A stretch of DNA of 64,000 nt, from NCBI RefSeq assembly GCF_018324685.1, contig NZ_AP023354.1:6220426-6284425 (forward strand), given 5' to 3'. Below the pieces are notes generated by a model. That model did no database searches. It was not told where the DNA came from and saw only the letters and a list, made by a program, of their open reading frames with translations. The stretch comes from Actinocatenispora sera. GTDB lineage: Bacteria > Actinomycetota > Actinomycetes > Mycobacteriales > Micromonosporaceae. Made by a program: the position numbers and the translations under genes. Numbering within the stretch: the stretch's first letter is position 1; each line of letters starts with the position of its first letter. Positions 1 through 64,000 of the stretch are shown here, piece after piece.

Positions 1-494
1 AGGTAGATCAACGGCACCCGGACGATCGCCTCGGCCAGCAACCCGGCCCCCCAGACGAGGCTCATCAGCACGAACACCCGCCGAAACGCCGGCTGGTTCT
101 GCCACAGCCGGTCCCACCGGGCGAGCACGTCGGGCTTGCCGGCGTTGAGTCGCCGCATGATCGCGTAGAGCACCGGGCGGCCGACGGCGACCGAGCCGAG
201 CAGCAGCAGGCCGAGGCCGCCGGACACGATCGATTCGCGGGCCAGCAGGATCCGCGGGTCCCCGGTCAGCAGCGACGCCACCAGCAGCGCGACGAACCCA
301 CCGACCACGACGGCGGCGAGCCCGTCGAGGCGCCGCCGGGCGATCGCGACGTACGCCACCCGGAGCAGCGCGACGCCGCCGCCAGCGGCGAGCGCGGGTT
401 CGACGTCGAGCCCGACGGCGCGCCCGCCGTAGTAGACCGCGGCCGGCAGCGCCACGTCGGCCAGCAGTCCGATGATCAGCGCTCGCTTGTCCAT
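1..494 (-). CDS. VC0807-family integral membrane protein (partial, runs off left edge)
   Basis: The reading frame opens at an ATG at 492-494 and continues to the window edge without a stop, giving 164 residues of an incomplete protein. It is almost entirely hydrophobic, with about four or five membrane segments. The N-terminus (MDKRALIIGLLADVALPAAV), a polar RRRLDG loop and the phrase LLTGDPRILLARES match what I recall of the VC0807 family of small membrane proteins of unknown function. It is divergent from the TetR gene at 602 across 107 bases that contain a palindromic operator, so it is the likely target of that repressor. The boundary is firm; the family name is moderately sure. Confidence 0.7.
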   Translation of the reverse strand, partial: MDKRALIIGLLADVALPAAVYYGGRAVGLDVEPALAAGGGVALLRVAYVAIARRRLDGLAAVVVGGFVALLVASLLTGDPRILLARESIVSGGLGLLLLGSVAVGRPVLYAIMRRLNAGKPDVLARWDRLWQNQPAFRRVFVLMSLVWGAGLLAEAIVRVPLIY

Positions 495-514
495 GTCCAC
501 TCCTTCAAAATTAG

Positions 515-530
515 GATACGTGTACGTATC
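515..530. promoter_or_regulatory. Palindromic operator between divergent TetR and membrane-protein genes
   Basis: GATACGT-GT-ACGTATC is a perfect inverted repeat with 7-base arms and a 2-base spacer. It lies in an unusually AT-rich stretch of the 107-base divergent intergenic region. Size and placement suit a TetR-family dimer controlling both the membrane protein (start 494) and its own gene (start 602). A weaker related half-site, GTACGTGTC, lies at about 571-579. Binding by this TetR is inferred. Confidence 0.6.
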
Positions 531-601
531 TTACATAGTTGTGTGCGCAGGGCAAGCGAATTGCGGTAAGGTACGTGTCAGTTCCTTCAGGGGAGGTCTC
601 G

Positions 602-1207
602 ATGGGCGAGGACGGCACGGCGGTCAAGGCGACCCGCCGGCGCGGCGCGGCGCTGGAGGCGGCGGTGCTGCAGGCGGCGGCCGACGAGCTGGCCGAGGTC
701 GGCTATCCCGGGCTGACCATGGACCGGGTCGCCGCCCGGGCCGGTACCAGCAAGAACGTGATCTACCGCCGCTGGCCGAACCGGACGGCGCTGAGCATCG
801 CCGCATGGCGATCGATGCTGCCGAGCACGCCGGGCGACGTGCCCGACACCGGCTCGCTGCGCGACGACGCGCTGGCCATGCTGCGCCGGACCAACGACCG
901 GATGGCCGCGCCGTTCGGCGCCGTGCTGCGCGGCCTGCTGGCCGGGATGCAGGACGATCCCGACCGGCTGCACGAGATCCGCGAACAGCTCGGTCGGGTC
1001 GGTGTCGGGCCGTGGCTGACGATCCTGGCGCGCGCGGTCACCCGCGGCGAGGCCGACCCCGCGGCGCTGACCCCGCGGGTGGCGACGGTCGCCGTCGACC
1101 TGCTCCGCAACGAGTACGGGCTCAACGGCATGACCACCGCCGAGGACGGGCTGCTGATCGAGATCGTCGACGAGATCTACCTGCCGCTGGTCCGACCCCG
1201 CGGCTGA
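602..1207 (+). CDS. TetR/AcrR family transcriptional regulator
   Basis: A 201-residue protein of normal TetR length. Residues 12-60 form the DNA-binding helix-turn-helix: an RGAALEAAVLQAA helix, the LTMDRVAARAGTSKNVIYRRW recognition unit spanning about 20 residues, then RTALSIAAW. The remainder is an alpha-helical ligand-binding domain of the type with a conserved LLRNEY segment. The ATG at 602 is chosen over an upstream in-frame ATG at 539 because a strong AGGGGAGG ribosome site at 589-596 precedes it and the family starts there. It probably represses itself and the divergent membrane protein through the 515-530 palindrome. The ligand is unknown. Confidence 0.88.
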   Translation: MGEDGTAVKATRRRGAALEAAVLQAAADELAEVGYPGLTMDRVAARAGTSKNVIYRRWPNRTALSIAAWRSMLPSTPGDVPDTGSLRDDALAMLRRTNDRMAAPFGAVLRGLLAGMQDDPDRLHEIREQLGRVGVGPWLTILARAVTRGEADPAALTPRVATVAVDLLRNEYGLNGMTTAEDGLLIEIVDEIYLPLVRPRG

Positions 1208-1235
1208 GGTGACGCGAGCTCTGCTCTGAGCAGAT

Positions 1236-1257
1236 CCGCTGCTGGCGAAAGCAGCGG
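1236..1257 (+). terminator. Stem-loop after the TetR gene
   Basis: CCGCTGCT and AGCAGCGG form a perfect 8-bp stem around a GGCGAA loop 28 bases after the TetR stop. No U-tract follows, as is common in high-GC actinobacteria. A second compact palindrome, TCTGCTC-T-GAGCAGA, lies just upstream at 1220-1234 and could be an operator for the next gene. Confidence 0.4.
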
Positions 1258-1319
1258 GCGTGTCGGCCCGGCGGCTGCGACGATTCCGCAGGAACGGCAC
1301 GACGAGGAGGACTGCTTCG

Positions 1320-2315
1320 ATGCGAACACTGGTACTCGGCGGCACCGCGATGCTGTCGCGCGCGGTGGCGGAATCGGCCCGCGACGCCGGGCACGACGTG
1401 GTGTGCCTGGCCCGCGGCAAGACCGGCGAGCCACCGCCCGGCGTCCGGTTCGTCCGAGGGGACCGAACCCAGCCCGACGCGTACGACGGGCTCGACGGCG
1501 AGTTCGACGCCGTGATCGACGTCGCCCGGCGGCCCAGCGAGGCACGGGCCGCGCTGGCCGCACTCGCCGAGCGGGCCGGGCACTGGACGTTCGTGTCGAC
1601 CTGCAACGTGTACTCCGACGACGCGACGCCCGGGCAGGTCGCCACGACCGCGCCGCTGGTCGAGCCGGCGCCCGCCGACGTGGACGAGTCCGACCAGGAG
1701 AACTACGGTCGCTGCAAGCGCGCCTGCGAGCTGGCCGTGGTCGAGGCGATGGGCGCCGATCGGGCGTTCCTGTGCCGGGCCGGTCTGCTGGTGGGCCCGC
1801 GCGACTCCGTGGTCCGCTTCGGATACTGGCCGAGCCGGCTGGCCCGCGGCGGCGAGGTGCTGGCACCCGGTGATCCGGACCGGTTGGTGCAGGTCGTCGA
1901 CGTGCGCGACCTGGCCGACTGGATCGTCCGGGCCGGCGCCGCCGGGCTGGCCGGTGCCTACGACGGGAGCGGTGCACCGATGCCGATGCGCGAGTTTCTC
2001 GGCGCGATCGCCGCCGGCGTCGGCGCCAGCCCCGAGCTGACCTGGGTGGATCAGGACTTCCTGGTCGAGCAGGGGGTCAACCCGTGGGCGGGGGAACGGT
2101 CGCTGCCGCTGTGGCTGCCGCTGCCCGAATACGGCGGGTTCCTGACCCGCGACGTGACCCCCTCGCTGGCCGCCGGGCTGCGCACCCGCGACCTGGCGGA
2201 GACGGCCCGCGACACGCTCGCCTGGACCCGCGAGGCGTGGCGCCCCAGCGACCGCGACGGCGGCATCACCGCCGAGGACGAGGCGGCGCTGCTCGCGGCC
2301 TGGCACGCCCGCTGA
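1320..2315 (+). CDS. NAD-dependent epimerase/reductase-like protein (extended SDR fold)
   Basis: A 331-residue protein. The N-terminus MRTLVLGGTAMLSRAVAES is a Rossmann nucleotide-binding segment; the usual third glycine of GGTxFxG is replaced by serine. Other typical features are an RGDR acidic-end strand near residue 46, VIDVARRP near 60, and a YGRCK (YxxxK) catalytic pair near 127. The C-terminal third is substrate-binding. An AGGAGG site at 1305-1310 sits 9 bases before the ATG at 1320 and fixes this start over an upstream ATG at 1260. It resembles proteins annotated as NAD-dependent epimerase or isoflavone-reductase-like. The substrate cannot be told from sequence. It is transcribed alone. 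Confidence 0.75.
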   Translation: MRTLVLGGTAMLSRAVAESARDAGHDVVCLARGKTGEPPPGVRFVRGDRTQPDAYDGLDGEFDAVIDVARRPSEARAALAALAERAGHWTFVSTCNVYSDDATPGQVATTAPLVEPAPADVDESDQENYGRCKRACELAVVEAMGADRAFLCRAGLLVGPRDSVVRFGYWPSRLARGGEVLAPGDPDRLVQVVDVRDLADWIVRAGAAGLAGAYDGSGAPMPMREFLGAIAAGVGASPELTWVDQDFLVEQGVNPWAGERSLPLWLPLPEYGGFLTRDVTPSLAAGLRTRDLAETARDTLAWTREAWRPSDRDGGITAEDEAALLAAWHAR

Positions 2316-2333
2316 CCAGCGGCCAACCCGGCG

Positions 2334-2367
2334 CGGTGGCCGCCCGACCGAACCCGGGCGGCCACCG
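2334..2367. terminator. Bidirectional stem-loop terminator
   Basis: CGGTGGCCGCCCG and CGGGCGGCCACCG form a perfect 13-bp stem with an 8-base loop between the convergent epimerase-like gene (ends 2315) and the FUSC gene (ends 2405). It probably ends transcription from both sides. Confidence 0.7.
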
Positions 2368-2404
2368 CCCCCGCCAAGCCCTGACGCCACCACGGGGCCG
2401 AGCG

Positions 2405-4552
2405 CTAACGCCACCACGGGATGCGGCGCAGGCGGGCGACCTCGGCCGCCGGCTCGACCAGGCTGTCGAGCGCCGGGCGGATGTGCTGCAGATGCTGCTC
2501 GACCCACAGCGTGCAGGGCAGGGTGGCGGTGTCGGCCGCGGCGGCAACGGGCTGCAGAGTCGGGATCCGGGTGGCGACCACCGGAACCCGGGACGGGGCG
2601 GCCGCGTCCGGCCGCACCAGCATGTCCGCCAGATCGTCGAACCAGCCCGCGATCTGCGCCGCCTGGCCGCTCAGCGCGTCGCTGACCGGATCCGGCCCGG
2701 CGTCCGGCGAGGGCAGGCTGGCCAGCGACTGGGCGGTCAGCCGCAACCGGATCGTGCCGCCGACCAGCCGCCACAACTGCTGGCTGGCCAGGTGCCGGGT
2801 GCCGCGTTCGGCCAGCAACCCGCGGACGCCGTCGTCGAGCCGCAGACCCGCGGTGACCGCACGGGCCGGCTCCGGTTCCTGGTGCCGCAGCCCGAGCGCC
2901 CAGTTGACCGACTGGGCAAGGTACCGGCCGCCCTCCCGGAACGCGTCCGCGACATCGTCGCCGACCACCGCACTGGCGCCACGGGGCCAGAACAGCACCC
3001 CGACGACCAGGCTCACCGCGCAGCCGATCGCGACGTCCTCGATCCGGACCACGCCGATCGACCAGCCCACCGGTACGAGCAGGTTGAACAGCACCGAGAC
3101 CACGACGGTGAACGCCGCCTGGCCGACCACGAACGGCAGCGTGCCCGGCACGTAGCCGGCGACCAGTACCGCGATCGGCAGCGCAACCCACAGCGCGACC
3201 GGGCCGGTGCCGACCACCAGCAGCAGCACGGCGCCGACGACGAAGCCGGCCAGCGTGCCCAGCAGCGCCCGCAGCGCCGTGGAGCCGGTGCCGGCAGCGT
3301 TGGTCCGCAGGACCGACAGGGTGCCGAGCACCACCCAGAACGCGTGCTGCACCCCGACGAGGTCGGCCACCAGCACCGCGGCGGCGAGCGCGAGCGCGCC
3401 CCGGATGCTGTTGACGAACCACACCGACCGCAGGTTCGCGTGCCGCCACGCCAGCTCGAACACCCCGAACCGGGGCACCCGCGCGGCCGGCAGCCCGTAC
3501 CAGCGGCGGGCCTGGTCGGCGACGGTCGCCGGATCGGCGCGCCGGGCGGCGATCAGCGCATCGACCGCCGCCGCGCGTACCGTCAGGGCGCTGGTCTGGG
3601 CGTGGAACGCCTGGTGCACCGCATCGGCGAACTCCCCGTCGCCGGCCGGCATCCGCCGCAGCGCGGCCACGCTCGCACCGATCGCCTCGTGCAGGCCGGC
3701 CAGGTCCGGCGGTTCGGAACCGCCGGCCAGCAGCGTCGCCACCCGACGCAACGTGTCCCGGGTCGCCGCGAACAGCTCCCGCTCGACCGGGGCCACCGCG
3801 CGCAGGTCGGGATACTCGCGCAGCCCGTCGTCGAGCACCGCGGTCGCCCACTCCAGCATCCCGACCAGGCTGGTCAGCGCCTGGTCGGCCACCGTCGATC
3901 CGGTCGGCCGGTACGGCGTGGTCGTGAACGCCGCAAGCAGCTCGTGCTTGGCGTCGATCGTCGCGGCACGGTCGGCGTCGGTGCCGGCACCGCGCAGGGC
4001 CGCGTCGAGCCGGTCGGCCAGCGCCCCGGCACTGCCCGCGACCGCCGCCCGTAGCCGGTCGCCGGGCGGGCGCGGCGCCAGCAACAGAACCGCCACGGTC
4101 CCCACCACGCTGGCCAGCCACCACCCGGCCAACCGGGAGCCGAGCATGTCCAGGGTGCCCGGCGACGCCGCCGGCAACACGTACGCGAGCAGCGCCGCGG
4201 TACCGCCGGCCGCCGCGTTCGGCCCGCCGATCCCGGCGAACAGGACCATGAACGTCACCGGCAGGGTGACCGCGGCCGCCACCCACGGCGACGAGTTCAC
4301 CGCCGTACCGATCACCAGCAGGGCGCTGCCCGCCACCGCCAGACCGCCGTGCGCCACGACCTTGTCCCGGCGCGTCCCGGCGAACGACGCCAGCACCAAC
4401 GTCGCGAATCCACCGAACGCGGCGAAGGTGGCCATCTGCAGATCGCCGATCACCTTGTACGTGAGGGCGAACAAACCGGGAACGACCACCGTGGCGCGTA
4501 TCGCGCGCAACGCCGCCGCCGACGACCACCACCGTTTCCGCGCCAACACCAC
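2405..4552 (-). CDS. FUSC family membrane transporter (aromatic acid exporter-like)
   Basis: A 715-residue protein with the FUSC architecture: an N-terminal bundle of about six membrane helices (residues 15-160), a soluble helical region (about 165-350), a second bundle of about six helices (about 360-520) and a C-terminal cytoplasmic tail. The phrases FAAFGGFATLVL and WVVLGTLSVLRTN are the repeated TM signatures of this family. Relatives such as AaeB and YccS export hydroxylated aromatic acids or act in envelope stress, so a small-molecule efflux role is likely. It stands alone with no membrane-fusion partner. The start at 4552 is the first ATG; a short Arg/Lys-rich leader precedes the first helix, as expected for a cytoplasmic N-terminus. 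Confidence 0.8.
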   Translation of the reverse strand: MVLARKRWWSSAAALRAIRATVVVPGLFALTYKVIGDLQMATFAAFGGFATLVLASFAGTRRDKVVAHGGLAVAGSALLVIGTAVNSSPWVAAAVTLPVTFMVLFAGIGGPNAAAGGTAALLAYVLPAASPGTLDMLGSRLAGWWLASVVGTVAVLLLAPRPPGDRLRAAVAGSAGALADRLDAALRGAGTDADRAATIDAKHELLAAFTTTPYRPTGSTVADQALTSLVGMLEWATAVLDDGLREYPDLRAVAPVERELFAATRDTLRRVATLLAGGSEPPDLAGLHEAIGASVAALRRMPAGDGEFADAVHQAFHAQTSALTVRAAAVDALIAARRADPATVADQARRWYGLPAARVPRFGVFELAWRHANLRSVWFVNSIRGALALAAAVLVADLVGVQHAFWVVLGTLSVLRTNAAGTGSTALRALLGTLAGFVVGAVLLLVVGTGPVALWVALPIAVLVAGYVPGTLPFVVGQAAFTVVVSVLFNLLVPVGWSIGVVRIEDVAIGCAVSLVVGVLFWPRGASAVVGDDVADAFREGGRYLAQSVNWALGLRHQEPEPARAVTAGLRLDDGVRGLLAERGTRHLASQQLWRLVGGTIRLRLTAQSLASLPSPDAGPDPVSDALSGQAAQIAGWFDDLADMLVRPDAAAPSRVPVVATRIPTLQPVAAAADTATLPCTLWVEQHLQHIRPALDSLVEPAAEVARLRRIPWWR

Positions 4553-4665
4553 CGGAGCATAGCGAGCCCGCCGGGCGGTGCCGAGCGTTCCGCGACGCCG
4601 CCCTGCCCCGGTGACGCGAGTCTCGCAGTACGTCGATCAGCTGGGCGAGCCGGACGATCGCCGCG

Positions 4666-5088
4666 TCACCCGATGTACTGGTGGTCGGTGCGGATCCGGC
4701 CGGCCTCGTCCACGGCGAGGACATCGGCGCCACCGCCGTCGACCGTGCCGCGGGCGGTCGACCGCATCGACCAGCGCAGCGTGTACACGGCGGGCAGCAG
4801 GACGGACACCTCCGCCAGTACGAACACGTGCTCGCCCGACTCGACGAACATCTGGTACGCGCGGTCCACCCGGCGGCGCAGCGCGTCGTGCCCGCGCACC
4901 ACCAGGGGCGGCGCCGGGATCGCCAGATTGGCCGCGGCGTCCCTAATCTGCTGCGGCGGGTGGACGAGGACGTGGACGGCGTCGGGCGCCCACAGTTCGG
5001 TGATCAACGCGGCCCGCGCCGCGGGGTCGGGTTCGTTCCACTGGGCGAGGTACCGGTCGGCCAACTTCGTGGCGTCTGTGCTGTGCAT
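4666..5088 (-). CDS. SnoaL/NTF2-like small protein
   Basis: A 140-residue protein with the cone-shaped NTF2-like layout: an N-terminal helix (DATKLADRYLAQWNE), a second helix with LITELWAPDAV, a middle stretch of helices, then long beta strands (HVFVLAEVSVLLPAVYTLRW) and a terminal GRIRTDHQYIG strand. Proteins of this fold act as cyclases, isomerases or ligand carriers. It is divergent from the XRE regulator at 5173; the perfect 16-bp palindrome at 5124-5139 lies 36 bases before this ATG, so it is probably under that regulator. The ATG at 5088 fits the fold; longer upstream frames read through the intergenic operator. Confidence 0.72.
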   Translation of the reverse strand: MHSTDATKLADRYLAQWNEPDPAARAALITELWAPDAVHVLVHPPQQIRDAAANLAIPAPPLVVRGHDALRRRVDRAYQMFVESGEHVFVLAEVSVLLPAVYTLRWSMRSTARGTVDGGGADVLAVDEAGRIRTDHQYIG

Positions 5089-5123
5089 GCGGTGAAGTCT
5101 GCGGCCGGTCGAGCCCCGGTGCG

Positions 5124-5139
5124 ATTCCCTGCAGGGAAT
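5124..5139. promoter_or_regulatory. Perfect 16-bp palindromic operator for the XRE regulator
   Basis: ATTCCCTGCAGGGAAT is fully self-complementary with no spacer. It sits between the divergent SnoaL-like gene (start 5088) and XRE gene (start 5173), the only AT-richer patch in the region. A helix-turn-helix dimer could control both genes from here. Assignment to the neighbouring XRE protein is inferred. Confidence 0.65.
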
Positions 5140-5172
5140 GGTGTTCGCACCACCGTCGGGTATGAAGAAGCC

Positions 5173-5997
5173 ATGACGAGCACGCTGTCGGGCGGCCGGT
5201 TCGCGGCGGAGCTTCGGCTGTGGCGCAACCGCCGCCGGCTCAGCCAGCTGGAGCTGGCGGCCGCCGCCGGCACCACCCAGCGACACCTGAGCTTCCTGGA
5301 ACAGGGCAGGTCCCGGCCGGGCCGGGCGATGGTGGTCCGGCTCGCCGAGTCGCTGCGGCTGTCGCTGCGGGAACGCAACGCCCTGCTGCACGTCGCCGGC
5401 TTCGCCCCGGTGTACCCCGAGTCGGGCCTCGGTGCTCCCGCGCTCGGGCCGGTGCGGTACGCGCTCGACACCATCCTGCACGGTCACCTGCCGTACCCGG
5501 CGGTCGTGGTCCGGCCGTACGGGGAGCTGGTCGCGGCGAACCCGGCGTTCGACGTGCTCACCGAGGGCGCCGACGAGTCGCTGCTGGTACCGCCGGTGAA
5601 CGTGGTGCGGCTCGCCCTGCATCCGCGCGGGATGGCCCCCCGGGTGGCGAACCTCGCGGACTGGGGCCGGCACATCACCGCCGCGCTGCGCGACACGCTG
5701 CGGCGCAGCCCGGACCCGGCGCTGGCCGCGTTCGTCGCCGAGCTGGACGGGTACCTGCCCGCCGCGTCGCCGGGGCCGGAGTACCTCGGCTTCGCCGTAC
5801 CGTTGCGGCTGCGGGTCGCGGCGGGCGAGCTGCGGCTGATCACCACGCTGACCTCGTTCGCGACCGCGGTGGACGTGACGCTCTCGGAGCTGCGGCTGGA
5901 GGCGTTCCTGCCCGCCGACGAGGCGACGGCCGAGATCCTGCGCCGCCGGTACGCGGACGGCTCCGCGCCCGCGGCGGCCCGTCGCGGCGCCGGGTGA
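5173..5997 (+). CDS. XRE-family regulator with MmyB-like ligand-binding domain
   Basis: A 274-residue protein. Residues 10-70 are a lambda-Cro type helix-turn-helix: FAAELRLWRNRRRLSQLELA, then GTTQRHLSFLEQGRSRP and a stabilising helix rich in RLAESLRLSLRERN. The rest, from FAPVYPES onward, is the MmyB-like PAS-fold domain common in actinobacterial and proteobacterial regulators; it contains VVVRPYGELVAANPAF and a C-terminal FLPAD. The start at 5173 places the HTH at the usual distance from the N-terminus. Relatives often sit divergent from an oxidoreductase or SnoaL-like target, as here. The ligand is unknown. Confidence 0.85.
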   Translation: MTSTLSGGRFAAELRLWRNRRRLSQLELAAAAGTTQRHLSFLEQGRSRPGRAMVVRLAESLRLSLRERNALLHVAGFAPVYPESGLGAPALGPVRYALDTILHGHLPYPAVVVRPYGELVAANPAFDVLTEGADESLLVPPVNVVRLALHPRGMAPRVANLADWGRHITAALRDTLRRSPDPALAAFVAELDGYLPAASPGPEYLGFAVPLRLRVAAGELRLITTLTSFATAVDVTLSELRLEAFLPADEATAEILRRRYADGSAPAAARRGAG

Positions 5998-6101
5998 GGC
6001 CGGTCAGCCGGCGAGTTGGTCGCGGCGCGGAACACGGCGAGTTCGTCGCGGCGTCCGGACAGGCCGGTCAGCCGGCGAGTTGGTCGCGGCGCCGGGTGAG
6101 G
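5981..6101. repeat. Short direct repeats at a convergent gene junction
   Basis: The 19-base string GTCGCGGCGCCGGGTGAGG occurs at 5981-5999 and 6083-6101. A 32-base block starting AGGCCGGTCAGCC occurs at 5997-6028 and 6061-6092. A degenerate third copy of its core (GGCGAGTTCGTCGCGGCG) lies at about 6037-6054. The right-hand copies are the 3' end of the ECF42 gene; the left copies cover the 3' end of the XRE gene and the 70-base gap. This looks like a local tandem duplication of the sigma-factor gene end. Confidence 0.75.
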
Positions 6102-7312
6102 TAGGTCCGCTCGGCGGGGTTGCCGGCGAGCGCGATCGCCCGGTCGTACGCCGCCCGCGACTCGCCGCTTCGCCCGAGTCGCCGCAGCAGGTCGGCCCGG
6201 GTGGCGTGGAACGCGTGGTACCCGTCGAGCGCTGCGGTGAGCCGGTCGACCTCGGCCAGCGCGACGCTCGGCCCGTCGACCTCGGCGACCGCGACCGCCC
6301 GGTTGAGCCGCACGATCGGCGCGGGGTCGAGCATCGCCAGCCGGTCGTAGAGCGCGACGATCTGGGACCATTCGGTGTCCCGGGCCGACGGGGCGGCGGT
6401 GTGCACCGCGTTGATCGCGGCCAGCAGCTGGTAGCGTCCGGCCGGCTCGCCGCCCGCGGCGACGGCCGCGATCCGCTCGCGGACCAGTGCGTGCCCTTCG
6501 GCGAGGAGGGCGCGGTCCCACGCTCCGCGGTCCTGCTCGTCGAGCGTCACCAGCTCACCGGTGCGCGACAGCCGGGCCCGCCGCCGGGCGTCGATCAGCA
6601 GCATCAGGGCGAGCAGGCCGGTCACCTCGCCGTCGTCCGGCAGCAGGGTGCGCAGCAGCCGGCCCAGCCGGATCGCCTCGTCGGTGAGGTCGACGCGCAC
6701 CGGGTCGTCTCCCCCACTGGCCAGGTAGCCCTCGTTGAAGACCAGGAACACCACCGCGAGGACGCCGGCGAGCCGCTCCCGGATGTCGTCGGCCGACGGC
6801 ACCCGGTACGGGATGTGCGCTGCGGAGATCTTGGCCTTGGCGCGGGTGATCCGCTGCGCGATCGTGCTTTCCCGCACCAGGTAGGCGTGCGCGATCTCGG
6901 CGACGGTGAGCCCGCCGAGCAGCCGCAGGGTGAGCGCCACCCGGGCCTGGACGCCGAGCGCCGGGTGGCAGCAGGTGAACACCAGCCGCAGCCGGTCGTC
7001 CTGGACCGGCCCGGTCGGGTCGGGTGGGGTGTCGTCGGACAGCATCCGGGCCGCCTGGTGTCTGGCGTCGCGCTGGGACTCGCGACGGATCCGGTCGATC
7101 GCCTTGCGCGTCGCGGTGGTGACCAACCAGCCGCCGGGATTGGGCGGTACGCCGTCTCGCGGCCAGCGCTCGACCGCGGCGACGAACGCCTCGGCCGTCG
7201 CCTCCTCGGCGATGTCGAGGTCGCCGAACCGGCGCGCGAGCCGGCCCACCACCCGCGCCCACTCCTCGCGGTGGGCGCGGGTGATCGCCTCCTCGACGGC
7301 TCGGTCGGTCAC
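6068..7312 (-). CDS. ECF42-type RNA polymerase sigma factor (with DUF6596/TPR-like C-terminus)
   Basis: A 414-residue ECF sigma factor, roughly twice the usual ECF length. Sigma region 2 (about residues 1-80) includes DLDIAEEATAEAFVAAVERW and GGWLVTTATRKAIDRIRRES. Sigma region 4 (about 115-175) includes LTLRLLGGLTVAEIAHAYLV and QRITRAKAKI. The C-terminal half, with FNEGYLASGGDD and helical repeats such as VRLNRAVAVAEVDGP, is the ECF42 accessory domain. The GTG start at 7310-7312 overlaps the stop of the upstream YCII gene, indicating translational coupling. The pairing of ECF42 factors with YCII/DGPF proteins is well established in actinobacteria. The accessory domain presumably controls activity, since no anti-sigma gene is present. 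Confidence 0.9.
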   Translation of the reverse strand: MTDRAVEEAITRAHREEWARVVGRLARRFGDLDIAEEATAEAFVAAVERWPRDGVPPNPGGWLVTTATRKAIDRIRRESQRDARHQAARMLSDDTPPDPTGPVQDDRLRLVFTCCHPALGVQARVALTLRLLGGLTVAEIAHAYLVRESTIAQRITRAKAKISAAHIPYRVPSADDIRERLAGVLAVVFLVFNEGYLASGGDDPVRVDLTDEAIRLGRLLRTLLPDDGEVTGLLALMLLIDARRRARLSRTGELVTLDEQDRGAWDRALLAEGHALVRERIAAVAAGGEPAGRYQLLAAINAVHTAAPSARDTEWSQIVALYDRLAMLDPAPIVRLNRAVAVAEVDGPSVALAEVDRLTAALDGYHAFHATRADLLRRLGRSGESRAAYDRAIALAGNPAERTYLTRRRDQLAG

Positions 7313-7695
7313 GTCGTCAACAGGTCCTGGAACGACTCCTCGGTCTGGAACGGGCGCACCTCCACCGTGCCCCGGCACGCCCTCGACCCCTCGGCGGCGA
7401 GCGCCAGCGCCTGGTCCAGGTCGGGCGCCTCGATGATCCAGAATCCGCCGAGGTACTCCTTGGTCTCCAGGTACGGGCCGTCAGTGAAGACGGGTGTCCC
7501 GCCCCGGCCGTCGACGGTGGTGGCGGTCGTCGCGGGTGCCAGCCCGCCGGCGAAGACGAGGTGTCCCTCGCGCTCGAGCTTGTCGTTGAAGGCGCCAGTG
7601 TCGGCGAACGCCTGCAGCATGGCCTCCTTGGACGGGTAGTTGCCGAACTCGGCGGGTTCGGCTGGTCCGTGCACCGAGAGCAGGTAACGCGGCAC
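7309..7695 (-). CDS. YCII/DGPF-domain protein, first copy
   Basis: A 128-residue ferredoxin-like-fold protein of the YCII family. It starts VPRYLLSVHGP and carries the FTDGPYLETKEYLGGFWIIEA segment in which the DGPF-type motif (DGPY) is conserved, followed by a helix DLDQALALAAE and a strand VEVRPF. A GTG start at 7693-7695 is preferred: AAAGGAAG lies about ten bases upstream, whereas the GTG at 7704 would overlap that site. It is the middle gene of a three-gene operon, 5 bases after the second YCII gene and overlapping the sigma factor. Its function in ECF42 signalling is unproven. Confidence 0.85.
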   Translation of the reverse strand: MPRYLLSVHGPAEPAEFGNYPSKEAMLQAFADTGAFNDKLEREGHLVFAGGLAPATTATTVDGRGGTPVFTDGPYLETKEYLGGFWIIEAPDLDQALALAAEGSRACRGTVEVRPFQTEESFQDLLTT

Positions 7696-7700
7696 CGTGC

Positions 7701-8081
7701 TCACTTCCTTTCGGGGTCGGTGCGACCGACGTGCCCCGGCCCGGGAAAGCGGTGCACCTCCTGCGGCCAGTCCAGCGCGGTGGCGAGCCGGCCCGCCCAG
7801 TACCGGGCGGTCTCGTCGTCCGGGACGTCCACGACGCAGAACCCGCCGAGATGCTCCTTGCTCTCCACGTACGGTCCGTCGGTGAAGACGGGCTTGCCGT
7901 CGACCGCCTCGACGTTGAACAGCGCCGTCGAGCGGTCCAGCGCCCCGTTGGTGAAGATCAACACGCCGGCGGTCCGCATCTCCTCGATCACGGCCCGGCT
8001 GGCGACGCTCTTTCCCCGGATCTGCTCCTCGGTGTGTTCGGGCACCCACTCGTCGTTGAAAGCGATCAGGTAATCGGTCAT
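7701..8081 (-). CDS. YCII/DGPF-domain protein, second copy
   Basis: A 126-residue YCII-family protein, first gene of the ECF42 operon. It has MTDYLIAFNDEW at the N-terminus, FTDGPYVESKEHLGGFCVVD in the middle and a C-terminal helix-strand ending in a lysine-rich tail. It is clearly paralogous to the next gene but diverged: the N-terminal half shares little beyond the fold, and the FTDGPY motif is exact. The ATG at 8079-8081 follows an AGGGGGA-type ribosome site. The last codons overlap the ribosome site of the next gene. The likely promoter is the candidate ECF42 site at 8163-8190. Confidence 0.85.
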   Translation of the reverse strand: MTDYLIAFNDEWVPEHTEEQIRGKSVASRAVIEEMRTAGVLIFTNGALDRSTALFNVEAVDGKPVFTDGPYVESKEHLGGFCVVDVPDDETARYWAGRLATALDWPQEVHRFPGPGHVGRTDPERK

Positions 8082-8162
8082 GATCGTCCCCCTCTTGATC
8101 GGTACGCGAGGATCCCTGGCTCACTCGCGTGCGGCGACCCGGTCGGCCGCCGTACACCGGTT

Positions 8163-8190
8163 CCACGAACGGCCACCCCCCGATTCGACA
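8163..8190 (-). promoter_or_regulatory. Candidate ECF42-dependent promoter
   Basis: On the minus strand TGTCGA (8185-8190) is followed after 17 bases by CGTGG (8163-8167), about 80 bases upstream of the first YCII start. ECF42 factors are reported to recognise a TGTCGA -35 element and to autoregulate their YCII-sigma operons; the -10 match here is only partial. Confidence 0.4.
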
Positions 8191-8264
8191 CTCTCCCGCA
8201 AACTTTCCCGGATTTTCCGCGTCCCGGCTTGCCCGATCATCGAACCGGTCGGTACCATCTCTGC

Positions 8265-8846
8265 ATGCCGGTACCCAGGGGAACGACGCTGGATCCGTCC
8301 CGCACCCGGGACGCGATCGTGTCGACCGCCACCGGCCTGCTCTACCAGCGAGGCCTCGACGGCATCGGCGTCGCCGAGCTGTGCCGGGAGCTCGGCGTGT
8401 CGAAGGAGACGCTGTACCGCCACTTCGGCTCGAAGGACGGGCTGATCCAGGCGGTACTGGAGCGTCGCAGCGACCGGGTCGTCCAGTGGCTGGCCGAGGT
8501 CGTGGCCGACGCCGGCGACGATCCCGCCCGGCAGCTCGCCGCACTGTTCGACGCCCTCGGCCGCTGGTACGGCGAACCGCGCTTCCGCGGCTGCGCCGTG
8601 CTGAACGCCGCCAGCCAGCACCACGCCGATCCGGTCCGGCCGATCGCCGCCCGCCACCTGGACCGGTACCTGTCGCTGCTGACCGGAATCGCGACCCGGG
8701 CCGGGGCCGCCGACCCCGCCGCCCTCGGCCGGCAGTTGCTGATGCTGGTGGAGGGCGCCACGGTCTGCGCCGACCACGCGGACGCCGACGGACGCACCGC
8801 GCAGCTGGCCCGGGCGGCCGCGCTGAAACTCCTGCGGGACGGATGA
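8265..8846 (+). CDS. TetR/AcrR family transcriptional regulator
   Basis: A 193-residue repressor. The HTH (about residues 12-58) reads RTRDAIVSTATGLLYQRGLD, then GVAELCRELGVSKETLYRHFGSK, with the classic YRHFGSKDGL ending. The ligand-binding part contains FRGCAVLNAASQHHADP, a pattern shared by regulators of small alkyl or oxidative ligands. The ATG at 8265 is supported by the normal spacing of the HTH from the N-terminus. Its stop overlaps the ATG of the serine hydrolase by four bases (ATGA), so the two form an operon and the regulator probably controls the hydrolase along with itself. Confidence 0.85.
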   Translation: MPVPRGTTLDPSRTRDAIVSTATGLLYQRGLDGIGVAELCRELGVSKETLYRHFGSKDGLIQAVLERRSDRVVQWLAEVVADAGDDPARQLAALFDALGRWYGEPRFRGCAVLNAASQHHADPVRPIAARHLDRYLSLLTGIATRAGAADPAALGRQLLMLVEGATVCADHADADGRTAQLARAAALKLLRDG

Positions 8847-9982
8847 TGGACGGTTTCGTGGCACCGGGGTACGAGGGCGTGGCCGCCGCCTTCGAGCGCA
8901 ACTTCACCGAGCGCGGCGAGGTCGGTGCGGCGTTCGCCGCCCACCATGCCGGGCGACCCGTGGTCGACCTGTGGGGCGGTGTCGCCGACCGGTCGACCGG
9001 ACGAGCCTGGCAGCGCGACACGCTGCAGCTGGTGTTCTCCGGTACGAAGGGGCTTGCCGCGGCGTGCGTCCTGCTGCTGGTCGAGCGCGGCCGGCTCGAC
9101 CTCGACGCGCCCGTCGCCCGGTACTGGCCGGAGTTCGGTCAGGCCGGCAAGGCCGCAATCACCGTGGCCGAGGTGCTGTCGCACCAGTGCCGGCTGCCCG
9201 GCGTGCGGGCGCCGTTCACGACCGCCGAGCTGCTCGACCACGACGTGATGGCGGCGCTGCTCGCCGCCCAGGCGCCGTCCGATGACCCGCGCGCCGAGTT
9301 CACCTACCACGCACTGACCTACGGCTGGCTCGTCGACGAGGTGGTCCGGCGGGTCGACGGGCGAAGCGTCGGCGCGCTGTTCCACCAGGAGTTCGCCGCC
9401 CCGCTGGAACTGGAACTGTGGATCGGGCTGCCGGACGAGCTGCACCACCGCGCCGCCACCACCGTTGCCGGCCCCGGTCTGCTGGCAGCCGGCGAGCCGA
9501 CCGACGACTACGGCCGGCTGGTGCGCAATCCGCTGGTCGTACCGGGCGCACCCGACATCTGGAACGGCGCCGCGTTTCGCCGGGCCGGGCTGGCCGCGGT
9601 CGGCGCACACGGTACCGCGCAGTCGATCGCCCGGTTCTACGCCGGCCTGGCGGGCGACGGGGCCTGGGGCGACGTCCGGTTGCTGGCCCCCGAGACGGTG
9701 CGCCTCGGCCGCCGGCTGCTGCGTCGCGGCACCGACTCGGCCGCCGGCACCCCGATGGCGTACGGGGCGGGCTTCGAGCTGTTCACCGAACTCGGCCTGC
9801 TGGGGCCGGCCACCGACGTGTTCGGGCACGCCGGCGCCGGCGGCTCCCGGCACGGCGCCTGGCCGGCGGCCCGGGTCGGTTTCTCCTACGCGATGAACGA
9901 GATCCGCGCCGAGTTCCCGGATCGCCGGCCGCTCAGCCTGCTCGCCGCGCTGCACGACGCCGTCCGGCGCGCACCCGCCTGA
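8843..9982 (+). CDS. Serine hydrolase of the class C beta-lactamase / family VIII esterase fold
   Basis: A 379-residue cytoplasmic protein. The nucleophile-general-base motif SGTK is at residues 66-69 (SxxK). The second motif is YHA near residue 155 (FTYHALTYG) instead of the beta-lactamase YxN, as in EstB-like carboxylesterases. A C-terminal GHAGAGGSRHGAW stretch takes the place of the KTG box. There is no signal peptide, which argues against cell-wall or antibiotic hydrolysis and for an intracellular esterase. It starts at the first of two ATG codons inside the TetR stop (ATGA overlap). The substrate is unknown; the coupled TetR may sense it. Confidence 0.85.
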   Translation: MMDGFVAPGYEGVAAAFERNFTERGEVGAAFAAHHAGRPVVDLWGGVADRSTGRAWQRDTLQLVFSGTKGLAAACVLLLVERGRLDLDAPVARYWPEFGQAGKAAITVAEVLSHQCRLPGVRAPFTTAELLDHDVMAALLAAQAPSDDPRAEFTYHALTYGWLVDEVVRRVDGRSVGALFHQEFAAPLELELWIGLPDELHHRAATTVAGPGLLAAGEPTDDYGRLVRNPLVVPGAPDIWNGAAFRRAGLAAVGAHGTAQSIARFYAGLAGDGAWGDVRLLAPETVRLGRRLLRRGTDSAAGTPMAYGAGFELFTELGLLGPATDVFGHAGAGGSRHGAWPAARVGFSYAMNEIRAEFPDRRPLSLLAALHDAVRRAPA

Positions 9983-10060
9983 CCAACCCGAAGGCCCGGA
10001 CCGGCGCGCGAACACCGAACCGAGCCGAGGGCTCTGACCGGTGCGGCGCCGGGTGGGCGG

Positions 10061-11485
10061 TCAGTGGCGGCGGGCGCTGAACACGGCGGCGCTGTGGCCG
10101 CCACGCGAACCGCCCCGCCCGGTACGGGAGCCGCCGTCACCCTGCGCGGTGCCGCCGGCGGGGTGCTGTCGCGCGGCCGCGCGTTGCCGCCCACGACCGC
10201 CGCTGCGCCGGCGCCCCCGGCCGGCGGGCGGTGCGGCCGCCGTCGCCGTACGGGCGTTGCCCTCGCCCGGCGCGCCGGCGTTCGACGACAGCTCCTTGGG
10301 GTCGGCGAGCGTCCGGCTGCCGGGCACGATGGTGGCCAGTACCGGATGGTCGGCCGACGTGACCCGGGTGGTCGGTGCGGTGATCCGGGCCGCCCGCAGC
10401 AACTTGCGGACCTCACCGGCCTGCTCGGTGTTGGTCAGGGTGACCACGGTGCCGGAGCCGCCGGCCCGCGCGGTGCGCCCGGACCGGTGCAGGTACGCCT
10501 TGTGGTCGGCGGGCGGATCGGCGTGGATGACCAGCGCCACGTCGTCGACGTGGATGCCGCGCGCGGCGATGTCGGTGGCCACCAGCGCCGCCACCCGGCC
10601 GGACCGGAAGTCGTCGAGATTGCGGGTACGGGCGTTCTGGCTCAGGTTGCCGTGCAGTTCGGCGGCCGGTACGCCGTTCCGTTGCAGCTGGCGGACCAGC
10701 GCCTTCGCGCCGTGCTTGGTGCGGGTGAACACGACCGTACGGCCCGGCGCGCTGGTCAGATCGACCAGCACGGGCAGCCGGTGCTCGCGCTCGACGTGCA
10801 GTACGTGGTGGGTCATGGTGCTCACCGGGGACTGCGCCGAGTCGGCCTCGTGCCGGGCGGGCTTGGACAGGTACGCGCGGACCAGGGTGTCGACCTCGCG
10901 GTCGAGCGTGGCGGAGAACAGCAGCCGCTGCCCGCCGGCTGGGGTCTGGCCGAGCAGCCGGCGCACGACCGGCAGGAACCCGAGCGCCGCCATGTGGTCG
11001 GCCTCGTCGAGGACGGTGATCTGCACCGCGGACAGGGTGCAGTGCCCCTGCCCCATCAGGTCCTCCAGCCGGCCGGGACAGGCCACGACGATGTCGACGC
11101 CACGCCGGATCGCGGCCACCTGCGGCCCCTGGCCGACACCACCGAACACGGTGCGCGAGGTCAACCGGGCGGCGGCGGCCAGCGGCTGCAGCGCCTCGTC
11201 GATCTGGCCGACCAGTTCCCGGGTCGGCGCGAGGATCAGCGCGCGCGGCGCGCCGGGCTTCGGCCGGGCACCGCCGGACAGCCGGGCCACCAGCGGCAGC
11301 AGGAATGCGAGGGTCTTACCGGAGCCGGTACGGGCCCGGCCGAGCACGTCGCGCCCGGCGAGCGCGTCGGGGATGGCCGCGGCCTGGATCGGGGTAGGGG
11401 TGTGGATGCTTCGGGAGGTGAGTACCTCGGTCAGCCGCGCGGGCAGGCCGAAGTCGCTGAACGAAGAAGACAAGAAGTTCGCCAT
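10061..11485 (-). CDS. DEAD-box ATP-dependent RNA helicase with basic Gly/Arg-rich tail
   Basis: A 474-residue helicase with all core motifs: Q motif (TPIQAAAI near 31), Walker A ARTGSGKT at 51-58, PTREL at 87-91, DEAD at 160-163, SAT near 191, and HRSGRTARAG near 360. After residue 400 comes a low-complexity Gly/Arg/Ala/Pro tail ending SARRH, typical of RNA-binding extensions in RhlE/DeaD relatives. It probably unwinds structured RNA in ribosome assembly or cold adaptation. The start MANFLSSSFSDFG at 11485 matches the family N-terminus; the longer frame to 11680 has no family resemblance. About 270 bases of leader with no gene lie upstream, consistent with a regulated 5' UTR. Confidence 0.9.
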   Translation of the reverse strand: MANFLSSSFSDFGLPARLTEVLTSRSIHTPTPIQAAAIPDALAGRDVLGRARTGSGKTLAFLLPLVARLSGGARPKPGAPRALILAPTRELVGQIDEALQPLAAAARLTSRTVFGGVGQGPQVAAIRRGVDIVVACPGRLEDLMGQGHCTLSAVQITVLDEADHMAALGFLPVVRRLLGQTPAGGQRLLFSATLDREVDTLVRAYLSKPARHEADSAQSPVSTMTHHVLHVEREHRLPVLVDLTSAPGRTVVFTRTKHGAKALVRQLQRNGVPAAELHGNLSQNARTRNLDDFRSGRVAALVATDIAARGIHVDDVALVIHADPPADHKAYLHRSGRTARAGGSGTVVTLTNTEQAGEVRKLLRAARITAPTTRVTSADHPVLATIVPGSRTLADPKELSSNAGAPGEGNARTATAAAPPAGRGRRRSGGRGRQRAAARQHPAGGTAQGDGGSRTGRGGSRGGHSAAVFSARRH

Positions 11486-11756
11486 CTGTGCGGATGTCCC
11501 GCCGACAACCGGAACCCGAGGGACTCGGCCGGCCAGGCGCGGAGCAGATCCCCCGGACGGGGTCCGGATGCTACGACGCGCCGACAACTCGCGGCAGGAG
11601 CTCAACGAGCTGATGCATCGATCATAGCCGTTGTGGATCTCACCCGCCGGAGGCCGGATACCGGCATCCGGCGGACGCACCCGGGAAATGAGTCACCGGA
11701 CAAGATTCCGCCCACTCGGGAGTGGCATACCTCACCACATCCGCCCGCTACCTCGA
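11486..11756 (-). other. Untranslated leader/intergenic region upstream of the RNA helicase
   Basis: No convincing gene is present in these 271 bases. On the minus strand a TATGAT hexamer (11621-11626) could be a -10 element placing a roughly 130-base leader before the helicase ATG; no good -35 element is visible. Cold-shock helicase genes often carry long leaders, so post-transcriptional control is possible. Confidence 0.35.
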
Positions 11757-12527
11757 TCAGGCGTCGCGGCGGCGGAGCAGCAGGCCGGCGAGCAGCAGGG
11801 CGCCGGCGGCCCAGCCGGCGACCACGCCGATGCCCTCCCAGGGCGGGAGCGGGAGTCCACGAAGGTTGGTGGTGGCTCGGATGCCGAGCCCGGCGGTCAT
11901 CGGCGCGAGCTGTTCGAGGTGCCGCCGGAGCGGATCGCTCACCGCCTGCGCGACCAGGACCGGCAGGTACAGCACGGCGAGCACCACGCCGATGGACACG
12001 GCGGTGTCCCGCACGACGGTGGCGATGCCGAGGGCCAGCAGCGCGACCAGTACCAGGTAGACGACGCTGCCGGCGGCGGCGCGCAGGGTCGGGCCGTGCG
12101 TGATCGAGCCGGGTACCGGTCCGGGACCGGCGCCGGTTTCGCCGGCGGGCAGCGCTGCGCGCCCGGCCAGGAGCGAGCCCACGACGGCGACCACACCAGT
12201 ACCGAGGGTGAGTACGGCGAGGGTGGTCGCCTTGGCGGCGAGCACGGTGAGCCGGCGCGGCATCGCGGCGAACGTGGTGCGCACCATGCCGGTGCCGTAC
12301 TCCTCGGCGACGGCGAGCACGGCGAGTACCACGACGACGGCCTGGCCGAGGTCGAGGCCGGTGAGGGCGAGCGCGGTGACATCCCGGCCGCCGCCCGCCG
12401 ACTGGTGCGTACCGGCCACGACCACCACGCCCACGCCGATCGTGGCGACGGCGGTACCGAGCAGCAGCCAGGCCGTGCTGGCGAGGGTGCGCAGTTTGGT
12501 CCACTCGGCGAGCAGTGCGGCGCTCAT
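11757..12527 (-). CDS. ABC-2 type transporter permease
   Basis: A 256-residue membrane protein with six hydrophobic segments, starting MSAALLAEWTKLRT. The LLAEWTKLRTLASTAWLL opening and EYGTGMVRTTFAAMPRR loop are hallmarks of actinobacterial ABC-2 permeases. It is the last gene of a three-gene exporter operon and overlaps the preceding permease by ATGA at 12524-12527. Together with the ATPase at 14083 it would make a heterodimeric permease pair. The neighbouring two-component system suggests an antimicrobial-peptide or envelope-stress detoxification exporter, by analogy with similarly arranged loci. Confidence 0.85.
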   Translation of the reverse strand: MSAALLAEWTKLRTLASTAWLLLGTAVATIGVGVVVVAGTHQSAGGGRDVTALALTGLDLGQAVVVVLAVLAVAEEYGTGMVRTTFAAMPRRLTVLAAKATTLAVLTLGTGVVAVVGSLLAGRAALPAGETGAGPGPVPGSITHGPTLRAAAGSVVYLVLVALLALGIATVVRDTAVSIGVVLAVLYLPVLVAQAVSDPLRRHLEQLAPMTAGLGIRATTNLRGLPLPPWEGIGVVAGWAAGALLLAGLLLRRRDA

Positions 12528-14086
12528 GCGTCCCTCCGCTGCATCACGAGCCGCGCGGCGCCGAGCGCCACCGCGGCGTAACCGGCGAGTACCAGCAGTC
12601 CGGCCCAGGGTGGCAACGGGTAGTAGCCGTTGGCGAACGTGTACGGGTAGTCGACCAGCGACGATCGCGGCAGCACGCCGAGAACCGAGAACGCGGCGGC
12701 CGGGGTGACGCGGAACAGCCACGTCTCGGCGGTCGCGGGCAGGCTGGCGCCGATCAGGTACGGCAGGACGAACACCACGACGCCGGCGGTGACCGCGCCC
12801 GCGCCGCGCCGCAGCATCGCGCCGAGGGCGAGCACCGCGACCGCGGTGAGCGCGGTGACCAGCCCGCACCCGACCACGACGCGCACCACGGTGCCGACGC
12901 CGGCGGGAAACACGTAGACCCCGTTGCCGGTCAGGATGTGGTCGCCGACCGGCACCGCGACGGCGGCGGCGAGAGCACCGGTCGCGAAGCCGACCGCGCC
13001 GATCACGATCGCCTTGGCGGCGAGCACCCGCTCCCGCTTCGGCGTGGCGGCGAGCGTGGTGCGGATCAGCCCGCGGCGGTACTCGCTGGTCACGAACAGC
13101 GTGGCCAGCACGATCAGGACGACCGTTCCGACGAGCAGGCCGACCAGCACGGTGCTGGCGGGGGTGTTGGTGCCGAGCACGCCCTGCACGACCGCCGGGG
13201 CGATGTCGCCGGACCCGGTGAGTACGGCGGTGTCGCCGGTGATGCGGGCACCACCGGCCGCGAGGATCGGGTAGAAGTCGGCCCGGCCCGTACCGATGCC
13301 GCGGCTTCGCCAGGCACCGCCGGTCTCTCCGGTGACGGTGACGTGCCGGAAACCGGCGGTGGCCTGGGTGGGGCGACCGGTCCGGCCGTGGAACGAGACC
13401 GGTGAGGTCACGAACAGCCCGACCCGCACGGTGCCGGGCAGCCCCGGGAGGCGGGCGACACCGACCTCGTGCCAGGCGACGCCGTCGGCGGACTCGTAGC
13501 CGGTGATCGTGTCCCCGTGCCGGGTCAGCCGCAGCCAGCGCGGCGCCGCGGGCACGCCGTGCCCGGACCGGTCGTGGGTGTAGTCGTACTGGAAGCGGAT
13601 CCCGTGCCGGCCGGTGGCGAGCACCGCCGCGTACGACGATCCGGGCGCGGTGCTGGGCGTGAGCAGGATGCCGGCCTTCGCCCAGTCCGCCAGCCCGGGG
13701 CGCGTCGCGGACGGCGACGGGGCGACGTTCACCGGATTGGTCGAGACCCGGCCGGAGAGCGAGGTGAGCTGGGCGGTGAGGCTGCCGTCGCCGGTGAGCG
13801 GGCGGCTCAGGTACCGGTAGCTGTCCGCGACCGCCTCGCCGTTCGGTCCGGTCGGTACCGTCGGGTGACCGCTGTGGCACGTGACGCCGGTGCCGGTACA
13901 GGTCCCGCTGTGGATGCCGTTGGCCACCAGGTAGGTGAGCAGCACGCACAGCAGCACGGCAACGCCGAGCCCGACCAGCCAGCCGCGGACGGTACGGAAC
14001 TTCACCCATTCGGCGCGCAGTGCCGGTCGCAGTCCGAGACCGCGGTCCGCGCCGGCGGTCCGCGCCGGTGCCTCGACGGCGCTCAT
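12524..14086 (-). CDS. ABC transporter permease with large extracytoplasmic domain
   Basis: A 520-residue permease. After the first membrane helix (about 38-58) comes an extracytoplasmic domain of some 230 residues. It has a concanavalin/DUF1349-like beta-sandwich flavour, with DTITGYESADGVAWHEVG and RVGLFVTSPVSF. Four to five further helices follow (about 290-520), including the EYRRGLIRTTLAATPKR loop shared with the smaller permease. Four cysteine/histidine-rich residues (CTGTGVTCH) lie just outside helix 1. The domain may bind the exported or sensed ligand. It overlaps the ATPase gene (ATGA at 14083-14086) and the second permease gene. Confidence 0.8.
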   Translation of the reverse strand: MSAVEAPARTAGADRGLGLRPALRAEWVKFRTVRGWLVGLGVAVLLCVLLTYLVANGIHSGTCTGTGVTCHSGHPTVPTGPNGEAVADSYRYLSRPLTGDGSLTAQLTSLSGRVSTNPVNVAPSPSATRPGLADWAKAGILLTPSTAPGSSYAAVLATGRHGIRFQYDYTHDRSGHGVPAAPRWLRLTRHGDTITGYESADGVAWHEVGVARLPGLPGTVRVGLFVTSPVSFHGRTGRPTQATAGFRHVTVTGETGGAWRSRGIGTGRADFYPILAAGGARITGDTAVLTGSGDIAPAVVQGVLGTNTPASTVLVGLLVGTVVLIVLATLFVTSEYRRGLIRTTLAATPKRERVLAAKAIVIGAVGFATGALAAAVAVPVGDHILTGNGVYVFPAGVGTVVRVVVGCGLVTALTAVAVLALGAMLRRGAGAVTAGVVVFVLPYLIGASLPATAETWLFRVTPAAAFSVLGVLPRSSLVDYPYTFANGYYPLPPWAGLLVLAGYAAVALGAARLVMQRRDA

Positions 14087-15057
14087 CGGCCCTGCTCCTG
14101 GTCGAGGACCGCCCGGTACTCGGACTCGCCGGCGGTGAGCCGCAGGTAGACGTCCTCCAGGGTCGCCCGCTGGCTCGTCACCTCGGCGAACGGCACGCCG
14201 GACCGGGCCAGTACCGCCACGATCCGCTGGGCGTCGGCCCCGGTCACGGTGACGGTGTTGCGGTCCGCGACCCGCGCCGCCAGCCCGTCTCGTTGCAGCG
14301 TCGCCGCCGCCTCGGCCGGCTGCGCGGTACGCAGCTGGACCCGGTCACCCGACTCGGCGGCGACCAGTTCGTCCACCGGTGCATCGGCGACGACCCGGCC
14401 GCGACCGACGACGACCACCTGGTCGGCGGTGCCCTGCAGTTCGCCCATCAGATGGCTGGACACCAGCACCGCGCGCCCCTCGCCGGCGAGCGAGCGCAGG
14501 AACCGGCGGATCCAGATGATGCCCTCGGGGTCCATCCCGTTGAACGGCTCGTCCAGGATCAGTACCGGTGGATCGCCGAGCATCGCCGCGGCGATGCCGA
14601 GGCGCTGTCGCATCCCCAGCGAGAAGCCGCCCGCCCTGCGGCGCGCGGCACCGGTCAGGCCGACCAGCTCGATCACCTCGTCCACCCGGCGTACCGGCAA
14701 CCGCTGCGACCGGGCCAGCCACAGCAGGTGGTTGCGCCCCGTCCGGCTCGGTTGCAGGGCGGCCGCGTCTACCAGCGCGCCCACGTGCCGCAGCGGCCGT
14801 CGCAGCCGCCGGTACGGCAGCCCGCCGACCAGCGCGCGGCCCTCGTCCGGGGCGTCCAACCCGAGGATGACCCGGATGGTCGTCGACTTTCCCGCACCGT
14901 TGGGCCCGACGAAGCCGGTCACCCGGCCGGGCGACACGGTGAAGCTCATCCCGTCGAGTGCCTGGGTGGCCCCGAATCGCTTGCGCAGCCCGGATACGTC
15001 GATCCTCTGCTCGGTCACGGTCACGGTCTCGGTCCGTTCGGTCGTCGGCTGGGTCAT
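14083..15057 (-). CDS. ABC transporter ATP-binding protein
   Basis: A 324-residue ATPase, first gene of the exporter operon. Walker A GPNGAGKST is at 51-59, the signature is FSLGMRQRLG near 147, and Walker B is VLILDEPFNGMDPEG near 167. The SHLMGE switch region follows, and a C-terminal DUF4162-like tail of about 90 residues (VTVTGADAQRIVAVL) is present. It matches the drug-export ABC-2 class. The ATG at 15057 gives a short Thr-rich leader; an internal GTG would remove it. The start faces the response-regulator gene across 120 bases, suggesting control by that system. Confidence 0.9.
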   Translation of the reverse strand: MTQPTTERTETVTVTEQRIDVSGLRKRFGATQALDGMSFTVSPGRVTGFVGPNGAGKSTTIRVILGLDAPDEGRALVGGLPYRRLRRPLRHVGALVDAAALQPSRTGRNHLLWLARSQRLPVRRVDEVIELVGLTGAARRRAGGFSLGMRQRLGIAAAMLGDPPVLILDEPFNGMDPEGIIWIRRFLRSLAGEGRAVLVSSHLMGELQGTADQVVVVGRGRVVADAPVDELVAAESGDRVQLRTAQPAEAAATLQRDGLAARVADRNTVTVTGADAQRIVAVLARSGVPFAEVTSQRATLEDVYLRLTAGESEYRAVLDQEQGR

Positions 15058-15078
15058 GGATGGTTGTACGGCGCGGGC

Positions 15079-15119
15079 GGTCGCAACGCGGTCGCGGCCG
15101 CTGATACCCGGTTGCGACC
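15079..15119. promoter_or_regulatory. Inverted repeat in the exporter / two-component divergent promoter
   Basis: GGTCGCAAC (15079-15087) and GTTGCGACC (15111-15119) are exact 9-base inverted copies separated by 23 bases, inside the 120-base region between the ABC ATPase start (15057) and response-regulator start (15178). It is a candidate site for the response regulator, although OmpR-type proteins more often use direct repeats. Confidence 0.4.
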
Positions 15120-15177
15120 CGGCAGCGGGGATGCTGGACGCAGGACGAGTACGGGCCGGAAGCGGAGGTGGACGTCG

Positions 15178-15840
15178 ATGAGGGTGCTGGTGGTCGAGGA
15201 CTTCGAGGTGCTGGCCCGGTCGATCGGCACCGGGCTGCGCCATGAGGGCATGGCCGTCGACGTCGTCCTGGACGGCGCCGAGGCGCTGGCGCACCTCGCG
15301 CTCACCCGCTACGACGTCGTCGTACTGGACCGGGACCTGCCCGGGGTGCACGGCGACGACGTCTGCCGCCGGCTGGTCGCGGACGGTGCCGACAGCCGGG
15401 TGCTGATGCTCACCGCGGCCGGTACGGTGCAGGACCGGGTGGACGGCCTCGATCTGGGGGCAGACGACTACCTGCCCAAGCCGTTCGACTTCGCCGAGCT
15501 GGTCGCCCGGGTCCGCGCCCTCGGCCGCCGAGCGACCCCCGCCGTACCGCCGACCCTCGGCTACGCCGACATCAGCCTCGACCCGGCCCGCCGGGTGGTC
15601 ACCCGGGCCGGGCGCCGGCTGGACCTGAGCCCGAAGGAGTTCGCCCTGCTGGAATGCCTGCTCGCCACCCCCGGTGTCGTCGTCTCCGCCGAGCAACTGC
15701 TCGAACGGGTCTGGGACGAGGCGGCCGATCCGTTCACCACGGCGGTCAAGCACACCATGCGTCGGCTGCGGGTCAAGCTCGGCGAACCCCCCGTCATCCA
15801 CACCGTCCGGGAGGGCGGCTACCGGATCGGAGACAGCTGA
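15178..15840 (+). CDS. OmpR/PhoB-type response regulator
   Basis: A 220-residue response regulator. The receiver domain (1-115) has the acidic pair VVED, the phosphoacceptor Asp51 (VVVLDRDLPG), a threonine in MLTAAG near 79, and the LPKPFD lysine near 101. The C-terminal winged helix (about 125-218) contains LSPKEFALLECLL and HTMRRLRVKLG, ending in VREGGYRIG. GGAGG lies 9-10 bases upstream of the ATG. The stop overlaps the ATG of the histidine kinase. It is likely to regulate the divergent ABC exporter. Confidence 0.92.
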   Translation: MRVLVVEDFEVLARSIGTGLRHEGMAVDVVLDGAEALAHLALTRYDVVVLDRDLPGVHGDDVCRRLVADGADSRVLMLTAAGTVQDRVDGLDLGADDYLPKPFDFAELVARVRALGRRATPAVPPTLGYADISLDPARRVVTRAGRRLDLSPKEFALLECLLATPGVVVSAEQLLERVWDEAADPFTTAVKHTMRRLRVKLGEPPVIHTVREGGYRIGDS

Positions 15841-16943
15841 TGAGCGCGACGCGACGAGTCGGTGCCCTGCTTCGCGCCAGGCGACCGGTCCTGCGGGCAC
15901 AGCTCACGCTGCTGTACTCCGGGCTGTTTCTCGCGGTCCTCGCCGGCGTGCTGCTGGCCACCAACCTCCTCTACGGCCACACCGCGGCGCGCGCCCCCGC
16001 CGGCACGGCACCCGGGGTGGCCGACTCCAGCAGCAGGTTCGACGTCGGCCCGGCGCTGGTCGGCCTGGCCGCCGCGGTGGTCGCGCTGGTCGGCGCCTGG
16101 TGGCTCGCCGGCCGCTTCCTGCGGCCGCTGCACGCCATCACCACCACCGCGCAACAGATCTCCGCCACCAACCTCAACCAGCGCCTCACGGTCCGGGGGC
16201 CGGACGACGAGCTGACCCGGCTCGGTACCACGCTCAACGACCTGCTGAGCCGGTTGGAGTCCGCCTTCACCGCGCAGCGCCACTTCGTGGCCAACGCCTC
16301 GCACGAGCTGCGTACCCCGCTCGCGGGTCAGCGGACCCTGCTTCAGGTCGCGCTCGCCGATCCGCACGCCGACCTGGCGTCCCTGCGCGCCGCGTGCGCC
16401 GAGGCGGTGGAGCTCGGCGCGCAACAGGAGAGGCTCATCGACGCCCTGCTCGCGCTCGCCACCAGCGAGCGCGGCATCGAGCGCCGGAGCCCGGTCGAGC
16501 TCGCCGGGCTCGCCGAGCGGGCACTCGCCGGCCGCCGCGCGGAGACGGGCGAGCGCGGCGTCCACATCGACGCCAGGCTCGCCGCGGCCCGGGCGTCCGG
16601 CGACCCCCGGCTGGTCGAGCTGCTCGTGGCGAACCTCGTCGACAACGCGATCCGGCACAACCGGCCCGACGGCACGGTCGAGGTCGTGACCGGGCCGGCC
16701 CCGAGTGGCGCAGCGACGATCACGGTCCGCAACACCGGTCCGGTGGTCCCCCCGGAGGACCTGGGCCGGCTCTTCCAGCCGTTCCAGCGGGCCGGCGGGC
16801 CACGCCTACGACACCGCGACGGGCACGGGCTCGGCCTGGCCATCGTCGCGGCGATCGCCGGTGCCCACCAGGCGACGGTCACCACCCGCGCGCAGGCCGG
16901 CGGCGGGCTCGAGATCACCGTCGCCTTCCCGACCGACCGCTGA
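15840..16943 (+). CDS. Sensor histidine kinase
   Basis: A 367-residue HisKA-type kinase. Two membrane helices (about 20-43 and 70-91) enclose a very short extracytoplasmic loop of about 25 residues, so it is probably an intramembrane-sensing kinase. HAMP follows (about 92-145). The phosphorylated His155 lies in NASHELRTPLAG. The ATPase domain has an N-box NLVDNAIRHN near 275 and a G2 box GHGLGLAIV near 334. The minimal sensor loop fits kinases that detect peptide antibiotics through a partner ABC transporter, here the divergent exporter with its big external domain. It overlaps the regulator gene by one base (TGATG). Confidence 0.9.
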   Translation: MSATRRVGALLRARRPVLRAQLTLLYSGLFLAVLAGVLLATNLLYGHTAARAPAGTAPGVADSSSRFDVGPALVGLAAAVVALVGAWWLAGRFLRPLHAITTTAQQISATNLNQRLTVRGPDDELTRLGTTLNDLLSRLESAFTAQRHFVANASHELRTPLAGQRTLLQVALADPHADLASLRAACAEAVELGAQQERLIDALLALATSERGIERRSPVELAGLAERALAGRRAETGERGVHIDARLAAARASGDPRLVELLVANLVDNAIRHNRPDGTVEVVTGPAPSGAATITVRNTGPVVPPEDLGRLFQPFQRAGGPRLRHRDGHGLGLAIVAAIAGAHQATVTTRAQAGGGLEITVAFPTDR

Positions 16944-16972
16944 CCGAACGCCCCGCCGGCCCGACCGCACGG

Positions 16973-18526
16973 TCAGGGAAGTACCACCCTGGTGTTGGTG
17001 GCGGCGGTGAGGGAGTTCTCGCGCAGGTACGCGCGCCGCGGCGAGATGTCCACCGGCGCGGCGGAGCGTGGCCGGTCCGCGGGGACCGCCTGCACCACGA
17101 GTTCCTGGATCTGCGCGGGCTCGACCGGCGTCAGGTGGATCATGCACAGCAGCTCGCCCCGGGCTCCCGGGATCGACCAGGTGACGTCGGCCGGGGTCGC
17201 CGCCGACACGATCTGCGGCGCCGGTCGCGGTTCGGTCAGCGGGCCGATCTGTTCGATCAGCTCCTCGATGCCGGCGCGCCGCTCGGCCAGCGACCGGTCG
17301 AAATCGACGTTGTCGGCCAGGATCTGGGCGGCCAGCTCGTCGTCCCAGCGTCGGATCAGCCGGTCGGCGTCCTCGCGCAACCGCACCGTCTCCGGCCACA
17401 GCGTGATCGTCTGCGCCGGCACCCGGTCTCGGGCGAGGATGCGGCCGAGCGCCTGCTGGCACAGCTCCGACGGGTTGCCGCGATGGCTGTTGGTCAGCAC
17501 CACGACGCCGTTGCCGGAGTCCGGATGCCAGCACATGAACAGCGAGAAACCGGGCAGGCCACCGCCGTGCGACACCATCGTGCCGCGCTGTGCGTCGAGG
17601 GAGATGCGCAGGCCCAGCCCGTACCCGCCGACGAGCGGCTTCAGGCTGCCGTCGGGCTGCACGCTCAGCGATGGAGTATCGACGATCCGTACCCGCTGCA
17701 TCTCGCGGCGAGCCGCGCGGCTGAGGATGTCCACGTCGTCGGGGTGCGGCGCGCGGAAGGCGGAGCTGAGCCAGACGATCCACCGGGCCAGGTCGCGAAC
17801 GGTGCTCATGATCCCGCCGGCCGCGGCGAACGCGGCCGAGACGTTGGGCGCGTAGGGGATCCAGTTCGCCGCCGGGTCGAGCGAGTAGCCGGTGGCGCGT
17901 TCGATGCCGGCGGGCGCGGCGTTGTCGAACCAGGTCGAGGTCAGCCCCAGGGGGATCAGCAGCTCGTCGCGGACGAAGTCCTCGATCGGGCGGCCGACGG
18001 CACGCCCCACGGCGAGCCCGGCGAGCGTGAAGCCGAGGTTGGAGTACTCGTACTCGGCGCCCGGTACGTGGCTGTAGCGCAGCCCCTTCCCGACCTGGTC
18101 GAGCACCACGTCCACCGCGGCGTCGATGAACGGGTCCACCCACGAGTTGTCCTCGGTCAGCCCGCCGGACATGCTGAACAGCATCCCGAGGGTCGGTGGC
18201 GGGCACGGGTCCTCCAGCGTGCCGGACGCCGTGAACTGCGGGAAGTACATGGTGATCGGATCGTCCAGGGACAGCAGGCCACGGTCGCGGGCGAGCAGCG
18301 CCGCCGCGGCGACGAAACTCTTGGACATCGACGCGATCGGGAAGACCGTGTCCGCATCGGGTACCAGGCCGTCGTCGTTGGCGGTGCCGAAGCCGGCGGC
18401 GTGGGAGAGCCCGTCGGCCGTGACGATCCCGTACGCCAGCCCCCGGGACTGATCTGCTGCGGTGTACTGCCCGAAGAACGCGTCCAGTTCGGTCGCGATC
18501 GGGGTGCGGATCAGCTCATTCGACAT
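16973..18526 (-). CDS. Serine hydrolase, beta-lactamase class C fold, with C-terminal extension
   Basis: A 517-residue protein without a signal peptide. SMSK (SxxK) lies near residue 83 in FPIASMSKSF, YSN (YxN) near 162 in YEYSNLGFTLAG, and HGGGLPGF near 333 stands for the KTG-like third motif. Beyond residue 370 an extra region of about 150 residues, with coiled WPETVRLREDADRLIRRW and a beta-rich end, resembles the DUF3471-like C-termini of this group. Likely a peptidase or esterase on small peptides or esters. The ATG at 18526 follows AAGGTGA. It is convergent with the kinase and divergent from the peptide importer, whose cargo might be its substrate or product. Confidence 0.82.
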   Translation of the reverse strand: MSNELIRTPIATELDAFFGQYTAADQSRGLAYGIVTADGLSHAAGFGTANDDGLVPDADTVFPIASMSKSFVAAAALLARDRGLLSLDDPITMYFPQFTASGTLEDPCPPPTLGMLFSMSGGLTEDNSWVDPFIDAAVDVVLDQVGKGLRYSHVPGAEYEYSNLGFTLAGLAVGRAVGRPIEDFVRDELLIPLGLTSTWFDNAAPAGIERATGYSLDPAANWIPYAPNVSAAFAAAGGIMSTVRDLARWIVWLSSAFRAPHPDDVDILSRAARREMQRVRIVDTPSLSVQPDGSLKPLVGGYGLGLRISLDAQRGTMVSHGGGLPGFSLFMCWHPDSGNGVVVLTNSHRGNPSELCQQALGRILARDRVPAQTITLWPETVRLREDADRLIRRWDDELAAQILADNVDFDRSLAERRAGIEELIEQIGPLTEPRPAPQIVSAATPADVTWSIPGARGELLCMIHLTPVEPAQIQELVVQAVPADRPRSAAPVDISPRRAYLRENSLTAATNTRVVLP

Positions 18527-18776
18527 GCCACGATCACCTTCGGTGAGGGGTGCGCAGGACACCAGGAGCGTACGCACACAACGGAACGACCGGCCTCTTT
18601 ACATGAACGAAAATTGCTGGCAAGTTCTGTTGGTCTGCACAAAAAGTTCATCGACCGTCGGCCCTACCCTGCTGGCACCCCGATCTGAACGTCCAGGCTG
18701 GAACCCCGGCCGCGGCCCGCTCAGCTCACTTCGCAAAGTCGACATCGCCGATGTCCCGACAGGAAAGTACGCATCA
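18527..18776 (+). promoter_or_regulatory. AT-richer control region upstream of the peptide importer
   Basis: Between the divergent serine hydrolase and the binding-protein gene, bases about 18590-18660 are distinctly AT-rich. They contain ATGAAC...GTTCAT inverted hexamers and a TTGCTGGCAA palindrome at 18614-18623. This is the likely promoter-operator zone for the importer; I cannot place -35/-10 elements with confidence. Confidence 0.4.
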
Positions 18777-20318
18777 ATGAAACGGTTAAAGACGCTGTGC
18801 GGTGCGGTGGTGCTCGCTTCGACCGTGGTGCTGACGGCATGCGGCGGCTCGGGTACCGGCTCGGGTGTCGCGCAGTCCGGCGGTGACCTCGTGATGGCCC
18901 GCGCGGACGAGGCGACGAGCCTGCTGCCATCGGTACCCACCGACAACGCCTCGATCTGGGTCATCGAGGAGATCTACGACACGCTCACCGTCCCGGACCA
19001 GAGCGGCAAGAGCGTGCGGCCCTCGCTCGCCACCTCGTGGACGCAGTCGTCGGACAAGCTCAGCTGGACCTTCCATCTGCGCAAGGACGCCAAGTTCACC
19101 AACGGCAAGACGGTCACGTCGGCGGACGTGAAGTTCTCCATCGAGCAGAACCAGAAGAGCGACGCGCCGTTCTCCTTCATCGACACCGTGGTCACCGCCA
19201 TCGACACGCCGGACCCGGCGACCGTGGTGTTCCACACCAAGAAGCCGTGGTCCCCGCTGCCGGCCGACATGGCGCTGTACGCGAACTCGATCGTGCCGAA
19301 CAACTACGGCGGCAAGTCCGCCACCGAGTTCGCCGCCCACCCGATCGGGTCGGGCCCGTTCAAGTTCGCCAGCTGGTCGAAGGGCAGCAGCCTGAAGATC
19401 GTCAAGAACACCAAGTACTGGCGCAAGGGCACCCCGCACCTCGACTCGGTCACGTTCACCACGGTGCCGGACAGCAACACCCGCGCCACTCAGCTTGCCA
19501 GCAACCAGATCCAGATCAACGAGTACCCGTCGAACTCGAGCATCAAGACGCTGAAGGCGCAGCCGAACCTGACGGTGAGCATGTTCCCGTCCAGCGAGAT
19601 CGACTACATGTCGATGAACGTGCGGCGCGCGCCGTTCAACGACGTCAACGTGCGCAAGGCGATCAGCCTGGCAATCGACAAGAAGGCGATCCTCGAGGCC
19701 GTGTACTACGGGCACGGCACGCTCGCCGGCGGCTTCCTGTCCCCCACCACCTGGGCGCACAACGAGTCGATCAAGCCGGTACCGCACGACGTGGCGGCGG
19801 CGAAGGCGGCGCTGGCGAAGTCGTCGCACCCGCACGGCTTCACCACCACGATCATGGTCGGGTCCGGTTCGCAGGACTCGTCGAGCGAGGCCCAGCTGGT
19901 GCAGGGCGACCTGGCGAAGATCGGGATCAAGGTCAAGATCAAGACGCTGGATCCCAGTGCGCTGTCGACCGCGAAGCACGCGGGGAACTACGACATGGCG
20001 TTCGGCCTGTACACCACCGACATCGTGGACCCGGACGAGATCGCCCGGTTCGCCGGCACCTACGACGGCGGCTCGAACACGTTGTACTCGGGCTACAAGA
20101 ACTCGAAGATGGACTCGCTGGCGGCCACCGCGAGCAGCTCGTCGCAGCAGAGCGAGCGCAAGGCCGCGTACGACCAGATGCAGCAGATCATCGCGGACAA
20201 CGTCCCCTACGTCCCGCTGTTCTACGTTCCGGGCATCTACTCGTACGGCAAGGTGAAGGGCTTCCACCCGGCCGCCACCGGCAACTACTTCCTTGAGAAG
20301 GTCCAGCTGACCAAGTGA
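18777..20318 (+). CDS. Peptide ABC transporter substrate-binding lipoprotein (family 5)
   Basis: A 513-residue lipoprotein. MKRLKTLCGAVVLASTVV is a signal peptide and LTAC at about 19-22 is the lipobox, followed by a flexible Gly/Ser linker. The mature protein shows SBP family 5 landmarks: YDTLTVPDQ, LATSWTQSSDKLSWTFHLRKD, the signature FTNGKTVTSADVKFSIE, and a C-terminal IIADNVPYVPLFYVP. It captures di- or oligopeptides, or nickel or other small ligands, outside the membrane. The ATG at 18777 is preceded by AGGAAAG and gives the clean signal peptide. It is the first gene of a five-gene importer operon. Confidence 0.93.
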   Translation: MKRLKTLCGAVVLASTVVLTACGGSGTGSGVAQSGGDLVMARADEATSLLPSVPTDNASIWVIEEIYDTLTVPDQSGKSVRPSLATSWTQSSDKLSWTFHLRKDAKFTNGKTVTSADVKFSIEQNQKSDAPFSFIDTVVTAIDTPDPATVVFHTKKPWSPLPADMALYANSIVPNNYGGKSATEFAAHPIGSGPFKFASWSKGSSLKIVKNTKYWRKGTPHLDSVTFTTVPDSNTRATQLASNQIQINEYPSNSSIKTLKAQPNLTVSMFPSSEIDYMSMNVRRAPFNDVNVRKAISLAIDKKAILEAVYYGHGTLAGGFLSPTTWAHNESIKPVPHDVAAAKAALAKSSHPHGFTTTIMVGSGSQDSSSEAQLVQGDLAKIGIKVKIKTLDPSALSTAKHAGNYDMAFGLYTTDIVDPDEIARFAGTYDGGSNTLYSGYKNSKMDSLAATASSSSQQSERKAAYDQMQQIIADNVPYVPLFYVPGIYSYGKVKGFHPAATGNYFLEKVQLTK

Positions 20319-20324
20319 CCGCAC

Positions 20325-20352
20325 GGTCCGGGCCCGCACGCGGGCCCGGACC
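20325..20352 (+). terminator. Intra-operon stem-loop after the binding-protein gene
   Basis: GGTCCGGGCCCG and CGGGCCCGGACC form a perfect 12-bp stem with a CACG loop seven bases after the binding-protein stop and before the permease genes. Such hairpins commonly attenuate transcription or protect the upstream mRNA, so that binding protein is made in excess of the membrane components. Confidence 0.65.
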
Positions 20353-20435
20353 CGGTCGACCGGTCACGCCTTGGAGATCCCGACGGGCGCCCGCAGCCCT
20401 TTTCTGCCAGGGTCTCTCCGCCGCAAGGAGGTTCG

Positions 20436-21371
20436 ATGCTTCGTTGGTTCGCCCGACGGCTCCTGCTCGCCATCCCCGTCGTCTGGGGCGTGGTGACCAT
20501 CTCGTTCTTCATGATGCACCTCGCCCCCGGCGATCCGGCCCGTACCGCGCTCGGGGAGAAGGCCAGCGACGCCTCGGTCGCCGCACTGCGCCACCAGTGG
20601 GGGCTCGACCAGAGCATGCCGTTGCAGTACCTGAACTACCTCAAGCAACTGGTGCACGGGGACCTCGGCACGTCGGTGTACTACCACGCACCGATCACCT
20701 CGTTGATGGCCCAGCGGCTGCCGGTGACGATCATCCTGGTCGTGCTGAGCGCGATCCTCACGATGCTCATCGCGGTACCGCTGGCCTCGCGCAGCGCCAC
20801 CCACCCCAACGGCCTCGCCGCCGTGGCGGTGCGGCTGTTCAACGCGGTCGTGCAGGGCGCGCCGACGTTCTTCATCGGCGCGATGCTGATCCTGTTCCTC
20901 GGGGTACGGATCGCGATCTTCCCGGCCGGCGGCTACCCGGCCGACATCGGCGGCCGGGCCTGGGCACTGGTCCTGCCGGCGCTGACCATCGCGCTGGGCA
21001 CCGTGCCGATCATGGTGCGCGGCCTGCGCGCGGCGATGATCGAGTCGTACGGCAGCGAGTACGTCGCCTTCGCCCGGTCCAAGGGCCTGCCGGAGCGGCC
21101 CATCCGGTACGGCTACGTCCTGCGCAACGCGGGCATCTCCGGCGTCAGTATCCTCGGCATCCAGGTCGGCGCGCTCGCCAGCGGCGCGCTGGTCATCGAG
21201 CAGGTGTTCGCGATCCCGGGAATGGGTTCGATGCTGATGACCGGGATCCTCAACCGCGACTACGCCCTGGTACAGGCGTGCACGCTGGTGTTCGGTCTGC
21301 TCGTGGTCGTGGTCTATCTCGGGACCGACCTCGCCTATGCCCGCCTGGACCCGAGAGCGAGGTTGTCATGA
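20436..21371 (+). CDS. dppB: Peptide ABC transporter permease, DppB type
   Basis: A 311-residue permease with six membrane helices. The N-terminus MLRWFARRLLLAIPVVWGV and the LAPGDPA segment near 29 are DppB/OppB hallmarks. The cytoplasmic coupling loop SYGSEYVAFARSKGLPERPI is the EAA loop that docks the ATPases, and GMGSMLMTGILNRDY closes the protein. AAGGAGG precedes the ATG. The stop overlaps the next permease (ATGA at 21368-21371). The gene symbol reflects family resemblance only; the cargo could be peptides or another small solute. Confidence 0.88.
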   Translation: MLRWFARRLLLAIPVVWGVVTISFFMMHLAPGDPARTALGEKASDASVAALRHQWGLDQSMPLQYLNYLKQLVHGDLGTSVYYHAPITSLMAQRLPVTIILVVLSAILTMLIAVPLASRSATHPNGLAAVAVRLFNAVVQGAPTFFIGAMLILFLGVRIAIFPAGGYPADIGGRAWALVLPALTIALGTVPIMVRGLRAAMIESYGSEYVAFARSKGLPERPIRYGYVLRNAGISGVSILGIQVGALASGALVIEQVFAIPGMGSMLMTGILNRDYALVQACTLVFGLLVVVVYLGTDLAYARLDPRARLS

Positions 21372-22258
21372 CCGTCACCGACGCCGCCGCGGTCGCCCGG
21401 ACCGCGATCACCCCACCGCGCAAGAGCAGGGTGTGGGCGCCGGCGTGGATGCGGCGGCACAACCTGCAGCTGTGGATCGGTGCCGGCATGCTCGGCCTGA
21501 TGGTGGTCGCCGCGATCTTCGCGCCGCTGATCGCACCGCACAACCCGATCACGCCGGACGCCGCGCACGCGCTGCTGCCGGTGTCGGCGGACCACCCGTT
21601 CGGCACCGACAACCTCGGCCGCGACATCTTTTCCCGGGTGGTGTACGGCGCGCGCTCCGACCTGACGATCGCGATCGTCGCGGTCGCCGCGCCGTTCGTC
21701 ATCGGGCTCGCGTTCGGGATCGTCTCCGGCTACTTCGGTGGCTGGTTCGACAGCATCATGATGCGGCTGGCCGACATCGTCACCGCGTTCCCGTTCTTCA
21801 TCCTCGTCATCGCGCTGGTGTTCCTGATGGGCAACGGGGCCCTGTCCATCTTCATCGCGATCACCTGCGTGTCCTGGGTCGCCTACGCCCGGCTGGTACG
21901 CGGCGAGGCGATGGTGTTGCGTAACAAGGAGTTCGTGGCGGCCTGCCAGGCCAGCGGCATCTCCACGGTCGGCATCCTGGTGCGCCACTTCGTTCCCAAC
22001 GTGGTCAGCCAGGCCATCGTGTACGCGATGAGCGACATCGTGATGAACGTCGGCGTCATCGTGACCCTCAGCTACCTGGGGCTCGGGATCACACCGCCCA
22101 CCCCGGACTGGGGTTCGATGATGGCGGGCGGCCAGCAGTTCCTCGCGGGCGGCTTCTACGGCATGACGCTGTTCCCGGCGGGTGCGGTGATCTGGACCAG
22201 CCTGGCGCTGTCGTTCATCGGTGACGGGCTGACCCACCAGCTGCGGATCGACCGGTAG
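21368..22258 (+). CDS. dppC: Peptide ABC transporter permease, DppC type
   Basis: A 296-residue permease with an N-terminal cytoplasmic stretch, one helix (about 36-58), then the FGTDNLGRDIFSRVVYGAR signature of DppC/OppC proteins and five further helices. The EAA docking loop reads RNKEFVAACQASGISTVGILVRHFVPN. The end, TPDWGSMMAGGQQFL, is also typical. It overlaps dppB by four bases and lies 11 bases before the first ATPase, so the importer is translated as one block. Confidence 0.88.
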   Translation: MTVTDAAAVARTAITPPRKSRVWAPAWMRRHNLQLWIGAGMLGLMVVAAIFAPLIAPHNPITPDAAHALLPVSADHPFGTDNLGRDIFSRVVYGARSDLTIAIVAVAAPFVIGLAFGIVSGYFGGWFDSIMMRLADIVTAFPFFILVIALVFLMGNGALSIFIAITCVSWVAYARLVRGEAMVLRNKEFVAACQASGISTVGILVRHFVPNVVSQAIVYAMSDIVMNVGVIVTLSYLGLGITPPTPDWGSMMAGGQQFLAGGFYGMTLFPAGAVIWTSLALSFIGDGLTHQLRIDR

Positions 22259-22269
22259 GAAGGCGTGAC

Positions 22270-23307
22270 ATGACAGTCGATTCGACCGGCGAGCTGCTGA
22301 TCGTCGAAGGCCTCTCGCTGGAACTGGACATCGGCGGGATGCAGCTCAACGCGCTGCGGGACGTGTCGTTCTCGCTGCGTCCGGGCGAGGCCCGGGGGCT
22401 CGTGGGCGAGTCGGGCTCGGGCAAGAGCCTGACGCTGCGGGCGATCCTCGGCTTGCTGCCGCCCAACGCCCGCATCACGTCGGGCCGGATGGTGGTCGCC
22501 GGCCAGGAGTTCGACCTGACCCGGACCGACCGGGAGCACCGGCGCCGCATCGCCCGGCTGCGCGGTTCGTCGGTCGCGATGATCTTCCAGGAACCCGCCG
22601 TGGCGCTCAACCCGGTGGTACCGGTGGGCAAGCAGATCATCGACGCCGTCGCCCGCCGCGACGGGCTCACCAAGCGGGCGGCGCGCGACTACGCGCTGCA
22701 CCTGATGGACCTGGTCGGCATCCACGACGCCAGCACGAAGATCGACGCGTACCCGTTCGAGCTGTCCGGTGGGCTCAAGCAGCGGGTGATGATCGCGGCC
22801 GCGGTCGCCGGCGAGCCGCAGCTGATCCTGTGCGACGAACCGACCACCGCACTCGACGTCACGGTGCAGAAGCAGATCCTGAGCCTGTTCACCCACCTGC
22901 GCGACGAGCTGCACGCCAGCCTGCTCTACGTCACCCACGATCTCGCGGTGGTGGCGCAGCTGTGCGACTCGGTCACGGTGCTCTACTCCGGCGAGGTGAT
23001 GGAGTCCTCGGACGATCTGCGCGCGGTGTTCGACGGCGCGCAGCATCCCTACACCGAGGCGCTGCTGCGATCCACGCCGGACGTCGACCGCATCGAGCAA
23101 CGGCTCTACTCGATTCCCGGCAGCGCCGCCTCGCTGAGCGAACGTGCCGGCGGGTGCCAGTTCGCGCGGCGCTGCGAGTACGCCCGGGACGACTGTCGCA
23201 CCGGCGCGATCCCGGACACCTCAGGCACCCCGGGCCGGGTCGTACGGTGCCTGCACAAGGTCGGCGCGCCCGCCGACGGCGTACCCGTGGGAGGCATCGA
23301 TGGCTGA
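22270..23307 (+). CDS. dppD: Peptide ABC transporter ATP-binding protein, DppD type
   Basis: A 345-residue ATPase. Walker A is GESGSGKS near 46, the Q-loop is MIFQEPAVALNP near 104, the signature reads LSGGLKQRV near 165 and Walker B is LILCDEPTTALDV near 185. The C-terminal oligopeptide/dipeptide ABC domain contains four cysteines, CQFARRCEYARDDC plus one in VVRCLH. In some relatives this pattern coordinates an iron-sulfur cluster. The ATG at 22270 follows AGGAAGG. The gene overlaps the second ATPase by eight bases. Confidence 0.88.
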   Translation: MTVDSTGELLIVEGLSLELDIGGMQLNALRDVSFSLRPGEARGLVGESGSGKSLTLRAILGLLPPNARITSGRMVVAGQEFDLTRTDREHRRRIARLRGSSVAMIFQEPAVALNPVVPVGKQIIDAVARRDGLTKRAARDYALHLMDLVGIHDASTKIDAYPFELSGGLKQRVMIAAAVAGEPQLILCDEPTTALDVTVQKQILSLFTHLRDELHASLLYVTHDLAVVAQLCDSVTVLYSGEVMESSDDLRAVFDGAQHPYTEALLRSTPDVDRIEQRLYSIPGSAASLSERAGGCQFARRCEYARDDCRTGAIPDTSGTPGRVVRCLHKVGAPADGVPVGGIDG

Positions 23308-24151
23308 GGTCGACGGCGTGGGCGTGCCGGTGGACGAACCGCTGCTGCGGTGCACCGACGTCAACATCAGCTTTGCCCAGCGCGGCAAGGCGGAGCGCTT
23401 CCACGCGGTACGCGACGCCTCGCTCGAGGTGGGTTCGGCCGACATCGTGGGCCTGGTCGGCGAGTCCGGGTCGGGCAAGTCGACGCTGGCGCGGGCGATC
23501 GTCGGGCTGCAGCGGATCGACTCGGGTGCCATCGAGTTCCAGGGCAGGCCGTTCGGGCGCACCCGTACCGCCGAGGACCGGCGCGGCATTCAGATGATCT
23601 TCCAGGACCCCTTCGGTTCGCTGGATCCGCGGATGAAGATCCGCTCCGCGCTGGCCGAGATCATCCGGCGGCACACCCCGCTGCGTGGCAAGCAGATCGA
23701 CGCGCGGTGCGCCGAGTTGATGGACATGGTGCAGCTGCCGCGATCGATCCTGTCCTCCCGGCCCGCCGGCATGTCGGGCGGGCAGCGCCAGCGCGTCGCG
23801 ATCGCGCGGGCGCTGTCGATCAACCCGCGGCTGCTGGTCGCCGACGAGCCGGTCGCCGCGCTCGACGTGTCGGTACAGGCGGGCATCGTGAACCTGCTGT
23901 CGGACCTGCGCCGCGACGTCGGGCTGTCGATCCTGTTCATCTCGCACGACCTGTCGATCGTGCGCACCCTGTGCGACTCGGTGAACGTGATCTACCGCGG
24001 CGACATCGTGGAGTCGCGGCCGTGCGCCGAGCTGTTCGACGACCCGCGCAGCGACTACACCAGAACCCTGTTGAGTGCGATCCCCCGGCTCAACGGGCCG
24101 CGTACCGAGGGCCTCGCGCAGGGGCAGTCGCTCGGCGCGCGGCGCCGCTAG
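23300..24151 (+). CDS. dppF: Peptide ABC transporter ATP-binding protein, DppF type (short)
   Basis: A 283-residue ATPase. Walker A is GESGSGKST near 53, the Q-loop is MIFQDPFGSLDPRMK, the signature is MSGGQRQRVAIARAL and Walker B is LLVADEPVAALDV. Unlike most DppF proteins it ends soon after YTRTLLSAIP and lacks the C-terminal cysteine-bearing oligopeptide domain, so the two ATPases are asymmetric. GGGAGG at 23289-23294 positions the ATG at 23300 inside the end of dppD. It ends one base before the convergent Rieske gene, with no visible terminator between them. Confidence 0.88.
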   Translation: MAEVDGVGVPVDEPLLRCTDVNISFAQRGKAERFHAVRDASLEVGSADIVGLVGESGSGKSTLARAIVGLQRIDSGAIEFQGRPFGRTRTAEDRRGIQMIFQDPFGSLDPRMKIRSALAEIIRRHTPLRGKQIDARCAELMDMVQLPRSILSSRPAGMSGGQRQRVAIARALSINPRLLVADEPVAALDVSVQAGIVNLLSDLRRDVGLSILFISHDLSIVRTLCDSVNVIYRGDIVESRPCAELFDDPRSDYTRTLLSAIPRLNGPRTEGLAQGQSLGARRR

Positions 24152-24152
24152 G

Positions 24153-24599
24153 CTAAGACTGGTCGGCGACCACCTCGCCGGCCTTGACCCGCACCGCGAA
24201 GGTGGCCAGCGGGCGCGGTGCCGGTCCAGAGACGTTCTTGCCGGTGAGCGCGTCGTAGACGGAGCCGTGGCACGGGCAGTGCAGCTGCGAGCCGGCCGGC
24301 GCGACCGTGCAGCCCTGATGGGTGCAGATCGCGCTGAACGCCACCGCCGTGTCCTGGTCCGGCCGCGCCACGATCAGCTTCTCGCCCTTCGGCCCGGTGG
24401 CCGACACGGCACCGCGCACCGGCACCTTGTCCAGCGCGACCAGGCCGGCGGGGTGGCCCTTGCCCTGGCCCTGCTGCCCGCCGTCGGAGCCGCTGTCCTC
24501 GCCGTCGTCTCCGCCACTGCAGGCGGCGAGCGTACCGGCGGCGGCAAGCGCGCCGCCGGCGGCGAGCACCCCGCGGCGGGTCGGACGTACCTGGCTCAT
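24153..24599 (-). CDS. Rieske [2Fe-2S] lipoprotein with Tat-type signal
   Basis: A 148-residue exported iron-sulfur protein. PTRRGVLAAGG at 6-16 is a twin-arginine signal and LAAC with Cys27 is a lipobox, so it should be folded in the cytoplasm and anchored outside. A Gly/Asp/Gln-rich linker follows. The Rieske domain has CTHQGC (Cys92, His94, disulfide Cys97) and CPCHGS (Cys108, disulfide Cys110, His111), the complete set for a high-potential cluster. It is coupled (ATGA overlap at 24596-24599) to a small membrane protein, its likely partner in a short electron-transfer unit. Confidence 0.92.
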   Translation of the reverse strand: MSQVRPTRRGVLAAGGALAAAGTLAACSGGDDGEDSGSDGGQQGQGKGHPAGLVALDKVPVRGAVSATGPKGEKLIVARPDQDTAVAFSAICTHQGCTVAPAGSQLHCPCHGSVYDALTGKNVSGPAPRPLATFAVRVKAGEVVADQS

Positions 24600-25012
24600 G
24601 TGGTGTCTCCTCGTGATTCGACGCGGCGCAGGATCAGCACCGCGAGCGCGCAGATGATCGCGCCCAGCTCGGCGAGCTCGCACAGCAACTGCGGTACGCC
24701 GTCGGTGGTCTCCCGGAAGCCGAACAGGCCGACCGTGACCGACAGCCAGAAGGCGACGAGCGTCGCGGCGCCGAAGGCGAACATGCCCAGCACCGGCAGC
24801 CAGTGCCGCCACAGCAGCGCGCCCAGACCGATGGCCAGCCCGCCGACCGCGTTGAGCACGAACAGCGGACCGATCGCCGTACCGCCGCCCAGGCCCTCGG
24901 CCCACAGCTGCAGGTGCACCGCGGCGGACAGCAGGACGCCGGCAACGCCGACGGCGGTCAGGGCCTGCCCGGCGGTCGCGACGGCTCGCCGCCGGTGAAC
25001 GGTTTCGATCAT
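24596..25012 (-). CDS. Small four-helix membrane protein coupled to the Rieske gene
   Basis: A 138-residue protein starting MIETVHRRRAVATAGQALT, with four predicted membrane helices (about 14-33, 44-66, 72-95, 108-130). There are no cysteines or obvious haem-binding histidine pairs beyond His33 and His69, so haem binding cannot be claimed. GGAGGTCCC before the ATG at 25012 fixes the start; the longer frame to 25084 is less likely. The overlap with the Rieske lipoprotein suggests a membrane anchor or electron-transfer partner. I do not recognise the family beyond a general actinobacterial membrane protein. Confidence 0.7.
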   Translation of the reverse strand: MIETVHRRRAVATAGQALTAVGVAGVLLSAAVHLQLWAEGLGGGTAIGPLFVLNAVGGLAIGLGALLWRHWLPVLGMFAFGAATLVAFWLSVTVGLFGFRETTDGVPQLLCELAELGAIICALAVLILRRVESRGDTT

Positions 25013-25102
25013 GGGACCTCCTCCCCGCCCCATCACGAACCGCGCTCCCGAACCGTTCAACCCCGGCCACGGAAACTTCTGCACCGCGGCGCCGGTGGCC
25101 GC

Positions 25103-25525
25103 TCAGACGGTGAGCCGTACCGGGTCGCCGTCCTCCAGGTGGAACGCGTCCCGGAGCCGGACATCGGTGACGACTTCGACGACGGTGCGTGGATGCGACC
25201 CGGTACCGGCCTCGTTCTCGTCCGTGCGCATGATGAACGCCGGCCGGTCGAACACGTGGCAGGGCACCAGGTTGACGCCCCGGCCGACCTCCGCGGCGTC
25301 GATGTGGATCCGCCGGCTCGGCAGCGGCCACGGTTCGTCCAGCTCGACGTTGAGGCTGCCCGGGTAGAGCACCATCCCGGTGTACCGCTGGTAGACGGCC
25401 CGGTGCATCGACACCCACTGCCCGTAGTCGCCGATGCCCGGACGCACCCGTCCCTGCAGGACCTGCAGCACCGCTCGGCCTGCGCGATGCGGCCGGTTCG
25501 GTTCGAGATCGTCGCCGTCGCCCAT
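25103..25525 (-). CDS. CTP-dependent riboflavin kinase domain protein (archaeal RibK/DUF120 type)
   Basis: A 140-residue protein. Landmarks of the archaeal riboflavin kinase barrel are present in order: LQGRVRPGIGDYGQW near 30-44, MVLYPGSLNVELD near 59-71 (the YPGTLNV box), FIMRTDENEAGTGSHPRTVVE near 105-125 and VRLRDAFHLEDGDPVRLTV at the end. In archaea this fold phosphorylates riboflavin to FMN using CTP, and is unrelated to bacterial RibF. The ATG at 25525 follows GGAGG. In a bacterium that should already have RibF, this could be a second flavin kinase or a sugar/nucleoside relative; catalytic activity is inferred from motifs only. Confidence 0.72.
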   Translation of the reverse strand: MGDGDDLEPNRPHRAGRAVLQVLQGRVRPGIGDYGQWVSMHRAVYQRYTGMVLYPGSLNVELDEPWPLPSRRIHIDAAEVGRGVNLVPCHVFDRPAFIMRTDENEAGTGSHPRTVVEVVTDVRLRDAFHLEDGDPVRLTV

Positions 25526-25685
25526 CGCTGCTCCCCTCCGCACCGTCACCGTACGCCGCCGGGCTGCCGCGATCCCGGCAGCGTCGAGCGATCAAGCCGA
25601 CCGGTTGCCGGGGCCGCCTGACGCCCGCGGTGCCGGCACGCCGCGCCGCGGGCCGTCGAACCAGCCGGCACCGCGCCGGCCCCGA

Positions 25686-26420
25686 TCACCAGGACGTGAG
25701 GTCCTCGTACAGCGGTTGCAGCAGGTCGGTCAGGTTGCGGCGGCCGACGACGATCTCCGAGCCGGCCAGGTGCCGGATGGCCGGATCGGGATCCTGCGGC
25801 GGATGGTCGTCGGGCCAGGCGAGCTGCTCGGGATGCTCACCCAGCCAGTAGGCGCGCGCCGAACCGGGAAGCGGGGACGGCACGCGGCCCGTCTCCGGCC
25901 CGGCCGGTACGACGGTCGAGGGCCGAGCGGCGGTCAGCGTCTGCAGCCGGGCCCGCAACCGTTCCCGGCCTCGGCCCCGCCACAGCAGCAGCCGGAACGG
26001 ATCCTCGTCGAAGGACCGCGCCAGGGCGCGCAGCGTCGCGGTCAGGTGCCGGCAGGGCACCGACCACTGCGGGCAGGAGCATTCCTGCACCAGCTCGGTG
26101 GCATCCGGCACCAGCGCCACCCCGACCGTGGCGACCAGCGCCTCGACCTCCGCCGGTACCGTACCGTCGAGCAGCCGCGCCACGACCGCGGCGTCGGCGC
26201 TGAGCGCGCGTTCGATCCCGGCCCACTGCACCGGGGTGAACACCGGGACCTCCACCCACACCTCGTACGGCCGGGCGTGCGAGCCGCGCACCCGGGCGGC
26301 GGCCGAACCGGCGGTCACCTCGACCGCGGACACCCGGTCGGCCGGATAGTGGTCGCCGTCGCCCAGCCCCGCGCGGGCGAGGAACCGGCCGGACCAGTAG
26401 CCGGGCTGCACGCTATTCAC
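25686..26420 (-). CDS. SWIM zinc-finger protein paired with a SNF2 helicase
   Basis: A 244-residue protein with a SWIM zinc finger CSC-PQWSVP-CRH near residues 112-122 (CxCx6CxH), a motif that binds DNA or protein partners. An N-terminal beta-rich part (PYEVWVEVPVF) precedes it. The C-terminal part is acidic and Pro-rich and ends with NLTDLLQPLYEDLTSW. The GTG start at 26418-26420 overlaps the last codons of the SNF2 gene by eight bases, so the two are made together. SWIM plus SNF2 pairs are recurrent in actinobacteria; a role in DNA repair or chromatin-like remodelling is plausible but unproven. Confidence 0.8.
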   Translation of the reverse strand: MNSVQPGYWSGRFLARAGLGDGDHYPADRVSAVEVTAGSAAARVRGSHARPYEVWVEVPVFTPVQWAGIERALSADAAVVARLLDGTVPAEVEALVATVGVALVPDATELVQECSCPQWSVPCRHLTATLRALARSFDEDPFRLLLWRGRGRERLRARLQTLTAARPSTVVPAGPETGRVPSPLPGSARAYWLGEHPEQLAWPDDHPPQDPDPAIRHLAGSEIVVGRRNLTDLLQPLYEDLTSW

Positions 26421-29400
26421 CGACCGCCTCCGCCGACAGCGTGACCAGCTCGTGGAGCGCCTCGGTGGACAGGCCGGCCAGCCAGGCGTCGTCGCTGCCG
26501 ACCGTGGTCCGCGCCAGCGCCCGCTTGCCCTCGATCAGCGCGTCGATGCGTTCCTCGATGGTGCCGACACACACCAGCTTCCGGATCTGGACGTCCTTGC
26601 GCTGGCCGATCCGGAATGCCCGATCGCTGGCCTGCTCCTCGACCGCCGGGTTCCACCAGCGGTCCACGTGGACGACGTGGTTCGCGGCGGTGAGGTTCAG
26701 CCCGGTACCGCCGGCCTTGACCGACAGCAGCATGACGGCCGGCCCGTCGGCCTGCTGGAACCGTTCGACCAGCTCGTCGCGGCGACGCTGGGCGAGCCCG
26801 CCATGCAGGTACGACACGTCGCGCGGCAGCCGGTGCAGCAGGTGCCGGTGCAGCATCGTCCCGAACCGGGCGTACTGCGTGAACACGAGCGCGCGCTCGC
26901 CGTTGGCCACGACGGTGTGCAGGATGTCCTCCAGCCGGGCGAGCTTGCCGGAGCGGCCCGGGAGCGCCGAACCGTCCTGCAGGAAGTGGGCCGGGTGGTT
27001 GCAGATCTGCTTGAGCCGGGTGAGCGTCGCCAGCACCACACCGCGCCGGCGGATCCCCCGGGCGCCCTTCATCCGGTCGAGCATGTCGTCGACCACCGCC
27101 TGGTACAGCGTGGCCTGCTCGGCGGTGAGGTTGCACAGCACGGTCATCTCCGCCTTGTCCGGCAGCTCCGCGGCCACCGCCGGGTCGGTCTTGAGGCGGC
27201 GCAACACGAACGGCCGGATCCGGCGCCGGAACGCCGCCGCGGCCCGGTCGTTGTCGTCCTGCTCGATCGGGACCGCGTAGCGTTCCCGGAACGCCGCGCG
27301 GGACCCGAACAGCCCGGGGTTGGCGAAGTCCAGGATGGCGTGCAGCTCGGTGAGCCGGTTCTCCACCGGGGTACCGGTCAGCGCGATCCGGTGCCGCGCC
27401 GGCAACCGGCGGATGGCGGCCGACTGCCGCGTGCCGCTGTTCTTGATGTACTGGGCCTCGTCGACCACGACGCGCCGCCAGCCGATGTCCCGCAACTGCT
27501 CCACGTCGCGATGCGCCACGCCGTAGGTGGTCACCACCAGGTCGCAGCGCCCGACCGCGTCGGCCAGCGCGCGGCCGCTCAACCGCTGTCCGCCATGGTG
27601 TACGTGGATGGTCAGGTCGGGGGCGAAGCGCTCGGTCTCCCGCTGCCAGTTCCCCACCAACGACATCGGGCAGATCAGCAGGGTGGGTCCGTCGCCGCGC
27701 TCCGCCGCCAGCAGCGCGAGGACCTGCACGGTCTTGCCCAGCCCCATGTCGTCGGCGAGCACCGCACCGATCCCCAACCGCGACATCAGCCCCAACCAGG
27801 CCAGCCCGCGCTGCTGGTAGGGCCGCAGCACCGCCCGGAAGTCCGGCGGGGGTACCAGTTCGTTCCCCGGCCCGGTCTCCGCGCCGGCCAGTACCGTGGC
27901 CAGGGCGCCGTCGGTGTCCACCGTGGCGACCGGCAGCCCGGCCACCTCGGCGTCCGGGTCCACGGCCAGGCGCAGCACCTCGGCGCTCGACATGGTCTCG
28001 CCACCGGCGCGCGCGAGGAACCGCGCGGCGGCGGCGATCTGGTCCGGATCGGCCGGCAGCCACTGGCCGTGCACCCGCACCAACGGCCTCTTCGCCGACG
28101 CGAGCATCCGCATCTCGCCGTCGGTGAGCGGCACCCCGTCGATCGCCGCCCGCCACTGGAACGCCACCACGGAGTCGCGGTCGACCAGCCGCAGGCGGCG
28201 GGCGTCGCGCTCCGCCACCGCCCGGGTGGACAGCGCCAGCCCGAACCGGTGCGGTCGCCGCCACCAGGCCGGCAGCAGCACCCCGTACCCGGCGGCGGAC
28301 AGCTGCGGCGCCACGTCCCGCAGGAACGCGTACGCGTCGCCGCGGTCCAGGATCACCTCGCCGGGCAGGTAGGTACGCAACACGTCGCGCAGGCGCGGGA
28401 AGAACTGGGCCGCCCGTTCGAGCTCGGCGAGCAGCACGTCGGCGGGCCGGTGCACGCTGCGGCGCAACGCCTCCCGGGCCGGGCCGTCCGACCAGACGTC
28501 GGCGGCCAGCACCATCAGCGAGGGCTCGTCGACGGGCTGCAGCAGGAACTCGAGCCGCCAGTCCTCGTCCGCCGCGGATCCGTCCGGGTCGTCGGCCTCG
28601 GGCCCGATCGGCTCGACCAGCCGGAAGCACAGTCGCAACGGCCCGGTACGCGGTTGCCCCGAGCGTCGCCACCGGCCGAGGGCGTCGTCGAGCGCCGCGA
28701 GTTCGTCCGCGTCGGCCTCCCCGATGCGGCCGTCGGCCGCGGTCAGCGCGCGCAGCCAGCGCTCGACCCCGGTCGTGGCGGAGGCCACCAGCGGTGGACG
28801 ATCCCGGGTGGCCGCCCGCACCTCCCGGTCCACCAGGCTGTCGAGCAGGTCGGCCACCAGCTCGGCCGCATCGCGCCCCGCCGGCTCGTGCGGTGTCCAC
28901 TCGGCGCGGCAGGCCGGCGGGCAGCACGCGGTGAGGCGGCGGATCTCGGCCCACGCGGTCGCGTCGGAGACCGGTGCCCAGCGGGCCTCCGGCACCGGCG
29001 CATCGAGCCGCACCGTGGGCAGCACGCGGCCGCGACCGACCATGCGCCAGGCCAGATCGTGTACCAGGATCAGCCACAGCAGGGAGTTCCCGCACGGCAG
29101 CTCGGCCGGGCTGCCGGGCGGCGACTCGGTCGGCAGTACGGCCGAACCGGGTTCGGCCAGCTCACCCAGCAGTTGTGCCGCCTCGTCCGGGTCGAACAGC
29201 AACGCGGGAACGCCGAACCGCAGCAGGCCCTGTTCCACCGACCCGGTCGCTGGCGCGCGCACGCCCCAGGTAGCGAGATCGGGCGACGGCACCGGCAGGC
29301 CACCCTGCACCGGCAGCTGCAGCACCACCCGGCCGTGCCGCGCGCGCGTGGTGAGCCACGCCAGGGACGGGCCGACGGCCGAGAGCAGCTCGGCCAGTAC

Positions 29401-29544
29401 CGGCGCCGAGCACGCGTACGGATGGCTCGGCGCCCCCGGCGCTCCCGCAGCGGTCACCCGCGTACTTTCGGCCAGAAGTCGGGCATCCTCCGCCCACAGC
29501 GCCACCCGGCGATCAGCCGTCCACAGGCCGTGCAGCGCGAGCAC
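26413..29544 (-). CDS. SNF2-family DNA translocase/helicase with long N-terminal domain
   Basis: A 1043-residue protein. Residues 1-540 form an N-terminal region with the conserved SNF2-helicase companion domain (DUF3670-like; LLPAWWRRPHRFGLALST near 410). The helicase core follows: Walker A DDMGLGKT near 600, DEAQ near 696 (VVVDEAQYIKNSG), TGTPVENR near 722, and C-terminal lobe motifs LHGGLAQRRRDELVERF and QASDRAFRIGQ near 975. It should translocate on double-stranded DNA and remodel bound protein. The GTG at 29542-29544 gives a full N-terminus. It is coupled to the SWIM protein downstream. HepA/RapA-like RNA-polymerase recycling is an alternative role. Confidence 0.88.
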   Translation of the reverse strand: MLALHGLWTADRRVALWAEDARLLAESTRVTAAGAPGAPSHPYACSAPVLAELLSAVGPSLAWLTTRARHGRVVLQLPVQGGLPVPSPDLATWGVRAPATGSVEQGLLRFGVPALLFDPDEAAQLLGELAEPGSAVLPTESPPGSPAELPCGNSLLWLILVHDLAWRMVGRGRVLPTVRLDAPVPEARWAPVSDATAWAEIRRLTACCPPACRAEWTPHEPAGRDAAELVADLLDSLVDREVRAATRDRPPLVASATTGVERWLRALTAADGRIGEADADELAALDDALGRWRRSGQPRTGPLRLCFRLVEPIGPEADDPDGSAADEDWRLEFLLQPVDEPSLMVLAADVWSDGPAREALRRSVHRPADVLLAELERAAQFFPRLRDVLRTYLPGEVILDRGDAYAFLRDVAPQLSAAGYGVLLPAWWRRPHRFGLALSTRAVAERDARRLRLVDRDSVVAFQWRAAIDGVPLTDGEMRMLASAKRPLVRVHGQWLPADPDQIAAAARFLARAGGETMSSAEVLRLAVDPDAEVAGLPVATVDTDGALATVLAGAETGPGNELVPPPDFRAVLRPYQQRGLAWLGLMSRLGIGAVLADDMGLGKTVQVLALLAAERGDGPTLLICPMSLVGNWQRETERFAPDLTIHVHHGGQRLSGRALADAVGRCDLVVTTYGVAHRDVEQLRDIGWRRVVVDEAQYIKNSGTRQSAAIRRLPARHRIALTGTPVENRLTELHAILDFANPGLFGSRAAFRERYAVPIEQDDNDRAAAAFRRRIRPFVLRRLKTDPAVAAELPDKAEMTVLCNLTAEQATLYQAVVDDMLDRMKGARGIRRRGVVLATLTRLKQICNHPAHFLQDGSALPGRSGKLARLEDILHTVVANGERALVFTQYARFGTMLHRHLLHRLPRDVSYLHGGLAQRRRDELVERFQQADGPAVMLLSVKAGGTGLNLTAANHVVHVDRWWNPAVEEQASDRAFRIGQRKDVQIRKLVCVGTIEERIDALIEGKRALARTTVGSDDAWLAGLSTEALHELVTLSAEAVGE

Positions 29545-29750
29545 TTCCGGCAGTCCCCTTCCAGCGCGAAGCCCCCCAACCCTAGCCCGGCCCCGCCGAA
29601 TCCCTCACTCCCCGAGGTTCTCGCCGAGCGGCAGGACCACCGTCCGGCACGCCGCCGTCGGGCGGTCAGTGGCCGTGGCGACCGTACTCGTGGCGGATGC
29701 CGTCCGGTCCGATCGACAGCCGTGGCGGTGTCCGGAGGTGGGCGGTGCGG

Positions 29751-30599
29751 TCAGTGGGCGGGGCGGCGGAGGATGAGGTGGGCGAGCTGGGCGAGCTGCC
29801 GGTACGGGTCGGTGGTGCCGAGGCGTTCTTCCACATCGAGCAGCGCCTGCCACTCGGCGGGATCGGTCGGCGGTACCGGGTCCAGCTCGGCCAGGTCGAC
29901 GGCGACCCGCACTCCGTACCACTGCTCCAGTTCGAGGCCGGCCGTCGCGGCCTGCCCGACGAGGGTCTCGAAGGTGTCGGCCCGGGCCTGGCTGCCGATT
30001 TCGTTGACGTAGCGCAGGTCGCGCCCCTCGGCGCGGGCGGCCTCGTGCTCGGCGAGGGTCTCCGCCGCGGCCAGCCAGTCCTGCCGGGCGGCCGGACGCC
30101 ACAACGCCGAGGTCGTCGTACGGGCGGCCACCGCCAGGAAGCCGCCGGGGGCGACGTGGGCGGCGAGTTCGGCCAGCGCGGGTCCGCTGGCCGGCAGGTA
30201 CATCAGCACGCCGAGCAGCAGCACGGCGTCGAAGCGACGGTCGGCCACGACCGGGGCGAGCCGGCCGACCGCCCCGTCGGCCAGGGTCACCCGGTCGCGC
30301 ACCGCGGCCGGCTCGGCGGCGAGCGCCGCGGTGCACGCCGCGCGCATCGCACCGTCGGGCTCGACGGCCAGTACCTGATGACCGGCCCGGGCCAGGCGGA
30401 TCGACTGGGTACCCTGCCCGGCGCCGACGTCCAGGACTCGCTGCGGTGCGGCCGGCAGGTGGCGGTCGAGTTGCCGGCCGATCATCTCCTGCCGGACGAG
30501 ATTGCGTACGTGGTCCCTGCTCTGGAGCCATTCGCTGCGCGCGGGGGCGAACGTGCCGTGCCGGTCGCCGGTTTCCGCCGAGGTCGGGATCGTCGTCAC
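29751..30599 (-). CDS. Class I SAM-dependent methyltransferase (CmoM/SmtA-like)
   Basis: A protein of 282 residues from the chosen GTG at 30597-30599. Motif I VLDVGAGQGTQSIRLA and the acidic end of the second strand (AVEPD) define the AdoMet site. FDAVLLLGVLMYLP is motif II/III, and APGGFLAVAART is the post-motif strand. The N-terminal SEWLQSRDHVRNLVRQE helix before motif I resembles CmoM (SmtA), which methylates the 5-carboxymethoxyuridine of tRNA. Neither start has a strong ribosome site; the alternative is an ATG at 30641. It is convergent with no partner. About 200 gene-free bases separate it from the SNF2 start. Confidence 0.75.
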   Translation of the reverse strand: MTTIPTSAETGDRHGTFAPARSEWLQSRDHVRNLVRQEMIGRQLDRHLPAAPQRVLDVGAGQGTQSIRLARAGHQVLAVEPDGAMRAACTAALAAEPAAVRDRVTLADGAVGRLAPVVADRRFDAVLLLGVLMYLPASGPALAELAAHVAPGGFLAVAARTTTSALWRPAARQDWLAAAETLAEHEAARAEGRDLRYVNEIGSQARADTFETLVGQAATAGLELEQWYGVRVAVDLAELDPVPPTDPAEWQALLDVEERLGTTDPYRQLAQLAHLILRRPAH

Positions 30600-30757
30600 G
30601 GTCCGGGACGCTACCCGTCCCGACGCGAGGTGACCGCGCATCGTGGGACAGCAGACAGCGCGCGCTGCCCGCCGGTCTCCTTTCCCGGCCCGCATCCGTC
30701 AACCGGTGGACGGTCACCGCTTCGGGAGGCCAGGGCCGGGGCGGCGAGCGGGACTGC

Positions 30758-31315
30758 TCAGCGGGTCCGGTAGCGGGCGTAGATCAGCCCGCTGCCGAAG
30801 GCGCGCTGCTCGACCAGGTCGAGATCCAGGCGGACACCGTCGGGGAAGAACCGCTTGCCGCCGCCGACGACGCTCGTGGTGACGAACAGGTGGTACTCGT
30901 CCACCAGGCCGGCCGCGATCGCCTGCGCGGCGAGGTTCGGGCCGTCGATGGTGAGGTCGCGATCGGCCTCGGCCTTCAGCGTGCGCACCGCGTCGGGGTC
31001 GAAGCTGCGCTCGATCCTGGTCTTCGCGCTCGACACCGAAGCCAGCGTGGTGGAGTACACCACCTTCTCCGCGGCCCGCCAGTCCCGCGCGTACTGCCGG
31101 ATGTGCGGCGGCAGGTCGGGCGTGGCCGGCACGGTCTCCCAGTAGACCATCGTCTCGTACATCCGTCGGCCGTAGAGGTACGTGCCGACCGGGCGGAACA
31201 GGTCGTTGATGAAGGTGTGCACCTCCGGATCCTCGGCCCCGACGCCGAGATCACCGTCCGTTGCCTCGACGTAGCCGTCGAGCGAGGTGATCATCGAGTA
31301 GATCAGCTTCGCCAT
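30758..31315 (-). CDS. Dihydrofolate reductase-fold protein (RibD C-terminal type)
   Basis: A 185-residue protein starting MAKLIYSMITSLDGYVEATD, the opening strand and loop of the RibD_C/DHFR-like family. YGRRMYETM near 52 and LTIDGPNLAAQAIAAGLVDEYHLF near 125 are the NADPH-binding landmarks. GGGKRFFPDG and a final LIYARYRTR strand complete the fold. These stand-alone actinobacterial proteins are annotated as dihydrofolate reductase family, but probably reduce other small molecules. AAGGAGAAGC before the ATG at 31315 fixes the start. It is divergent from the SDR at 31501. Confidence 0.85.
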   Translation of the reverse strand: MAKLIYSMITSLDGYVEATDGDLGVGAEDPEVHTFINDLFRPVGTYLYGRRMYETMVYWETVPATPDLPPHIRQYARDWRAAEKVVYSTTLASVSSAKTRIERSFDPDAVRTLKAEADRDLTIDGPNLAAQAIAAGLVDEYHLFVTTSVVGGGKRFFPDGVRLDLDLVEQRAFGSGLIYARYRTR

Positions 31316-31500
31316 GCTTCTCCTTCGCGACCGAGCGTGCCGGCGCGCTGCCGGTTCCGTACATGGTGACGCACGCACGGCCCGGAACTCATCGATCGAC
31401 CGGCCGGCGGACCTACACTCGGCGCGGCAGCGACCACGATCTCCGACGCCCGACCGCTCGCGCGGGCCGTCGTGATCGCCAGCAGTGGAGGCACGACCGG

Positions 31501-32430
31501 ATGACAGGGACCGGCTGGACCGCGGCGGACATTCCCGACCTGACCGACCGCACGTTCGTGGTCACCGGCGCGAACAGCGGCCTGGGTCTGGTCACCGCCC
31601 GGCAGCTGGCCCGCCACGGCGCCCGTGTCGTCCTCGCCGTCCGCGACGAGGGCCGGGGCCGGCAGGCGGCCGCGGACATCACCGCCGCCCATCCGGAGGC
31701 GAGCCTGGAGGTACGGCGACTGAACCTGGCCGACCTGGAGTCCGTCTCGGCGTTCGCCACCGCCCTGCAGGCCGACGGGGTGCGTCCGGACGTGTTGATC
31801 AACAACGCCGGTGTCATGGCGCCACCGCGCGCGGTGAGCCCGCAGGGCCACGAGCTGCAGTTCGCGACCAACCACCTCGGCCACTTCGCGCTCACCGGCC
31901 TGCTGTGGGACTCGCTGCGGCGCGGCACCGACCCGCGGGTGGTGACCGTGACCTCCGACCTGCATCGCGGCAGCCGCATCCACACCGACGACCTGAACGG
32001 TGCGCGCTCGTACTCGGGCTGGAAGTACTACCGGCAGTCGAAGTTCGCCAACGTCGTGTTCGCGCTGGAACTCGACCGCCGCCTGCGCGCCGCGGCAAGT
32101 CCGGTCCGCAGCCTGCTCGCCCACCCCGGATTCGCGGCCACCAACCTCCAGTCCAGCGGACCGACCGGCCTGCTGCGGTTGCTCACCACGCTCGGCCGGC
32201 GGCTGGTCGCCCAGGACGCCGGGACCGGCGCCGAACCCCAGCTGTACGCCGCGACCGCACCAGATGTCCATAGTGGACAGTTTTTCGGTCCGGGCGGCAG
32301 GCGCGAGATGCGCGGGCACCCCACGGTCGTGCGGCCGGATCCGGCCGCCGAGGACCCCGACACCGCGCGCTGGTTGTGGCAGCGGTCGGAGGAGCTGACC
32401 GGCGTGTCCATTCCGATCACCACCCCGTGA
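31501..32430 (+). CDS. Short-chain dehydrogenase/reductase (retinol dehydrogenase-like)
   Basis: A 309-residue classical SDR. Cofactor motif TGANSGLG near 23, RVVLAVRDEGRG for the 2'-phosphate region (suggesting NADP), NNAGVM near 102, a catalytic Ser in VTVTSDLHRGS near 141, and Tyr-xxx-Lys in YYRQSK near 178. The C-terminal QLYAATAPDVHSGQFFGPGG is typical of the WWOX/retinol-dehydrogenase-like actinobacterial subgroup. GGAGG lies 11 bases before the ATG at 31501. The substrate is unknown, probably a hydrophobic alcohol or ketone. Confidence 0.85.
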   Translation: MTGTGWTAADIPDLTDRTFVVTGANSGLGLVTARQLARHGARVVLAVRDEGRGRQAAADITAAHPEASLEVRRLNLADLESVSAFATALQADGVRPDVLINNAGVMAPPRAVSPQGHELQFATNHLGHFALTGLLWDSLRRGTDPRVVTVTSDLHRGSRIHTDDLNGARSYSGWKYYRQSKFANVVFALELDRRLRAAASPVRSLLAHPGFAATNLQSSGPTGLLRLLTTLGRRLVAQDAGTGAEPQLYAATAPDVHSGQFFGPGGRREMRGHPTVVRPDPAAEDPDTARWLWQRSEELTGVSIPITTP

Positions 32431-32673
32431 CGGCAGCAGCGCCGCCGGCCCCGCGGGCGAAGGACCGCGCAGTACGGCGGGCTCAGGTCCTGACGCGGTA
32501 ACGGCACGACGACCGCACCGCGATCATCGGCCCGGCCAGAGCGATGGAGGATCGACTCCCCGTCAGTCGCGACCGGCACCTGGCGGTGAACGTAGCCAAC
32601 CTCGGGCGAGCCGGCACGCTTCGCCGTGGTACGGCGGTTCGCGCGCGATCGCCTCCGGGTGTGATGCGGCGGC

Positions 32674-33471
32674 TCAGGCGGGTGTGAGGCGCCAGTAGCC
32701 GAGCGGGTTGTGGAAGAAGTCGACGGCGTCGTGCCGGTCGTCCGGGTGGTGCTGCAGCAGCCAGCGCGGCGCGTCGGCGGTCGGGCGGAACGCTTCGCCG
32801 TCGGCCATCGTCGCCGCCCGCTCCTCGGTCAGCAGGTACAGCGCCAGGGCGTCCATCAGCGCGACGCACTCGTCGCGCTCGGCGTCGGTGGTCGGCGTGG
32901 CCGTGAGTTCGGCGTCGGGGGCGCCGAGCAGATGCATGCCGCAGCTGTAGAACAGCTCGCCGGTGGAGACCGGCCGCTTGACCGTGGCGGCGTGGAGCAT
33001 GGCGGCCAGCTCCTCGTCCGTCGCGGCGGCAGCCGCGTCATCGGCCAGCGAGAGCCACCGGTCCCGACCGTGCGTGATGGCGCTGCTCTCGTTCTTCACC
33101 GCGGTGGCATCGGAACGCAGCAGCGCCGCGGAGACCGCCAGCGCCGTACGGGAGACGTCCATCAGCACCGGCCGGCGCAGTTCCGGCGGCATCGTGAGCG
33201 CCCGCATGGGCCGGGGCAGCAGGTACGCGACGCTGTCGTGCCGCGCGACCGCCGCCCAGTCGGCGTCGGTGAAGCTTGCCCGGGCGAGACTCGCCTCGAA
33301 CGCCCGGGTCATCCGCGGGTCACGATCCGGTTCGAAATCCTCGTCGTCGAGCGTGAACCCGGCCGCGGCTCCCGCCCCGGCCGCAACCTTCCGCACCGTC
33401 TCGGGGTCCAGGCCGACGCCGAGCACGCAGAGCACCGGACGCGGCAGCAATTGATCGAGTTCAGCAGGCAC
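32674..33471 (-). CDS. DUF4261-like protein of unknown function
   Basis: A 265-residue soluble protein. The C-terminal third, LFYSCGMHLLGAPDAEL followed by an acidic helix CVALMDALALYLL and AFRPTADAPRWLLQHHP, resembles the DUF4261 pattern (a GM..G.PE.E block followed by a helix and a short basic strand). The N-terminal part has LPRPMRALTMPPELRRPVLMD. No catalytic motif is obvious. Several such proteins sit near toxin-immunity or peptide-modification genes; here it is upstream, on the same strand, of nothing evident and follows the LanC-like gene by 64 bases, so the two could be co-transcribed. Function unknown. Confidence 0.55.
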   Translation of the reverse strand: MPAELDQLLPRPVLCVLGVGLDPETVRKVAAGAGAAAGFTLDDEDFEPDRDPRMTRAFEASLARASFTDADWAAVARHDSVAYLLPRPMRALTMPPELRRPVLMDVSRTALAVSAALLRSDATAVKNESSAITHGRDRWLSLADDAAAAATDEELAAMLHAATVKRPVSTGELFYSCGMHLLGAPDAELTATPTTDAERDECVALMDALALYLLTEERAATMADGEAFRPTADAPRWLLQHHPDDRHDAVDFFHNPLGYWRLTPA

Positions 33472-33534
33472 GGCACGAACCGTATCAACCTGGACGCTTC
33501 TGTCACCGCCCGCCCGACGTGTCGGGCCGAACCG

Positions 33535-34785
33535 CTACCTGGGCTGGTCCGGCCAGAGCACGCGGTATCCCGGGTCGCGGTGCGTGTCGATGCGCGCGTA
33601 CCGCAGCAGTTCCCGCACGATGCCGGCGCTGCCCATCGCCCAGCCGGTACGGGGTTCCAGGACGCTCGGCGTCGCGCGGTGTTCGACGTTGGACCAGCGG
33701 CACCCCGCGGCGTCGCGGGTCGCCCGGTCGGCGAGATCGGCGACCAGCACGTCGGCGAAACCGCCGACGTCGCCGTTGTTGCCGGTCTCGTCGACGAGCA
33801 GATCGCACGCCAGCGCGAGCACCCCGGCGGTACCGCAGCAGTGCCCGTTGTTGTCCCAGAAACCCGGGCGCAGCCGCCGAGGCAGGCCGCAGTGCGTCAC
33901 GGTGTACCAGCAGCGGTCGACCAACCGCGCGAACCGCGGCTGGCCGGGCTCGCGTTGCAGCAGGCGGAAGACCTGGGCGTCCCCCGCCGGCCCCTGACAC
34001 CAGCCGAAGTTGTACCGGTCGATGAGCTCGGGCCGGTCGGGCGGATCGGAGTGTGCGACGAGGAAGCCGTCCGGGCCCGCCTCGTCGCGGGACACCACGT
34101 CGTCGGTCGCGGCCAACGCCAGCTCGAGCAGGTCGGACCGGTTGGTGGCGCGGGCCACCGCGGTCAGCGCGGCGGCGACGCCCAACGTGCCGTGGGAGAT
34201 GTGGTGCTGCCGGGCGATGCGCCCCTCCCGCGTTTCCCACTGCACCCCGTGGCGGGTGGGCTCGGCCGTGGCCACAAACGGGGTGACCGCCGCGAGGGCG
34301 AGATCCGGATCGCCCACCGCGAGCGCACCGAGCGCGATGCCGGCGTTGCCGCCCAACAGATCCACCTGCGGCCCCCACCGGTGCCCGTCGAAACGGCGCC
34401 GTACCGTGTCGAGCGCCCGGCGGGCCGCGGCGCCGGCGTCCCGGTCGCCGAGCTGCTCGTGGATGGCGTGTAGCGCGACCGCGATGCCGGTCAGCCCGAA
34501 GTACAGCGAGCTGTTGTCCCAGCCGTCGTCGACGACGGCCACGAGCCCGCGGCCGCCGCGTAGGGCAAGCTCGGCGTAGCGTTCGTCGCCGAAGTGACCG
34601 TTCGCCTCCAGCAGGGTCAGCACGATCCCGGCCGCGCCGCTGTAGAGCATGGGGTCGCTCTCGTCCTGGCTCGGCCGGTTCGGCCACGCCAGCCCGCCGG
34701 TGCTCGGCCGGGCCTGATCGACCAGCCACGACAGGGCATCGGTCGCCAGCTGCTCGGCCCGGCCCTGGAGCACGCTCGACACCAC
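33535..34785 (-). CDS. Orphan LanC-like protein (lanthionine synthetase C family)
   Basis: A 416-residue alpha/alpha-toroid protein. Repeated LLYSGAAGIVL-, GLTGIAVALHAIH-, LLGGNAGIALGAL-, HISHGTLGVAAAL- and GTAGVLALACDLL-type segments are the six-helix-hairpin GxxG repeats of the LanC fold. The zinc-site region is recognisable as GWCQGPAG (near 265) and NGHCCGTAG (near 325), giving Cys and Cys-Cys ligands in place of the common CH pair. LanC enzymes cyclise dehydrated peptides into lanthionine rings, but no LanB/LanM dehydratase or precursor peptide is visible nearby. It may act on glutathione adducts like LanCL proteins or be a relic. GTG start at 34783-34785; no strong ribosome site. Confidence 0.82.
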   Translation of the reverse strand: MVSSVLQGRAEQLATDALSWLVDQARPSTGGLAWPNRPSQDESDPMLYSGAAGIVLTLLEANGHFGDERYAELALRGGRGLVAVVDDGWDNSSLYFGLTGIAVALHAIHEQLGDRDAGAAARRALDTVRRRFDGHRWGPQVDLLGGNAGIALGALAVGDPDLALAAVTPFVATAEPTRHGVQWETREGRIARQHHISHGTLGVAAALTAVARATNRSDLLELALAATDDVVSRDEAGPDGFLVAHSDPPDRPELIDRYNFGWCQGPAGDAQVFRLLQREPGQPRFARLVDRCWYTVTHCGLPRRLRPGFWDNNGHCCGTAGVLALACDLLVDETGNNGDVGGFADVLVADLADRATRDAAGCRWSNVEHRATPSVLEPRTGWAMGSAGIVRELLRYARIDTHRDPGYRVLWPDQPR

Positions 34786-34923
34786 GCCACCATCATCTCA
34801 GTCCGGCCCCGCCGGTGGCCGACCGCCCAGCCGTCACCGGGAGATCGCTCGGCCGTCGTCGTCGCCGTCGGGTACTACCTCGTCACGACCGTCGCGCGCC
34901 TGATGCCTGCCAGCTGACACTGC

Positions 34924-35883
34924 TCAACCGGCGGCACCACCTCGGGCCTCCGGCGATCGACCGGCAGCGATATCGTCCACGCCGCTGGCTCCCGCGGACT
35001 GCGACCACGAGGATTGCGTGGCGCTGCCGTCGGCGACGGCTGGGACGACGAGGACCGGGCGGTGGGTGTGGTGCAGGGTGGCGACCGCGACGCTGCCCAC
35101 CAGGATTTCCCGGACCGCCGAGCGCCCGCGGGAGCCGACCACCACGAGGGCGGCGTCCGCATCGCGTGCGCAGTCGGCGAGTGCGGCGGCGGTGTCGCGA
35201 GCCGACGTGCCGTGACCGCGAAGGTGCAACCGCGTCACGCGCTCGTCGGGAACCGACGACGTCGGCGCCTCGAGTGGTACCTGGCCGTCGTCGACGGTGG
35301 CACGCAACAGCTGCCGCTCGGGCAGCAGCCGGTGCGCGACCGTCAGTGCCCGGCTGGCACCGCTCGACCCGTCGAAGCCCACCACCACCGGACCGGCCGG
35401 CAGCGCGGCCTGCTCGGCCTCCAACAATGGGTGCGGGACCACCAACACCGGGCGGGTCGCGTAATGCACGACCATGTCCGACACGCTGCCCAGCACCGCC
35501 CGCGCACCGGTCAGGCCCCGGGCGCCCACCACGACCAGATCTGCCGGGAGCGAGTCGGCCAGCTCCGCGAGCCGGATACCGTCCCCGCCGAGGCTGCGCA
35601 CCGCGAGCGGTTCAGCGTCGCAGCCCGCCGCCTCGGCCAGGGTGACGCCCGTCGAGGCGATCCGACACGCTTCCCGCTCGCCCTCGTGCTCCATCGCGGC
35701 GATGAACTCGTCCAGGTGCCCGCGGCCGGTCCACAACCGGCTCCGGAGCCGGTCATCGGCGAACGCGGGCGCCCACGTCGTCGCGATCCGGATGCGGCAG
35801 CGCGGAAACAACGACGACGTCGCCTCGATCGCCACCGTGGCAGCGGGAGACCCGTCATAGCCGAGCAGGACCCGGAGTGGCAT
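34924..35883 (-). CDS. Tandem universal stress protein (two UspA domains)
   Basis: A 319-residue protein made of two UspA domains (about 1-145 and 155-292). The first starts MPLRVLLGYDGSPAATVAIE and has the ATP-binding GARGLTGARAVLGSVSDMVV. The second has VVVGFDGSSGASRAL and GSRGRSAVREILVGSVAVATLHH. Both thus keep the G-x2-G-x9-G(S/T) nucleotide loop. A low-complexity tail follows. GAGGAG precedes the ATG at 35881-35883. Tandem Usp proteins are prominent in the DosR/DevR dormancy regulon of mycobacteria, and the next genes point the same way. Confidence 0.88.
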   Translation of the reverse strand: MPLRVLLGYDGSPAATVAIEATSSLFPRCRIRIATTWAPAFADDRLRSRLWTGRGHLDEFIAAMEHEGEREACRIASTGVTLAEAAGCDAEPLAVRSLGGDGIRLAELADSLPADLVVVGARGLTGARAVLGSVSDMVVHYATRPVLVVPHPLLEAEQAALPAGPVVVGFDGSSGASRALTVAHRLLPERQLLRATVDDGQVPLEAPTSSVPDERVTRLHLRGHGTSARDTAAALADCARDADAALVVVGSRGRSAVREILVGSVAVATLHHTHRPVLVVPAVADGSATQSSWSQSAGASGVDDIAAGRSPEARGGAAG

Positions 35884-36006
35884 GGTGACTCCTCGAAGTT
35901 CGACGCCAGGCAACGCCAGGCGGCCCCGGCGGGGCGGCCGGGCACGTTCTGCTCCGCCGATGCCCGGCGACCATCGTCAGGCACCGGCGACCGTCCGTTC
36001 GGCCCG

Positions 36007-36328
36007 CTACCGCAGAAGCTGCTCGACCGGCGAACCGAGCGCCACGATCGGTTGCACGGGCACCGTGGGACAGCTCTCCCGCCACCAGCCCAACATCCCG
36101 ACCAGCAGCTGCCGCTGCTCACCGGCCACGGCGATGGAGCCGGGATCCGGCGAGATCCGCTCACGGGGTACGTGCCTGCCCGGTGCGGTCCACGCGTGCA
36201 CCGTCTTCGTACGCAGGTAGGTCTCGTTGAACGCGAACTCGGCCCGGCTGGGCGCCCGGGTCACCGCCCGCCGGGCTCGGTGCGGAGCCGTCGAATCCCA
36301 CGACGACGGGCGCATTGGTTGCCGTCAT
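36007..36328 (-). pseudogene. Decayed universal stress protein gene (frameshifted, C-terminally truncated)
   Basis: A strong GAGGAGG ribosome site and ATG at 36326-36328 open a genuine Usp start, MTATNAPVVVGFDGSAP. That frame then loses homology. The neighbouring frame continues the fold with RARRAVTRAPSR, TVHAWTAPGR and PVQPIVALGSPVEQLLR before a stop at 36007-36009. One frameshift near 36265-36290 therefore interrupts the gene. The ATP-binding loop (GxxGxxx) expected next is missing, since no frame below 36007 restores it. It is a relic of a second Usp gene next to the intact one. A sequencing error could explain the frameshift but not the missing C-terminal half. Confidence 0.75.
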
Positions 36329-36376
36329 GGCCACCTCCTCGGCATCGAGCCTGTTGGTGTCGCGGCCGAGCCGACA

Positions 36377-36413
36377 GGGCCGATCGGCACGGGCCGGCCG
36401 GGACGATCGGTCG
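36377..36413. promoter_or_regulatory. Two DevR-box-like sites upstream of the Usp relic
   Basis: GGGCC-GATC-GGCAC (36377-36390) and GGGAC-GATC-GGTCG (36400-36413) start 23 bases apart, about two helical turns, and lie 49-85 bases upstream of the relic ATG. DevR/DosR-type boxes are GGGxC-N4-GxCCC palindromes often found in tandem, so the resemblance is suggestive though imperfect. Confidence 0.35.
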
Positions 36414-36661
36414 GCACCGTCAACCCGCCGGAACCGCACGCCGACGGGAACGGCACGCTGCTGGCGGCCGGATCCCGATCGACGGACGGGGCCGGTCGAG
36501 CCACGACACTGCGGCGCCGCGGTTGTTCACCACGTACGGTGATCACGGCGCGGTCGGTGGCTCCAGCGGCCGCGGTGGCGTTCGGCCCCGGCCACCCGCG
36601 AGGGCCCGGGGGCGGCGCGGGCCTCGAGCTGTCGGGCAACGGAGAAGCATCCGGCAGGTAC

Positions 36662-36710
36662 GACTCCACAGTGGACAACGAGGTCGTCGGAGGACGTCCA
36701 CTGTGGAGTC
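36662..36710. repeat. Perfect 15-bp inverted repeat with 19-base spacer
   Basis: GACTCCACAGTGGAC (36662-36676) and GTCCACTGTGGAGTC (36696-36710) are exact inverted copies. Each arm also contains its own TCCAC-x-GTGGA palindrome, so the element could work as a stem-loop or as two operator sites 34 bases apart. It lies 196 bases before the DUF4389 ATG in otherwise empty sequence. Confidence 0.75.
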
Positions 36711-36905
36711 ATGCTCGATCGGCGGCATCGGCCCGAAGAGAGGCGATCTCGACCGGCCGAAGCCATTGACCGCGCCGGCGGCCGAGCTGGCACCGTTCGT
36801 ACCCCTTGCGTGCTGCCCGAGTGCCGGAACGGGCCCGAGCCCGGGGCCGCAAGACCTAGCGTAGTGGTCGTCAATGACGGCGCTGTGCCCGTCGGAGGTA
36901 CCGGC

Positions 36906-37616
36906 ATGCAACCGATCCCCACGACCGAACCGGTCCGGCTGACCGGCCGGCTCGACCCGCCGCCCAACCGGTGGCTCTGGCTGCTGAAGTGGCTGCTGGC
37001 GATCCCGCACTACATCGTGCTGATCTTCCTGTGGATCGCCGTCTGGGTCGTCACGATCATCGCGTTCTTCGCCATCCTGTTCACGGCACGCTATCCGCGG
37101 CCGCTGTTCGACTTCACCGTCGGCGTGCTGCGCTGGAGCTGGCGGGTCGGCTACTACTCGTACTCGGTACTGGGCACCGACCGGTACCCGCCGTTCACCC
37201 TGGCCGAGCGGGAGGACTACCCGGCGACGCTGTCGGTGGTCTACCCGGAGCGGCTGTCGCGCGGGCTGGTCCTGGTGAAGTGGTGGCTGCTGGCGATCCC
37301 CCACTACCTGCTCGGCGGCGCGATCGCCGGCAGCTCGTACAGCGGGTACCGGTGGATGGACGACGCCGCCGGCCGCTACGGCACCCCCAGCCTCGTCGGC
37401 CTGCTCGTGCTCTACGTCGGCCTCACGCTGCTGTTCGCCGGCCGGTACCCGCGTGGCATCTACGACCTGCTGATGGGCATCCAGCGCTGGGGCTACCGGG
37501 TCAGCTGCTACGTGTCGCTGCTGACCGACCGGTACCCGCCGTTCCGGCTCGACCAGGGCGGCGACGAGCCCGCGGCCGGGACCCGCCCGGTCACGCCCGG
37601 GGCGCCGAACGAGTGA
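36906..37616 (+). CDS. DUF4389 membrane protein (two repeats)
   Basis: A 236-residue membrane protein built of two similar halves. Each has a WWL/KWLLAIPHY helix, another long helix, then a conserved aromatic block: FTARYPRPLFDFTVGVLRWSW with TDRYPPFTL near 104, and FAGRYPRGIYDLLMGIQRWGYR with TDRYPPFRL near 207. Four membrane helices in total. The family is DUF4389, function unknown, often found with Usp and P-type ATPase genes in actinobacterial stress islands, as here. GGAGG lies about nine bases before the ATG at 36906; the frame upstream has no similarity. Confidence 0.82.
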   Translation: MQPIPTTEPVRLTGRLDPPPNRWLWLLKWLLAIPHYIVLIFLWIAVWVVTIIAFFAILFTARYPRPLFDFTVGVLRWSWRVGYYSYSVLGTDRYPPFTLAEREDYPATLSVVYPERLSRGLVLVKWWLLAIPHYLLGGAIAGSSYSGYRWMDDAAGRYGTPSLVGLLVLYVGLTLLFAGRYPRGIYDLLMGIQRWGYRVSCYVSLLTDRYPPFRLDQGGDEPAAGTRPVTPGAPNE

Positions 37617-37705
37617 CGCCGCGCGGCCGGCCCGGGAACGCGCGCGCTGGCCGATGGCCGGAGGTCGAGCCTGCCGGGCCGGCTCCGGTCGGCGCCGCCG
37701 CCGGG

Positions 37706-40171
<2,466 letters not shown>

Positions 40172-40508
40172 GCCCCCATCCTTCCGCCCGGCGGCCCCTC
40201 GGGAGTGCGGAACCACTCATCGCAGCGGGAGTCGCGCAGCCCGCGCCGGGCCCGGTCACCTCGTCCGCCCGCGGCAACACCGGCCGGCAGCGCGAAAGAG
40301 CCGTACACCTCGTGGCATACGAGAACAAATCCCTGCGCCGCGGCACGTACGACGTCGATGACGGCTTCGATCAGGGGCGCGACGCACCTGCCGGGGAGGT
40401 GCCCGAGCAGGGCCGGCCGCCCGCCGGCACCGTGCCGGATGGCCCTACCGAGGGCCACCCCCCGCGGCGACGATACGACCAGGACGCGAGCGGAAAGGTG
40501 GGAGACCC
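40172..40508. other. Gene-poor divergent region between P-type ATPase and nitroreductase
   Basis: I see no supportable gene in these 337 bases. They contain a GC-rich palindrome at 40440-40457, a GGGCC-GGCC-GCCCG box at 40410-40423 and a short AT-richer patch around 40315-40345 that could carry a promoter. Confidence 0.55.
40440..40457. promoter_or_regulatory. Palindrome upstream of the nitroreductase
   Basis: TGGCCCT-ACCG-AGGGCCA has perfect 7-base arms and a 4-base spacer, ending 51 bases before the nitroreductase ATG. The geometry fits a dimeric regulator site. Confidence 0.45.
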
Positions 40509-41516
40509 ATGCCAGCCGTCAACTTCAGCGACCCGACCGGTACCGACCGGCACCGCGCCATGGACGGTCCGCTGGGGCGAGCGGTCATGGCCGCGCTTCG
40601 TGCCCCATCGATCCTCAACACGCAGCCCTGGCGGTGGCGGATCCACGACGGTGCGGCGGAGCTGTGGGCCGACCGATCGCGCCAACTGACCCATCTCGAC
40701 CGTGAGGGGCGGCTGCTGACCTTCAGCTGCGGTATCGCGCTGCATCACGCGGCGGCGGCGCTGACGGCACTGGGGCACCGCCCCGGGATCGACCTGTTTC
40801 CCGACGACCGCGAACCGGATCTGCTCGCTCGGCTGTGGGTCGGCGAACCGCATCGGCCCACCTCCGACGAATCCCACGCCTTCCAGTCGATGTTGTCGCG
40901 CCGCACCGATCGCCGGCCGGGGCTCGGCGACGTCGCCGTACCGGCGTACCTGCTGCGGCAGCTGCGCGGCGCCGTGGAGCGCAGCGGTGCGCACCTGCAT
41001 CTGGTACCGGACGAGCAGTTGCCCGTTCTCATGGTGGCGGGTGACCACGCCGCGCAGATCGAGTCGGCCGACCCGGGCGCCCGCGCCGACCTCACCCGCT
41101 GGACCCACCGGCCCCAGGCCGCCAGGGAGGGGATCTCGGCGGACACGGTCGCGCCCGAGGTCGTACGACGCGTACCGCATCGCCAGTTCCTGTCCGGCGG
41201 CGATGCCCATCTCGACCCGGGCGTGGGCAGCGACCGTACGGCTGACTACGCGATCCTGTTCGCCGACGGCGACGGACGGCTGGACTGGCTCACCTCGGGG
41301 GAGGCGATGTCGGCCCTGCTGATCGTGGCGACCATGCACCACATCTCGGTCAACCCGATCAGCAACGTCATCGAGGTGGCGGCCACTCGCGCCACGCTTG
41401 CCGGCCTGCTCTGTCAGCTCGGTCACCCCATGCTGGGCATGCGACTGACCGTCGCCGCCGCGACGCCGCCACCGCGGGAGACTCGTCGTTCGCCGGCCGA
41501 GGTGATCGACGCCTGA
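40509..41516 (+). CDS. Acg-family nitroreductase-like FMN protein
   Basis: A 335-residue protein of the Acg family: a duplicated nitroreductase fold with a degenerate flavin site. Characteristic phrases are AALRAPSILNTQPWRWRI near 28-45, SRQLTHLDREGRLLTFSCGIALHHAAAAL, RRTDRRPG near 130, and a C-terminal QLGHPMLGMRLTVAAA. In mycobacteria Acg-type proteins (Rv2032, Rv3131) are strongly induced by DosR under hypoxia and are proposed to sequester flavin instead of reducing nitro compounds. GAAAGGTGGGAG precedes the ATG. It is followed by a phosphoribosyltransferase on the same strand. Confidence 0.88.
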   Translation: MPAVNFSDPTGTDRHRAMDGPLGRAVMAALRAPSILNTQPWRWRIHDGAAELWADRSRQLTHLDREGRLLTFSCGIALHHAAAALTALGHRPGIDLFPDDREPDLLARLWVGEPHRPTSDESHAFQSMLSRRTDRRPGLGDVAVPAYLLRQLRGAVERSGAHLHLVPDEQLPVLMVAGDHAAQIESADPGARADLTRWTHRPQAAREGISADTVAPEVVRRVPHRQFLSGGDAHLDPGVGSDRTADYAILFADGDGRLDWLTSGEAMSALLIVATMHHISVNPISNVIEVAATRATLAGLLCQLGHPMLGMRLTVAAATPPPRETRRSPAEVIDA

Positions 41517-41683
41517 CAGCCGGTTGCCACGCGGGCTGCTCCACGAGCCAGGCGGTGCACGGGACTCCGCGCGGGCGACTCGCGGTGGGTACCGGCCGGC
41601 CCGGGGGTCCCGGCCGCACCGGGCCGTCCGGCACTGCCCGGCAACCGATCGCGGGGACATTCTCGATGCGGGGGTGTTGGAAG

Positions 41684-42301
41684 ATGTTTCGGGATCGCGC
41701 AGCGGCCGGGGAGATGCTGGCGCACCGGCTGACGCATGTCTGCCCGACCGAATCGGTGGTACTGGGAGTCGCGGCCGGCGGTGTCGCCGTCGCCCACGAG
41801 ATAGCCCGGCGGCTGGATCTGCCGCTCGATGTCGTGGTGGTGCACAGGTTGCAGGCGCCCGGCCCGCCGCATGCCACGCTGGGTGCGGTGACCGAGGACC
41901 GGATCATCGTGGGTGACCGCATGCCCGCCGACGATGTCCGTGCGGCGTTCGCAGCGATCGACGGGCGGTCGCGGCGCTTCCATGAGGCACGCCCGGCGGT
42001 GCCCGTGGCCGACCAGACCGCGGTGATCGTCGATGACGGCGTGATGACCGGTGCCACCGCCCGCGCGGCATGCCTGCTGGCCCGCAGCAGGGGTGCACGA
42101 CGGGTCGTGTTCGCCGCCCCGGTGATGCCCATTCGGGCCGTCTCCAACCTGGCCGACGTCGCCGACGATCTGCCGCGGATCGTGACCGCACCGTCGGTGC
42201 CGGTCCTGTCCGCGTGGTACCTGACGTTTCCGGCCGCCACCGACGAGGACGCGCTCGACCTCCTGACCCGGTTCGACGCCCGGCTGGCGAACAGCCACTG
42301 A
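41684..42301 (+). CDS. Phosphoribosyltransferase family protein
   Basis: A 205-residue protein starting MFRDRAAAGEMLAHRLTH, the FRDRxxAGxxLA opening of stand-alone phosphoribosyltransferase-fold proteins. VLGVAAGGVAVAHEIARRL is the first loop. VIVDDGVMTGATARAA near 118 is the PRPP-binding loop (DDGVxTGxT), intact. The C-terminal part ends with ALDLLTRFDARLA. Mycobacterial relatives lie in the DosR regulon (Rv0571c). The true phosphoribosyl acceptor is unknown; a phosphate-handling or hydrolase role has also been suggested for such proteins. An upstream in-frame ATG at 41666 is possible but breaks the family N-terminus. Confidence 0.8.
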   Translation: MFRDRAAAGEMLAHRLTHVCPTESVVLGVAAGGVAVAHEIARRLDLPLDVVVVHRLQAPGPPHATLGAVTEDRIIVGDRMPADDVRAAFAAIDGRSRRFHEARPAVPVADQTAVIVDDGVMTGATARAACLLARSRGARRVVFAAPVMPIRAVSNLADVADDLPRIVTAPSVPVLSAWYLTFPAATDEDALDLLTRFDARLANSH

Positions 42302-42429
42302 CCAGAACCGCCGACGGCGACCTGCGGTGTGCGCGCCGGGATCTCACCGGTCGAGGACCGGGGAGATCCCGACGGCGCCGGATGCCATGACTGCGCTGAA
42401 CCGCGCGACGGGTGTCGCGTCGACCATCG

Positions 42430-42599
42430 CTAGGGTCTGTTTCGCAAGTCCCGCGTGCCGGCTGCGGCGGCCCCGTTTGCCCGCTCGCGGCGTTGTCGGA
42501 CAGCCCGTGGGCAAGCCCGGCACCCGAACTGCCCTCCGCCTTGCGAGCAGACAAACAGGACTCGCCTCGCTCGGCCGGGGGCTCCGAAACAGACCCTAG
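42430..42599. mobile_element. MITE-like element with 15-bp terminal inverted repeats and CTAG ends
   Basis: CTAGGGTCTGTTTCG (42430-42444) and CGAAACAGACCCTAG (42585-42599) are exact inverted copies bounding 170 bases with no transposase frame. The outermost CTAG at both ends could be the target duplication: IS5-type elements duplicate a YTAR target, which CTAG fits. It inserts at the 3' end of the flavodoxin gene, whose TAG stop (42596-42598) lies in the terminal CTAG. Likely a non-autonomous element mobilised by a transposase elsewhere in the genome. Confidence 0.7.
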
Positions 42600-43141
42600 G
42601 CCGATCCCCCCGACAGGCTCGTTCGCCCGGACCCGAGGGTTGCCGCGGCCGCCTCGGCGAGATCGACGCCCCACCGCAGTGCCCGGTCGCGCTCGCCGTC
42701 TGCCAACGGCCCCTGCGTGTCCGTGACGTAGAAGCTGTGCGCGGGCGCGATCGTCCGTGCGCCGAGACGGCGCAACCGACGGTCGATCCCGGCCGCAGCC
42801 GAGCCCGGCAGCCGGGTTCGGGCGTGGGTGTCGAATGCCGCGGCCAGCCGGCCGCGCAGCGATCCCACCTCTGCCAACCATTCCCGCACGCCACGCTCGG
42901 TGACTCCGACCGCCTCCCGGGACTGCCGGGCCGCCGAGTTCCGGGTGTTCGGCCGGCTCATCCCGAACGCGTGCGTCGGACCGCCCACGACGAGCAGATC
43001 CACGGCGTCGGGCACCGGCGCCGGCGCGTCACCGACCGCCGACACCTGCACCGCCGCCCGCGTGCCCAGCCCTTCGGCGAGCGCGCGAGCAACCTGCTCG
43101 GTGTCGCCGAACATCGACTCGTACACCACCAGTGCGCGCAT
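42596..43141 (-). CDS. Flavodoxin-like protein
   Basis: A 181-residue flavodoxin-fold protein. MRALVVYESMFGDTEQVARALAEGL opens with the FMN phosphate loop (ESMFGDTE). DLLVVGGPTHAFGMSRPNTR contains the W/P-type flavin loop of the long-chain actinobacterial group, and LAAAFDTHARTRLPGSAAAGI follows. It probably carries electrons or acts as an NAD(P)H quinone reductase-like redox protein. The ATG at 43141 begins the fold; the frame upstream is intergenic. The stop codon is contributed by the MITE-like element, so the last few residues may not be the ancestral C-terminus. It is divergent from PPK2. Confidence 0.82.
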   Translation of the reverse strand: MRALVVYESMFGDTEQVARALAEGLGTRAAVQVSAVGDAPAPVPDAVDLLVVGGPTHAFGMSRPNTRNSAARQSREAVGVTERGVREWLAEVGSLRGRLAAAFDTHARTRLPGSAAAGIDRRLRRLGARTIAPAHSFYVTDTQGPLADGERDRALRWGVDLAEAAAATLGSGRTSLSGGSA

Positions 43142-43317
43142 GGCTCCCACCCCGCTCGTACTCCCCGTACTGCCAGTCGAGCGTGCCGCCGGCCACCCCG
43201 GCAGGGCCGGATGGCAGGTGTCGGACGAGCCGACCGACCGACACCGCACGCTCGTGCGATCCACCATCGGGACCACCGGGGCGCCGATACGCTGGTGGTG
43301 ACCGACAGGAGGCCGAT

Positions 43318-44184
43318 GTGCCGGACGAGGACACGGGCGGCGAGGCGCCCACCACCGCCGCGAAACGCCTGCCGCGCAAGGTGTACGAACGAGAGCTGCG
43401 GCGGCTGCAGATCGAACTGGTCCGGCTGCAGGAATGGGTTCGCGCCGAGGGCGCCCGGCTCGTGGTGATCTTCGAGGGGCGCGACGCGGCCGGCAAGGGC
43501 GGCACCATCAAACGCGTCAGCGAGAACCTCAACCCTCGGGTCGCGCGGATCGCCGCGCTGCCGGCGCCGAACGACCGCCAACGCAGCCAGTGGTACTTCC
43601 AGCGCTACGTCGAGCACCTGCCGGCCGCCGGTGAGATCGTCCTGTTCGACCGCAGCTGGTACAACCGGGCGGGCGTCGAGCGGGTGATGGGCTTCTGCAC
43701 TCCCGACCAGTACCGGATCTTCCTGCGGCAGTGCCCGATCTTCGAGCGGCTGCTGACCGAGGACGGAATCCTGCTCCGCAAGTACTGGTTCTCGGTCAGC
43801 GACACCGAACAGCAGCGCCGCTTCGCCGACCGGCTCACCGACCCGATGCGGCGCTGGAAGCTGTCACCGATGGACCTGGAGTCGATCACCCGCTGGGAGG
43901 ACTACTCCCGGGCCAAGGACGAGATGTTCGTGCACACCGACATCCCCGACGCCCCGTGGTACGTGGTGGAAAGCGACGACAAGCGCCGGGCCCGGATCAA
44001 CATGATCGCGCACCTGCTGTCCACGGTCCCCTACCATGCGGTACGCGAGCCGCAGATCGAACTGCCGCCCCGGCCGGCCGCGCGTGGCTACCAACGGCCA
44101 CCGCGCAGCGAGCAGACCTACGTGCCGGATCATGCGGCAACGCTGACCGACGTCACCGATCCGGCAGATCGTCCGGGCGGGTGA
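43318..44184 (+). CDS. ppk2: Polyphosphate kinase 2, class I
   Basis: A 288-residue P-loop kinase. Walker A is GRDAAGKGG at 54-62, Walker B and its basic partner are DRSWYNRAG near 119, and the lid contains RRFADRLTDPMRRWKLSP near 170. The sequence SQWYFQRYVEHLPAAGEIV and the closing ITRWEDYSRAKDEMFVHTD are strongly typical of class I PPK2, which makes ATP from ADP and polyphosphate. The GTG start at 43318-43320 follows AGGAGG by six bases and is preferred to the long upstream frame. In this stress island it could supply ATP when respiration is limited. Confidence 0.93.
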   Translation: MPDEDTGGEAPTTAAKRLPRKVYERELRRLQIELVRLQEWVRAEGARLVVIFEGRDAAGKGGTIKRVSENLNPRVARIAALPAPNDRQRSQWYFQRYVEHLPAAGEIVLFDRSWYNRAGVERVMGFCTPDQYRIFLRQCPIFERLLTEDGILLRKYWFSVSDTEQQRRFADRLTDPMRRWKLSPMDLESITRWEDYSRAKDEMFVHTDIPDAPWYVVESDDKRRARINMIAHLLSTVPYHAVREPQIELPPRPAARGYQRPPRSEQTYVPDHAATLTDVTDPADRPGG

Positions 44185-44220
44185 CCGCGGCCGGTGCCAG
44201 GTCGCCATCCCGCGCACGGT

Positions 44221-44254
44221 CCGGAGGGGCACGGTGCGTTGCGTGCCCCTCCGG
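44221..44254. terminator. Bidirectional stem-loop between PPK2 and the S53 operon
   Basis: CCGGAGGGGCACG and CGTGCCCCTCCGG make a perfect 13-bp stem with an 8-base loop in the 76-base gap between the convergent PPK2 gene (ends 44184) and the S53 peptidase gene (ends 44261). Confidence 0.75.
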
Positions 44255-44260
44255 CCGGTC

Positions 44261-46732
44261 TCAGGACAGGGTGAAGTCGAGCCTCGTGGTGTGGTCGGCG
44301 GTCACCGCGGCGGTCTTGGTGGCCGGGGTGTGGCCCGACGCCTCAGCGGTGACCGACTGGTCGCCGGCCGGGGTGAACAACCGGTAGCGGCCGTCGGTGT
44401 CGCCGTGCGTCGTGCTGCCGGCCGCGGTCACCGTGGCCGGCAGCCCCGCACCGGAGCCGTCGGTCACCCGACCCACGACCATGCCACCCGCAACCGGGTC
44501 GCAGCTGCGGTTGCCGACGAAGACGTCGTCGATCTCCCACCACTTCGACCAGTTCCCGGTGTAGTGGAACCGCACGATCACCCGATGGCCGGCGGCGTCG
44601 GGCAGGTCGACGACCACCGGGCCGCTGACGTTCGGCGTACCTGCCTTGTGCCACACCGACTTCCAGGTCTTCCCGCCGTCGGTACTGGTTTCCACGGTTG
44701 CGGTGGAGTTCACCGCGCCGTGCAGGTCGGTACCGAAGGTGATCGCGGGTTCGGTCGCCCCGGCCAGGTCGAAGGTGGGCGAGGTCAGCATCGTGTCCTG
44801 GATGGCGTGCTGTCCACTGTGGTCGGAGTCGACCACCGCGAAGTTTCCCTCGCCGCCGGTGGCATTGACCCGGCCGCCGGGGTTGGTGAACTGCCAGCCG
44901 GGCTTGTAGTCGTAGCCGGGCTGCCGGTGGTTCACGTCCGCGACCCGCCACCCCTTTGGGGCCTGGCCACCATCGAACGACTGCACCGTACCGTTCCGGG
45001 TGGCCCGGTAGCCGGCGGCCGTGCACACCGCCTCGACGGTCAGCGCGACGTCCGCGGTCACCGCCTCGGTACCGAGCTCCACCGTGAGGCTCCGAGCGGT
45101 GTAGCCGGTGTCGACGGCGGCGACGTGCAGGGTGTACTTCTCGTTCTGCAACAGATCCAGCTCGTACCTGCCGGTGGCCGGATCGGTGTGGGTGGTCGTG
45201 CCGTCCGATGCGGTGACCGTGGCGTACAGACCCCACCCGTGGCCGGAGCCGTCGGTGACGGTGCCGGTGACAGACACGGTCGGGACCGGGTCGAGAGCGA
45301 GGTCCTGGGTCGTGCTGCCGCCCTCGGTGACCGACACGGCGACCGTCTTCGCCTGGTACGCCCGGCGAGACGCCGTCACCTCCCAGCTTCCGGCCGGCAA
45401 CCGCAGCGCGTACTTTCCGTCGGCGCCGGTGGTCGCCCTCCGTCCCCTCGCCTCGATCTCGACGCCCGAGACCGGTTCGTGCGTCGCGGAATCGGTCACG
45501 GTGCCGGTGACGGTCCCGGTCGCCTTGTACGTGAACGCCGCGACGCCGTTCGGGGTCCCGAGCCCGGTCGGCCCGTCGTAGCCAGGGCCACCGCCGCACA
45601 GGTACGCCGGGGTGCACGTGCCGTTGCTGCCGGAGGTCACGTCGTTCAGCGCGGCCGGGTCCACCAGCGCCGCGTTGTACGGGTAGGAGGCGGGTTCGGT
45701 GGCGGCGGCCGGCGCGCCCGCGAGGGCGTAGGTCGCGGCGATCAGCGGCGCGGAGGCGCTGGTTCCGCCGTACACCTTCCATCCGTTGTAGTAGACCGCG
45801 ACGCCGGTGTTGGGGTCGGCGACCGCCGACACGTCGGCTACCGCCCGCTTCTCGCACCCGCTGTCGGTCTGCCAGGACGGCTTGTCCTCGTAGGCGGAGC
45901 AGCCGCTTCCGGCGCCGCTCCAGACGCTCTCGGTCCAGCCGCGCGCCGTACCCGCGTCCCGACCGAGCGAGGTGCCGCCGACCGCGACGACGCCCTCCGC
46001 GGTGGCGGGGTAGCTGGTCCCGTAGCCGTTGTCGCCGGTGCTCGCGGTGACCACGACGCCGGGGTGGTGGTAGTGCCCGTCGTAGTCCCCCTCACCCGGG
46101 TCCTCGGTCGCGCCGTAGCTGTTGGAAACGTACTTCGCGCCCATGGCGACAGCCTGATCGACCGAGGCGGCGAGCGCGTCGATCGAGTTGTCGTCGCCCT
46201 CGACGAGCAGGATGTGGCAGTTCGGGCAGGCGGCGGAGACCATGTCGAGGTCGAGCGAGATCTCCCCGGCCCAGCCGGTGTTCTCGACCGGATAGTCGGT
46301 GCCGCCGCGCTGGTCGACCTTGCGGAAGCAGCCGTTGTCGGTGGTACAGGGCGGCAGGCCGTACTGCGCGCGGTAGGTGGCGAGGTCCGACTCGGCCGTC
46401 GGATCGTCGTACGCGTCGACGATCGCCACCGTCACGCCGTCACCCGCGGTGGCCGACGGCAACGTGTACGCCGCCTGAAGGTCACCGGGCCCGAACCCGG
46501 ACGGGCTGACCGCGTCAGGCAGGACTCCCTTGCTGGACCTGATATCCGTACGCCGCAGCGCGAAGCACGACACCTTTCCCGGACCCGGGTCCGCGGCGCA
46601 CGAGCGGGTCGCGGCCGGTGCGGCGGTGTCCTGACCCGGCGGTACCGAGGCGGCGGCCGGCGCGGTGGCGAGCACGATGCCGGCAGCGAGGGCCGCCACC
46701 GTCCACCATCGTCTGTTCCTGGCTCGGGCCAT
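44261..46732 (-). CDS. Secreted S53 (sedolisin) peptidase with regulatory-like beta domains
   Basis: An 823-residue exported serine-carboxyl peptidase. After a signal peptide (about 1-29) and a short mature N-terminus, the S53 domain (about 85-400) has catalytic Glu157 and Asp161 in GEISLDLDM, oxyanion Asp234 in STGDNGYG and nucleophile Ser325 in GGTSASAP. A calcium-type GPGYDGPTGLGTPNG closes the domain. Two carboxypeptidase-regulatory-like beta-sandwiches follow (about 405-565), then a jelly-roll domain with WWEIDDVFVGN and a third regulatory-like repeat at the end. The roughly 200-residue pro-kumamolisin propeptide of classic sedolisins is absent. It is the last gene of the secreted-protein operon, one base after the beta-propeller gene. 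Confidence 0.88.
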   Translation of the reverse strand: MARARNRRWWTVAALAAGIVLATAPAAASVPPGQDTAAPAATRSCAADPGPGKVSCFALRRTDIRSSKGVLPDAVSPSGFGPGDLQAAYTLPSATAGDGVTVAIVDAYDDPTAESDLATYRAQYGLPPCTTDNGCFRKVDQRGGTDYPVENTGWAGEISLDLDMVSAACPNCHILLVEGDDNSIDALAASVDQAVAMGAKYVSNSYGATEDPGEGDYDGHYHHPGVVVTASTGDNGYGTSYPATAEGVVAVGGTSLGRDAGTARGWTESVWSGAGSGCSAYEDKPSWQTDSGCEKRAVADVSAVADPNTGVAVYYNGWKVYGGTSASAPLIAATYALAGAPAAATEPASYPYNAALVDPAALNDVTSGSNGTCTPAYLCGGGPGYDGPTGLGTPNGVAAFTYKATGTVTGTVTDSATHEPVSGVEIEARGRRATTGADGKYALRLPAGSWEVTASRRAYQAKTVAVSVTEGGSTTQDLALDPVPTVSVTGTVTDGSGHGWGLYATVTASDGTTTHTDPATGRYELDLLQNEKYTLHVAAVDTGYTARSLTVELGTEAVTADVALTVEAVCTAAGYRATRNGTVQSFDGGQAPKGWRVADVNHRQPGYDYKPGWQFTNPGGRVNATGGEGNFAVVDSDHSGQHAIQDTMLTSPTFDLAGATEPAITFGTDLHGAVNSTATVETSTDGGKTWKSVWHKAGTPNVSGPVVVDLPDAAGHRVIVRFHYTGNWSKWWEIDDVFVGNRSCDPVAGGMVVGRVTDGSGAGLPATVTAAGSTTHGDTDGRYRLFTPAGDQSVTAEASGHTPATKTAAVTADHTTRLDFTLS

Positions 46733-46733
46733 G

Positions 46734-47930
46734 TCACTTCCTTCCGCAACTGAGGTGGCTGACCTGCGGGTCGACGAGGTCGACGACCGAGTTGTCGGTC
46801 ACCGAGCCGACCGCCCAGACGTCGTTCGGGCCGGTGCCGTCGATCGCGGCGTAGTAGTAGCGCAACCCGAGCCCCTTCGGCCCCGGTGCCTCGACCATGG
46901 CCCAGGCCGAGCCGTCCCAGTGGGCGAACGTGTGCGCACCGTCCGGTACCTCGACGATCACCCAGACGCTGCTCGCGTTGGCCGCGTACACCTTGTTCAT
47001 CCGGCCGTTGCCGAGATCCGGCAGATCCATCACCTGCCAGGCGTCACCGTCCCAGCGCGCCGCCAGCGGGGCCGCATCGGTGGCGCTGCCGGCGAGCAAC
47101 TGGCTGCCGACCGCGTACACGGCGCCGTCCGCGCCGACGCTCACGTCCCGGAAGGAGGAGCGTCCGGTGCCCTCCGGGCTCGCTACGACGGTCCACGAGG
47201 TGCCGTCGTAGTGCTCGGTGAAGGTGCCGTACCCGGAGCCGACAGCCTGGTAGCCGACCGCCCAGATGTCGGTCGCCGACCGGGCCGCGACCGCGGACAG
47301 CACGGTGTCCGGTGCATCCGCAGCGGGGTTCGGCACGATCTGCCAGGAGCTGCCGTCCCAGTGTTCGACCAGCGCCCCGAGCGGGATCGTGTTGCCCACG
47401 ATCTCGGCACCCGCCTGGTACGTGCCGCCGACCGCCCAGGCATCGGTGGCCGACAGCGGGTCGACGTCCGACAGGTAGAGCGTCGTGTGCACCGGGTCCG
47501 GTGCGACCGGCAGCGGCATCATCGCCCACCGGCCGTCGTGCCACCGTTGCACGGTCTGGACTCGTCCGGTGCTGGTGAACGTCCAGCCCTCACTGGCCGA
47601 CGAGTACGACGGGCCGCTGGTTCCCATCGGCAGCACCGACATGGCGGGGATCTGGGTGGTGTCAGTGATCGCCCGGCCGTCCCAGCGGGTCAGCCGGGAC
47701 TGCCCGGTCACGCCCTCGAAGCCAGCTATCCGGACGTCCTTGCTGGACAGGGCATCGACGCCGGACAGCTCGCTGATGTTCTGCCGCTTCGGCGGGGTGT
47801 CGACCAGCTGCCAGCTCGGCGTGCAGCCGTGGTCCGGCCGGGCCGGGCTGGCCGATGCGGAGGTGCTCGCGGCGGCGGACGCGAGCAGCACGCCCACCGC
47901 CAGCGCAACCTTGGTTCTGGTGATATGCAT
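46734..47930 (-). CDS. Secreted beta-propeller-like protein
   Basis: A 398-residue exported protein with a signal peptide (MHITRTKVALAVGVLLASAA, cleaved near ASA). The mature part is a series of five or six repeats of about 45-55 residues, each with S-A-T/G-DxWAVG followed by WDGxxW (for example SATDAWAVGG, SATDIWAVGY, VEHWDGSSWQIV, ARWDGDAWQVM, AHWDGSAWAMV). That is a Kelch/galactose-oxidase-like beta-propeller pattern. No catalytic motif is seen, so it may bind protein or polysaccharide. AGGAGATCTC precedes the ATG. It lies between the two S53 peptidase genes, 8 bases after one and 1 base before the other. Confidence 0.75.
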   Translation of the reverse strand: MHITRTKVALAVGVLLASAAASTSASASPARPDHGCTPSWQLVDTPPKRQNISELSGVDALSSKDVRIAGFEGVTGQSRLTRWDGRAITDTTQIPAMSVLPMGTSGPSYSSASEGWTFTSTGRVQTVQRWHDGRWAMMPLPVAPDPVHTTLYLSDVDPLSATDAWAVGGTYQAGAEIVGNTIPLGALVEHWDGSSWQIVPNPAADAPDTVLSAVAARSATDIWAVGYQAVGSGYGTFTEHYDGTSWTVVASPEGTGRSSFRDVSVGADGAVYAVGSQLLAGSATDAAPLAARWDGDAWQVMDLPDLGNGRMNKVYAANASSVWVIVEVPDGAHTFAHWDGSAWAMVEAPGPKGLGLRYYYAAIDGTGPNDVWAVGSVTDNSVVDLVDPQVSHLSCGRK

Positions 47931-47938
47931 GAGATCTC

Positions 47939-49135
47939 CTAGAAGGCGCCGATGCCGTGCGGGGTACCGAGTCCGGTCGGCCCGTCGTATCCGGGGCCTG
48001 CGTTGCACAGGTAGCCGCCGCCGCAGGTGCCGGCGGGGCCGCTCGTCACGTCGTTCAGCGCCTTGGCATGCGAGTACGGGTACTGGACCGGCACCGTGGT
48101 CGCGTTGCCGGCGAGCGCGTACACGCCGGCGATCAGCGGTGCCGCCGCGCTGGTACCGCCCAGCGCCAACCAACCGCCTCCGGAGCCGTACGTGTCGTAC
48201 ACGGCGACCGGTGTGCTCGGGTCGGCGACCGCGGAGACGTCCGCGATGGTGCGCTTGCCGCACAGCTTGTCCTTCTGCCAGGCCGGTTTCGCCACGTACG
48301 CCGAGCAGCCGGAGCCGGCGAACCGCCAGGACCGCTCGCCCCAGCCGCGGGCCGAGTCGTCCTGGTAGAGCGAGGTGCCGCCCACGCTGACCACGGTGGG
48401 CAGTCCGGCCGGCATCTGCGCGCCGAAGCCGCTGTCACCGGAGGACGCGACGATCGTGACGCCCGGGTGGTCGTAGTGGTCGGCGAGGTCGGCGAGTTCG
48501 CTGTTCCACTCGAGGGCGCCGTAGGAGTTGGAGACGACGTCGGCGCCGAGCTCCACCGCCGTGTCGACGGCGATACCGAGGTTCTCGATGCTGTTGTCGT
48601 CCGCCTCGACCAGCAGCAGCCGGCAGTTCGGGCAGACGGCGGAGGCCATGTCGAGATCCAGCGAGATCTCCGCCGCCCAGCCCGCATCGGCCGGCGGCGG
48701 CGTGGTGCCACCCCGCTGGTTGACCTTCTTAAAGCACGGGAAGTCGGCGTCGCAGGCGGGCAGCCCGTTGGCCTTGCGGTACTCGGCGAGATCGGACTCG
48801 GCGTTGGGGTCGTCGAAGGCGTCCACGATCGCGATCGTCTGCCGCGCGCCCAGCAGGTCGGACGGCAGGTCGTAGGCGTCCTGCAGATCGGCGGCCAGGA
48901 ACGGGTGCAGGTCGGCGGCCGCGGCAGCCGAGCGACTCAGCGGCCGGCCCTTCGCATCGCTGTCGACCATCGCGAGGCAGGCCGCGTAGCCCGCGGCCGG
49001 TGCGGAGCAGGCCCGCTGGACGGTCACCTGGGTTGCTGGCGCGGCGCTGGCGGTGGCTCCGGCCATGGCCGCCGCGAGCAGCCCGGCGGCGATGGCGACG
49101 GTCCCGATCCGCCGCCGGAATCGTGTGTGAGGCAT
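47939..49135 (-). CDS. Secreted S53 (sedolisin) peptidase, compact form
   Basis: A 398-residue exported S53 peptidase. The signal peptide is followed by a short CSAPAAGYAACLA region and then the catalytic domain: Glu156/Asp160 in AEISLDLDM, Asp234 in SSGDSGFG and Ser329 in GGTSAAAP. It ends immediately after the calcium-type GPGYDGPTGLGTPHG, with no C-terminal accessory domains. It is paralogous to the larger enzyme downstream, with near-identical phrases around all catalytic residues. Again no long activation propeptide is visible. AGGGAG lies upstream of the ATG at 49135. It follows the large secreted protein by 12 bases. It should act extracellularly, with an acidic pH optimum expected from the family. 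Confidence 0.88.
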   Translation of the reverse strand: MPHTRFRRRIGTVAIAAGLLAAAMAGATASAAPATQVTVQRACSAPAAGYAACLAMVDSDAKGRPLSRSAAAAADLHPFLAADLQDAYDLPSDLLGARQTIAIVDAFDDPNAESDLAEYRKANGLPACDADFPCFKKVNQRGGTTPPPADAGWAAEISLDLDMASAVCPNCRLLLVEADDNSIENLGIAVDTAVELGADVVSNSYGALEWNSELADLADHYDHPGVTIVASSGDSGFGAQMPAGLPTVVSVGGTSLYQDDSARGWGERSWRFAGSGCSAYVAKPAWQKDKLCGKRTIADVSAVADPSTPVAVYDTYGSGGGWLALGGTSAAAPLIAGVYALAGNATTVPVQYPYSHAKALNDVTSGPAGTCGGGYLCNAGPGYDGPTGLGTPHGIGAF

Positions 49136-49147
49136 GGGGAACTCTCC

Positions 49148-51601
49148 CTAGCTCAGCGCGTAGGCGCGGATGATGGTCTGGGTCACCGCGTTGCCGTCCG
49201 CGTCGTGTGCGGCGATGCGCAGTGACACGTAGCCGTTGGTGCCGGCCAGTTCCGGGTGCTGCACCGTCGTGGTGAACCCGCCATCGCCGGTACCGGTCGC
49301 CGCCTGCGGCTCGCTCCAGCTCGCACCGTCGTCGTAGGACACCGAGACGGTCGCGGCGGACCCCTTCTGCGTCGAGTGCTGCTGGCCCGCGACGGTGAAG
49401 CCGAACGAGTACGCGCCGCCGGCGGGCGCGTGCGACCCGGCGTCCAGGGGCAGGTCGTAGGTGACGAACAGCAGCGGCAGGAACGAGCAACCGCGGGCGG
49501 GATCGGGCGGGCACTCCTCGTCGTCGGCACGGTTCGCCGCCGCGTCGCCGGGCGCGGAACGGAACGTCCAGTCCGTGTCGATCCGCTGCTCGGTGTTGCC
49601 GTTCGGGTGGTAGGCCCAGTCCAGCTCGTAGTCCGCCGCAGCGGACAGCATCGGCAGCGGCACCTGGTACGGACGAAGACCGCCGTCGGAGTTCGCCGTC
49701 GAACTCAGCGCGAGCGTTCCGTTGCGGGAGAACCGAAGCGACGAGTCGGCAGCCGAGACTCCGCCTGTGTCGGCGTAGTGCCCGGGGTTCGCGTCACCGA
49801 GCGGCTGGAGGAACAGCACGGCGTTGTCGTCCTGCCTGCACGCGCCGCAGACACCCAGCCACGGGTCGGTCACCACCACGCTCCCGGTGCCGATGCCGAC
49901 CTTCGGCTCCTGCTGGTACGGCATGGCCGGCGACGGCACGTCCGGTCCGCGGTCCCAGTCTTCGGTGATCACCTCGCCGGGATGGATGTGCCGCCGCCGG
50001 TCCCAGCGACGGGTCCCGTCGCTGCCGTTCATCGCCGCCTGCCAGACGGTCAGCTCCGGCTCGCTGGTGTACCAGTAGTCGGTGCGTTCCCCGACCGGCA
50101 CCGTCGACCCGTTGGTGATGTTGCTCTGGCTCCACGGCGTGAACATGTTGGCGAGCAGCTGCGTCTGCTGCGTGCAGGTCGAGCAGGCCCCGGCGTGGAT
50201 CGTGCTGTGCACGGTCGTGAGGTCCGCCTTCGCCACGTGGTGGGTCAGCGTCGACGGGATCTGGCCCCGGTTCGGAAACTCCAGCGCGTACCGCGGGCCG
50301 GGGTTGAGCCCTTCGATGGACTGAACGAGCTCGGTCTGCGCCGCGAAGTCGAACGAGCCGGTGTGTACCGGTTCGGTCGGGGTCACGTACAACGGGTTCG
50401 CCAGGCCGAAGCCGTGCAGCATCCGCATCGCGACGTAGTAGAAGTAGGAGTCGAAGCCGTACGGCTGGACGCGCATGGCGCCGCCGGTGACCGACGCCCG
50501 GGTCATCGACAGGTAGTCGACCTGCTCGTAGCCGGTGGGAGCCGGATCCACCGTCGCCTCGTACGGCTTGGCCTGCCGGGCGTCGAGCGAGACGGTGAGG
50601 TCCTTGGTGACCGACACCTCCGGCTTGACGACCAGGCTGGACTGCAGGGTCAAGTCGTCACCGGGGCCGCTCATCACCGCGAAGTCCAGGTTGAACTTCC
50701 CCTCCGGGACGCTGAAGTTCGACGCGCCCTGGATCCCCGGCAGCCCGACGAGCACCCATCCGCGGGTGAAGTCGTCCACGTTCTGCAGGACGCCGACCAT
50801 GGTGGCGGGCTTGCCGTCCCGGCCGATCGGGTCCACCGTCAACGTGTGGTACGGCAGGGCCGCGCCGCTGTCGGCTTTCGCGCTCAGGGGCGCGGCCTTG
50901 GGCGCCGCGCCGCCGGGCTTCGCCGCCGGAGCCAGCGCCGGCGCAACGGGTAGCGCGGGTGCGCCGTCCGGACGGTCGAGGGTCAGCTTCCCGCCGCCGG
51001 GCAGCGTGCCGACCGGCGTGTCCGACGCACCGCTGCGGCTGTCCCGCCACTGCTTCACCAGCATCGTGCCGAACGCCCGGGCGCTCTTCTTGGACACGGT
51101 GCTGGTTCCGCTGGCCGCGGACAGTGCCGGCAACGCCGAACCGCTGTGCCCGGACACCGTGACGGGCACGGTCTTGCTGTGCGCGTCGTCGAGCTTGGCC
51201 CGGACCAGGTAGCTGACGTCGAACAGCCGTAGGTCCATGGTGGACGACAGGTAGGGCGCGACGGCGTTCGGGATCACGTACTTGTCGCCGTTGAAGCCGA
51301 ACATCGAGAACGTGGCGCCGTCGGCGGCCCCGGCATCGAGGGCCGAGACGCTCTGCGTACCGTCGCCGTTGGTGTCGACGCGAAACCGGTCACCGGTCAC
51401 CAACGTGACGGTGGCGCTCGACGGCGCCTTCGGTCGTGCGGCCGGCCGAGCCGGCGTCGCCGGGCCCGGATGGCGCTCCACCGTGACCGGTGGGCTGGTG
51501 GAGCCGCCGGGCGCCGCGGTCACGGCACCGGCCACCGCAACCGTGCCGGCGACCAGCGCCAACCCGGCGGCGACCGAGACTGCCCTTCTGGGGATCTTCA
51601 T
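49148..51601 (-). CDS. Large secreted protein with subtilase-like N-terminus but no protease domain
   Basis: An 817-residue exported protein. MKIPRRAVSVAAGLALVAG begins a signal peptide. Then come a Pro/Ala linker and SSATVTLVTGDRFRVDTNGDG, the opening characteristic of large actinobacterial S8 subtilases, with FNGDKYVIPNAVAPYLS like their propeptides. The expected Asp-His-Ser protease domain does not follow. Instead there are beta-rich segments, a cysteine cluster (ACSTCTQQ near 460, CGACRQ near 570), a domain with YELDWAYHPNGNTEQRIDTDW, and a C-terminal VSVSYDDGASW immunoglobulin-like domain. GGGAGG precedes the ATG at 51601. It heads the secreted run and may be an adhesin, inhibitor or co-factor of the S53 enzymes. 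Function unknown. Confidence 0.75.
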   Translation of the reverse strand: MKIPRRAVSVAAGLALVAGTVAVAGAVTAAPGGSTSPPVTVERHPGPATPARPAARPKAPSSATVTLVTGDRFRVDTNGDGTQSVSALDAGAADGATFSMFGFNGDKYVIPNAVAPYLSSTMDLRLFDVSYLVRAKLDDAHSKTVPVTVSGHSGSALPALSAASGTSTVSKKSARAFGTMLVKQWRDSRSGASDTPVGTLPGGGKLTLDRPDGAPALPVAPALAPAAKPGGAAPKAAPLSAKADSGAALPYHTLTVDPIGRDGKPATMVGVLQNVDDFTRGWVLVGLPGIQGASNFSVPEGKFNLDFAVMSGPGDDLTLQSSLVVKPEVSVTKDLTVSLDARQAKPYEATVDPAPTGYEQVDYLSMTRASVTGGAMRVQPYGFDSYFYYVAMRMLHGFGLANPLYVTPTEPVHTGSFDFAAQTELVQSIEGLNPGPRYALEFPNRGQIPSTLTHHVAKADLTTVHSTIHAGACSTCTQQTQLLANMFTPWSQSNITNGSTVPVGERTDYWYTSEPELTVWQAAMNGSDGTRRWDRRRHIHPGEVITEDWDRGPDVPSPAMPYQQEPKVGIGTGSVVVTDPWLGVCGACRQDDNAVLFLQPLGDANPGHYADTGGVSAADSSLRFSRNGTLALSSTANSDGGLRPYQVPLPMLSAAADYELDWAYHPNGNTEQRIDTDWTFRSAPGDAAANRADDEECPPDPARGCSFLPLLFVTYDLPLDAGSHAPAGGAYSFGFTVAGQQHSTQKGSAATVSVSYDDGASWSEPQAATGTGDGGFTTTVQHPELAGTNGYVSLRIAAHDADGNAVTQTIIRAYALS

Positions 51602-51943
51602 GGTGTCCTCCCTGTGTGGTCCGATCCGGCCAGGTGTCCGGCGATCAGAGTGGCCGGTACCCGTCGTCCGACGGCGTCGGGTCGGAACGTTCCGGGCCAA
51701 CGCCGCCGCACGGGTCGGTGGGCGGAGTTGCGTCTCCCGGTACGGGCCGGGCATCGTCGGGCCCCACCGGTGGCCGGGAACGCTGGCCTGTCGTCGGGTC
51801 CGCGCCCCCCGCGGATGGGCGTGACGGGTCGTCGGGCATGAGGTGTCCACTCCGTGGTCGAGGCCGGGTCGACCCGGAGTCTGCGCCCTCGTCACACCCG
51901 CCGACGAGTGATCGGATGAGGGGTTTTTGCGCTCCGGCGAGGT
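51602..51943. other. Gap between the LAL regulator and the secreted-protein operon
   Basis: These 342 bases contain one possible short frame (51645-51839) and the stem-loop at 51899-51956. The promoter of the secreted run should be here, probably between 51602 and about 51900, but I see no clear elements. Confidence 0.5.
51645..51839 (-). CDS. Possible 64-residue Pro/Asp-rich peptide
   Basis: ATG at 51837-51839, GGAG about 11 bases upstream, stop at 51645, 43 bases before the large secreted-protein gene. The peptide (MPDDPSRPSAGGADPTTG opening) is highly polar and low-complexity with no hydrophobic core or signal peptide. It could be a small regulatory peptide or leader for the operon, or a chance frame in GC-rich DNA. 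Codon-position composition does not decide. Confidence 0.25.
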   Translation of the reverse strand: MPDDPSRPSAGGADPTTGQRSRPPVGPDDARPVPGDATPPTDPCGGVGPERSDPTPSDDGYRPL

Positions 51944-51956
51944 TTACTCGTCGGCG
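51899..51956 (-). terminator. Long stem-loop overlapping the LAL regulator stop
   Basis: CGCCGACGAGT (51899-51909) and ACTCGTCGGCG (51946-51956) are exact 11-base inverted copies; the regulator's TAA stop (51944-51946) lies at the stem base. The 36-base loop is unusually AT-rich (GGGGTTTTTGCGC). This likely ends the regulator transcript before the secreted-protein genes. Confidence 0.55.
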
Positions 51957-54841
51957 TCGAGCAAGCCGAGCCCGACGGCCCGCACGGCCAGCGCGGTGCG
52001 GCTGTCGACCTGTACTTTCCGCATGGCCGAACGGATGTGGCTCGCCACCGTCTGCCGGGACAGCACCAGCTCGGCGGCGATCTCGGGATTGGTTCGTCCG
52101 GCCGAGACCAGCCGGACGACCTCCCGCTCGCGCGGCGACAGCTCGTCGCCGTAGCTGGGCCGCCCACCACCGTGCGGCGCGACGCCGTGCTCACGCAGTG
52201 TCACCGCCGCGCGTTCCTTGGCGACCGTGGCGCCCAACCGGGCGAACCCGCGGCGCGCCTCGTCGAGCAGCCGAACACCGGCCCGGTCGCCGGCGGCCAG
52301 CAGCACCCGGGCACGACGCTCGGTCGCCAGCAACGCATCGTAGGGACGGGGCTGCGCGGCCCACGCCGTTGCGGCCTGCTCGTACCGCGCTGCGGCCTCG
52401 CCCGACGCACCTCGCGCCTCGGCCAGCTTCGCCCGGCACAACAGCAGCGCGGCCCGCGGGGCCGGGATCTGCCGCTCGCCCAACCCGGCGGCGAAGTCGG
52501 CGACCAGCGCCGCGGCCTCGTCCGGCCGGCGCGCCGCAAGAAGCGCCTCGACGTGCACCGGCACCGGCGCGGTGGCCAGGATCCACAGGCCGCTTCGCGC
52601 GATCAGCTCGACCGCCTCGCCGCCGATGCGCAGCGCGTCGGCCACCCGCCCCTGGCCAAGCCACAGCATCGCCAGCTCGGCGACCGGATCGACCGCGATC
52701 CCCACCGTCCGAGGCGGCAGCGTCTGGTCCACGACCAGTTCGAGTCGACGAGTGGCCCGCTCCGCATCGCCGCCCGCCGCGTCGAGCGCACCCGCGACCA
52801 GCGCCGCCTCCCGCCGGCTGCCCGGTGACAGCTCGGGGTCGTCGGCAAGCGCTGCCGCGCGTGCAGCCAGGCCGAGCCAGTTGCCGGTACGCCAGTCGAG
52901 CCGCAACAGGTTGGCGCGCGCGATGCTCCGTAACCGCTGGTACTGACCGGCGTCGGTGAGTTCCAGCGCCCGGTCCAGCCGCTGTCGGGCCTCGACGTTG
53001 TGGCCCCACAGCAACGCCAGGTCGCCGATGTTGACCTCGACCCGCGCGACGTGCGGCCGGTCGACAGCGCTTCCGGTCGCCGTCGACAGCTCCGCCGCCA
53101 CCTCCCAACCGGATTGCTCACCAAGAGCCAGCAGGCTGGTCATCAGGTCCACGTCGACCCGCAGCCGCTCGGTCGCCGGCAGCCCGGCCGTCAGCTGCGG
53201 TACCTGCTGCAGCCAGCGCCGGCAGGTCCGCGCCGTGCGGTCGACCCAACCCGGGTAGCTGAGCAGAGCGACGGTCATCGCCAGCTGGATGGAACCACGC
53301 GGCAGTTCGGGCACCGCGCGCTCCAGTTGGGCGTACCCCTCGGCGTAGTGCGACCGGTGCAGCAGCAGCCGGCCGAGCTGGGCGCGCACCTCGGCGCGCG
53401 GCACCGGCTCCAGACCGTCACTGTCCAGTGTGGAGCGTAATGCGGCGATCAGCCGGTTGTAGCGGTGCTCGTCGGTCACCGAGGCGAACGTGAGCTTGTA
53501 GGTCAGCCGGCCCACCTCGTTCGGCGCGGCGGTGGTGGCGTGCGTGATCAGGCCGTCCAGCAGCGCAGCGCCGGTGGACTCGTCCCCGGCGAGATGCGCG
53601 GCGTCGGCGGCACGCTCCGCGTAGCCGAACCACTCACCGGACTCGCCGGCCTCGCCGAAGTGCCGGGCCAACCGCCCGACCGGCTGCGGCGTCGACCGCT
53701 CCAGGTGCCGGGCCGCACGCAGGTGCATGGTGCGCCGCTCCCGGACGGCGGTCGCCTCGTAGACCGCGCGATAGGCGAGAAAGTGCCGGTACGAGACCGC
53801 ACCGCGCTCGTCCTCGTCCAGCAGGCCGGCATCCACCGCCTCGGCGAGCGCGTCACGCACGACACCCGGCGCCAGCCCCGACACCGCGACGAGCAGGTCC
53901 TCGTCGGCCGGATCGACCAGTACCGCCATCGCGCGCAGCACCGTCAGCGTCGCCGGGCCGAACCGGGCGGTGCGTTCCAGCACCGCGTCCCGCACGGTCG
54001 GCGGTACCGCGATGTCGGCGAGATCCTGCCGGACCCAGTGGCCGTCCCGGTACAGCAGGTCGGCCCGCTCGGACATCAGCCGCACCGACTCCTCGATCGC
54101 CAGCGGGACACCGTCGGTACGCTCGCGCACGAACTCGGCGAAGCTGTCCGACACCTTCTCGTCGGACAGCATCGACGACACCAGTTCCGCGGTCTGCGCC
54201 ACGTCGAGCGCGGCGAGCGAGACCCTGGCCCGGGCCGTACCCACCGGTAGCCCGGAGGACATCCGGCGCAGCAGCGAGTCGGCCGCCACCTCCTCCGGCC
54301 GGTACGTCACGACCAGGCTCATCGTGGCCTGGGACACCAGGAACAGCAGGAACTCCAGTGTCGCCTCGTCGGCCCAGTGCACGTCCTCGACGACCAGCAC
54401 GGTCGCCTCGACCGCCTGCATCACCTCCACCAGGGCACGAAACAGCCGGTGCCGGGCGGCACTCGCGTCCTCCGCCGGTTCCAGCGCCGGCGGCAGCGCC
54501 TCGGCCCACTCCGGGAACAGCTGCCGCAGCGCGCCGGCCAGGCTGCTCAGTCCCAGCGCCGCGACGTCGTCGGCCGCCGGCCGCACCGCATCGACCACCG
54601 GTCCCAGCGTGTACGGGGCGCGAAACGGTGGGCACCCGCCGAGCAGGGCCGGCCCCGTCGTGGTGGCCAGCACCTCGCGCAGCAGCCGGCTCTTTCCGAT
54701 GCCCGCCTCGCCCTCGATCAGCACCACGGCGGGCGACTGCGCCAGCGCGTCGCGTACCGTCGCCAGGTCACGCTGCCGACCGACGAAGCGCGGGCGGGAC
54801 ACGGGCACGGTGCCGGTGTCGCGCGGTTCCCGTGCCGTCAT
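51944..54841 (-). CDS. LAL-type LuxR family transcriptional regulator
   Basis: A 965-residue ATPase-regulator of the LAL class. Walker A is GEAGIGKS at 44-51, and Walker B lies in VLVVEDVHWADEATLEFLLF near 155. A long TPR-like helical middle (about 330-880) follows. A C-terminal LuxR helix-turn-helix (about 900-955) contains LSPREREVVRLVSAGRTNPEIAAELVLSRQTVASHI. In actinobacteria such regulators often act as pathway-specific activators. It lies directly upstream of, and co-directional with, the secreted S53 operon, so it is the prime candidate activator. The ATG at 54841 matches the family start (FVGRQRDLATVRDAL). Confidence 0.9.
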   Translation of the reverse strand: MTAREPRDTGTVPVSRPRFVGRQRDLATVRDALAQSPAVVLIEGEAGIGKSRLLREVLATTTGPALLGGCPPFRAPYTLGPVVDAVRPAADDVAALGLSSLAGALRQLFPEWAEALPPALEPAEDASAARHRLFRALVEVMQAVEATVLVVEDVHWADEATLEFLLFLVSQATMSLVVTYRPEEVAADSLLRRMSSGLPVGTARARVSLAALDVAQTAELVSSMLSDEKVSDSFAEFVRERTDGVPLAIEESVRLMSERADLLYRDGHWVRQDLADIAVPPTVRDAVLERTARFGPATLTVLRAMAVLVDPADEDLLVAVSGLAPGVVRDALAEAVDAGLLDEDERGAVSYRHFLAYRAVYEATAVRERRTMHLRAARHLERSTPQPVGRLARHFGEAGESGEWFGYAERAADAAHLAGDESTGAALLDGLITHATTAAPNEVGRLTYKLTFASVTDEHRYNRLIAALRSTLDSDGLEPVPRAEVRAQLGRLLLHRSHYAEGYAQLERAVPELPRGSIQLAMTVALLSYPGWVDRTARTCRRWLQQVPQLTAGLPATERLRVDVDLMTSLLALGEQSGWEVAAELSTATGSAVDRPHVARVEVNIGDLALLWGHNVEARQRLDRALELTDAGQYQRLRSIARANLLRLDWRTGNWLGLAARAAALADDPELSPGSRREAALVAGALDAAGGDAERATRRLELVVDQTLPPRTVGIAVDPVAELAMLWLGQGRVADALRIGGEAVELIARSGLWILATAPVPVHVEALLAARRPDEAAALVADFAAGLGERQIPAPRAALLLCRAKLAEARGASGEAAARYEQAATAWAAQPRPYDALLATERRARVLLAAGDRAGVRLLDEARRGFARLGATVAKERAAVTLREHGVAPHGGGRPSYGDELSPREREVVRLVSAGRTNPEIAAELVLSRQTVASHIRSAMRKVQVDSRTALAVRAVGLGLLDADE

Positions 54842-55048
54842 CGCCCACCTCTCCCGGCCAGCCGGTCAGCGCCGGACGCTACCCAAGATCAGCGTGCTTG
54901 GGAAGTGCCGGCGGACCGAACCGCCAGCCCACGGGCTCGGCGGAGTCCGATCGCAACGCCCACGCCGGGTACGGCATCGAGAACGGTGCTGCGGCCACGC
55001 AACCGGCGGTGGACGTCGAGGCAGACCACTCCCCGTCCCACTGGGTGG

Positions 55049-55648
55049 TCAGCGGGTGAGGCCGAGGGTGGCGATGAGGTCTTCGTGCAGTTCGAACCAG
55101 ATGCGGTGGCAGGAGTCGCGGTCGATCCCGGTGATCCAGGCAGGCTCGGCGGATGCCTTGGCCAGCGCCGCGGTGAAACGGTCGTGATAACCGGTGAACC
55201 GGAGCAGGTGCGTGGTCAGGCGGTGTTCGATGCCGGCCAGCCGCTGAGCGGGTTCCCGCAGGGCCGTGATCGTCGAGGCCAGGCTTACGTCCTGGGGACC
55301 GAGTCCCAGCTCGACGAGTTGCCACCGGGTGCAGGCCGCGCCGACGACCTCGTTGAGCGGGAGGAAGTCCCGGTAGATCGTCGCTATCTCGCTCCGCGCA
55401 CCGGTGGCGTCGAGCTCGGCGGCCAGCAGCTGCTCGCCGTGCGCCTTTCCTGATTCGGTCAGCGACCATTCGTCGTCTGCGCCGTACGAGCTGCGGGTGA
55501 CCCAGCCGTGGGCGGCGGCGTCCAGCAGGTGCTCCTCGACCTCCGGCTGGGGCAGGTGGACCCGTTCGGCGATGCGGGCACCGTCGCCGTGCCCCAGGGT
55601 CCGTACCGCGTGCAGTGCCAGGACGTGGTTCGGCGTACTCGCTGTCAT
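55049..55648 (-). CDS. Winged-helix regulator-like protein coupled to the PEP-dikinase-like enzyme
   Basis: A 199-residue protein. Residues 8-75 form a winged-helix domain (HAVRTLGHGDGARIAERVHLPQPEVEEHLLDAAAHGWV, then WSLTESGKAHGEQLLA). This is followed by an all-helical part with EVVGAACTRWQLVELG and HRLTTHLLRFTGYHDRFTAAL. MarR/PadR-like folds look similar, but the C-terminal part is not a standard dimerisation domain. Its ATG overlaps the stop of the dikinase-like gene (55645-55648), so stoichiometric production with that enzyme is likely. It might provide substrate specificity or be a transcription factor responding to the enzyme's product. Function unknown. Confidence 0.6.
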   Translation of the reverse strand: MTASTPNHVLALHAVRTLGHGDGARIAERVHLPQPEVEEHLLDAAAHGWVTRSSYGADDEWSLTESGKAHGEQLLAAELDATGARSEIATIYRDFLPLNEVVGAACTRWQLVELGLGPQDVSLASTITALREPAQRLAGIEHRLTTHLLRFTGYHDRFTAALAKASAEPAWITGIDRDSCHRIWFELHEDLIATLGLTR

Positions 55649-56709
55649 GGGATCGGTTCCTCGTTCGGCGCGGTCACGGTTCCGGTGGTGCCGTCCACGA
55701 TCACCCGCCGGCCGTCGGTCAGCCTCGCCATCGCCCCGGTCGCGGCGGTCACGGCGGGGATCGCGAACTCGCGCGCCACGATCGCGGCGTGCGCGAGTAT
55801 CCCGCCCGTCTCGGTCACGACCGCGGCGGCGCGGGCCAGCAGCGGGGTCCAGGCGGGTGAGGTCGCGTGGCACACCAGTACCTCGCCGGCGGCGAACCGG
55901 TCGAAATCGTCGAGCCCGCCGACCACCCGTACCCGGCCGGTCGCGGCACCGGGACTCGACGGCGTGCCGGTCACCAGCGGCCGACCGGACGCAGGCAGGG
56001 CCGGCCCCTGCGCCGGCACGGTGGTGATCGGGCGGGCCTGCAGTACCCAGACCTGCCCGCCCGCGATCGCCCATTCGATGTCCTGCGGGTCTCCGAGCGC
56101 GGCCTCGATCCGGCGAGCGGTGTCGGCGATCGCTTCGGCCTGCCGCGGGGTCAGTACCTCGGTACCGGTGGCCTGGCCGCGGGCCCGGTCGAGTGTCCAG
56201 CGTTGCGGCGTGGTCGTGCCGTCCACGAGCCGATCCCCCAGGCCGCGAACGGCCTCGAGCACGATCCGGTCGGCACCGGTGACCGGGTGCCGGGTGAACG
56301 CCACTCCGGCCACCCGCGCGTCGACCATGACCTGCACGATCACCGGGACCGCGGTGTCGATGCCCCGGGCGGTACGCGCCGCGTACGCGGCGACCCGGCC
56401 CGCGCGTGCGGAGACCGCCGTGCGGTGTACCGCGTCGACCACTCCCGCGGCCGGCACGTTCAGCGTGGTGTGCAGCTGGCCGGCGAACGACGCCCGCGCC
56501 CCGTCCTCGCCCCGCGCGGAGGACCGCACGGCGAACCGGGTGCCGCCCAGCGCCCGCAGTACCGGCGGGATCGCGTCTCGTCCACCGGGCTCCTCGGGGT
56601 CGGCGGTGACCACGCCGTCCGGCACCGCGAAACCGGCCCGGGTCAGGCGGGCGAGGGTGGCGGCCTTGGTCCCGTGCCGCTCGTCGGCCGAGGCCAGCGG
56701 TACCCACAC
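55645..56709 (-). CDS. Minimal PEP-dikinase-like enzyme (PPDK_N + phosphohistidine domain)
   Basis: A 354-residue protein. Residues 1-240 are a PEP synthase/PPDK ATP-binding half: GTKAATLARLTRAGFAVPDGVV near 13, AVRSSARGEDGARASFAGQ near 60 and GVAFTRHPVTGADRIVLEAVRGLG near 137, then WVLQARPITT near 223. Residues 265-350 are the swivelling domain with the catalytic His in ETGGILAHAAIVARE near 306. Rifampin phosphotransferase and PEP synthase have a large substrate-binding domain between or after these; here they are joined directly. It could phosphorylate a small metabolite, or use a partner subunit. GTG at 56707-56709, three bases after the TetR stop. Confidence 0.78.
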   Translation of the reverse strand: MWVPLASADERHGTKAATLARLTRAGFAVPDGVVTADPEEPGGRDAIPPVLRALGGTRFAVRSSARGEDGARASFAGQLHTTLNVPAAGVVDAVHRTAVSARAGRVAAYAARTARGIDTAVPVIVQVMVDARVAGVAFTRHPVTGADRIVLEAVRGLGDRLVDGTTTPQRWTLDRARGQATGTEVLTPRQAEAIADTARRIEAALGDPQDIEWAIAGGQVWVLQARPITTVPAQGPALPASGRPLVTGTPSSPGAATGRVRVVGGLDDFDRFAAGEVLVCHATSPAWTPLLARAAAVVTETGGILAHAAIVAREFAIPAVTAATGAMARLTDGRRVIVDGTTGTVTAPNEEPIP

Positions 56710-56712
56710 CGG

Positions 56713-57783
56713 TCAGCCCTCGCCGAGGCGTGCCGATGCCGCCGCGTGGCAGGCGCCGCGGCCGTCGGCGCGGGCGGCGATGCGACCGCCGCGGATGCGC
56801 ACCGCGGCCTCGGTCGCGTCGCTGACCGCCGAGATCCCCGCCGCCGCGGCGAGCTCGCCCGAACCGTCGTACACCAGGCGCAGCCGCGGCCGGGCTCGCT
56901 CCGGCACCGCGTGCCACAGCCCGTCGCGCAGGTCGGCGAGCACCAGCCGGACCAGTGGCCGCAGTTCGCCGTCGGTGCCGGTGACCAGCACGGCGGTCAC
57001 GGCCGCGTCGGACGGTGCCGCGCGGACGGCCTCCTCGATGGCGGACAGCCGGTGCAGGCCCAGCACCGCGACCACGCCGTCATCGCCCAGCGGTACCGGG
57101 TCGCCGTGCAGGGCGTCGGTGGCCGTGCCGGCCGGCCAGGGTTGGTCGGCGGGGCGGGCCTTCGGTACGTGCGCCAGGTGCGGCGGCTGCCACGGTGCCG
57201 CCAGGTCGAGGTCGGCCAACTGTTCGCAGGCGTGGACGACGTGGAACGGCTCGACGAAGCCGGGTGCGGTGGCGGCGAGCTGACTCGCACCGGACAGGAT
57301 CGTCAGGGCCAGCTCCGCCGTCGGGACCAGCCGCACGGGTTCCGGCCCCTGCAGTCGTTCCAGCGCGAGACCGAGCAGGATCGCGTCGAGGGCCATCAGC
57401 TCGGCGAACGGGCGGCGCATCCGCTCGTCGGCCGTGATTTCGGCCAGCAGATCCTTGCCGAGCCAGGCGGCATGGCCGGTGGCCAGCGGGAGTCGGGCGA
57501 GCCAGGCGCGTGCGAACGCGCCCAGCGCCTGCCGCACGTCGGGTGCCGGCCGGCGGCGCGACGATCCCGTCTCTCGTTCGGCCTGATCCGCCAGGACCGC
57601 GAAGTACAGGGAGCGCTTGCCGGTGAAGTTGGAGTACACCGCGCCACGGGTCAGCTCGGCACGCTCCGCGATGCGGTCGATCTTGGCATCGCGGAAGCCG
57701 TACTCGGCGAATTCGTCCCGCGCCGCGCGCAGCACCGCGACGCAGGTGCGCTCCTGCGTCTGGGCTCTGGTGAGCCGGCTCAT
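56713..57783 (-). CDS. Long TetR-family regulator with extra C-terminal domain
   Basis: A 356-residue protein, about 150 residues longer than normal TetR repressors. The HTH (about 10-55) reads TCVAVLRAARDEFAEYGFRDAKIDRIAERAEL, then TRGAVYSNFTGKRSLYFAVL. The helical ligand domain ends near 200. From about 210 the protein continues with DPVPLGDDGVVAVLGLHRL, AAVTAVLVTGTDGELRPLVRLVLADL and a beta-rich stretch with RLRLVYDGSGELAAAAGISAVSDATEAAVRI that I do not recognise. ATG at 57783. Upstream are a palindromic operator and a -35/-10 pair. It heads a three-gene operon with the PEP-dikinase-like enzyme. Confidence 0.82.
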   Translation of the reverse strand: MSRLTRAQTQERTCVAVLRAARDEFAEYGFRDAKIDRIAERAELTRGAVYSNFTGKRSLYFAVLADQAERETGSSRRRPAPDVRQALGAFARAWLARLPLATGHAAWLGKDLLAEITADERMRRPFAELMALDAILLGLALERLQGPEPVRLVPTAELALTILSGASQLAATAPGFVEPFHVVHACEQLADLDLAAPWQPPHLAHVPKARPADQPWPAGTATDALHGDPVPLGDDGVVAVLGLHRLSAIEEAVRAAPSDAAVTAVLVTGTDGELRPLVRLVLADLRDGLWHAVPERARPRLRLVYDGSGELAAAAGISAVSDATEAAVRIRGGRIAARADGRGACHAAASARLGEG

Positions 57784-57792
57784 GGCCCTCCT

Positions 57793-57804
57793 TCACCGCG
57801 GTGA
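57793..57804. promoter_or_regulatory. 12-bp palindrome just before the long TetR start
   Basis: TCACCGCGGTGA is a perfect palindrome 10-21 bases upstream of the ATG, partly covering the leader between -10 and start. It may be a second operator or chance. Confidence 0.3.
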
Positions 57805-57816
57805 CCATCCACGCAG

Positions 57817-57853
57817 AAGATACTCTCACCATCCAGATGTTGTCATCATCTGG
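57817..57853 (-). promoter_or_regulatory. Promoter and palindromic operator of the long TetR operon
   Basis: On the minus strand ATGACA (57841-57846) and TATCTT (57817-57822) are separated by 18 bases, a good sigma-70-type promoter ending 33 bases before the TetR ATG. CCAGATG (57833-57839) and CATCTGG (57847-57853) are exact inverted 7-base arms with a 7-base spacer that overlap the -35 element. Repressor binding would therefore block transcription. The right arm also covers the stop codon of the upstream membrane protein. Confidence 0.6.
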
Positions 57854-58322
57854 GATGCCGAGCAGCGCTGCGGCAGCGCAGCAGGGCGACGAACGCCGCC
57901 GCGAAGCACGGCACGTACAGCCAGAGCACCACGCGGGGGACGGCCGGCACCGGGGCCGGGAGTGCTCCGCGGGCGATCGCACCGAAGACGGCGACCACGG
58001 ACAGCACCGCCAGCAGCGCGGCCGCGACGGTTGCGGCCGGCCGGAGCGCCACGCCTCCGCACAGCCAGGCCACCGCGACGATGACGGCGGGAACACCCAT
58101 CGTGACCAGGGTCTGCCACGCGAGGTACAGGTCGAGCTCGGCGGGGTCGACCGGGCGGTCGGTGAAACCGACGTACCCGCCGGAGTGGGGTCCGGTCGCC
58201 ACGGCCAGCGCCGTCGGGATCAGCGCCGCGGCCAGCGCCACCAGCCGCCATCGCACCGACCGCGATCGGCCTCCCGAGCCGGTGGTCGCCGTCACGACGG
58301 GACCCGCGAGCGCACGAGGCAC
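57846..58322 (-). CDS. Small membrane protein of unknown family
   Basis: A 158-residue protein with four hydrophobic helices (about 25-43, 70-90, 95-115, 128-148). A short loop between helices 1 and 2 reads GYVGFTDRPVDPAELDLYLAWQ. Cysteine-containing WLCGGVALRP and a basic C-terminal RCRSAARHPR follow. The GTG at 58320-58322 gives a plausible cytoplasmic N-terminus. I do not recognise the family. It precedes the long TetR gene on the same strand, with its stop inside that gene's operator. Confidence 0.5.
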   Translation of the reverse strand: MPRALAGPVVTATTGSGGRSRSVRWRLVALAAALIPTALAVATGPHSGGYVGFTDRPVDPAELDLYLAWQTLVTMGVPAVIVAVAWLCGGVALRPAATVAAALLAVLSVVAVFGAIARGALPAPVPAVPRVVLWLYVPCFAAAFVALLRCRSAARHPR

Positions 58323-58467
58323 AGGTCAATCGGCATCCGCACAGCGTCGATCACGGCGCCTTGCCAGGGAAGTCGACACACCGATCGGCCGCCGAACTCG
58401 CACCGTTCGGCCGGCGAGCTGGCGCGCCCCGATCGTTCGTCCGTTCCGCGCGGGGCCGCAGCCGCGC

Positions 58468-59211
58468 TCATCGGAAGCGGGACTCCGGTTGGCACAGCGA
58501 CGTCGACTCGTCGTCGTCGACCGGGTACCGGGCAGGGTCGAGAGCCGGCCGATAGCCCAACTCGGCCGTTGCCCGGCCGATCGACCAGACGGTCGAGCCG
58601 GCCGAGACACCGTGGTACACACCGGATCCGACGTCCGCGGTCAGCGCGCGACGGACCAGCTGGCCGAGGTCGTCGGGGCCGAGCCAGGTCGGGCGCAGCC
58701 CGGCGGTGAACGGTTCCGGCTGCACCGCGCCGAGGCGCAGGCTCACGACCGACGCACCGGTACGGTGCGCGTGGGCCCGGCCCGCGGCCTCGGCGAACGC
58801 CTTCGTCGCGCCGTACGGGCAGCAGGGTGCGGGTGCCCACGTCTCCTGGATCGGAACCCGGCCGGCGAACAGGTACCCGCCCATCGCGTGCACGCTGCTG
58901 GCCAGCACCAGCCGTGGCGTCCGGTGCTCGGCCGCCGCGGCGAGCAGCGCGCCGACCCCCGCGAGGTTCGGTTCGACCAGCCCGCCCCACGGCGTCCCCG
59001 GGTGCGGTACGGCGGCGAGGTGCACCACCGCGGACACCCCGTCGAGGACGGACGCGGCGAAACCCGGCGCGGTCAGCTCGCCGCGCGCCGTCTCGGCGCC
59101 GGGCAGCTCCGGCGGCGCCACCCTGTCGGTCAGCCGCAGCGGCAGGTCGGCGAGGTAGGGCAGCATCATGCCCGCGACACTGCCGGCGGCGCCGGTCACG
59201 AGGACCGTCAT
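58468..59211 (-). CDS. NAD-dependent epimerase/dehydratase (uronate dehydrogenase-like)
   Basis: A 247-residue extended-SDR protein. MTVLVTGAAGSVAGMMLPYLAD is the Rossmann GAxGxxG segment. VVHLAAVPHPGTPWGGLVEPNLAG near 70, LASSVHAMG near 108 (catalytic Ser), and YGATKAFAE near 138 (YxxxK) are catalytic landmarks. VSLRLGAVQPEPF and a short C-terminal domain resemble uronate dehydrogenases more than sugar epimerases. The ATG at 59211 starts the fold directly. No sugar-acid genes are adjacent, so the substrate remains open. Confidence 0.8.
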   Translation of the reverse strand: MTVLVTGAAGSVAGMMLPYLADLPLRLTDRVAPPELPGAETARGELTAPGFAASVLDGVSAVVHLAAVPHPGTPWGGLVEPNLAGVGALLAAAAEHRTPRLVLASSVHAMGGYLFAGRVPIQETWAPAPCCPYGATKAFAEAAGRAHAHRTGASVVSLRLGAVQPEPFTAGLRPTWLGPDDLGQLVRRALTADVGSGVYHGVSAGSTVWSIGRATAELGYRPALDPARYPVDDDESTSLCQPESRFR

Positions 59212-59410
59212 GACTGCTCCCCACCAGTTGGCGACGCGTCCCGGCGAGGATGCCCCACCGGCGGCGTCCGATGATCGATACGACACTGCCGTACAGGCTC
59301 GACCACGCTCGGGTCGTCGGCAAGGGTTGGCTGCCGGCCGCGGCACGCCGGCTTCACGCACGGCCGGAAACCGGGTGCGCGTTTCGTGCCCTCGATGTGA
59401 GACTCCGAGA

Positions 59411-60313
59411 GTGATCGAAGTGCCGGACGCGGTGCGCAACAAGGCTCGAGCGGCCGGCGTCGAAGGCTGGCTCGAGCGCCTGCCCGCGCTTGTCGCCGGC
59501 CTCGAGGCGGACTGGTCGATCGTGGTGGGCCGCCCGTACACCCGCGGGTCCGAGGCCTTCGTGGCCGAGGCGACCCGGGCGGACGGGGCTCCGGCGGTTC
59601 TCAAGGTTCTGGTGCCCGGCCTCGGCAACGAGTCCGCCAACGAGGCGACGGCGCTTCGCATCGTCGGCGGAGAGGGATGCCCGGCGCTCTACCGGTACGA
59701 CACCGACCGGGGCGCCCTTCTCCTGGAACGACTGGGGCGACCGATGTTCGAGCTCGGCCTCCCCCTGTCGCGTCGTCTCGAGCTCCTCTGCGACACCGCG
59801 GCGCGCATCTGGCGGCCGGCCCCGGACTCTGGCCTGCCGACCGGTGCCGAGAAGGCCCGGTGGCTCGCCAAGTTCAGTGCGAGGCTGTGGGAGGAACTCG
59901 ATCACCCCTGTTCGGAGAAGGTGGTCGAGCACGCCCTCGCCTGCGCCCGGCGACGGGAGCGAGCGCACCGCGACGAGAGAGCCGTCCTGGTCCACGGGGA
60001 TGTGCACCAGCTGAACGCGCTGCAGAGCGATGGTGGCTTCAAACTGGTCGATCCGGACGGTCTGGTTGCCGAAGCCGAGTACGACCTGGGTGTCCTGATG
60101 CGGGGAGACCCGGTCGAGCTGCTTGCCGGTGACCCCGTCGAGCGGGCCCGTTGGCTGGCCGCCCGGACGGGGCTCGATCCCGTGGCGATCTGGGAATGGG
60201 GGGTGGTCGAGCGGGTGTCGACGGGGCTGCTGTGCACGCAGATTCACCTGCAGCCGCTCGGCCGCGACACGCTTCGCGCCGCGGAGGCCGTCGCTGGTTC
60301 TTCCATGCCGTGA
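59411..60313 (+). CDS. Aminoglycoside/hydroxyurea phosphotransferase family kinase (APH(6)-like)
   Basis: A 300-residue protein kinase-fold phosphotransferase of the APH(6)/hydroxyurea class. VIEVPDAVRNKARAAGVEGWLERLPALV opens it, the typical family N-terminus. EAFVAEATRADGAPAVLKV holds the ATP-binding Lys near 64, VLVHGDVHQLNALQ near 195 is the catalytic HGD loop, and LVDPDGLVAEAEYDLGVLMR is the magnesium site. Members inactivate streptomycin or hydroxyurea, but many have unknown small-molecule substrates. The GTG at 59411-59413 begins exactly at the family start. Convergent with the SDR. Resistance is not established. Confidence 0.88.
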   Translation: MIEVPDAVRNKARAAGVEGWLERLPALVAGLEADWSIVVGRPYTRGSEAFVAEATRADGAPAVLKVLVPGLGNESANEATALRIVGGEGCPALYRYDTDRGALLLERLGRPMFELGLPLSRRLELLCDTAARIWRPAPDSGLPTGAEKARWLAKFSARLWEELDHPCSEKVVEHALACARRRERAHRDERAVLVHGDVHQLNALQSDGGFKLVDPDGLVAEAEYDLGVLMRGDPVELLAGDPVERARWLAARTGLDPVAIWEWGVVERVSTGLLCTQIHLQPLGRDTLRAAEAVAGSSMP

Positions 60314-60394
60314 CCGCTCGGCGGTGACGCCGGGTTCGTCGGTCCTGCCCGCGCGTTGCCCGGCGGTACGGTGACGACCGTGGCGGGCCGTCGG

Positions 60395-61417
60395 TCAGGT
60401 CGCGAGCAGCCGTTCGCTGAGCGTCCAGAGCCGGCGGGCCGAGTCGGGATCGATCGCATGCGGTACGACGGTGGAGGACAGCTGCTCCTGCGGGGCGCCG
60501 AAGTCGACCGGCTGCGGGGTGCCCAGCGGCGAAACGTCGTTGTCCATCAGGTAGACCCCGCCGATGTCGGCCAGCAGCGGGCTGGTCGCGCCGAACACGC
60601 TGGTGCTGGCGCCCTGTTCGGGCGTCTTCAGCTCCCGGCCGGGATCGTTGACCGGTCGGCCCGACTCGTCGATGAGGCCCATCTGGCGCAACTGGTCGTT
60701 GGTGAGCCAGTCCGGCCTGGCCTCGCCCTCGGCTCGCCACGGCCCGAGGCCGGTGGTGACGACCACGCCGGGATGTGCCGCGTAACCACGAATCCCGTCG
60801 CTGGCCCACCGGCGGTCCAGCTCGACGGCGAACAGCACGTTCGCGGTCTTGGACTGGCCGTAGGCCAGCATGCCCATCTCGTCGTACCCGCTGGCGAAGT
60901 TCGGGTCGTCCCACCGGATGTCGGAGAGCCGGTGCCCGCCGGACGTGACGTTGACGACCCGCGCCGTCCGCGCGGCCCGCAGCGCCGGCAGCAGCCCGAG
61001 GGTGAGCTGGAAGTGCCCGAGGTGGTTGGTGGCGAACTGCGACTCGTAGCCTCGGGCGTCACGCATGAGCGGTCCGCCCATGATGCCGGCATTGTTGATC
61101 AGCATGTGCAGTGGGCGGCGGGCGTCGAGGTAGCGCGCGACGAACGCGTCGACCGACGCCGGGTCGGTCAGGTCGAGCCGAGAGACCTCGACTCGGGCCA
61201 GCCCGGCCACCGCGCCGGCGGCGCGTCGCGGGTTGCGTACGGCGACGGTGACGGCCGCGCCGGCGCGGCTGAGCGCCGCGGTGGTGGCCAGGCCGATGCC
61301 GCGGTGGCCGCCCGTGACCACGGCGTGCCGGCCGGTCAGATCGATGCCGGCGACGACCTCGTCGGCGGTCGACGCCGCCGTGAAGCCCGACCCGATGGGG
61401 TGCTGTGAAGGTGTCAT
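60395..61417 (-). CDS. Short-chain dehydrogenase/reductase
   Basis: A 340-residue SDR. TGGHRGIGLATTAALSRAG near 38 is the cofactor loop, NNAGIMGG near 110 the structural motif, Ser in VVNVTSGGHRLS near 157, and Tyr-xxx-Lys in AYGQSKTANVLFAVELDRRW near 186. It closely resembles the WWOX-type SDR at 31501 in layout, although the two are not close paralogues. The ATG at 61417 gives a short MTPSQHPIG leader. It is divergent from the AraC regulator; two GACTCTG direct repeats lie between them. Probably its target gene. Substrate unknown. Confidence 0.85.
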   Translation of the reverse strand: MTPSQHPIGSGFTAASTADEVVAGIDLTGRHAVVTGGHRGIGLATTAALSRAGAAVTVAVRNPRRAAGAVAGLARVEVSRLDLTDPASVDAFVARYLDARRPLHMLINNAGIMGGPLMRDARGYESQFATNHLGHFQLTLGLLPALRAARTARVVNVTSGGHRLSDIRWDDPNFASGYDEMGMLAYGQSKTANVLFAVELDRRWASDGIRGYAAHPGVVVTTGLGPWRAEGEARPDWLTNDQLRQMGLIDESGRPVNDPGRELKTPEQGASTSVFGATSPLLADIGGVYLMDNDVSPLGTPQPVDFGAPQEQLSSTVVPHAIDPDSARRLWTLSERLLAT

Positions 61418-61422
61418 GACCC

Positions 61423-61450
61423 GACTCTGCGCCCGATCGCTCGGACTCTG
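61423..61450. promoter_or_regulatory. Direct repeats suited to AraC binding
   Basis: GACTCTG occurs at 61423-61429 and again at 61444-61450, exactly 21 bases (two helical turns) apart, in the 73-base gap between the SDR (start 61417) and AraC gene (start 61491). AraC-family dimers bind such in-phase direct repeats. Confidence 0.5.
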
Positions 61451-61490
61451 AATAGTTGCCAGTCCGTCTTTCTTGCGCGAGAGTACGGAT

Positions 61491-62429
61491 ATGGCCGGTG
61501 ACCAGCTGTCCGAGGTGTTCGACCTCGTCGAAGTGCGGGGCGTGCTGTCCGGCGGCTTCGCCGCACTCGGGCCGTGGGTGTCGCGCGCGGACATCGGCGA
61601 TCCGCTCAAGTTCGTCGCGATGGTGCGTGGGCGGGCCCGGTTGCGTACCGATGGCGTCGGCCCGGTCGAGCTCGACGCCGGGGACGTGGCGATCCTCAAC
61701 GACCGGTCCTGGCTGGAGGTGGCCGGTGGGCACGGCGCCGGCCCGCGTCGTGAGATCGTCCCCGACCAGCAGCTCGCCGGCGTGCTCGACGCCGCGCACG
61801 AGGCGCACGACGTGGTTCTCGGCGGTCGCATCGAACTCGATCCGGCCGGTCGTGCCCTGTTGTCGGAGGCGTTGCCCCCCGTCGCGCACGTGCGCGCGGC
61901 GGCGTCGGCGCACCTGCGGGCCAGCCTGCACCGGCTGTTCGAGGAGGCCGCCGGCCAGCGGGCGGGATCGGCGTTCGCGATCCGCCAGTACGGTCAGCTT
62001 CTCCTGCTCGATGTGTTGCGGGCACACGTCGAGCAGTCGGTACTGCCGCCGGGATGGTTGAAGCTGCTGACCGACGAACGCCTGCGCCCGGCGCTGACCG
62101 CCATGCACGCCCACCCGGGCCGCACCTGGGGACTGGTGGAGTTGGCCGGCGCCGCGGCCATGTCGCGGACCTCGTTCGCCGAGCGATTCCGCGCCGTGGC
62201 CGGCGTTCCGCCGCTGACCTACCTGAACCGGTGGCGGATGCTGTTGGCGCAGCGGGCGCTGCGGGGCGGTGACGTCCGCGTCGGCGAGCTGGCCGACCGG
62301 CTCGGCTACGGGTCGGAGAGCGCGTTCAGCACCGCGTTCAAGCGCGCGGTCGGTGAATCGCCGCTGCGGTACCGGCACCGGGTACGCTCCGGTGCCGCCC
62401 CGGACGGCCGTCTGCGCAGCGGCGGGTGA
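61491..62429 (+). CDS. AraC-family transcriptional regulator (cupin-type sensor)
   Basis: A 312-residue regulator. The N-terminal cupin domain (about 1-175) contains FDLVEVRGVLSGGFAALGPWV, a VAMVRGRARLRTDG strand pair and LDAGDVAILNDRSWLEV, characteristic of AraC_binding cupins. The C-terminal double HTH (about 210-300) reads WGLVELAGAAAMSRTSFAERFRAVAG, then VPPLTYLNRWRMLLAQRAL and LADRLGYGSESAFSTAFKRAVGESPLRYR. The ATG at 61491 is preferred to an upstream TTG at 61473. It sits divergent to the SDR with in-phase direct repeats between them, the usual arrangement for this regulator-oxidoreductase pair. Confidence 0.88.
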   Translation: MAGDQLSEVFDLVEVRGVLSGGFAALGPWVSRADIGDPLKFVAMVRGRARLRTDGVGPVELDAGDVAILNDRSWLEVAGGHGAGPRREIVPDQQLAGVLDAAHEAHDVVLGGRIELDPAGRALLSEALPPVAHVRAAASAHLRASLHRLFEEAAGQRAGSAFAIRQYGQLLLLDVLRAHVEQSVLPPGWLKLLTDERLRPALTAMHAHPGRTWGLVELAGAAAMSRTSFAERFRAVAGVPPLTYLNRWRMLLAQRALRGGDVRVGELADRLGYGSESAFSTAFKRAVGESPLRYRHRVRSGAAPDGRLRSGG

Positions 62430-62512
62430 CCCGGCCGCGCAGGGCCTCGCGCCGTACGACCGTTCGGACAAAAGCGTTCGCGCCTGCGCGCGTCGGATGA
62501 TGGGGTGGCCCG

Positions 62513-63463
62513 GTGAGCGACCACGGCGAGCCAGCGGCCATTCCCCCGGCGACCCTCGCCTGGGTGCGCCGGCACCTCGACGCCGGCGAGCGGATCGTCG
62601 GCACCGAGTCGCTGCCCGGCGGCATCACCGCCGACCTGCGGAGGCTGACGGTCGCCGGGCGAGACGGCCGCACCCGTGCCCTGGTCCTGCGAAGCTTCGT
62701 CGATGCGTACTTCGTGGCGCGCGCCGAGGATTCGCTGACCCGGGAGGCCGCCGCCCTGTCGCTGCTCGCCACGACCACCGTGCCGGCGCCCGAGCTGGTC
62801 GCGCTCGACCCGACCGCCGCTTCGTGCGCGTACCCGTCGCTGCTGATGACGCACCTGCCGGGCCGGACGGTCCTCAACGACGACGGCGTGCCGGCACGGC
62901 TTCGGTTGCTGGCCGGCCAGCTCGTGGCGATCCACGCGATTCGGCCCGCCGAGCCGCCCCGGGAGTACGAGGCGTTGACGACCGCCGAGACAGTCGTGAT
63001 TCCCGAGGGCGCGGACGCGGCAGTGTGGTCCGCGGCGATCGACGTGATCCGCCGGCCGGCTCCGCGGGGTGCGGGGCGATTCCTGCACCGTGACTTCCAA
63101 CCCGGCAACGTGTTGTTCGACGGGCCGGCCGGCACCCGCATCGCGGGCGTGCTCGACTGGGCCGGCGCGGCCTGGGGCCCGCCGGACCTCGACGTGGCGC
63201 ACTGCGCCGCTGTGCTCGCGCTGCTGCACGGTCCGGCCTGGGGCCTGCGGTTCCCGGAGGAGTACGAGCGGGCCGGCGGGCGGCTGGCCGCGGACGCGAA
63301 CGACCGGCGGTACTGGCTGGTGCGGGACGCGCTGGCGCTCTCGGAGGAGGTGGCGCAGGTGGCGCGGCCGTGGCGGGACGCAGGCAGGACGGAGCTGACG
63401 GCGCGAACCGTGGCGGCCCGCCTGGACGCCTACCTCACGGCCCTGATGGGCGCACCGAGCTGA
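62513..63463 (+). CDS. Phosphotransferase of the APH kinase fold
   Basis: A 316-residue protein. The N-terminal lobe has GTESLPGGITADLRRLTV and a weak lysine position (ALVLRSF). FLHRDFQPGNVLFD near 195 is the catalytic HxDxxxxN loop (H-R-D-F-Q-P-G-N), and GVLDWAGAAWGPPDLDVAH near 215 is the magnesium motif. The C-terminal lobe is helical. It belongs to the choline/aminoglycoside kinase superfamily and probably phosphorylates a small hydroxylated compound. GTG at 62513 follows GGGGTGG; no better start exists. It stands alone after the AraC gene with an 83-base gap. Confidence 0.82.
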   Translation: MSDHGEPAAIPPATLAWVRRHLDAGERIVGTESLPGGITADLRRLTVAGRDGRTRALVLRSFVDAYFVARAEDSLTREAAALSLLATTTVPAPELVALDPTAASCAYPSLLMTHLPGRTVLNDDGVPARLRLLAGQLVAIHAIRPAEPPREYEALTTAETVVIPEGADAAVWSAAIDVIRRPAPRGAGRFLHRDFQPGNVLFDGPAGTRIAGVLDWAGAAWGPPDLDVAHCAAVLALLHGPAWGLRFPEEYERAGGRLAADANDRRYWLVRDALALSEEVAQVARPWRDAGRTELTARTVAARLDAYLTALMGAPS

Positions 63464-63589
63464 GCCGGGTGGGCCCCGTTCCGGTCACGCGCCGGGCGGC
63501 CCGACCTTGGGCCGGGCTGCCGTTGTTGTCGGGATCGCCGCCGCAATGGGAGCATGGCGCCATACGCGACGCCCGTACGGGAGGCCTTC

Positions 63590-64000
63590 GTGAGGTTGGT
63601 CGGACGCTATCCACGCGTTCAGCTGCAGCACGTGCGGGGAGCCCGCCTTCAGATCACCGGTCGCCTGGAGTTCTTTTCGCTCACCCGGATCCGCGTACCG
63701 CGCGCGGATCGCCACACCGTCACGGCGACGATGCGCTGCGAGACCTGCGGAGACGAGGTCGAACTACGGATTTTCGGTCTGCGGGGTGCGCGCCGGGCCC
63801 GCCTGGCCTGGCTGTCCGGTGCTCTTGCGGCCGTGCTGGTGACGCTCGTGCTGTTCTTCACCGTGCTCACCTGGACGGGTTCGCAGGATGGCGCCCCCTT
63901 CGCGCTGGCCCTGTTCGGTGGCTGCCTCGCCGCCGGCTGCGTCATCGGCGGGTTCGTCGGCTTCCACAACGAGGACGGGGTGCGGCTGGTCCGGCACCGG
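63590..64000 (+). CDS. Zinc-ribbon-like membrane protein (partial, runs off right edge)
   Basis: The frame runs open to the window edge from a GTG at 63590-63592, preceded by GGGAGG about six bases upstream; an in-frame ATG at 63554 is an alternative. The visible 137 residues begin with a beta-rich segment (YPRVQLQHVRGARLQITGRLEFF), then MRCETCGDEVELRIFGL with a CxxC pair that may bind zinc with later residues, and two membrane helices (LAWLSGALAAVLVTLVLFF and FALALFGGCLAAGCVIGGF). It ends in FHNEDGVRLVRHR at the edge. Family not recognised. Confidence 0.55.
   Translation, partial: MRLVGRYPRVQLQHVRGARLQITGRLEFFSLTRIRVPRADRHTVTATMRCETCGDEVELRIFGLRGARRARLAWLSGALAAVLVTLVLFFTVLTWTGSQDGAPFALALFGGCLAAGCVIGGFVGFHNEDGVRLVRHR

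Follow-up and report, generated by a model that had tools for sequence, protein, structure and literature searches.

Sedolisins of family S53 (kumamolisin, sedolisin, TPP1) generally carry a large prosegment, which according to the accessible part of the source seems to be involved in correct folding (PMC6278154). The propeptides of subtilases (S8) are described, in the accessible part of another source, as chaperones and inhibitors that serve the S8 domain of their own polypeptide or a cognate enzyme (PMC10580911).

On the regulatory side, the accessible parts of two papers describe small proteins that are encoded beside, or bound to, transcription factors and act in actinomycete transcription (PMC10972967, PMC12709188). 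In AfsR-AfsS of Streptomyces a large ATP-binding regulator is followed by the gene of a small protein (PMC10972967). CrsL, a 5.7-kDa disordered transcription modulator of actinobacteria, binds CarD and RNAP; no LAL is named for it in the accessible part of the paper (PMC12709188). It offers an earlier example of a very small, disordered protein acting as a modulator of transcription.

The locus analysed here lies in a 64,000-nucleotide stretch of Actinocatenispora sera DNA (the window). Its compact S53 peptidase (S53c) shares the catalytic domain and the catalytic and Ca-site motifs with the sedolisins, but it has no large prosegment and is adjoined by a separately encoded S8-type protein. This second protein, called the shell below, has the N-terminal region and the C-terminal domains of large actinobacterial S8 subtilases but not their catalytic domain, and unlike the subtilase propeptides of the accessible account (PMC10580911) it would serve an S53 enzyme in trans. 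As in AfsR-AfsS, a large ATP-binding regulator is followed by a small gene, here named the tail-protein gene; however, the regulator of the window is LuxR-type, no SARP is among its Pfam families, and its presumed target is a protease operon. In the open-access literature, a body that leaves subscription papers mostly outside, no listed title or abstract dealt with the cassette, with subtilase shells accompanying S53 enzymes, or with YEPL-ended proteins.

Composition of the cassette

The genome of the window is a single contig of 7.04 Mb. The preliminary description had presented the cassette (Table 1) as four co-directional genes separated by gaps of 12, 8 and 1 bp and headed by an LAL regulator. 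The gene positions are confirmed and the three gaps are exact, and all four products have signal-peptide-like N-termini (judged by eye). The LAL gene is the first gene and lies on the same strand, but it does not stand in tight register: it ends 342 bp before the gene of the 817-aa protein and is not its direct neighbour, as the gap holds the tail-protein gene, which is missing from the preliminary description, 104 bp after LAL and 43 bp before the shell. A scan of 43900-55100 for promoters and terminators found none; the label "LAL-regulated" is a putative one, drawn from gene position and a candidate palindrome. Elsewhere in the window, a region of lower GC (65-70%) at 18894-24151 holds an apparent peptide ABC-transporter operon (binding protein, two permeases and two ATPases, by eye).

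Table 1. Features of the protease cassette, numbered from the first letter of the window.
Feature	Position	Strand	Basis or description
LAL-type regulator, 965 aa	51944-54841	minus	AAA_16 ATPase N-terminus, LuxR/GerE HTH C-terminus
Candidate operator GAGGGCGCAGACTCCGGGTC, poor in the window copy	51871-51890	minus	Gibbs sampling
Small tail-protein gene, 64 aa	51645-51839	minus	Acidic, Pro-rich, C-terminus DDGYRPL; in LAL-shell gap
Putative subtilase shell, 817 aa	49148-51601	minus	S8 propeptide-like region and C-terminal domains, without S8 catalytic domain
Shell, propeptide-like region, residues 58-209	50975-51430	minus	Aligned to S8 protease, E 3e-12
Shell, C-terminal domains, residues 252-817	49151-50848	minus	Aligned to the same S8 protease, E 5e-26
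Compact S53 (sedolisin) peptidase S53c, 398 aa, bare catalytic domain	47939-49135	minus	Kumamolisin profile match
Secreted propeller-like repeat protein, 398 aa	46734-47930	minus	Weak PF12768 match
Multidomain S53 peptidase, 823 aa	44261-46732	minus	S53, CarboxypepD_reg repeats, choice-of-anchor-J-like region

The 817-aa protein belongs to no Pfam or NCBIfam family, the best matches lying far below the cut-off. Among the matches listed (101 genomes) most of its relatives are found in longer ORFs, many of 1,100-1,300 aa, and among the listed long-ORF matches the coverage is of one end only. Both ends could be aligned to a single S8 protease of 1,170 aa, i.e. the two blocks of Table 1 correspond to its residues 95-251 and 669-1169, respectively. 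The S8 domain of this protease comprises residues 277-541, and the 417 residues 252-668 are represented by the 42 residues 210-251 of the 817-aa protein. No S8 catalytic domain was detected in the latter, either with Pfam S8 at E<=1 or with a local profile of four S8 domains run with filters off (-0.2 bits). Judging from these alignments, the protein is the shell of an S8 subtilase that keeps the propeptide region and the C-terminal domains without the catalytic domain. The protease-less protein of the preliminary description therefore stands as a non-catalytic partner, now concretely a subtilase shell with a propeptide-like region, but not as an orphan, and its reading as an unrelated protein was rejected. 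In a Pfam scan of nine relatives, Peptidase_S8 was found in four (L013, L014, L015, L085), a PA-domain match alone in another four (L041, L086, L087, L115), and neither in the fusion L101 described below.

Since some copies are broken or truncated (L106, L107, L108), one may ask if the shells are subtilases in decay that have remained next to S53 genes. We find this very improbable, and the shell was rejected as a pseudogene, because dN/dS is 0.33 between two species, full-length copies occur in several genera, and four cysteines are invariant across 18 shells.

Structural comparisons added little: a PDB search with the shell profile gave best E-values of 0.088 and 0.16 only, and the AlphaFold2 models of the shell with 6 sequences (mean pLDDT 39.2) and of a read-through chain joining shell and S53c, with 11 rows (mean pLDDT 40.2) were judged uninformative. 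The order of strands and helices in the propeptide region is ferredoxin-like in both models at low confidence, and was not counted as evidence.

The S53 domains of the window match kumamolisin and sedolisin. A profile of 11 S53 sequences matched kumamolisin (E 2e-27) from precursor residue 183, so the prodomain is not covered by S53c, and no Pfam prodomain match was found for its N-terminus at E<=1. E156, D160, D234 and S329 are invariant in the 11 aligned sequences, and the Glu-x3-Asp, [ST]GDxG and GGTS motifs are present; from the alignment and our knowledge of the S53 family we take these four to be the catalytic residues. The C-terminal motifs DV..G and GYDGPTG, at 362 and 382, presumably form the Ca-binding site of the family. 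S53c is thus a predicted S53 peptidase, assigned by its catalytic domain alone. In the multidomain S53 peptidase the anchor-J score is 29.9 against a cut-off of 30. The propeller-like protein reaches 20.3 bits (E 0.0004) against a cut-off of 28.8 for PF12768, and a PDB search with it gave no match.

Recurrence of the cassette and pairing of shell and S53

The same five genes (LAL, shell, S53c, propeller-like protein, multidomain S53) were found by tblastn in the same order at two more loci of the genome that holds the window (L037, L038) and in Actinocatenispora comari (L042, also fetched as L050), the nearest named relative as far as the cassette is concerned. This recurrence places the gene order beyond chance. 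The A. comari products are identical to those of the window at 94% (LAL), 92% (shell), 97% (S53c), 83% (propeller) and 88% (multidomain S53). In a Micromonosporaceae MAG (L044/L051) the last four genes are present, and the contig stops short of LAL at one end and cuts the final gene at the other; an actinomycete MAG (L052) has LAL, shell, S53 and propeller, and Nonomuraea gerenzanensis (L182) has these four followed by an S8 protease that replaces the second S53. Homologues of the propeller protein occupy the equivalent place in L037, L038, L042, L044, L052 and L182. Co-occurrence and gene order in relatives, the check suggested in the preliminary description, thus speak for the cassette: it recurs in order, and shell and S53 are mostly neighbours and once fused. 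The loci were collected with the shell, S53, LAL or tail protein as query, and the cassettes, several of which are from one genus, are not independent samples.

No flanking gene is common to the window, L037, L038 and L042 copies (blastp, E<=1e-10, called genes), nor do the window cassette and its 92% ortholog in A. comari share one. That the A. comari cassette lies among other genes than the cassette at 44261-54841 hints at movement of the whole cassette.

The pairing was counted for 40 shells that have no S8 domain and have readable flanks. S53 lies directly downstream of the shell in 23 cases and directly upstream in 6, and one shell is fused to it in frame; in other words, 30 of the 40 adjoin S53 or are fused to it. 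Two adjoin an S8 protease, and no protease gene is adjacent to the remaining eight (L041, L054, L102-L105, L108 and the second of the tandem shells in L107). For this count the frameshifted pieces of L106 and L107 were merged by hand; the split S8 genes L110 and L111, the contig-end shells L046, L088 and L109, and the later-found L182, L183 and L185 were left out. The fusion (L101, G045, 6674-9679) joins the C-terminal part of a shell and a complete S53 domain in one ORF of 1,002 aa. The S53 motifs are retained in it, and its N-terminal part scores only 7 bits with the shell profile, so the essential piece may lie elsewhere than in the propeptide region. The distances of shells and their partner S53 sequences are correlated (r 0.94, 21 pairs; none of 2,000 permutations as high), which is what any pair staying linked would show.

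Several further arrangements were observed. In L103-L105 (G001, G002, G003) a shell type of Actinocatenispora adjoins sigma-like and anti-sigma-like genes and no S53 (by eye), and a short shell piece related to this type, with a 415-codon frame, is found in the genome of the window (L108, G000). In G091 (L106, L107) broken copies of shell and S53 lie near an intact pair, and shells occur in tandem.

The genome of the window has 19 S53 matches, two of which are pieces of one gene, i.e. 18 genes with 18 of 45 candidates scored. By coordinates, 8 of these 18 belong to cassettes or pairs and the other 10 lack an adjacent shell or cassette, so that these 10 S53 cores need no neighbouring shell.

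These data bear on the question of whether shell and S53 touch each other at all. The shell could be secreted to bind substrate, cell wall or mycelium on its own account and simply share its expression with S53, with neither contact nor chaperoning, and this would suit both the fusion, in which the C-terminal part is the sole part clearly kept, and the eight shells that have no protease neighbour. It fits less well with the propeptide-like region, which the window protein retains and which also has matches among other shells, or with the frequent adjacency in two orders, the existence of a fusion and the matching paralogue histories. We regard it as possible, but on balance doubtful.

The LAL regulator and the tail protein

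The regulator matches PF13191 (E 1.5e-21) and PF00196 (E 1.2e-15), and the N-terminal ATPase, the large size and the C-terminal LuxR HTH of an LAL are all present; no TPR family is among the 17 Pfam families listed. The genome of the window has three LAL matches at E<=1e-60 (61 of 113 first-look candidates scored), each at the head of a cassette.

When the LAL-shell gaps of five cassettes were aligned, a common frame became visible that ends in (D/G)-D-(G/E)-Y-(E/R)-P-L-stop. The protein encoded in the window has no hydrophobic signal-like stretch, and a comparison of the gene with that of A. comari gave a dN/dS of 0.33, from 15 differences only. A scan of the same genome for the motif found five places, i.e. 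the three cassettes and two that have TGG for the stop, and none for the reversed pattern.

With the criterion [YH]-x-P-[LIV]-stop, applied on the sense strand and within 700 bases behind LAL, each of 20 LAL-headed protease cassettes yielded one tail gene (window, L037, L038, L042, L052, L085, L087, L115, L149-L152, L174, L176, L177, L182, L183, L185, L186, L187), which span Micromonosporaceae, Streptomyces, Nonomuraea and a MAG. A further tail gene is present in L051, whose LAL is off the contig. Shells without such an LAL number 26, of which 25 have readable upstream sequence (L093 is without), and in none of these 25 was the pattern found within 800 bases upstream. L149-L151 were recruited by the tail pattern and the other 17 cassettes by other routes; the tails of L115, L174 and L182, missed by narrower patterns, were first spotted on reading the gap, and the final criterion was then applied to all alike. 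On the contrast of 20/20 cassettes versus 0/25 shells, a chance small ORF was rejected.

The 21 tail proteins are 33-89 aa long and all acidic (net charge -3 to -15), with 6-19 prolines each. Conservation lies at the C-terminus: all 21 have P at position -2, 20 have Y at -4 (the Nonomuraea protein has H), 19 have L at -1 and 16 have E at -3. By comparison, Y-x-P-[LIV] precedes 63 of the 39,972 stops across the fetched loci, a figure that includes the tails of the cassettes themselves and duplicate copies. No match was obtained in Pfam (7 proteins tested) or NCBIfam (6 tested), and the conserved MLGIGP stretch given for CrsL in the accessible part of its paper is absent from the 21 proteins (by eye).

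In the 354 genomes scanned for the family, the narrower pattern D-x-Y-E-P-L-stop occurs at 10 places, spread over 8 genomes; 8 of these places lie in cassettes, and the reversed pattern occurs at 4 places. The two outside cassettes (G419, G491) belong to frames of 7 and 25 codons. In 397 genomes of the order it occurs at 7 places (two in the genome of the window, G419, G491 and three others) and the reversed pattern likewise at 7, i.e. there is no excess. Since it needs Asp at -6, this pattern misses true tails (L174, L176, L177, Streptomyces), and the scan is consequently no proof that tails are lacking outside the family.

Annotation easily overlooks tail genes. On plasmid unnamed3 of Streptomyces sp. 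SAT1 (L183) we observed LAL, tail, a shell annotated as hypothetical and an S53 match annotated as S8 family serine peptidase; no tail gene is listed for the gap in the PLSDB gene table, which is itself called incomplete.

The relation of tail and regulator was further seen in 14 genomes with 18 LAL matches at E<=1e-60, representing 17 LAL genes. All 13 LALs of at least 43% identity have a tail gene, and none was found for the four at 31-36% (two in G064, one each in G023 and G286), where the sole motif match within 1.2 kb is a short frame ending in KACYYPV. One of these four is divergent beside an S53 gene and one lies beside an S8 gene, so the proximity of a protease is not enough for a tail. 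Two plasmids of Streptomyces anthocyanicus encode an LAL of 47% identity, with no S53, S8, shell or tail gene recognised (profile scan of one plasmid). The tail gene is the most regular companion of the window-type LAL. The gene that follows it is more variable: shell then S53 in the window type and L183, S53 first in L085, L087, L115, L149-L152, L174, L186 and L187, and an S8 protease in L176, L177 and L185. In other words, the family of the catalytic part can change between S53 and S8 while LAL and tail protein stay.

The strict pairing with one LAL subfamily and the fixed C-terminus are the grounds on which we propose that the tail protein may bind LAL. The position of its gene, directly after a large ATP-binding regulator and first in the presumed operon, would also agree with two other roles, in neither of which it would be an LAL ligand: the tail protein might act as the effector of the operon, in the way AfsS does for AfsR, or it might be a translated leader by which the gene behind it is regulated. 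We consider this possible, though less likely than not; against it speak the conservation of the amino-acid tail, which would be unsuitable for a leader, and the variation of the next gene between cassettes (shell, S53 or S8).

A palindrome search by Gibbs sampling over 10 LAL-tail gaps gave a score of 103.8 versus a mean of 76.5 and a maximum of 82.1 in 20 shuffles. The consensus, approximately TTTCxGGCATCTGCCxGATC, lies upstream of the tail gene and is a candidate operator, with poor sites in the window and L176 and with some of the gaps coming from related genomes. Scores were 97.8 versus 77.4 with 9 gaps, and 113.6 versus 90.5 (15 shuffles) in a first run with 12 gaps. In the LAL-tail gap of L038 the end of the LAL gene seems to be duplicated behind it (by eye).

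A possible two-part protease and its control

We give only a little less than an even chance to a model in which a secreted protease of clan SB, made of two parts, is encoded by an operon under the control of LAL and the small tail protein. LAL would drive transcription of the operon, subject to tuning by the tail protein, and the products would meet outside the cell. After secretion the shell would act in trans on the bare S53 core as a folding helper or inhibitor, a role carried over from that of subtilase propeptides, and it might also be the targeting or substrate-binding part for this core. The tail protein would stay in the cytoplasm, where its conserved C-terminus would be read by LAL or its transcription complex and so tune the operon, and the propeller protein and the multidomain S53 would add substrate binding and a second activity. 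The roles that the preliminary description gave to the non-catalytic partners (activating, presenting or restricting the peptidases) are likewise hypothetical.

To our knowledge, the inputs of LAL regulators are largely open, and so is the way in which the secreted proteolysis of actinomycetes is switched on. The tail protein, very small and almost invariant at its C-terminal end, accompanies one LAL subfamily and is a directly testable candidate for an input or partner of LAL. The shell/S53 pair and the natural fusion suggest that a protease family can make use of non-catalytic parts from a different one, and the pair bears on the folding and restraint of sedolisins that have no prodomain.

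The more far-reaching reading is that the cassette encodes a split secreted protease of a new kind, in which a subtilase shell works with a sedolisin core encoded directly beside it. The switch would be a novel class of tail proteins in the cytoplasm, with a C-terminal Y-E-P-L that LAL reads. We think this unlikely as it stands; if it is true, the pair of regulator and tail protein would be a portable module for S53 or S8 proteases in Micromonosporaceae, Nonomuraea and Streptomyces, plasmids included.
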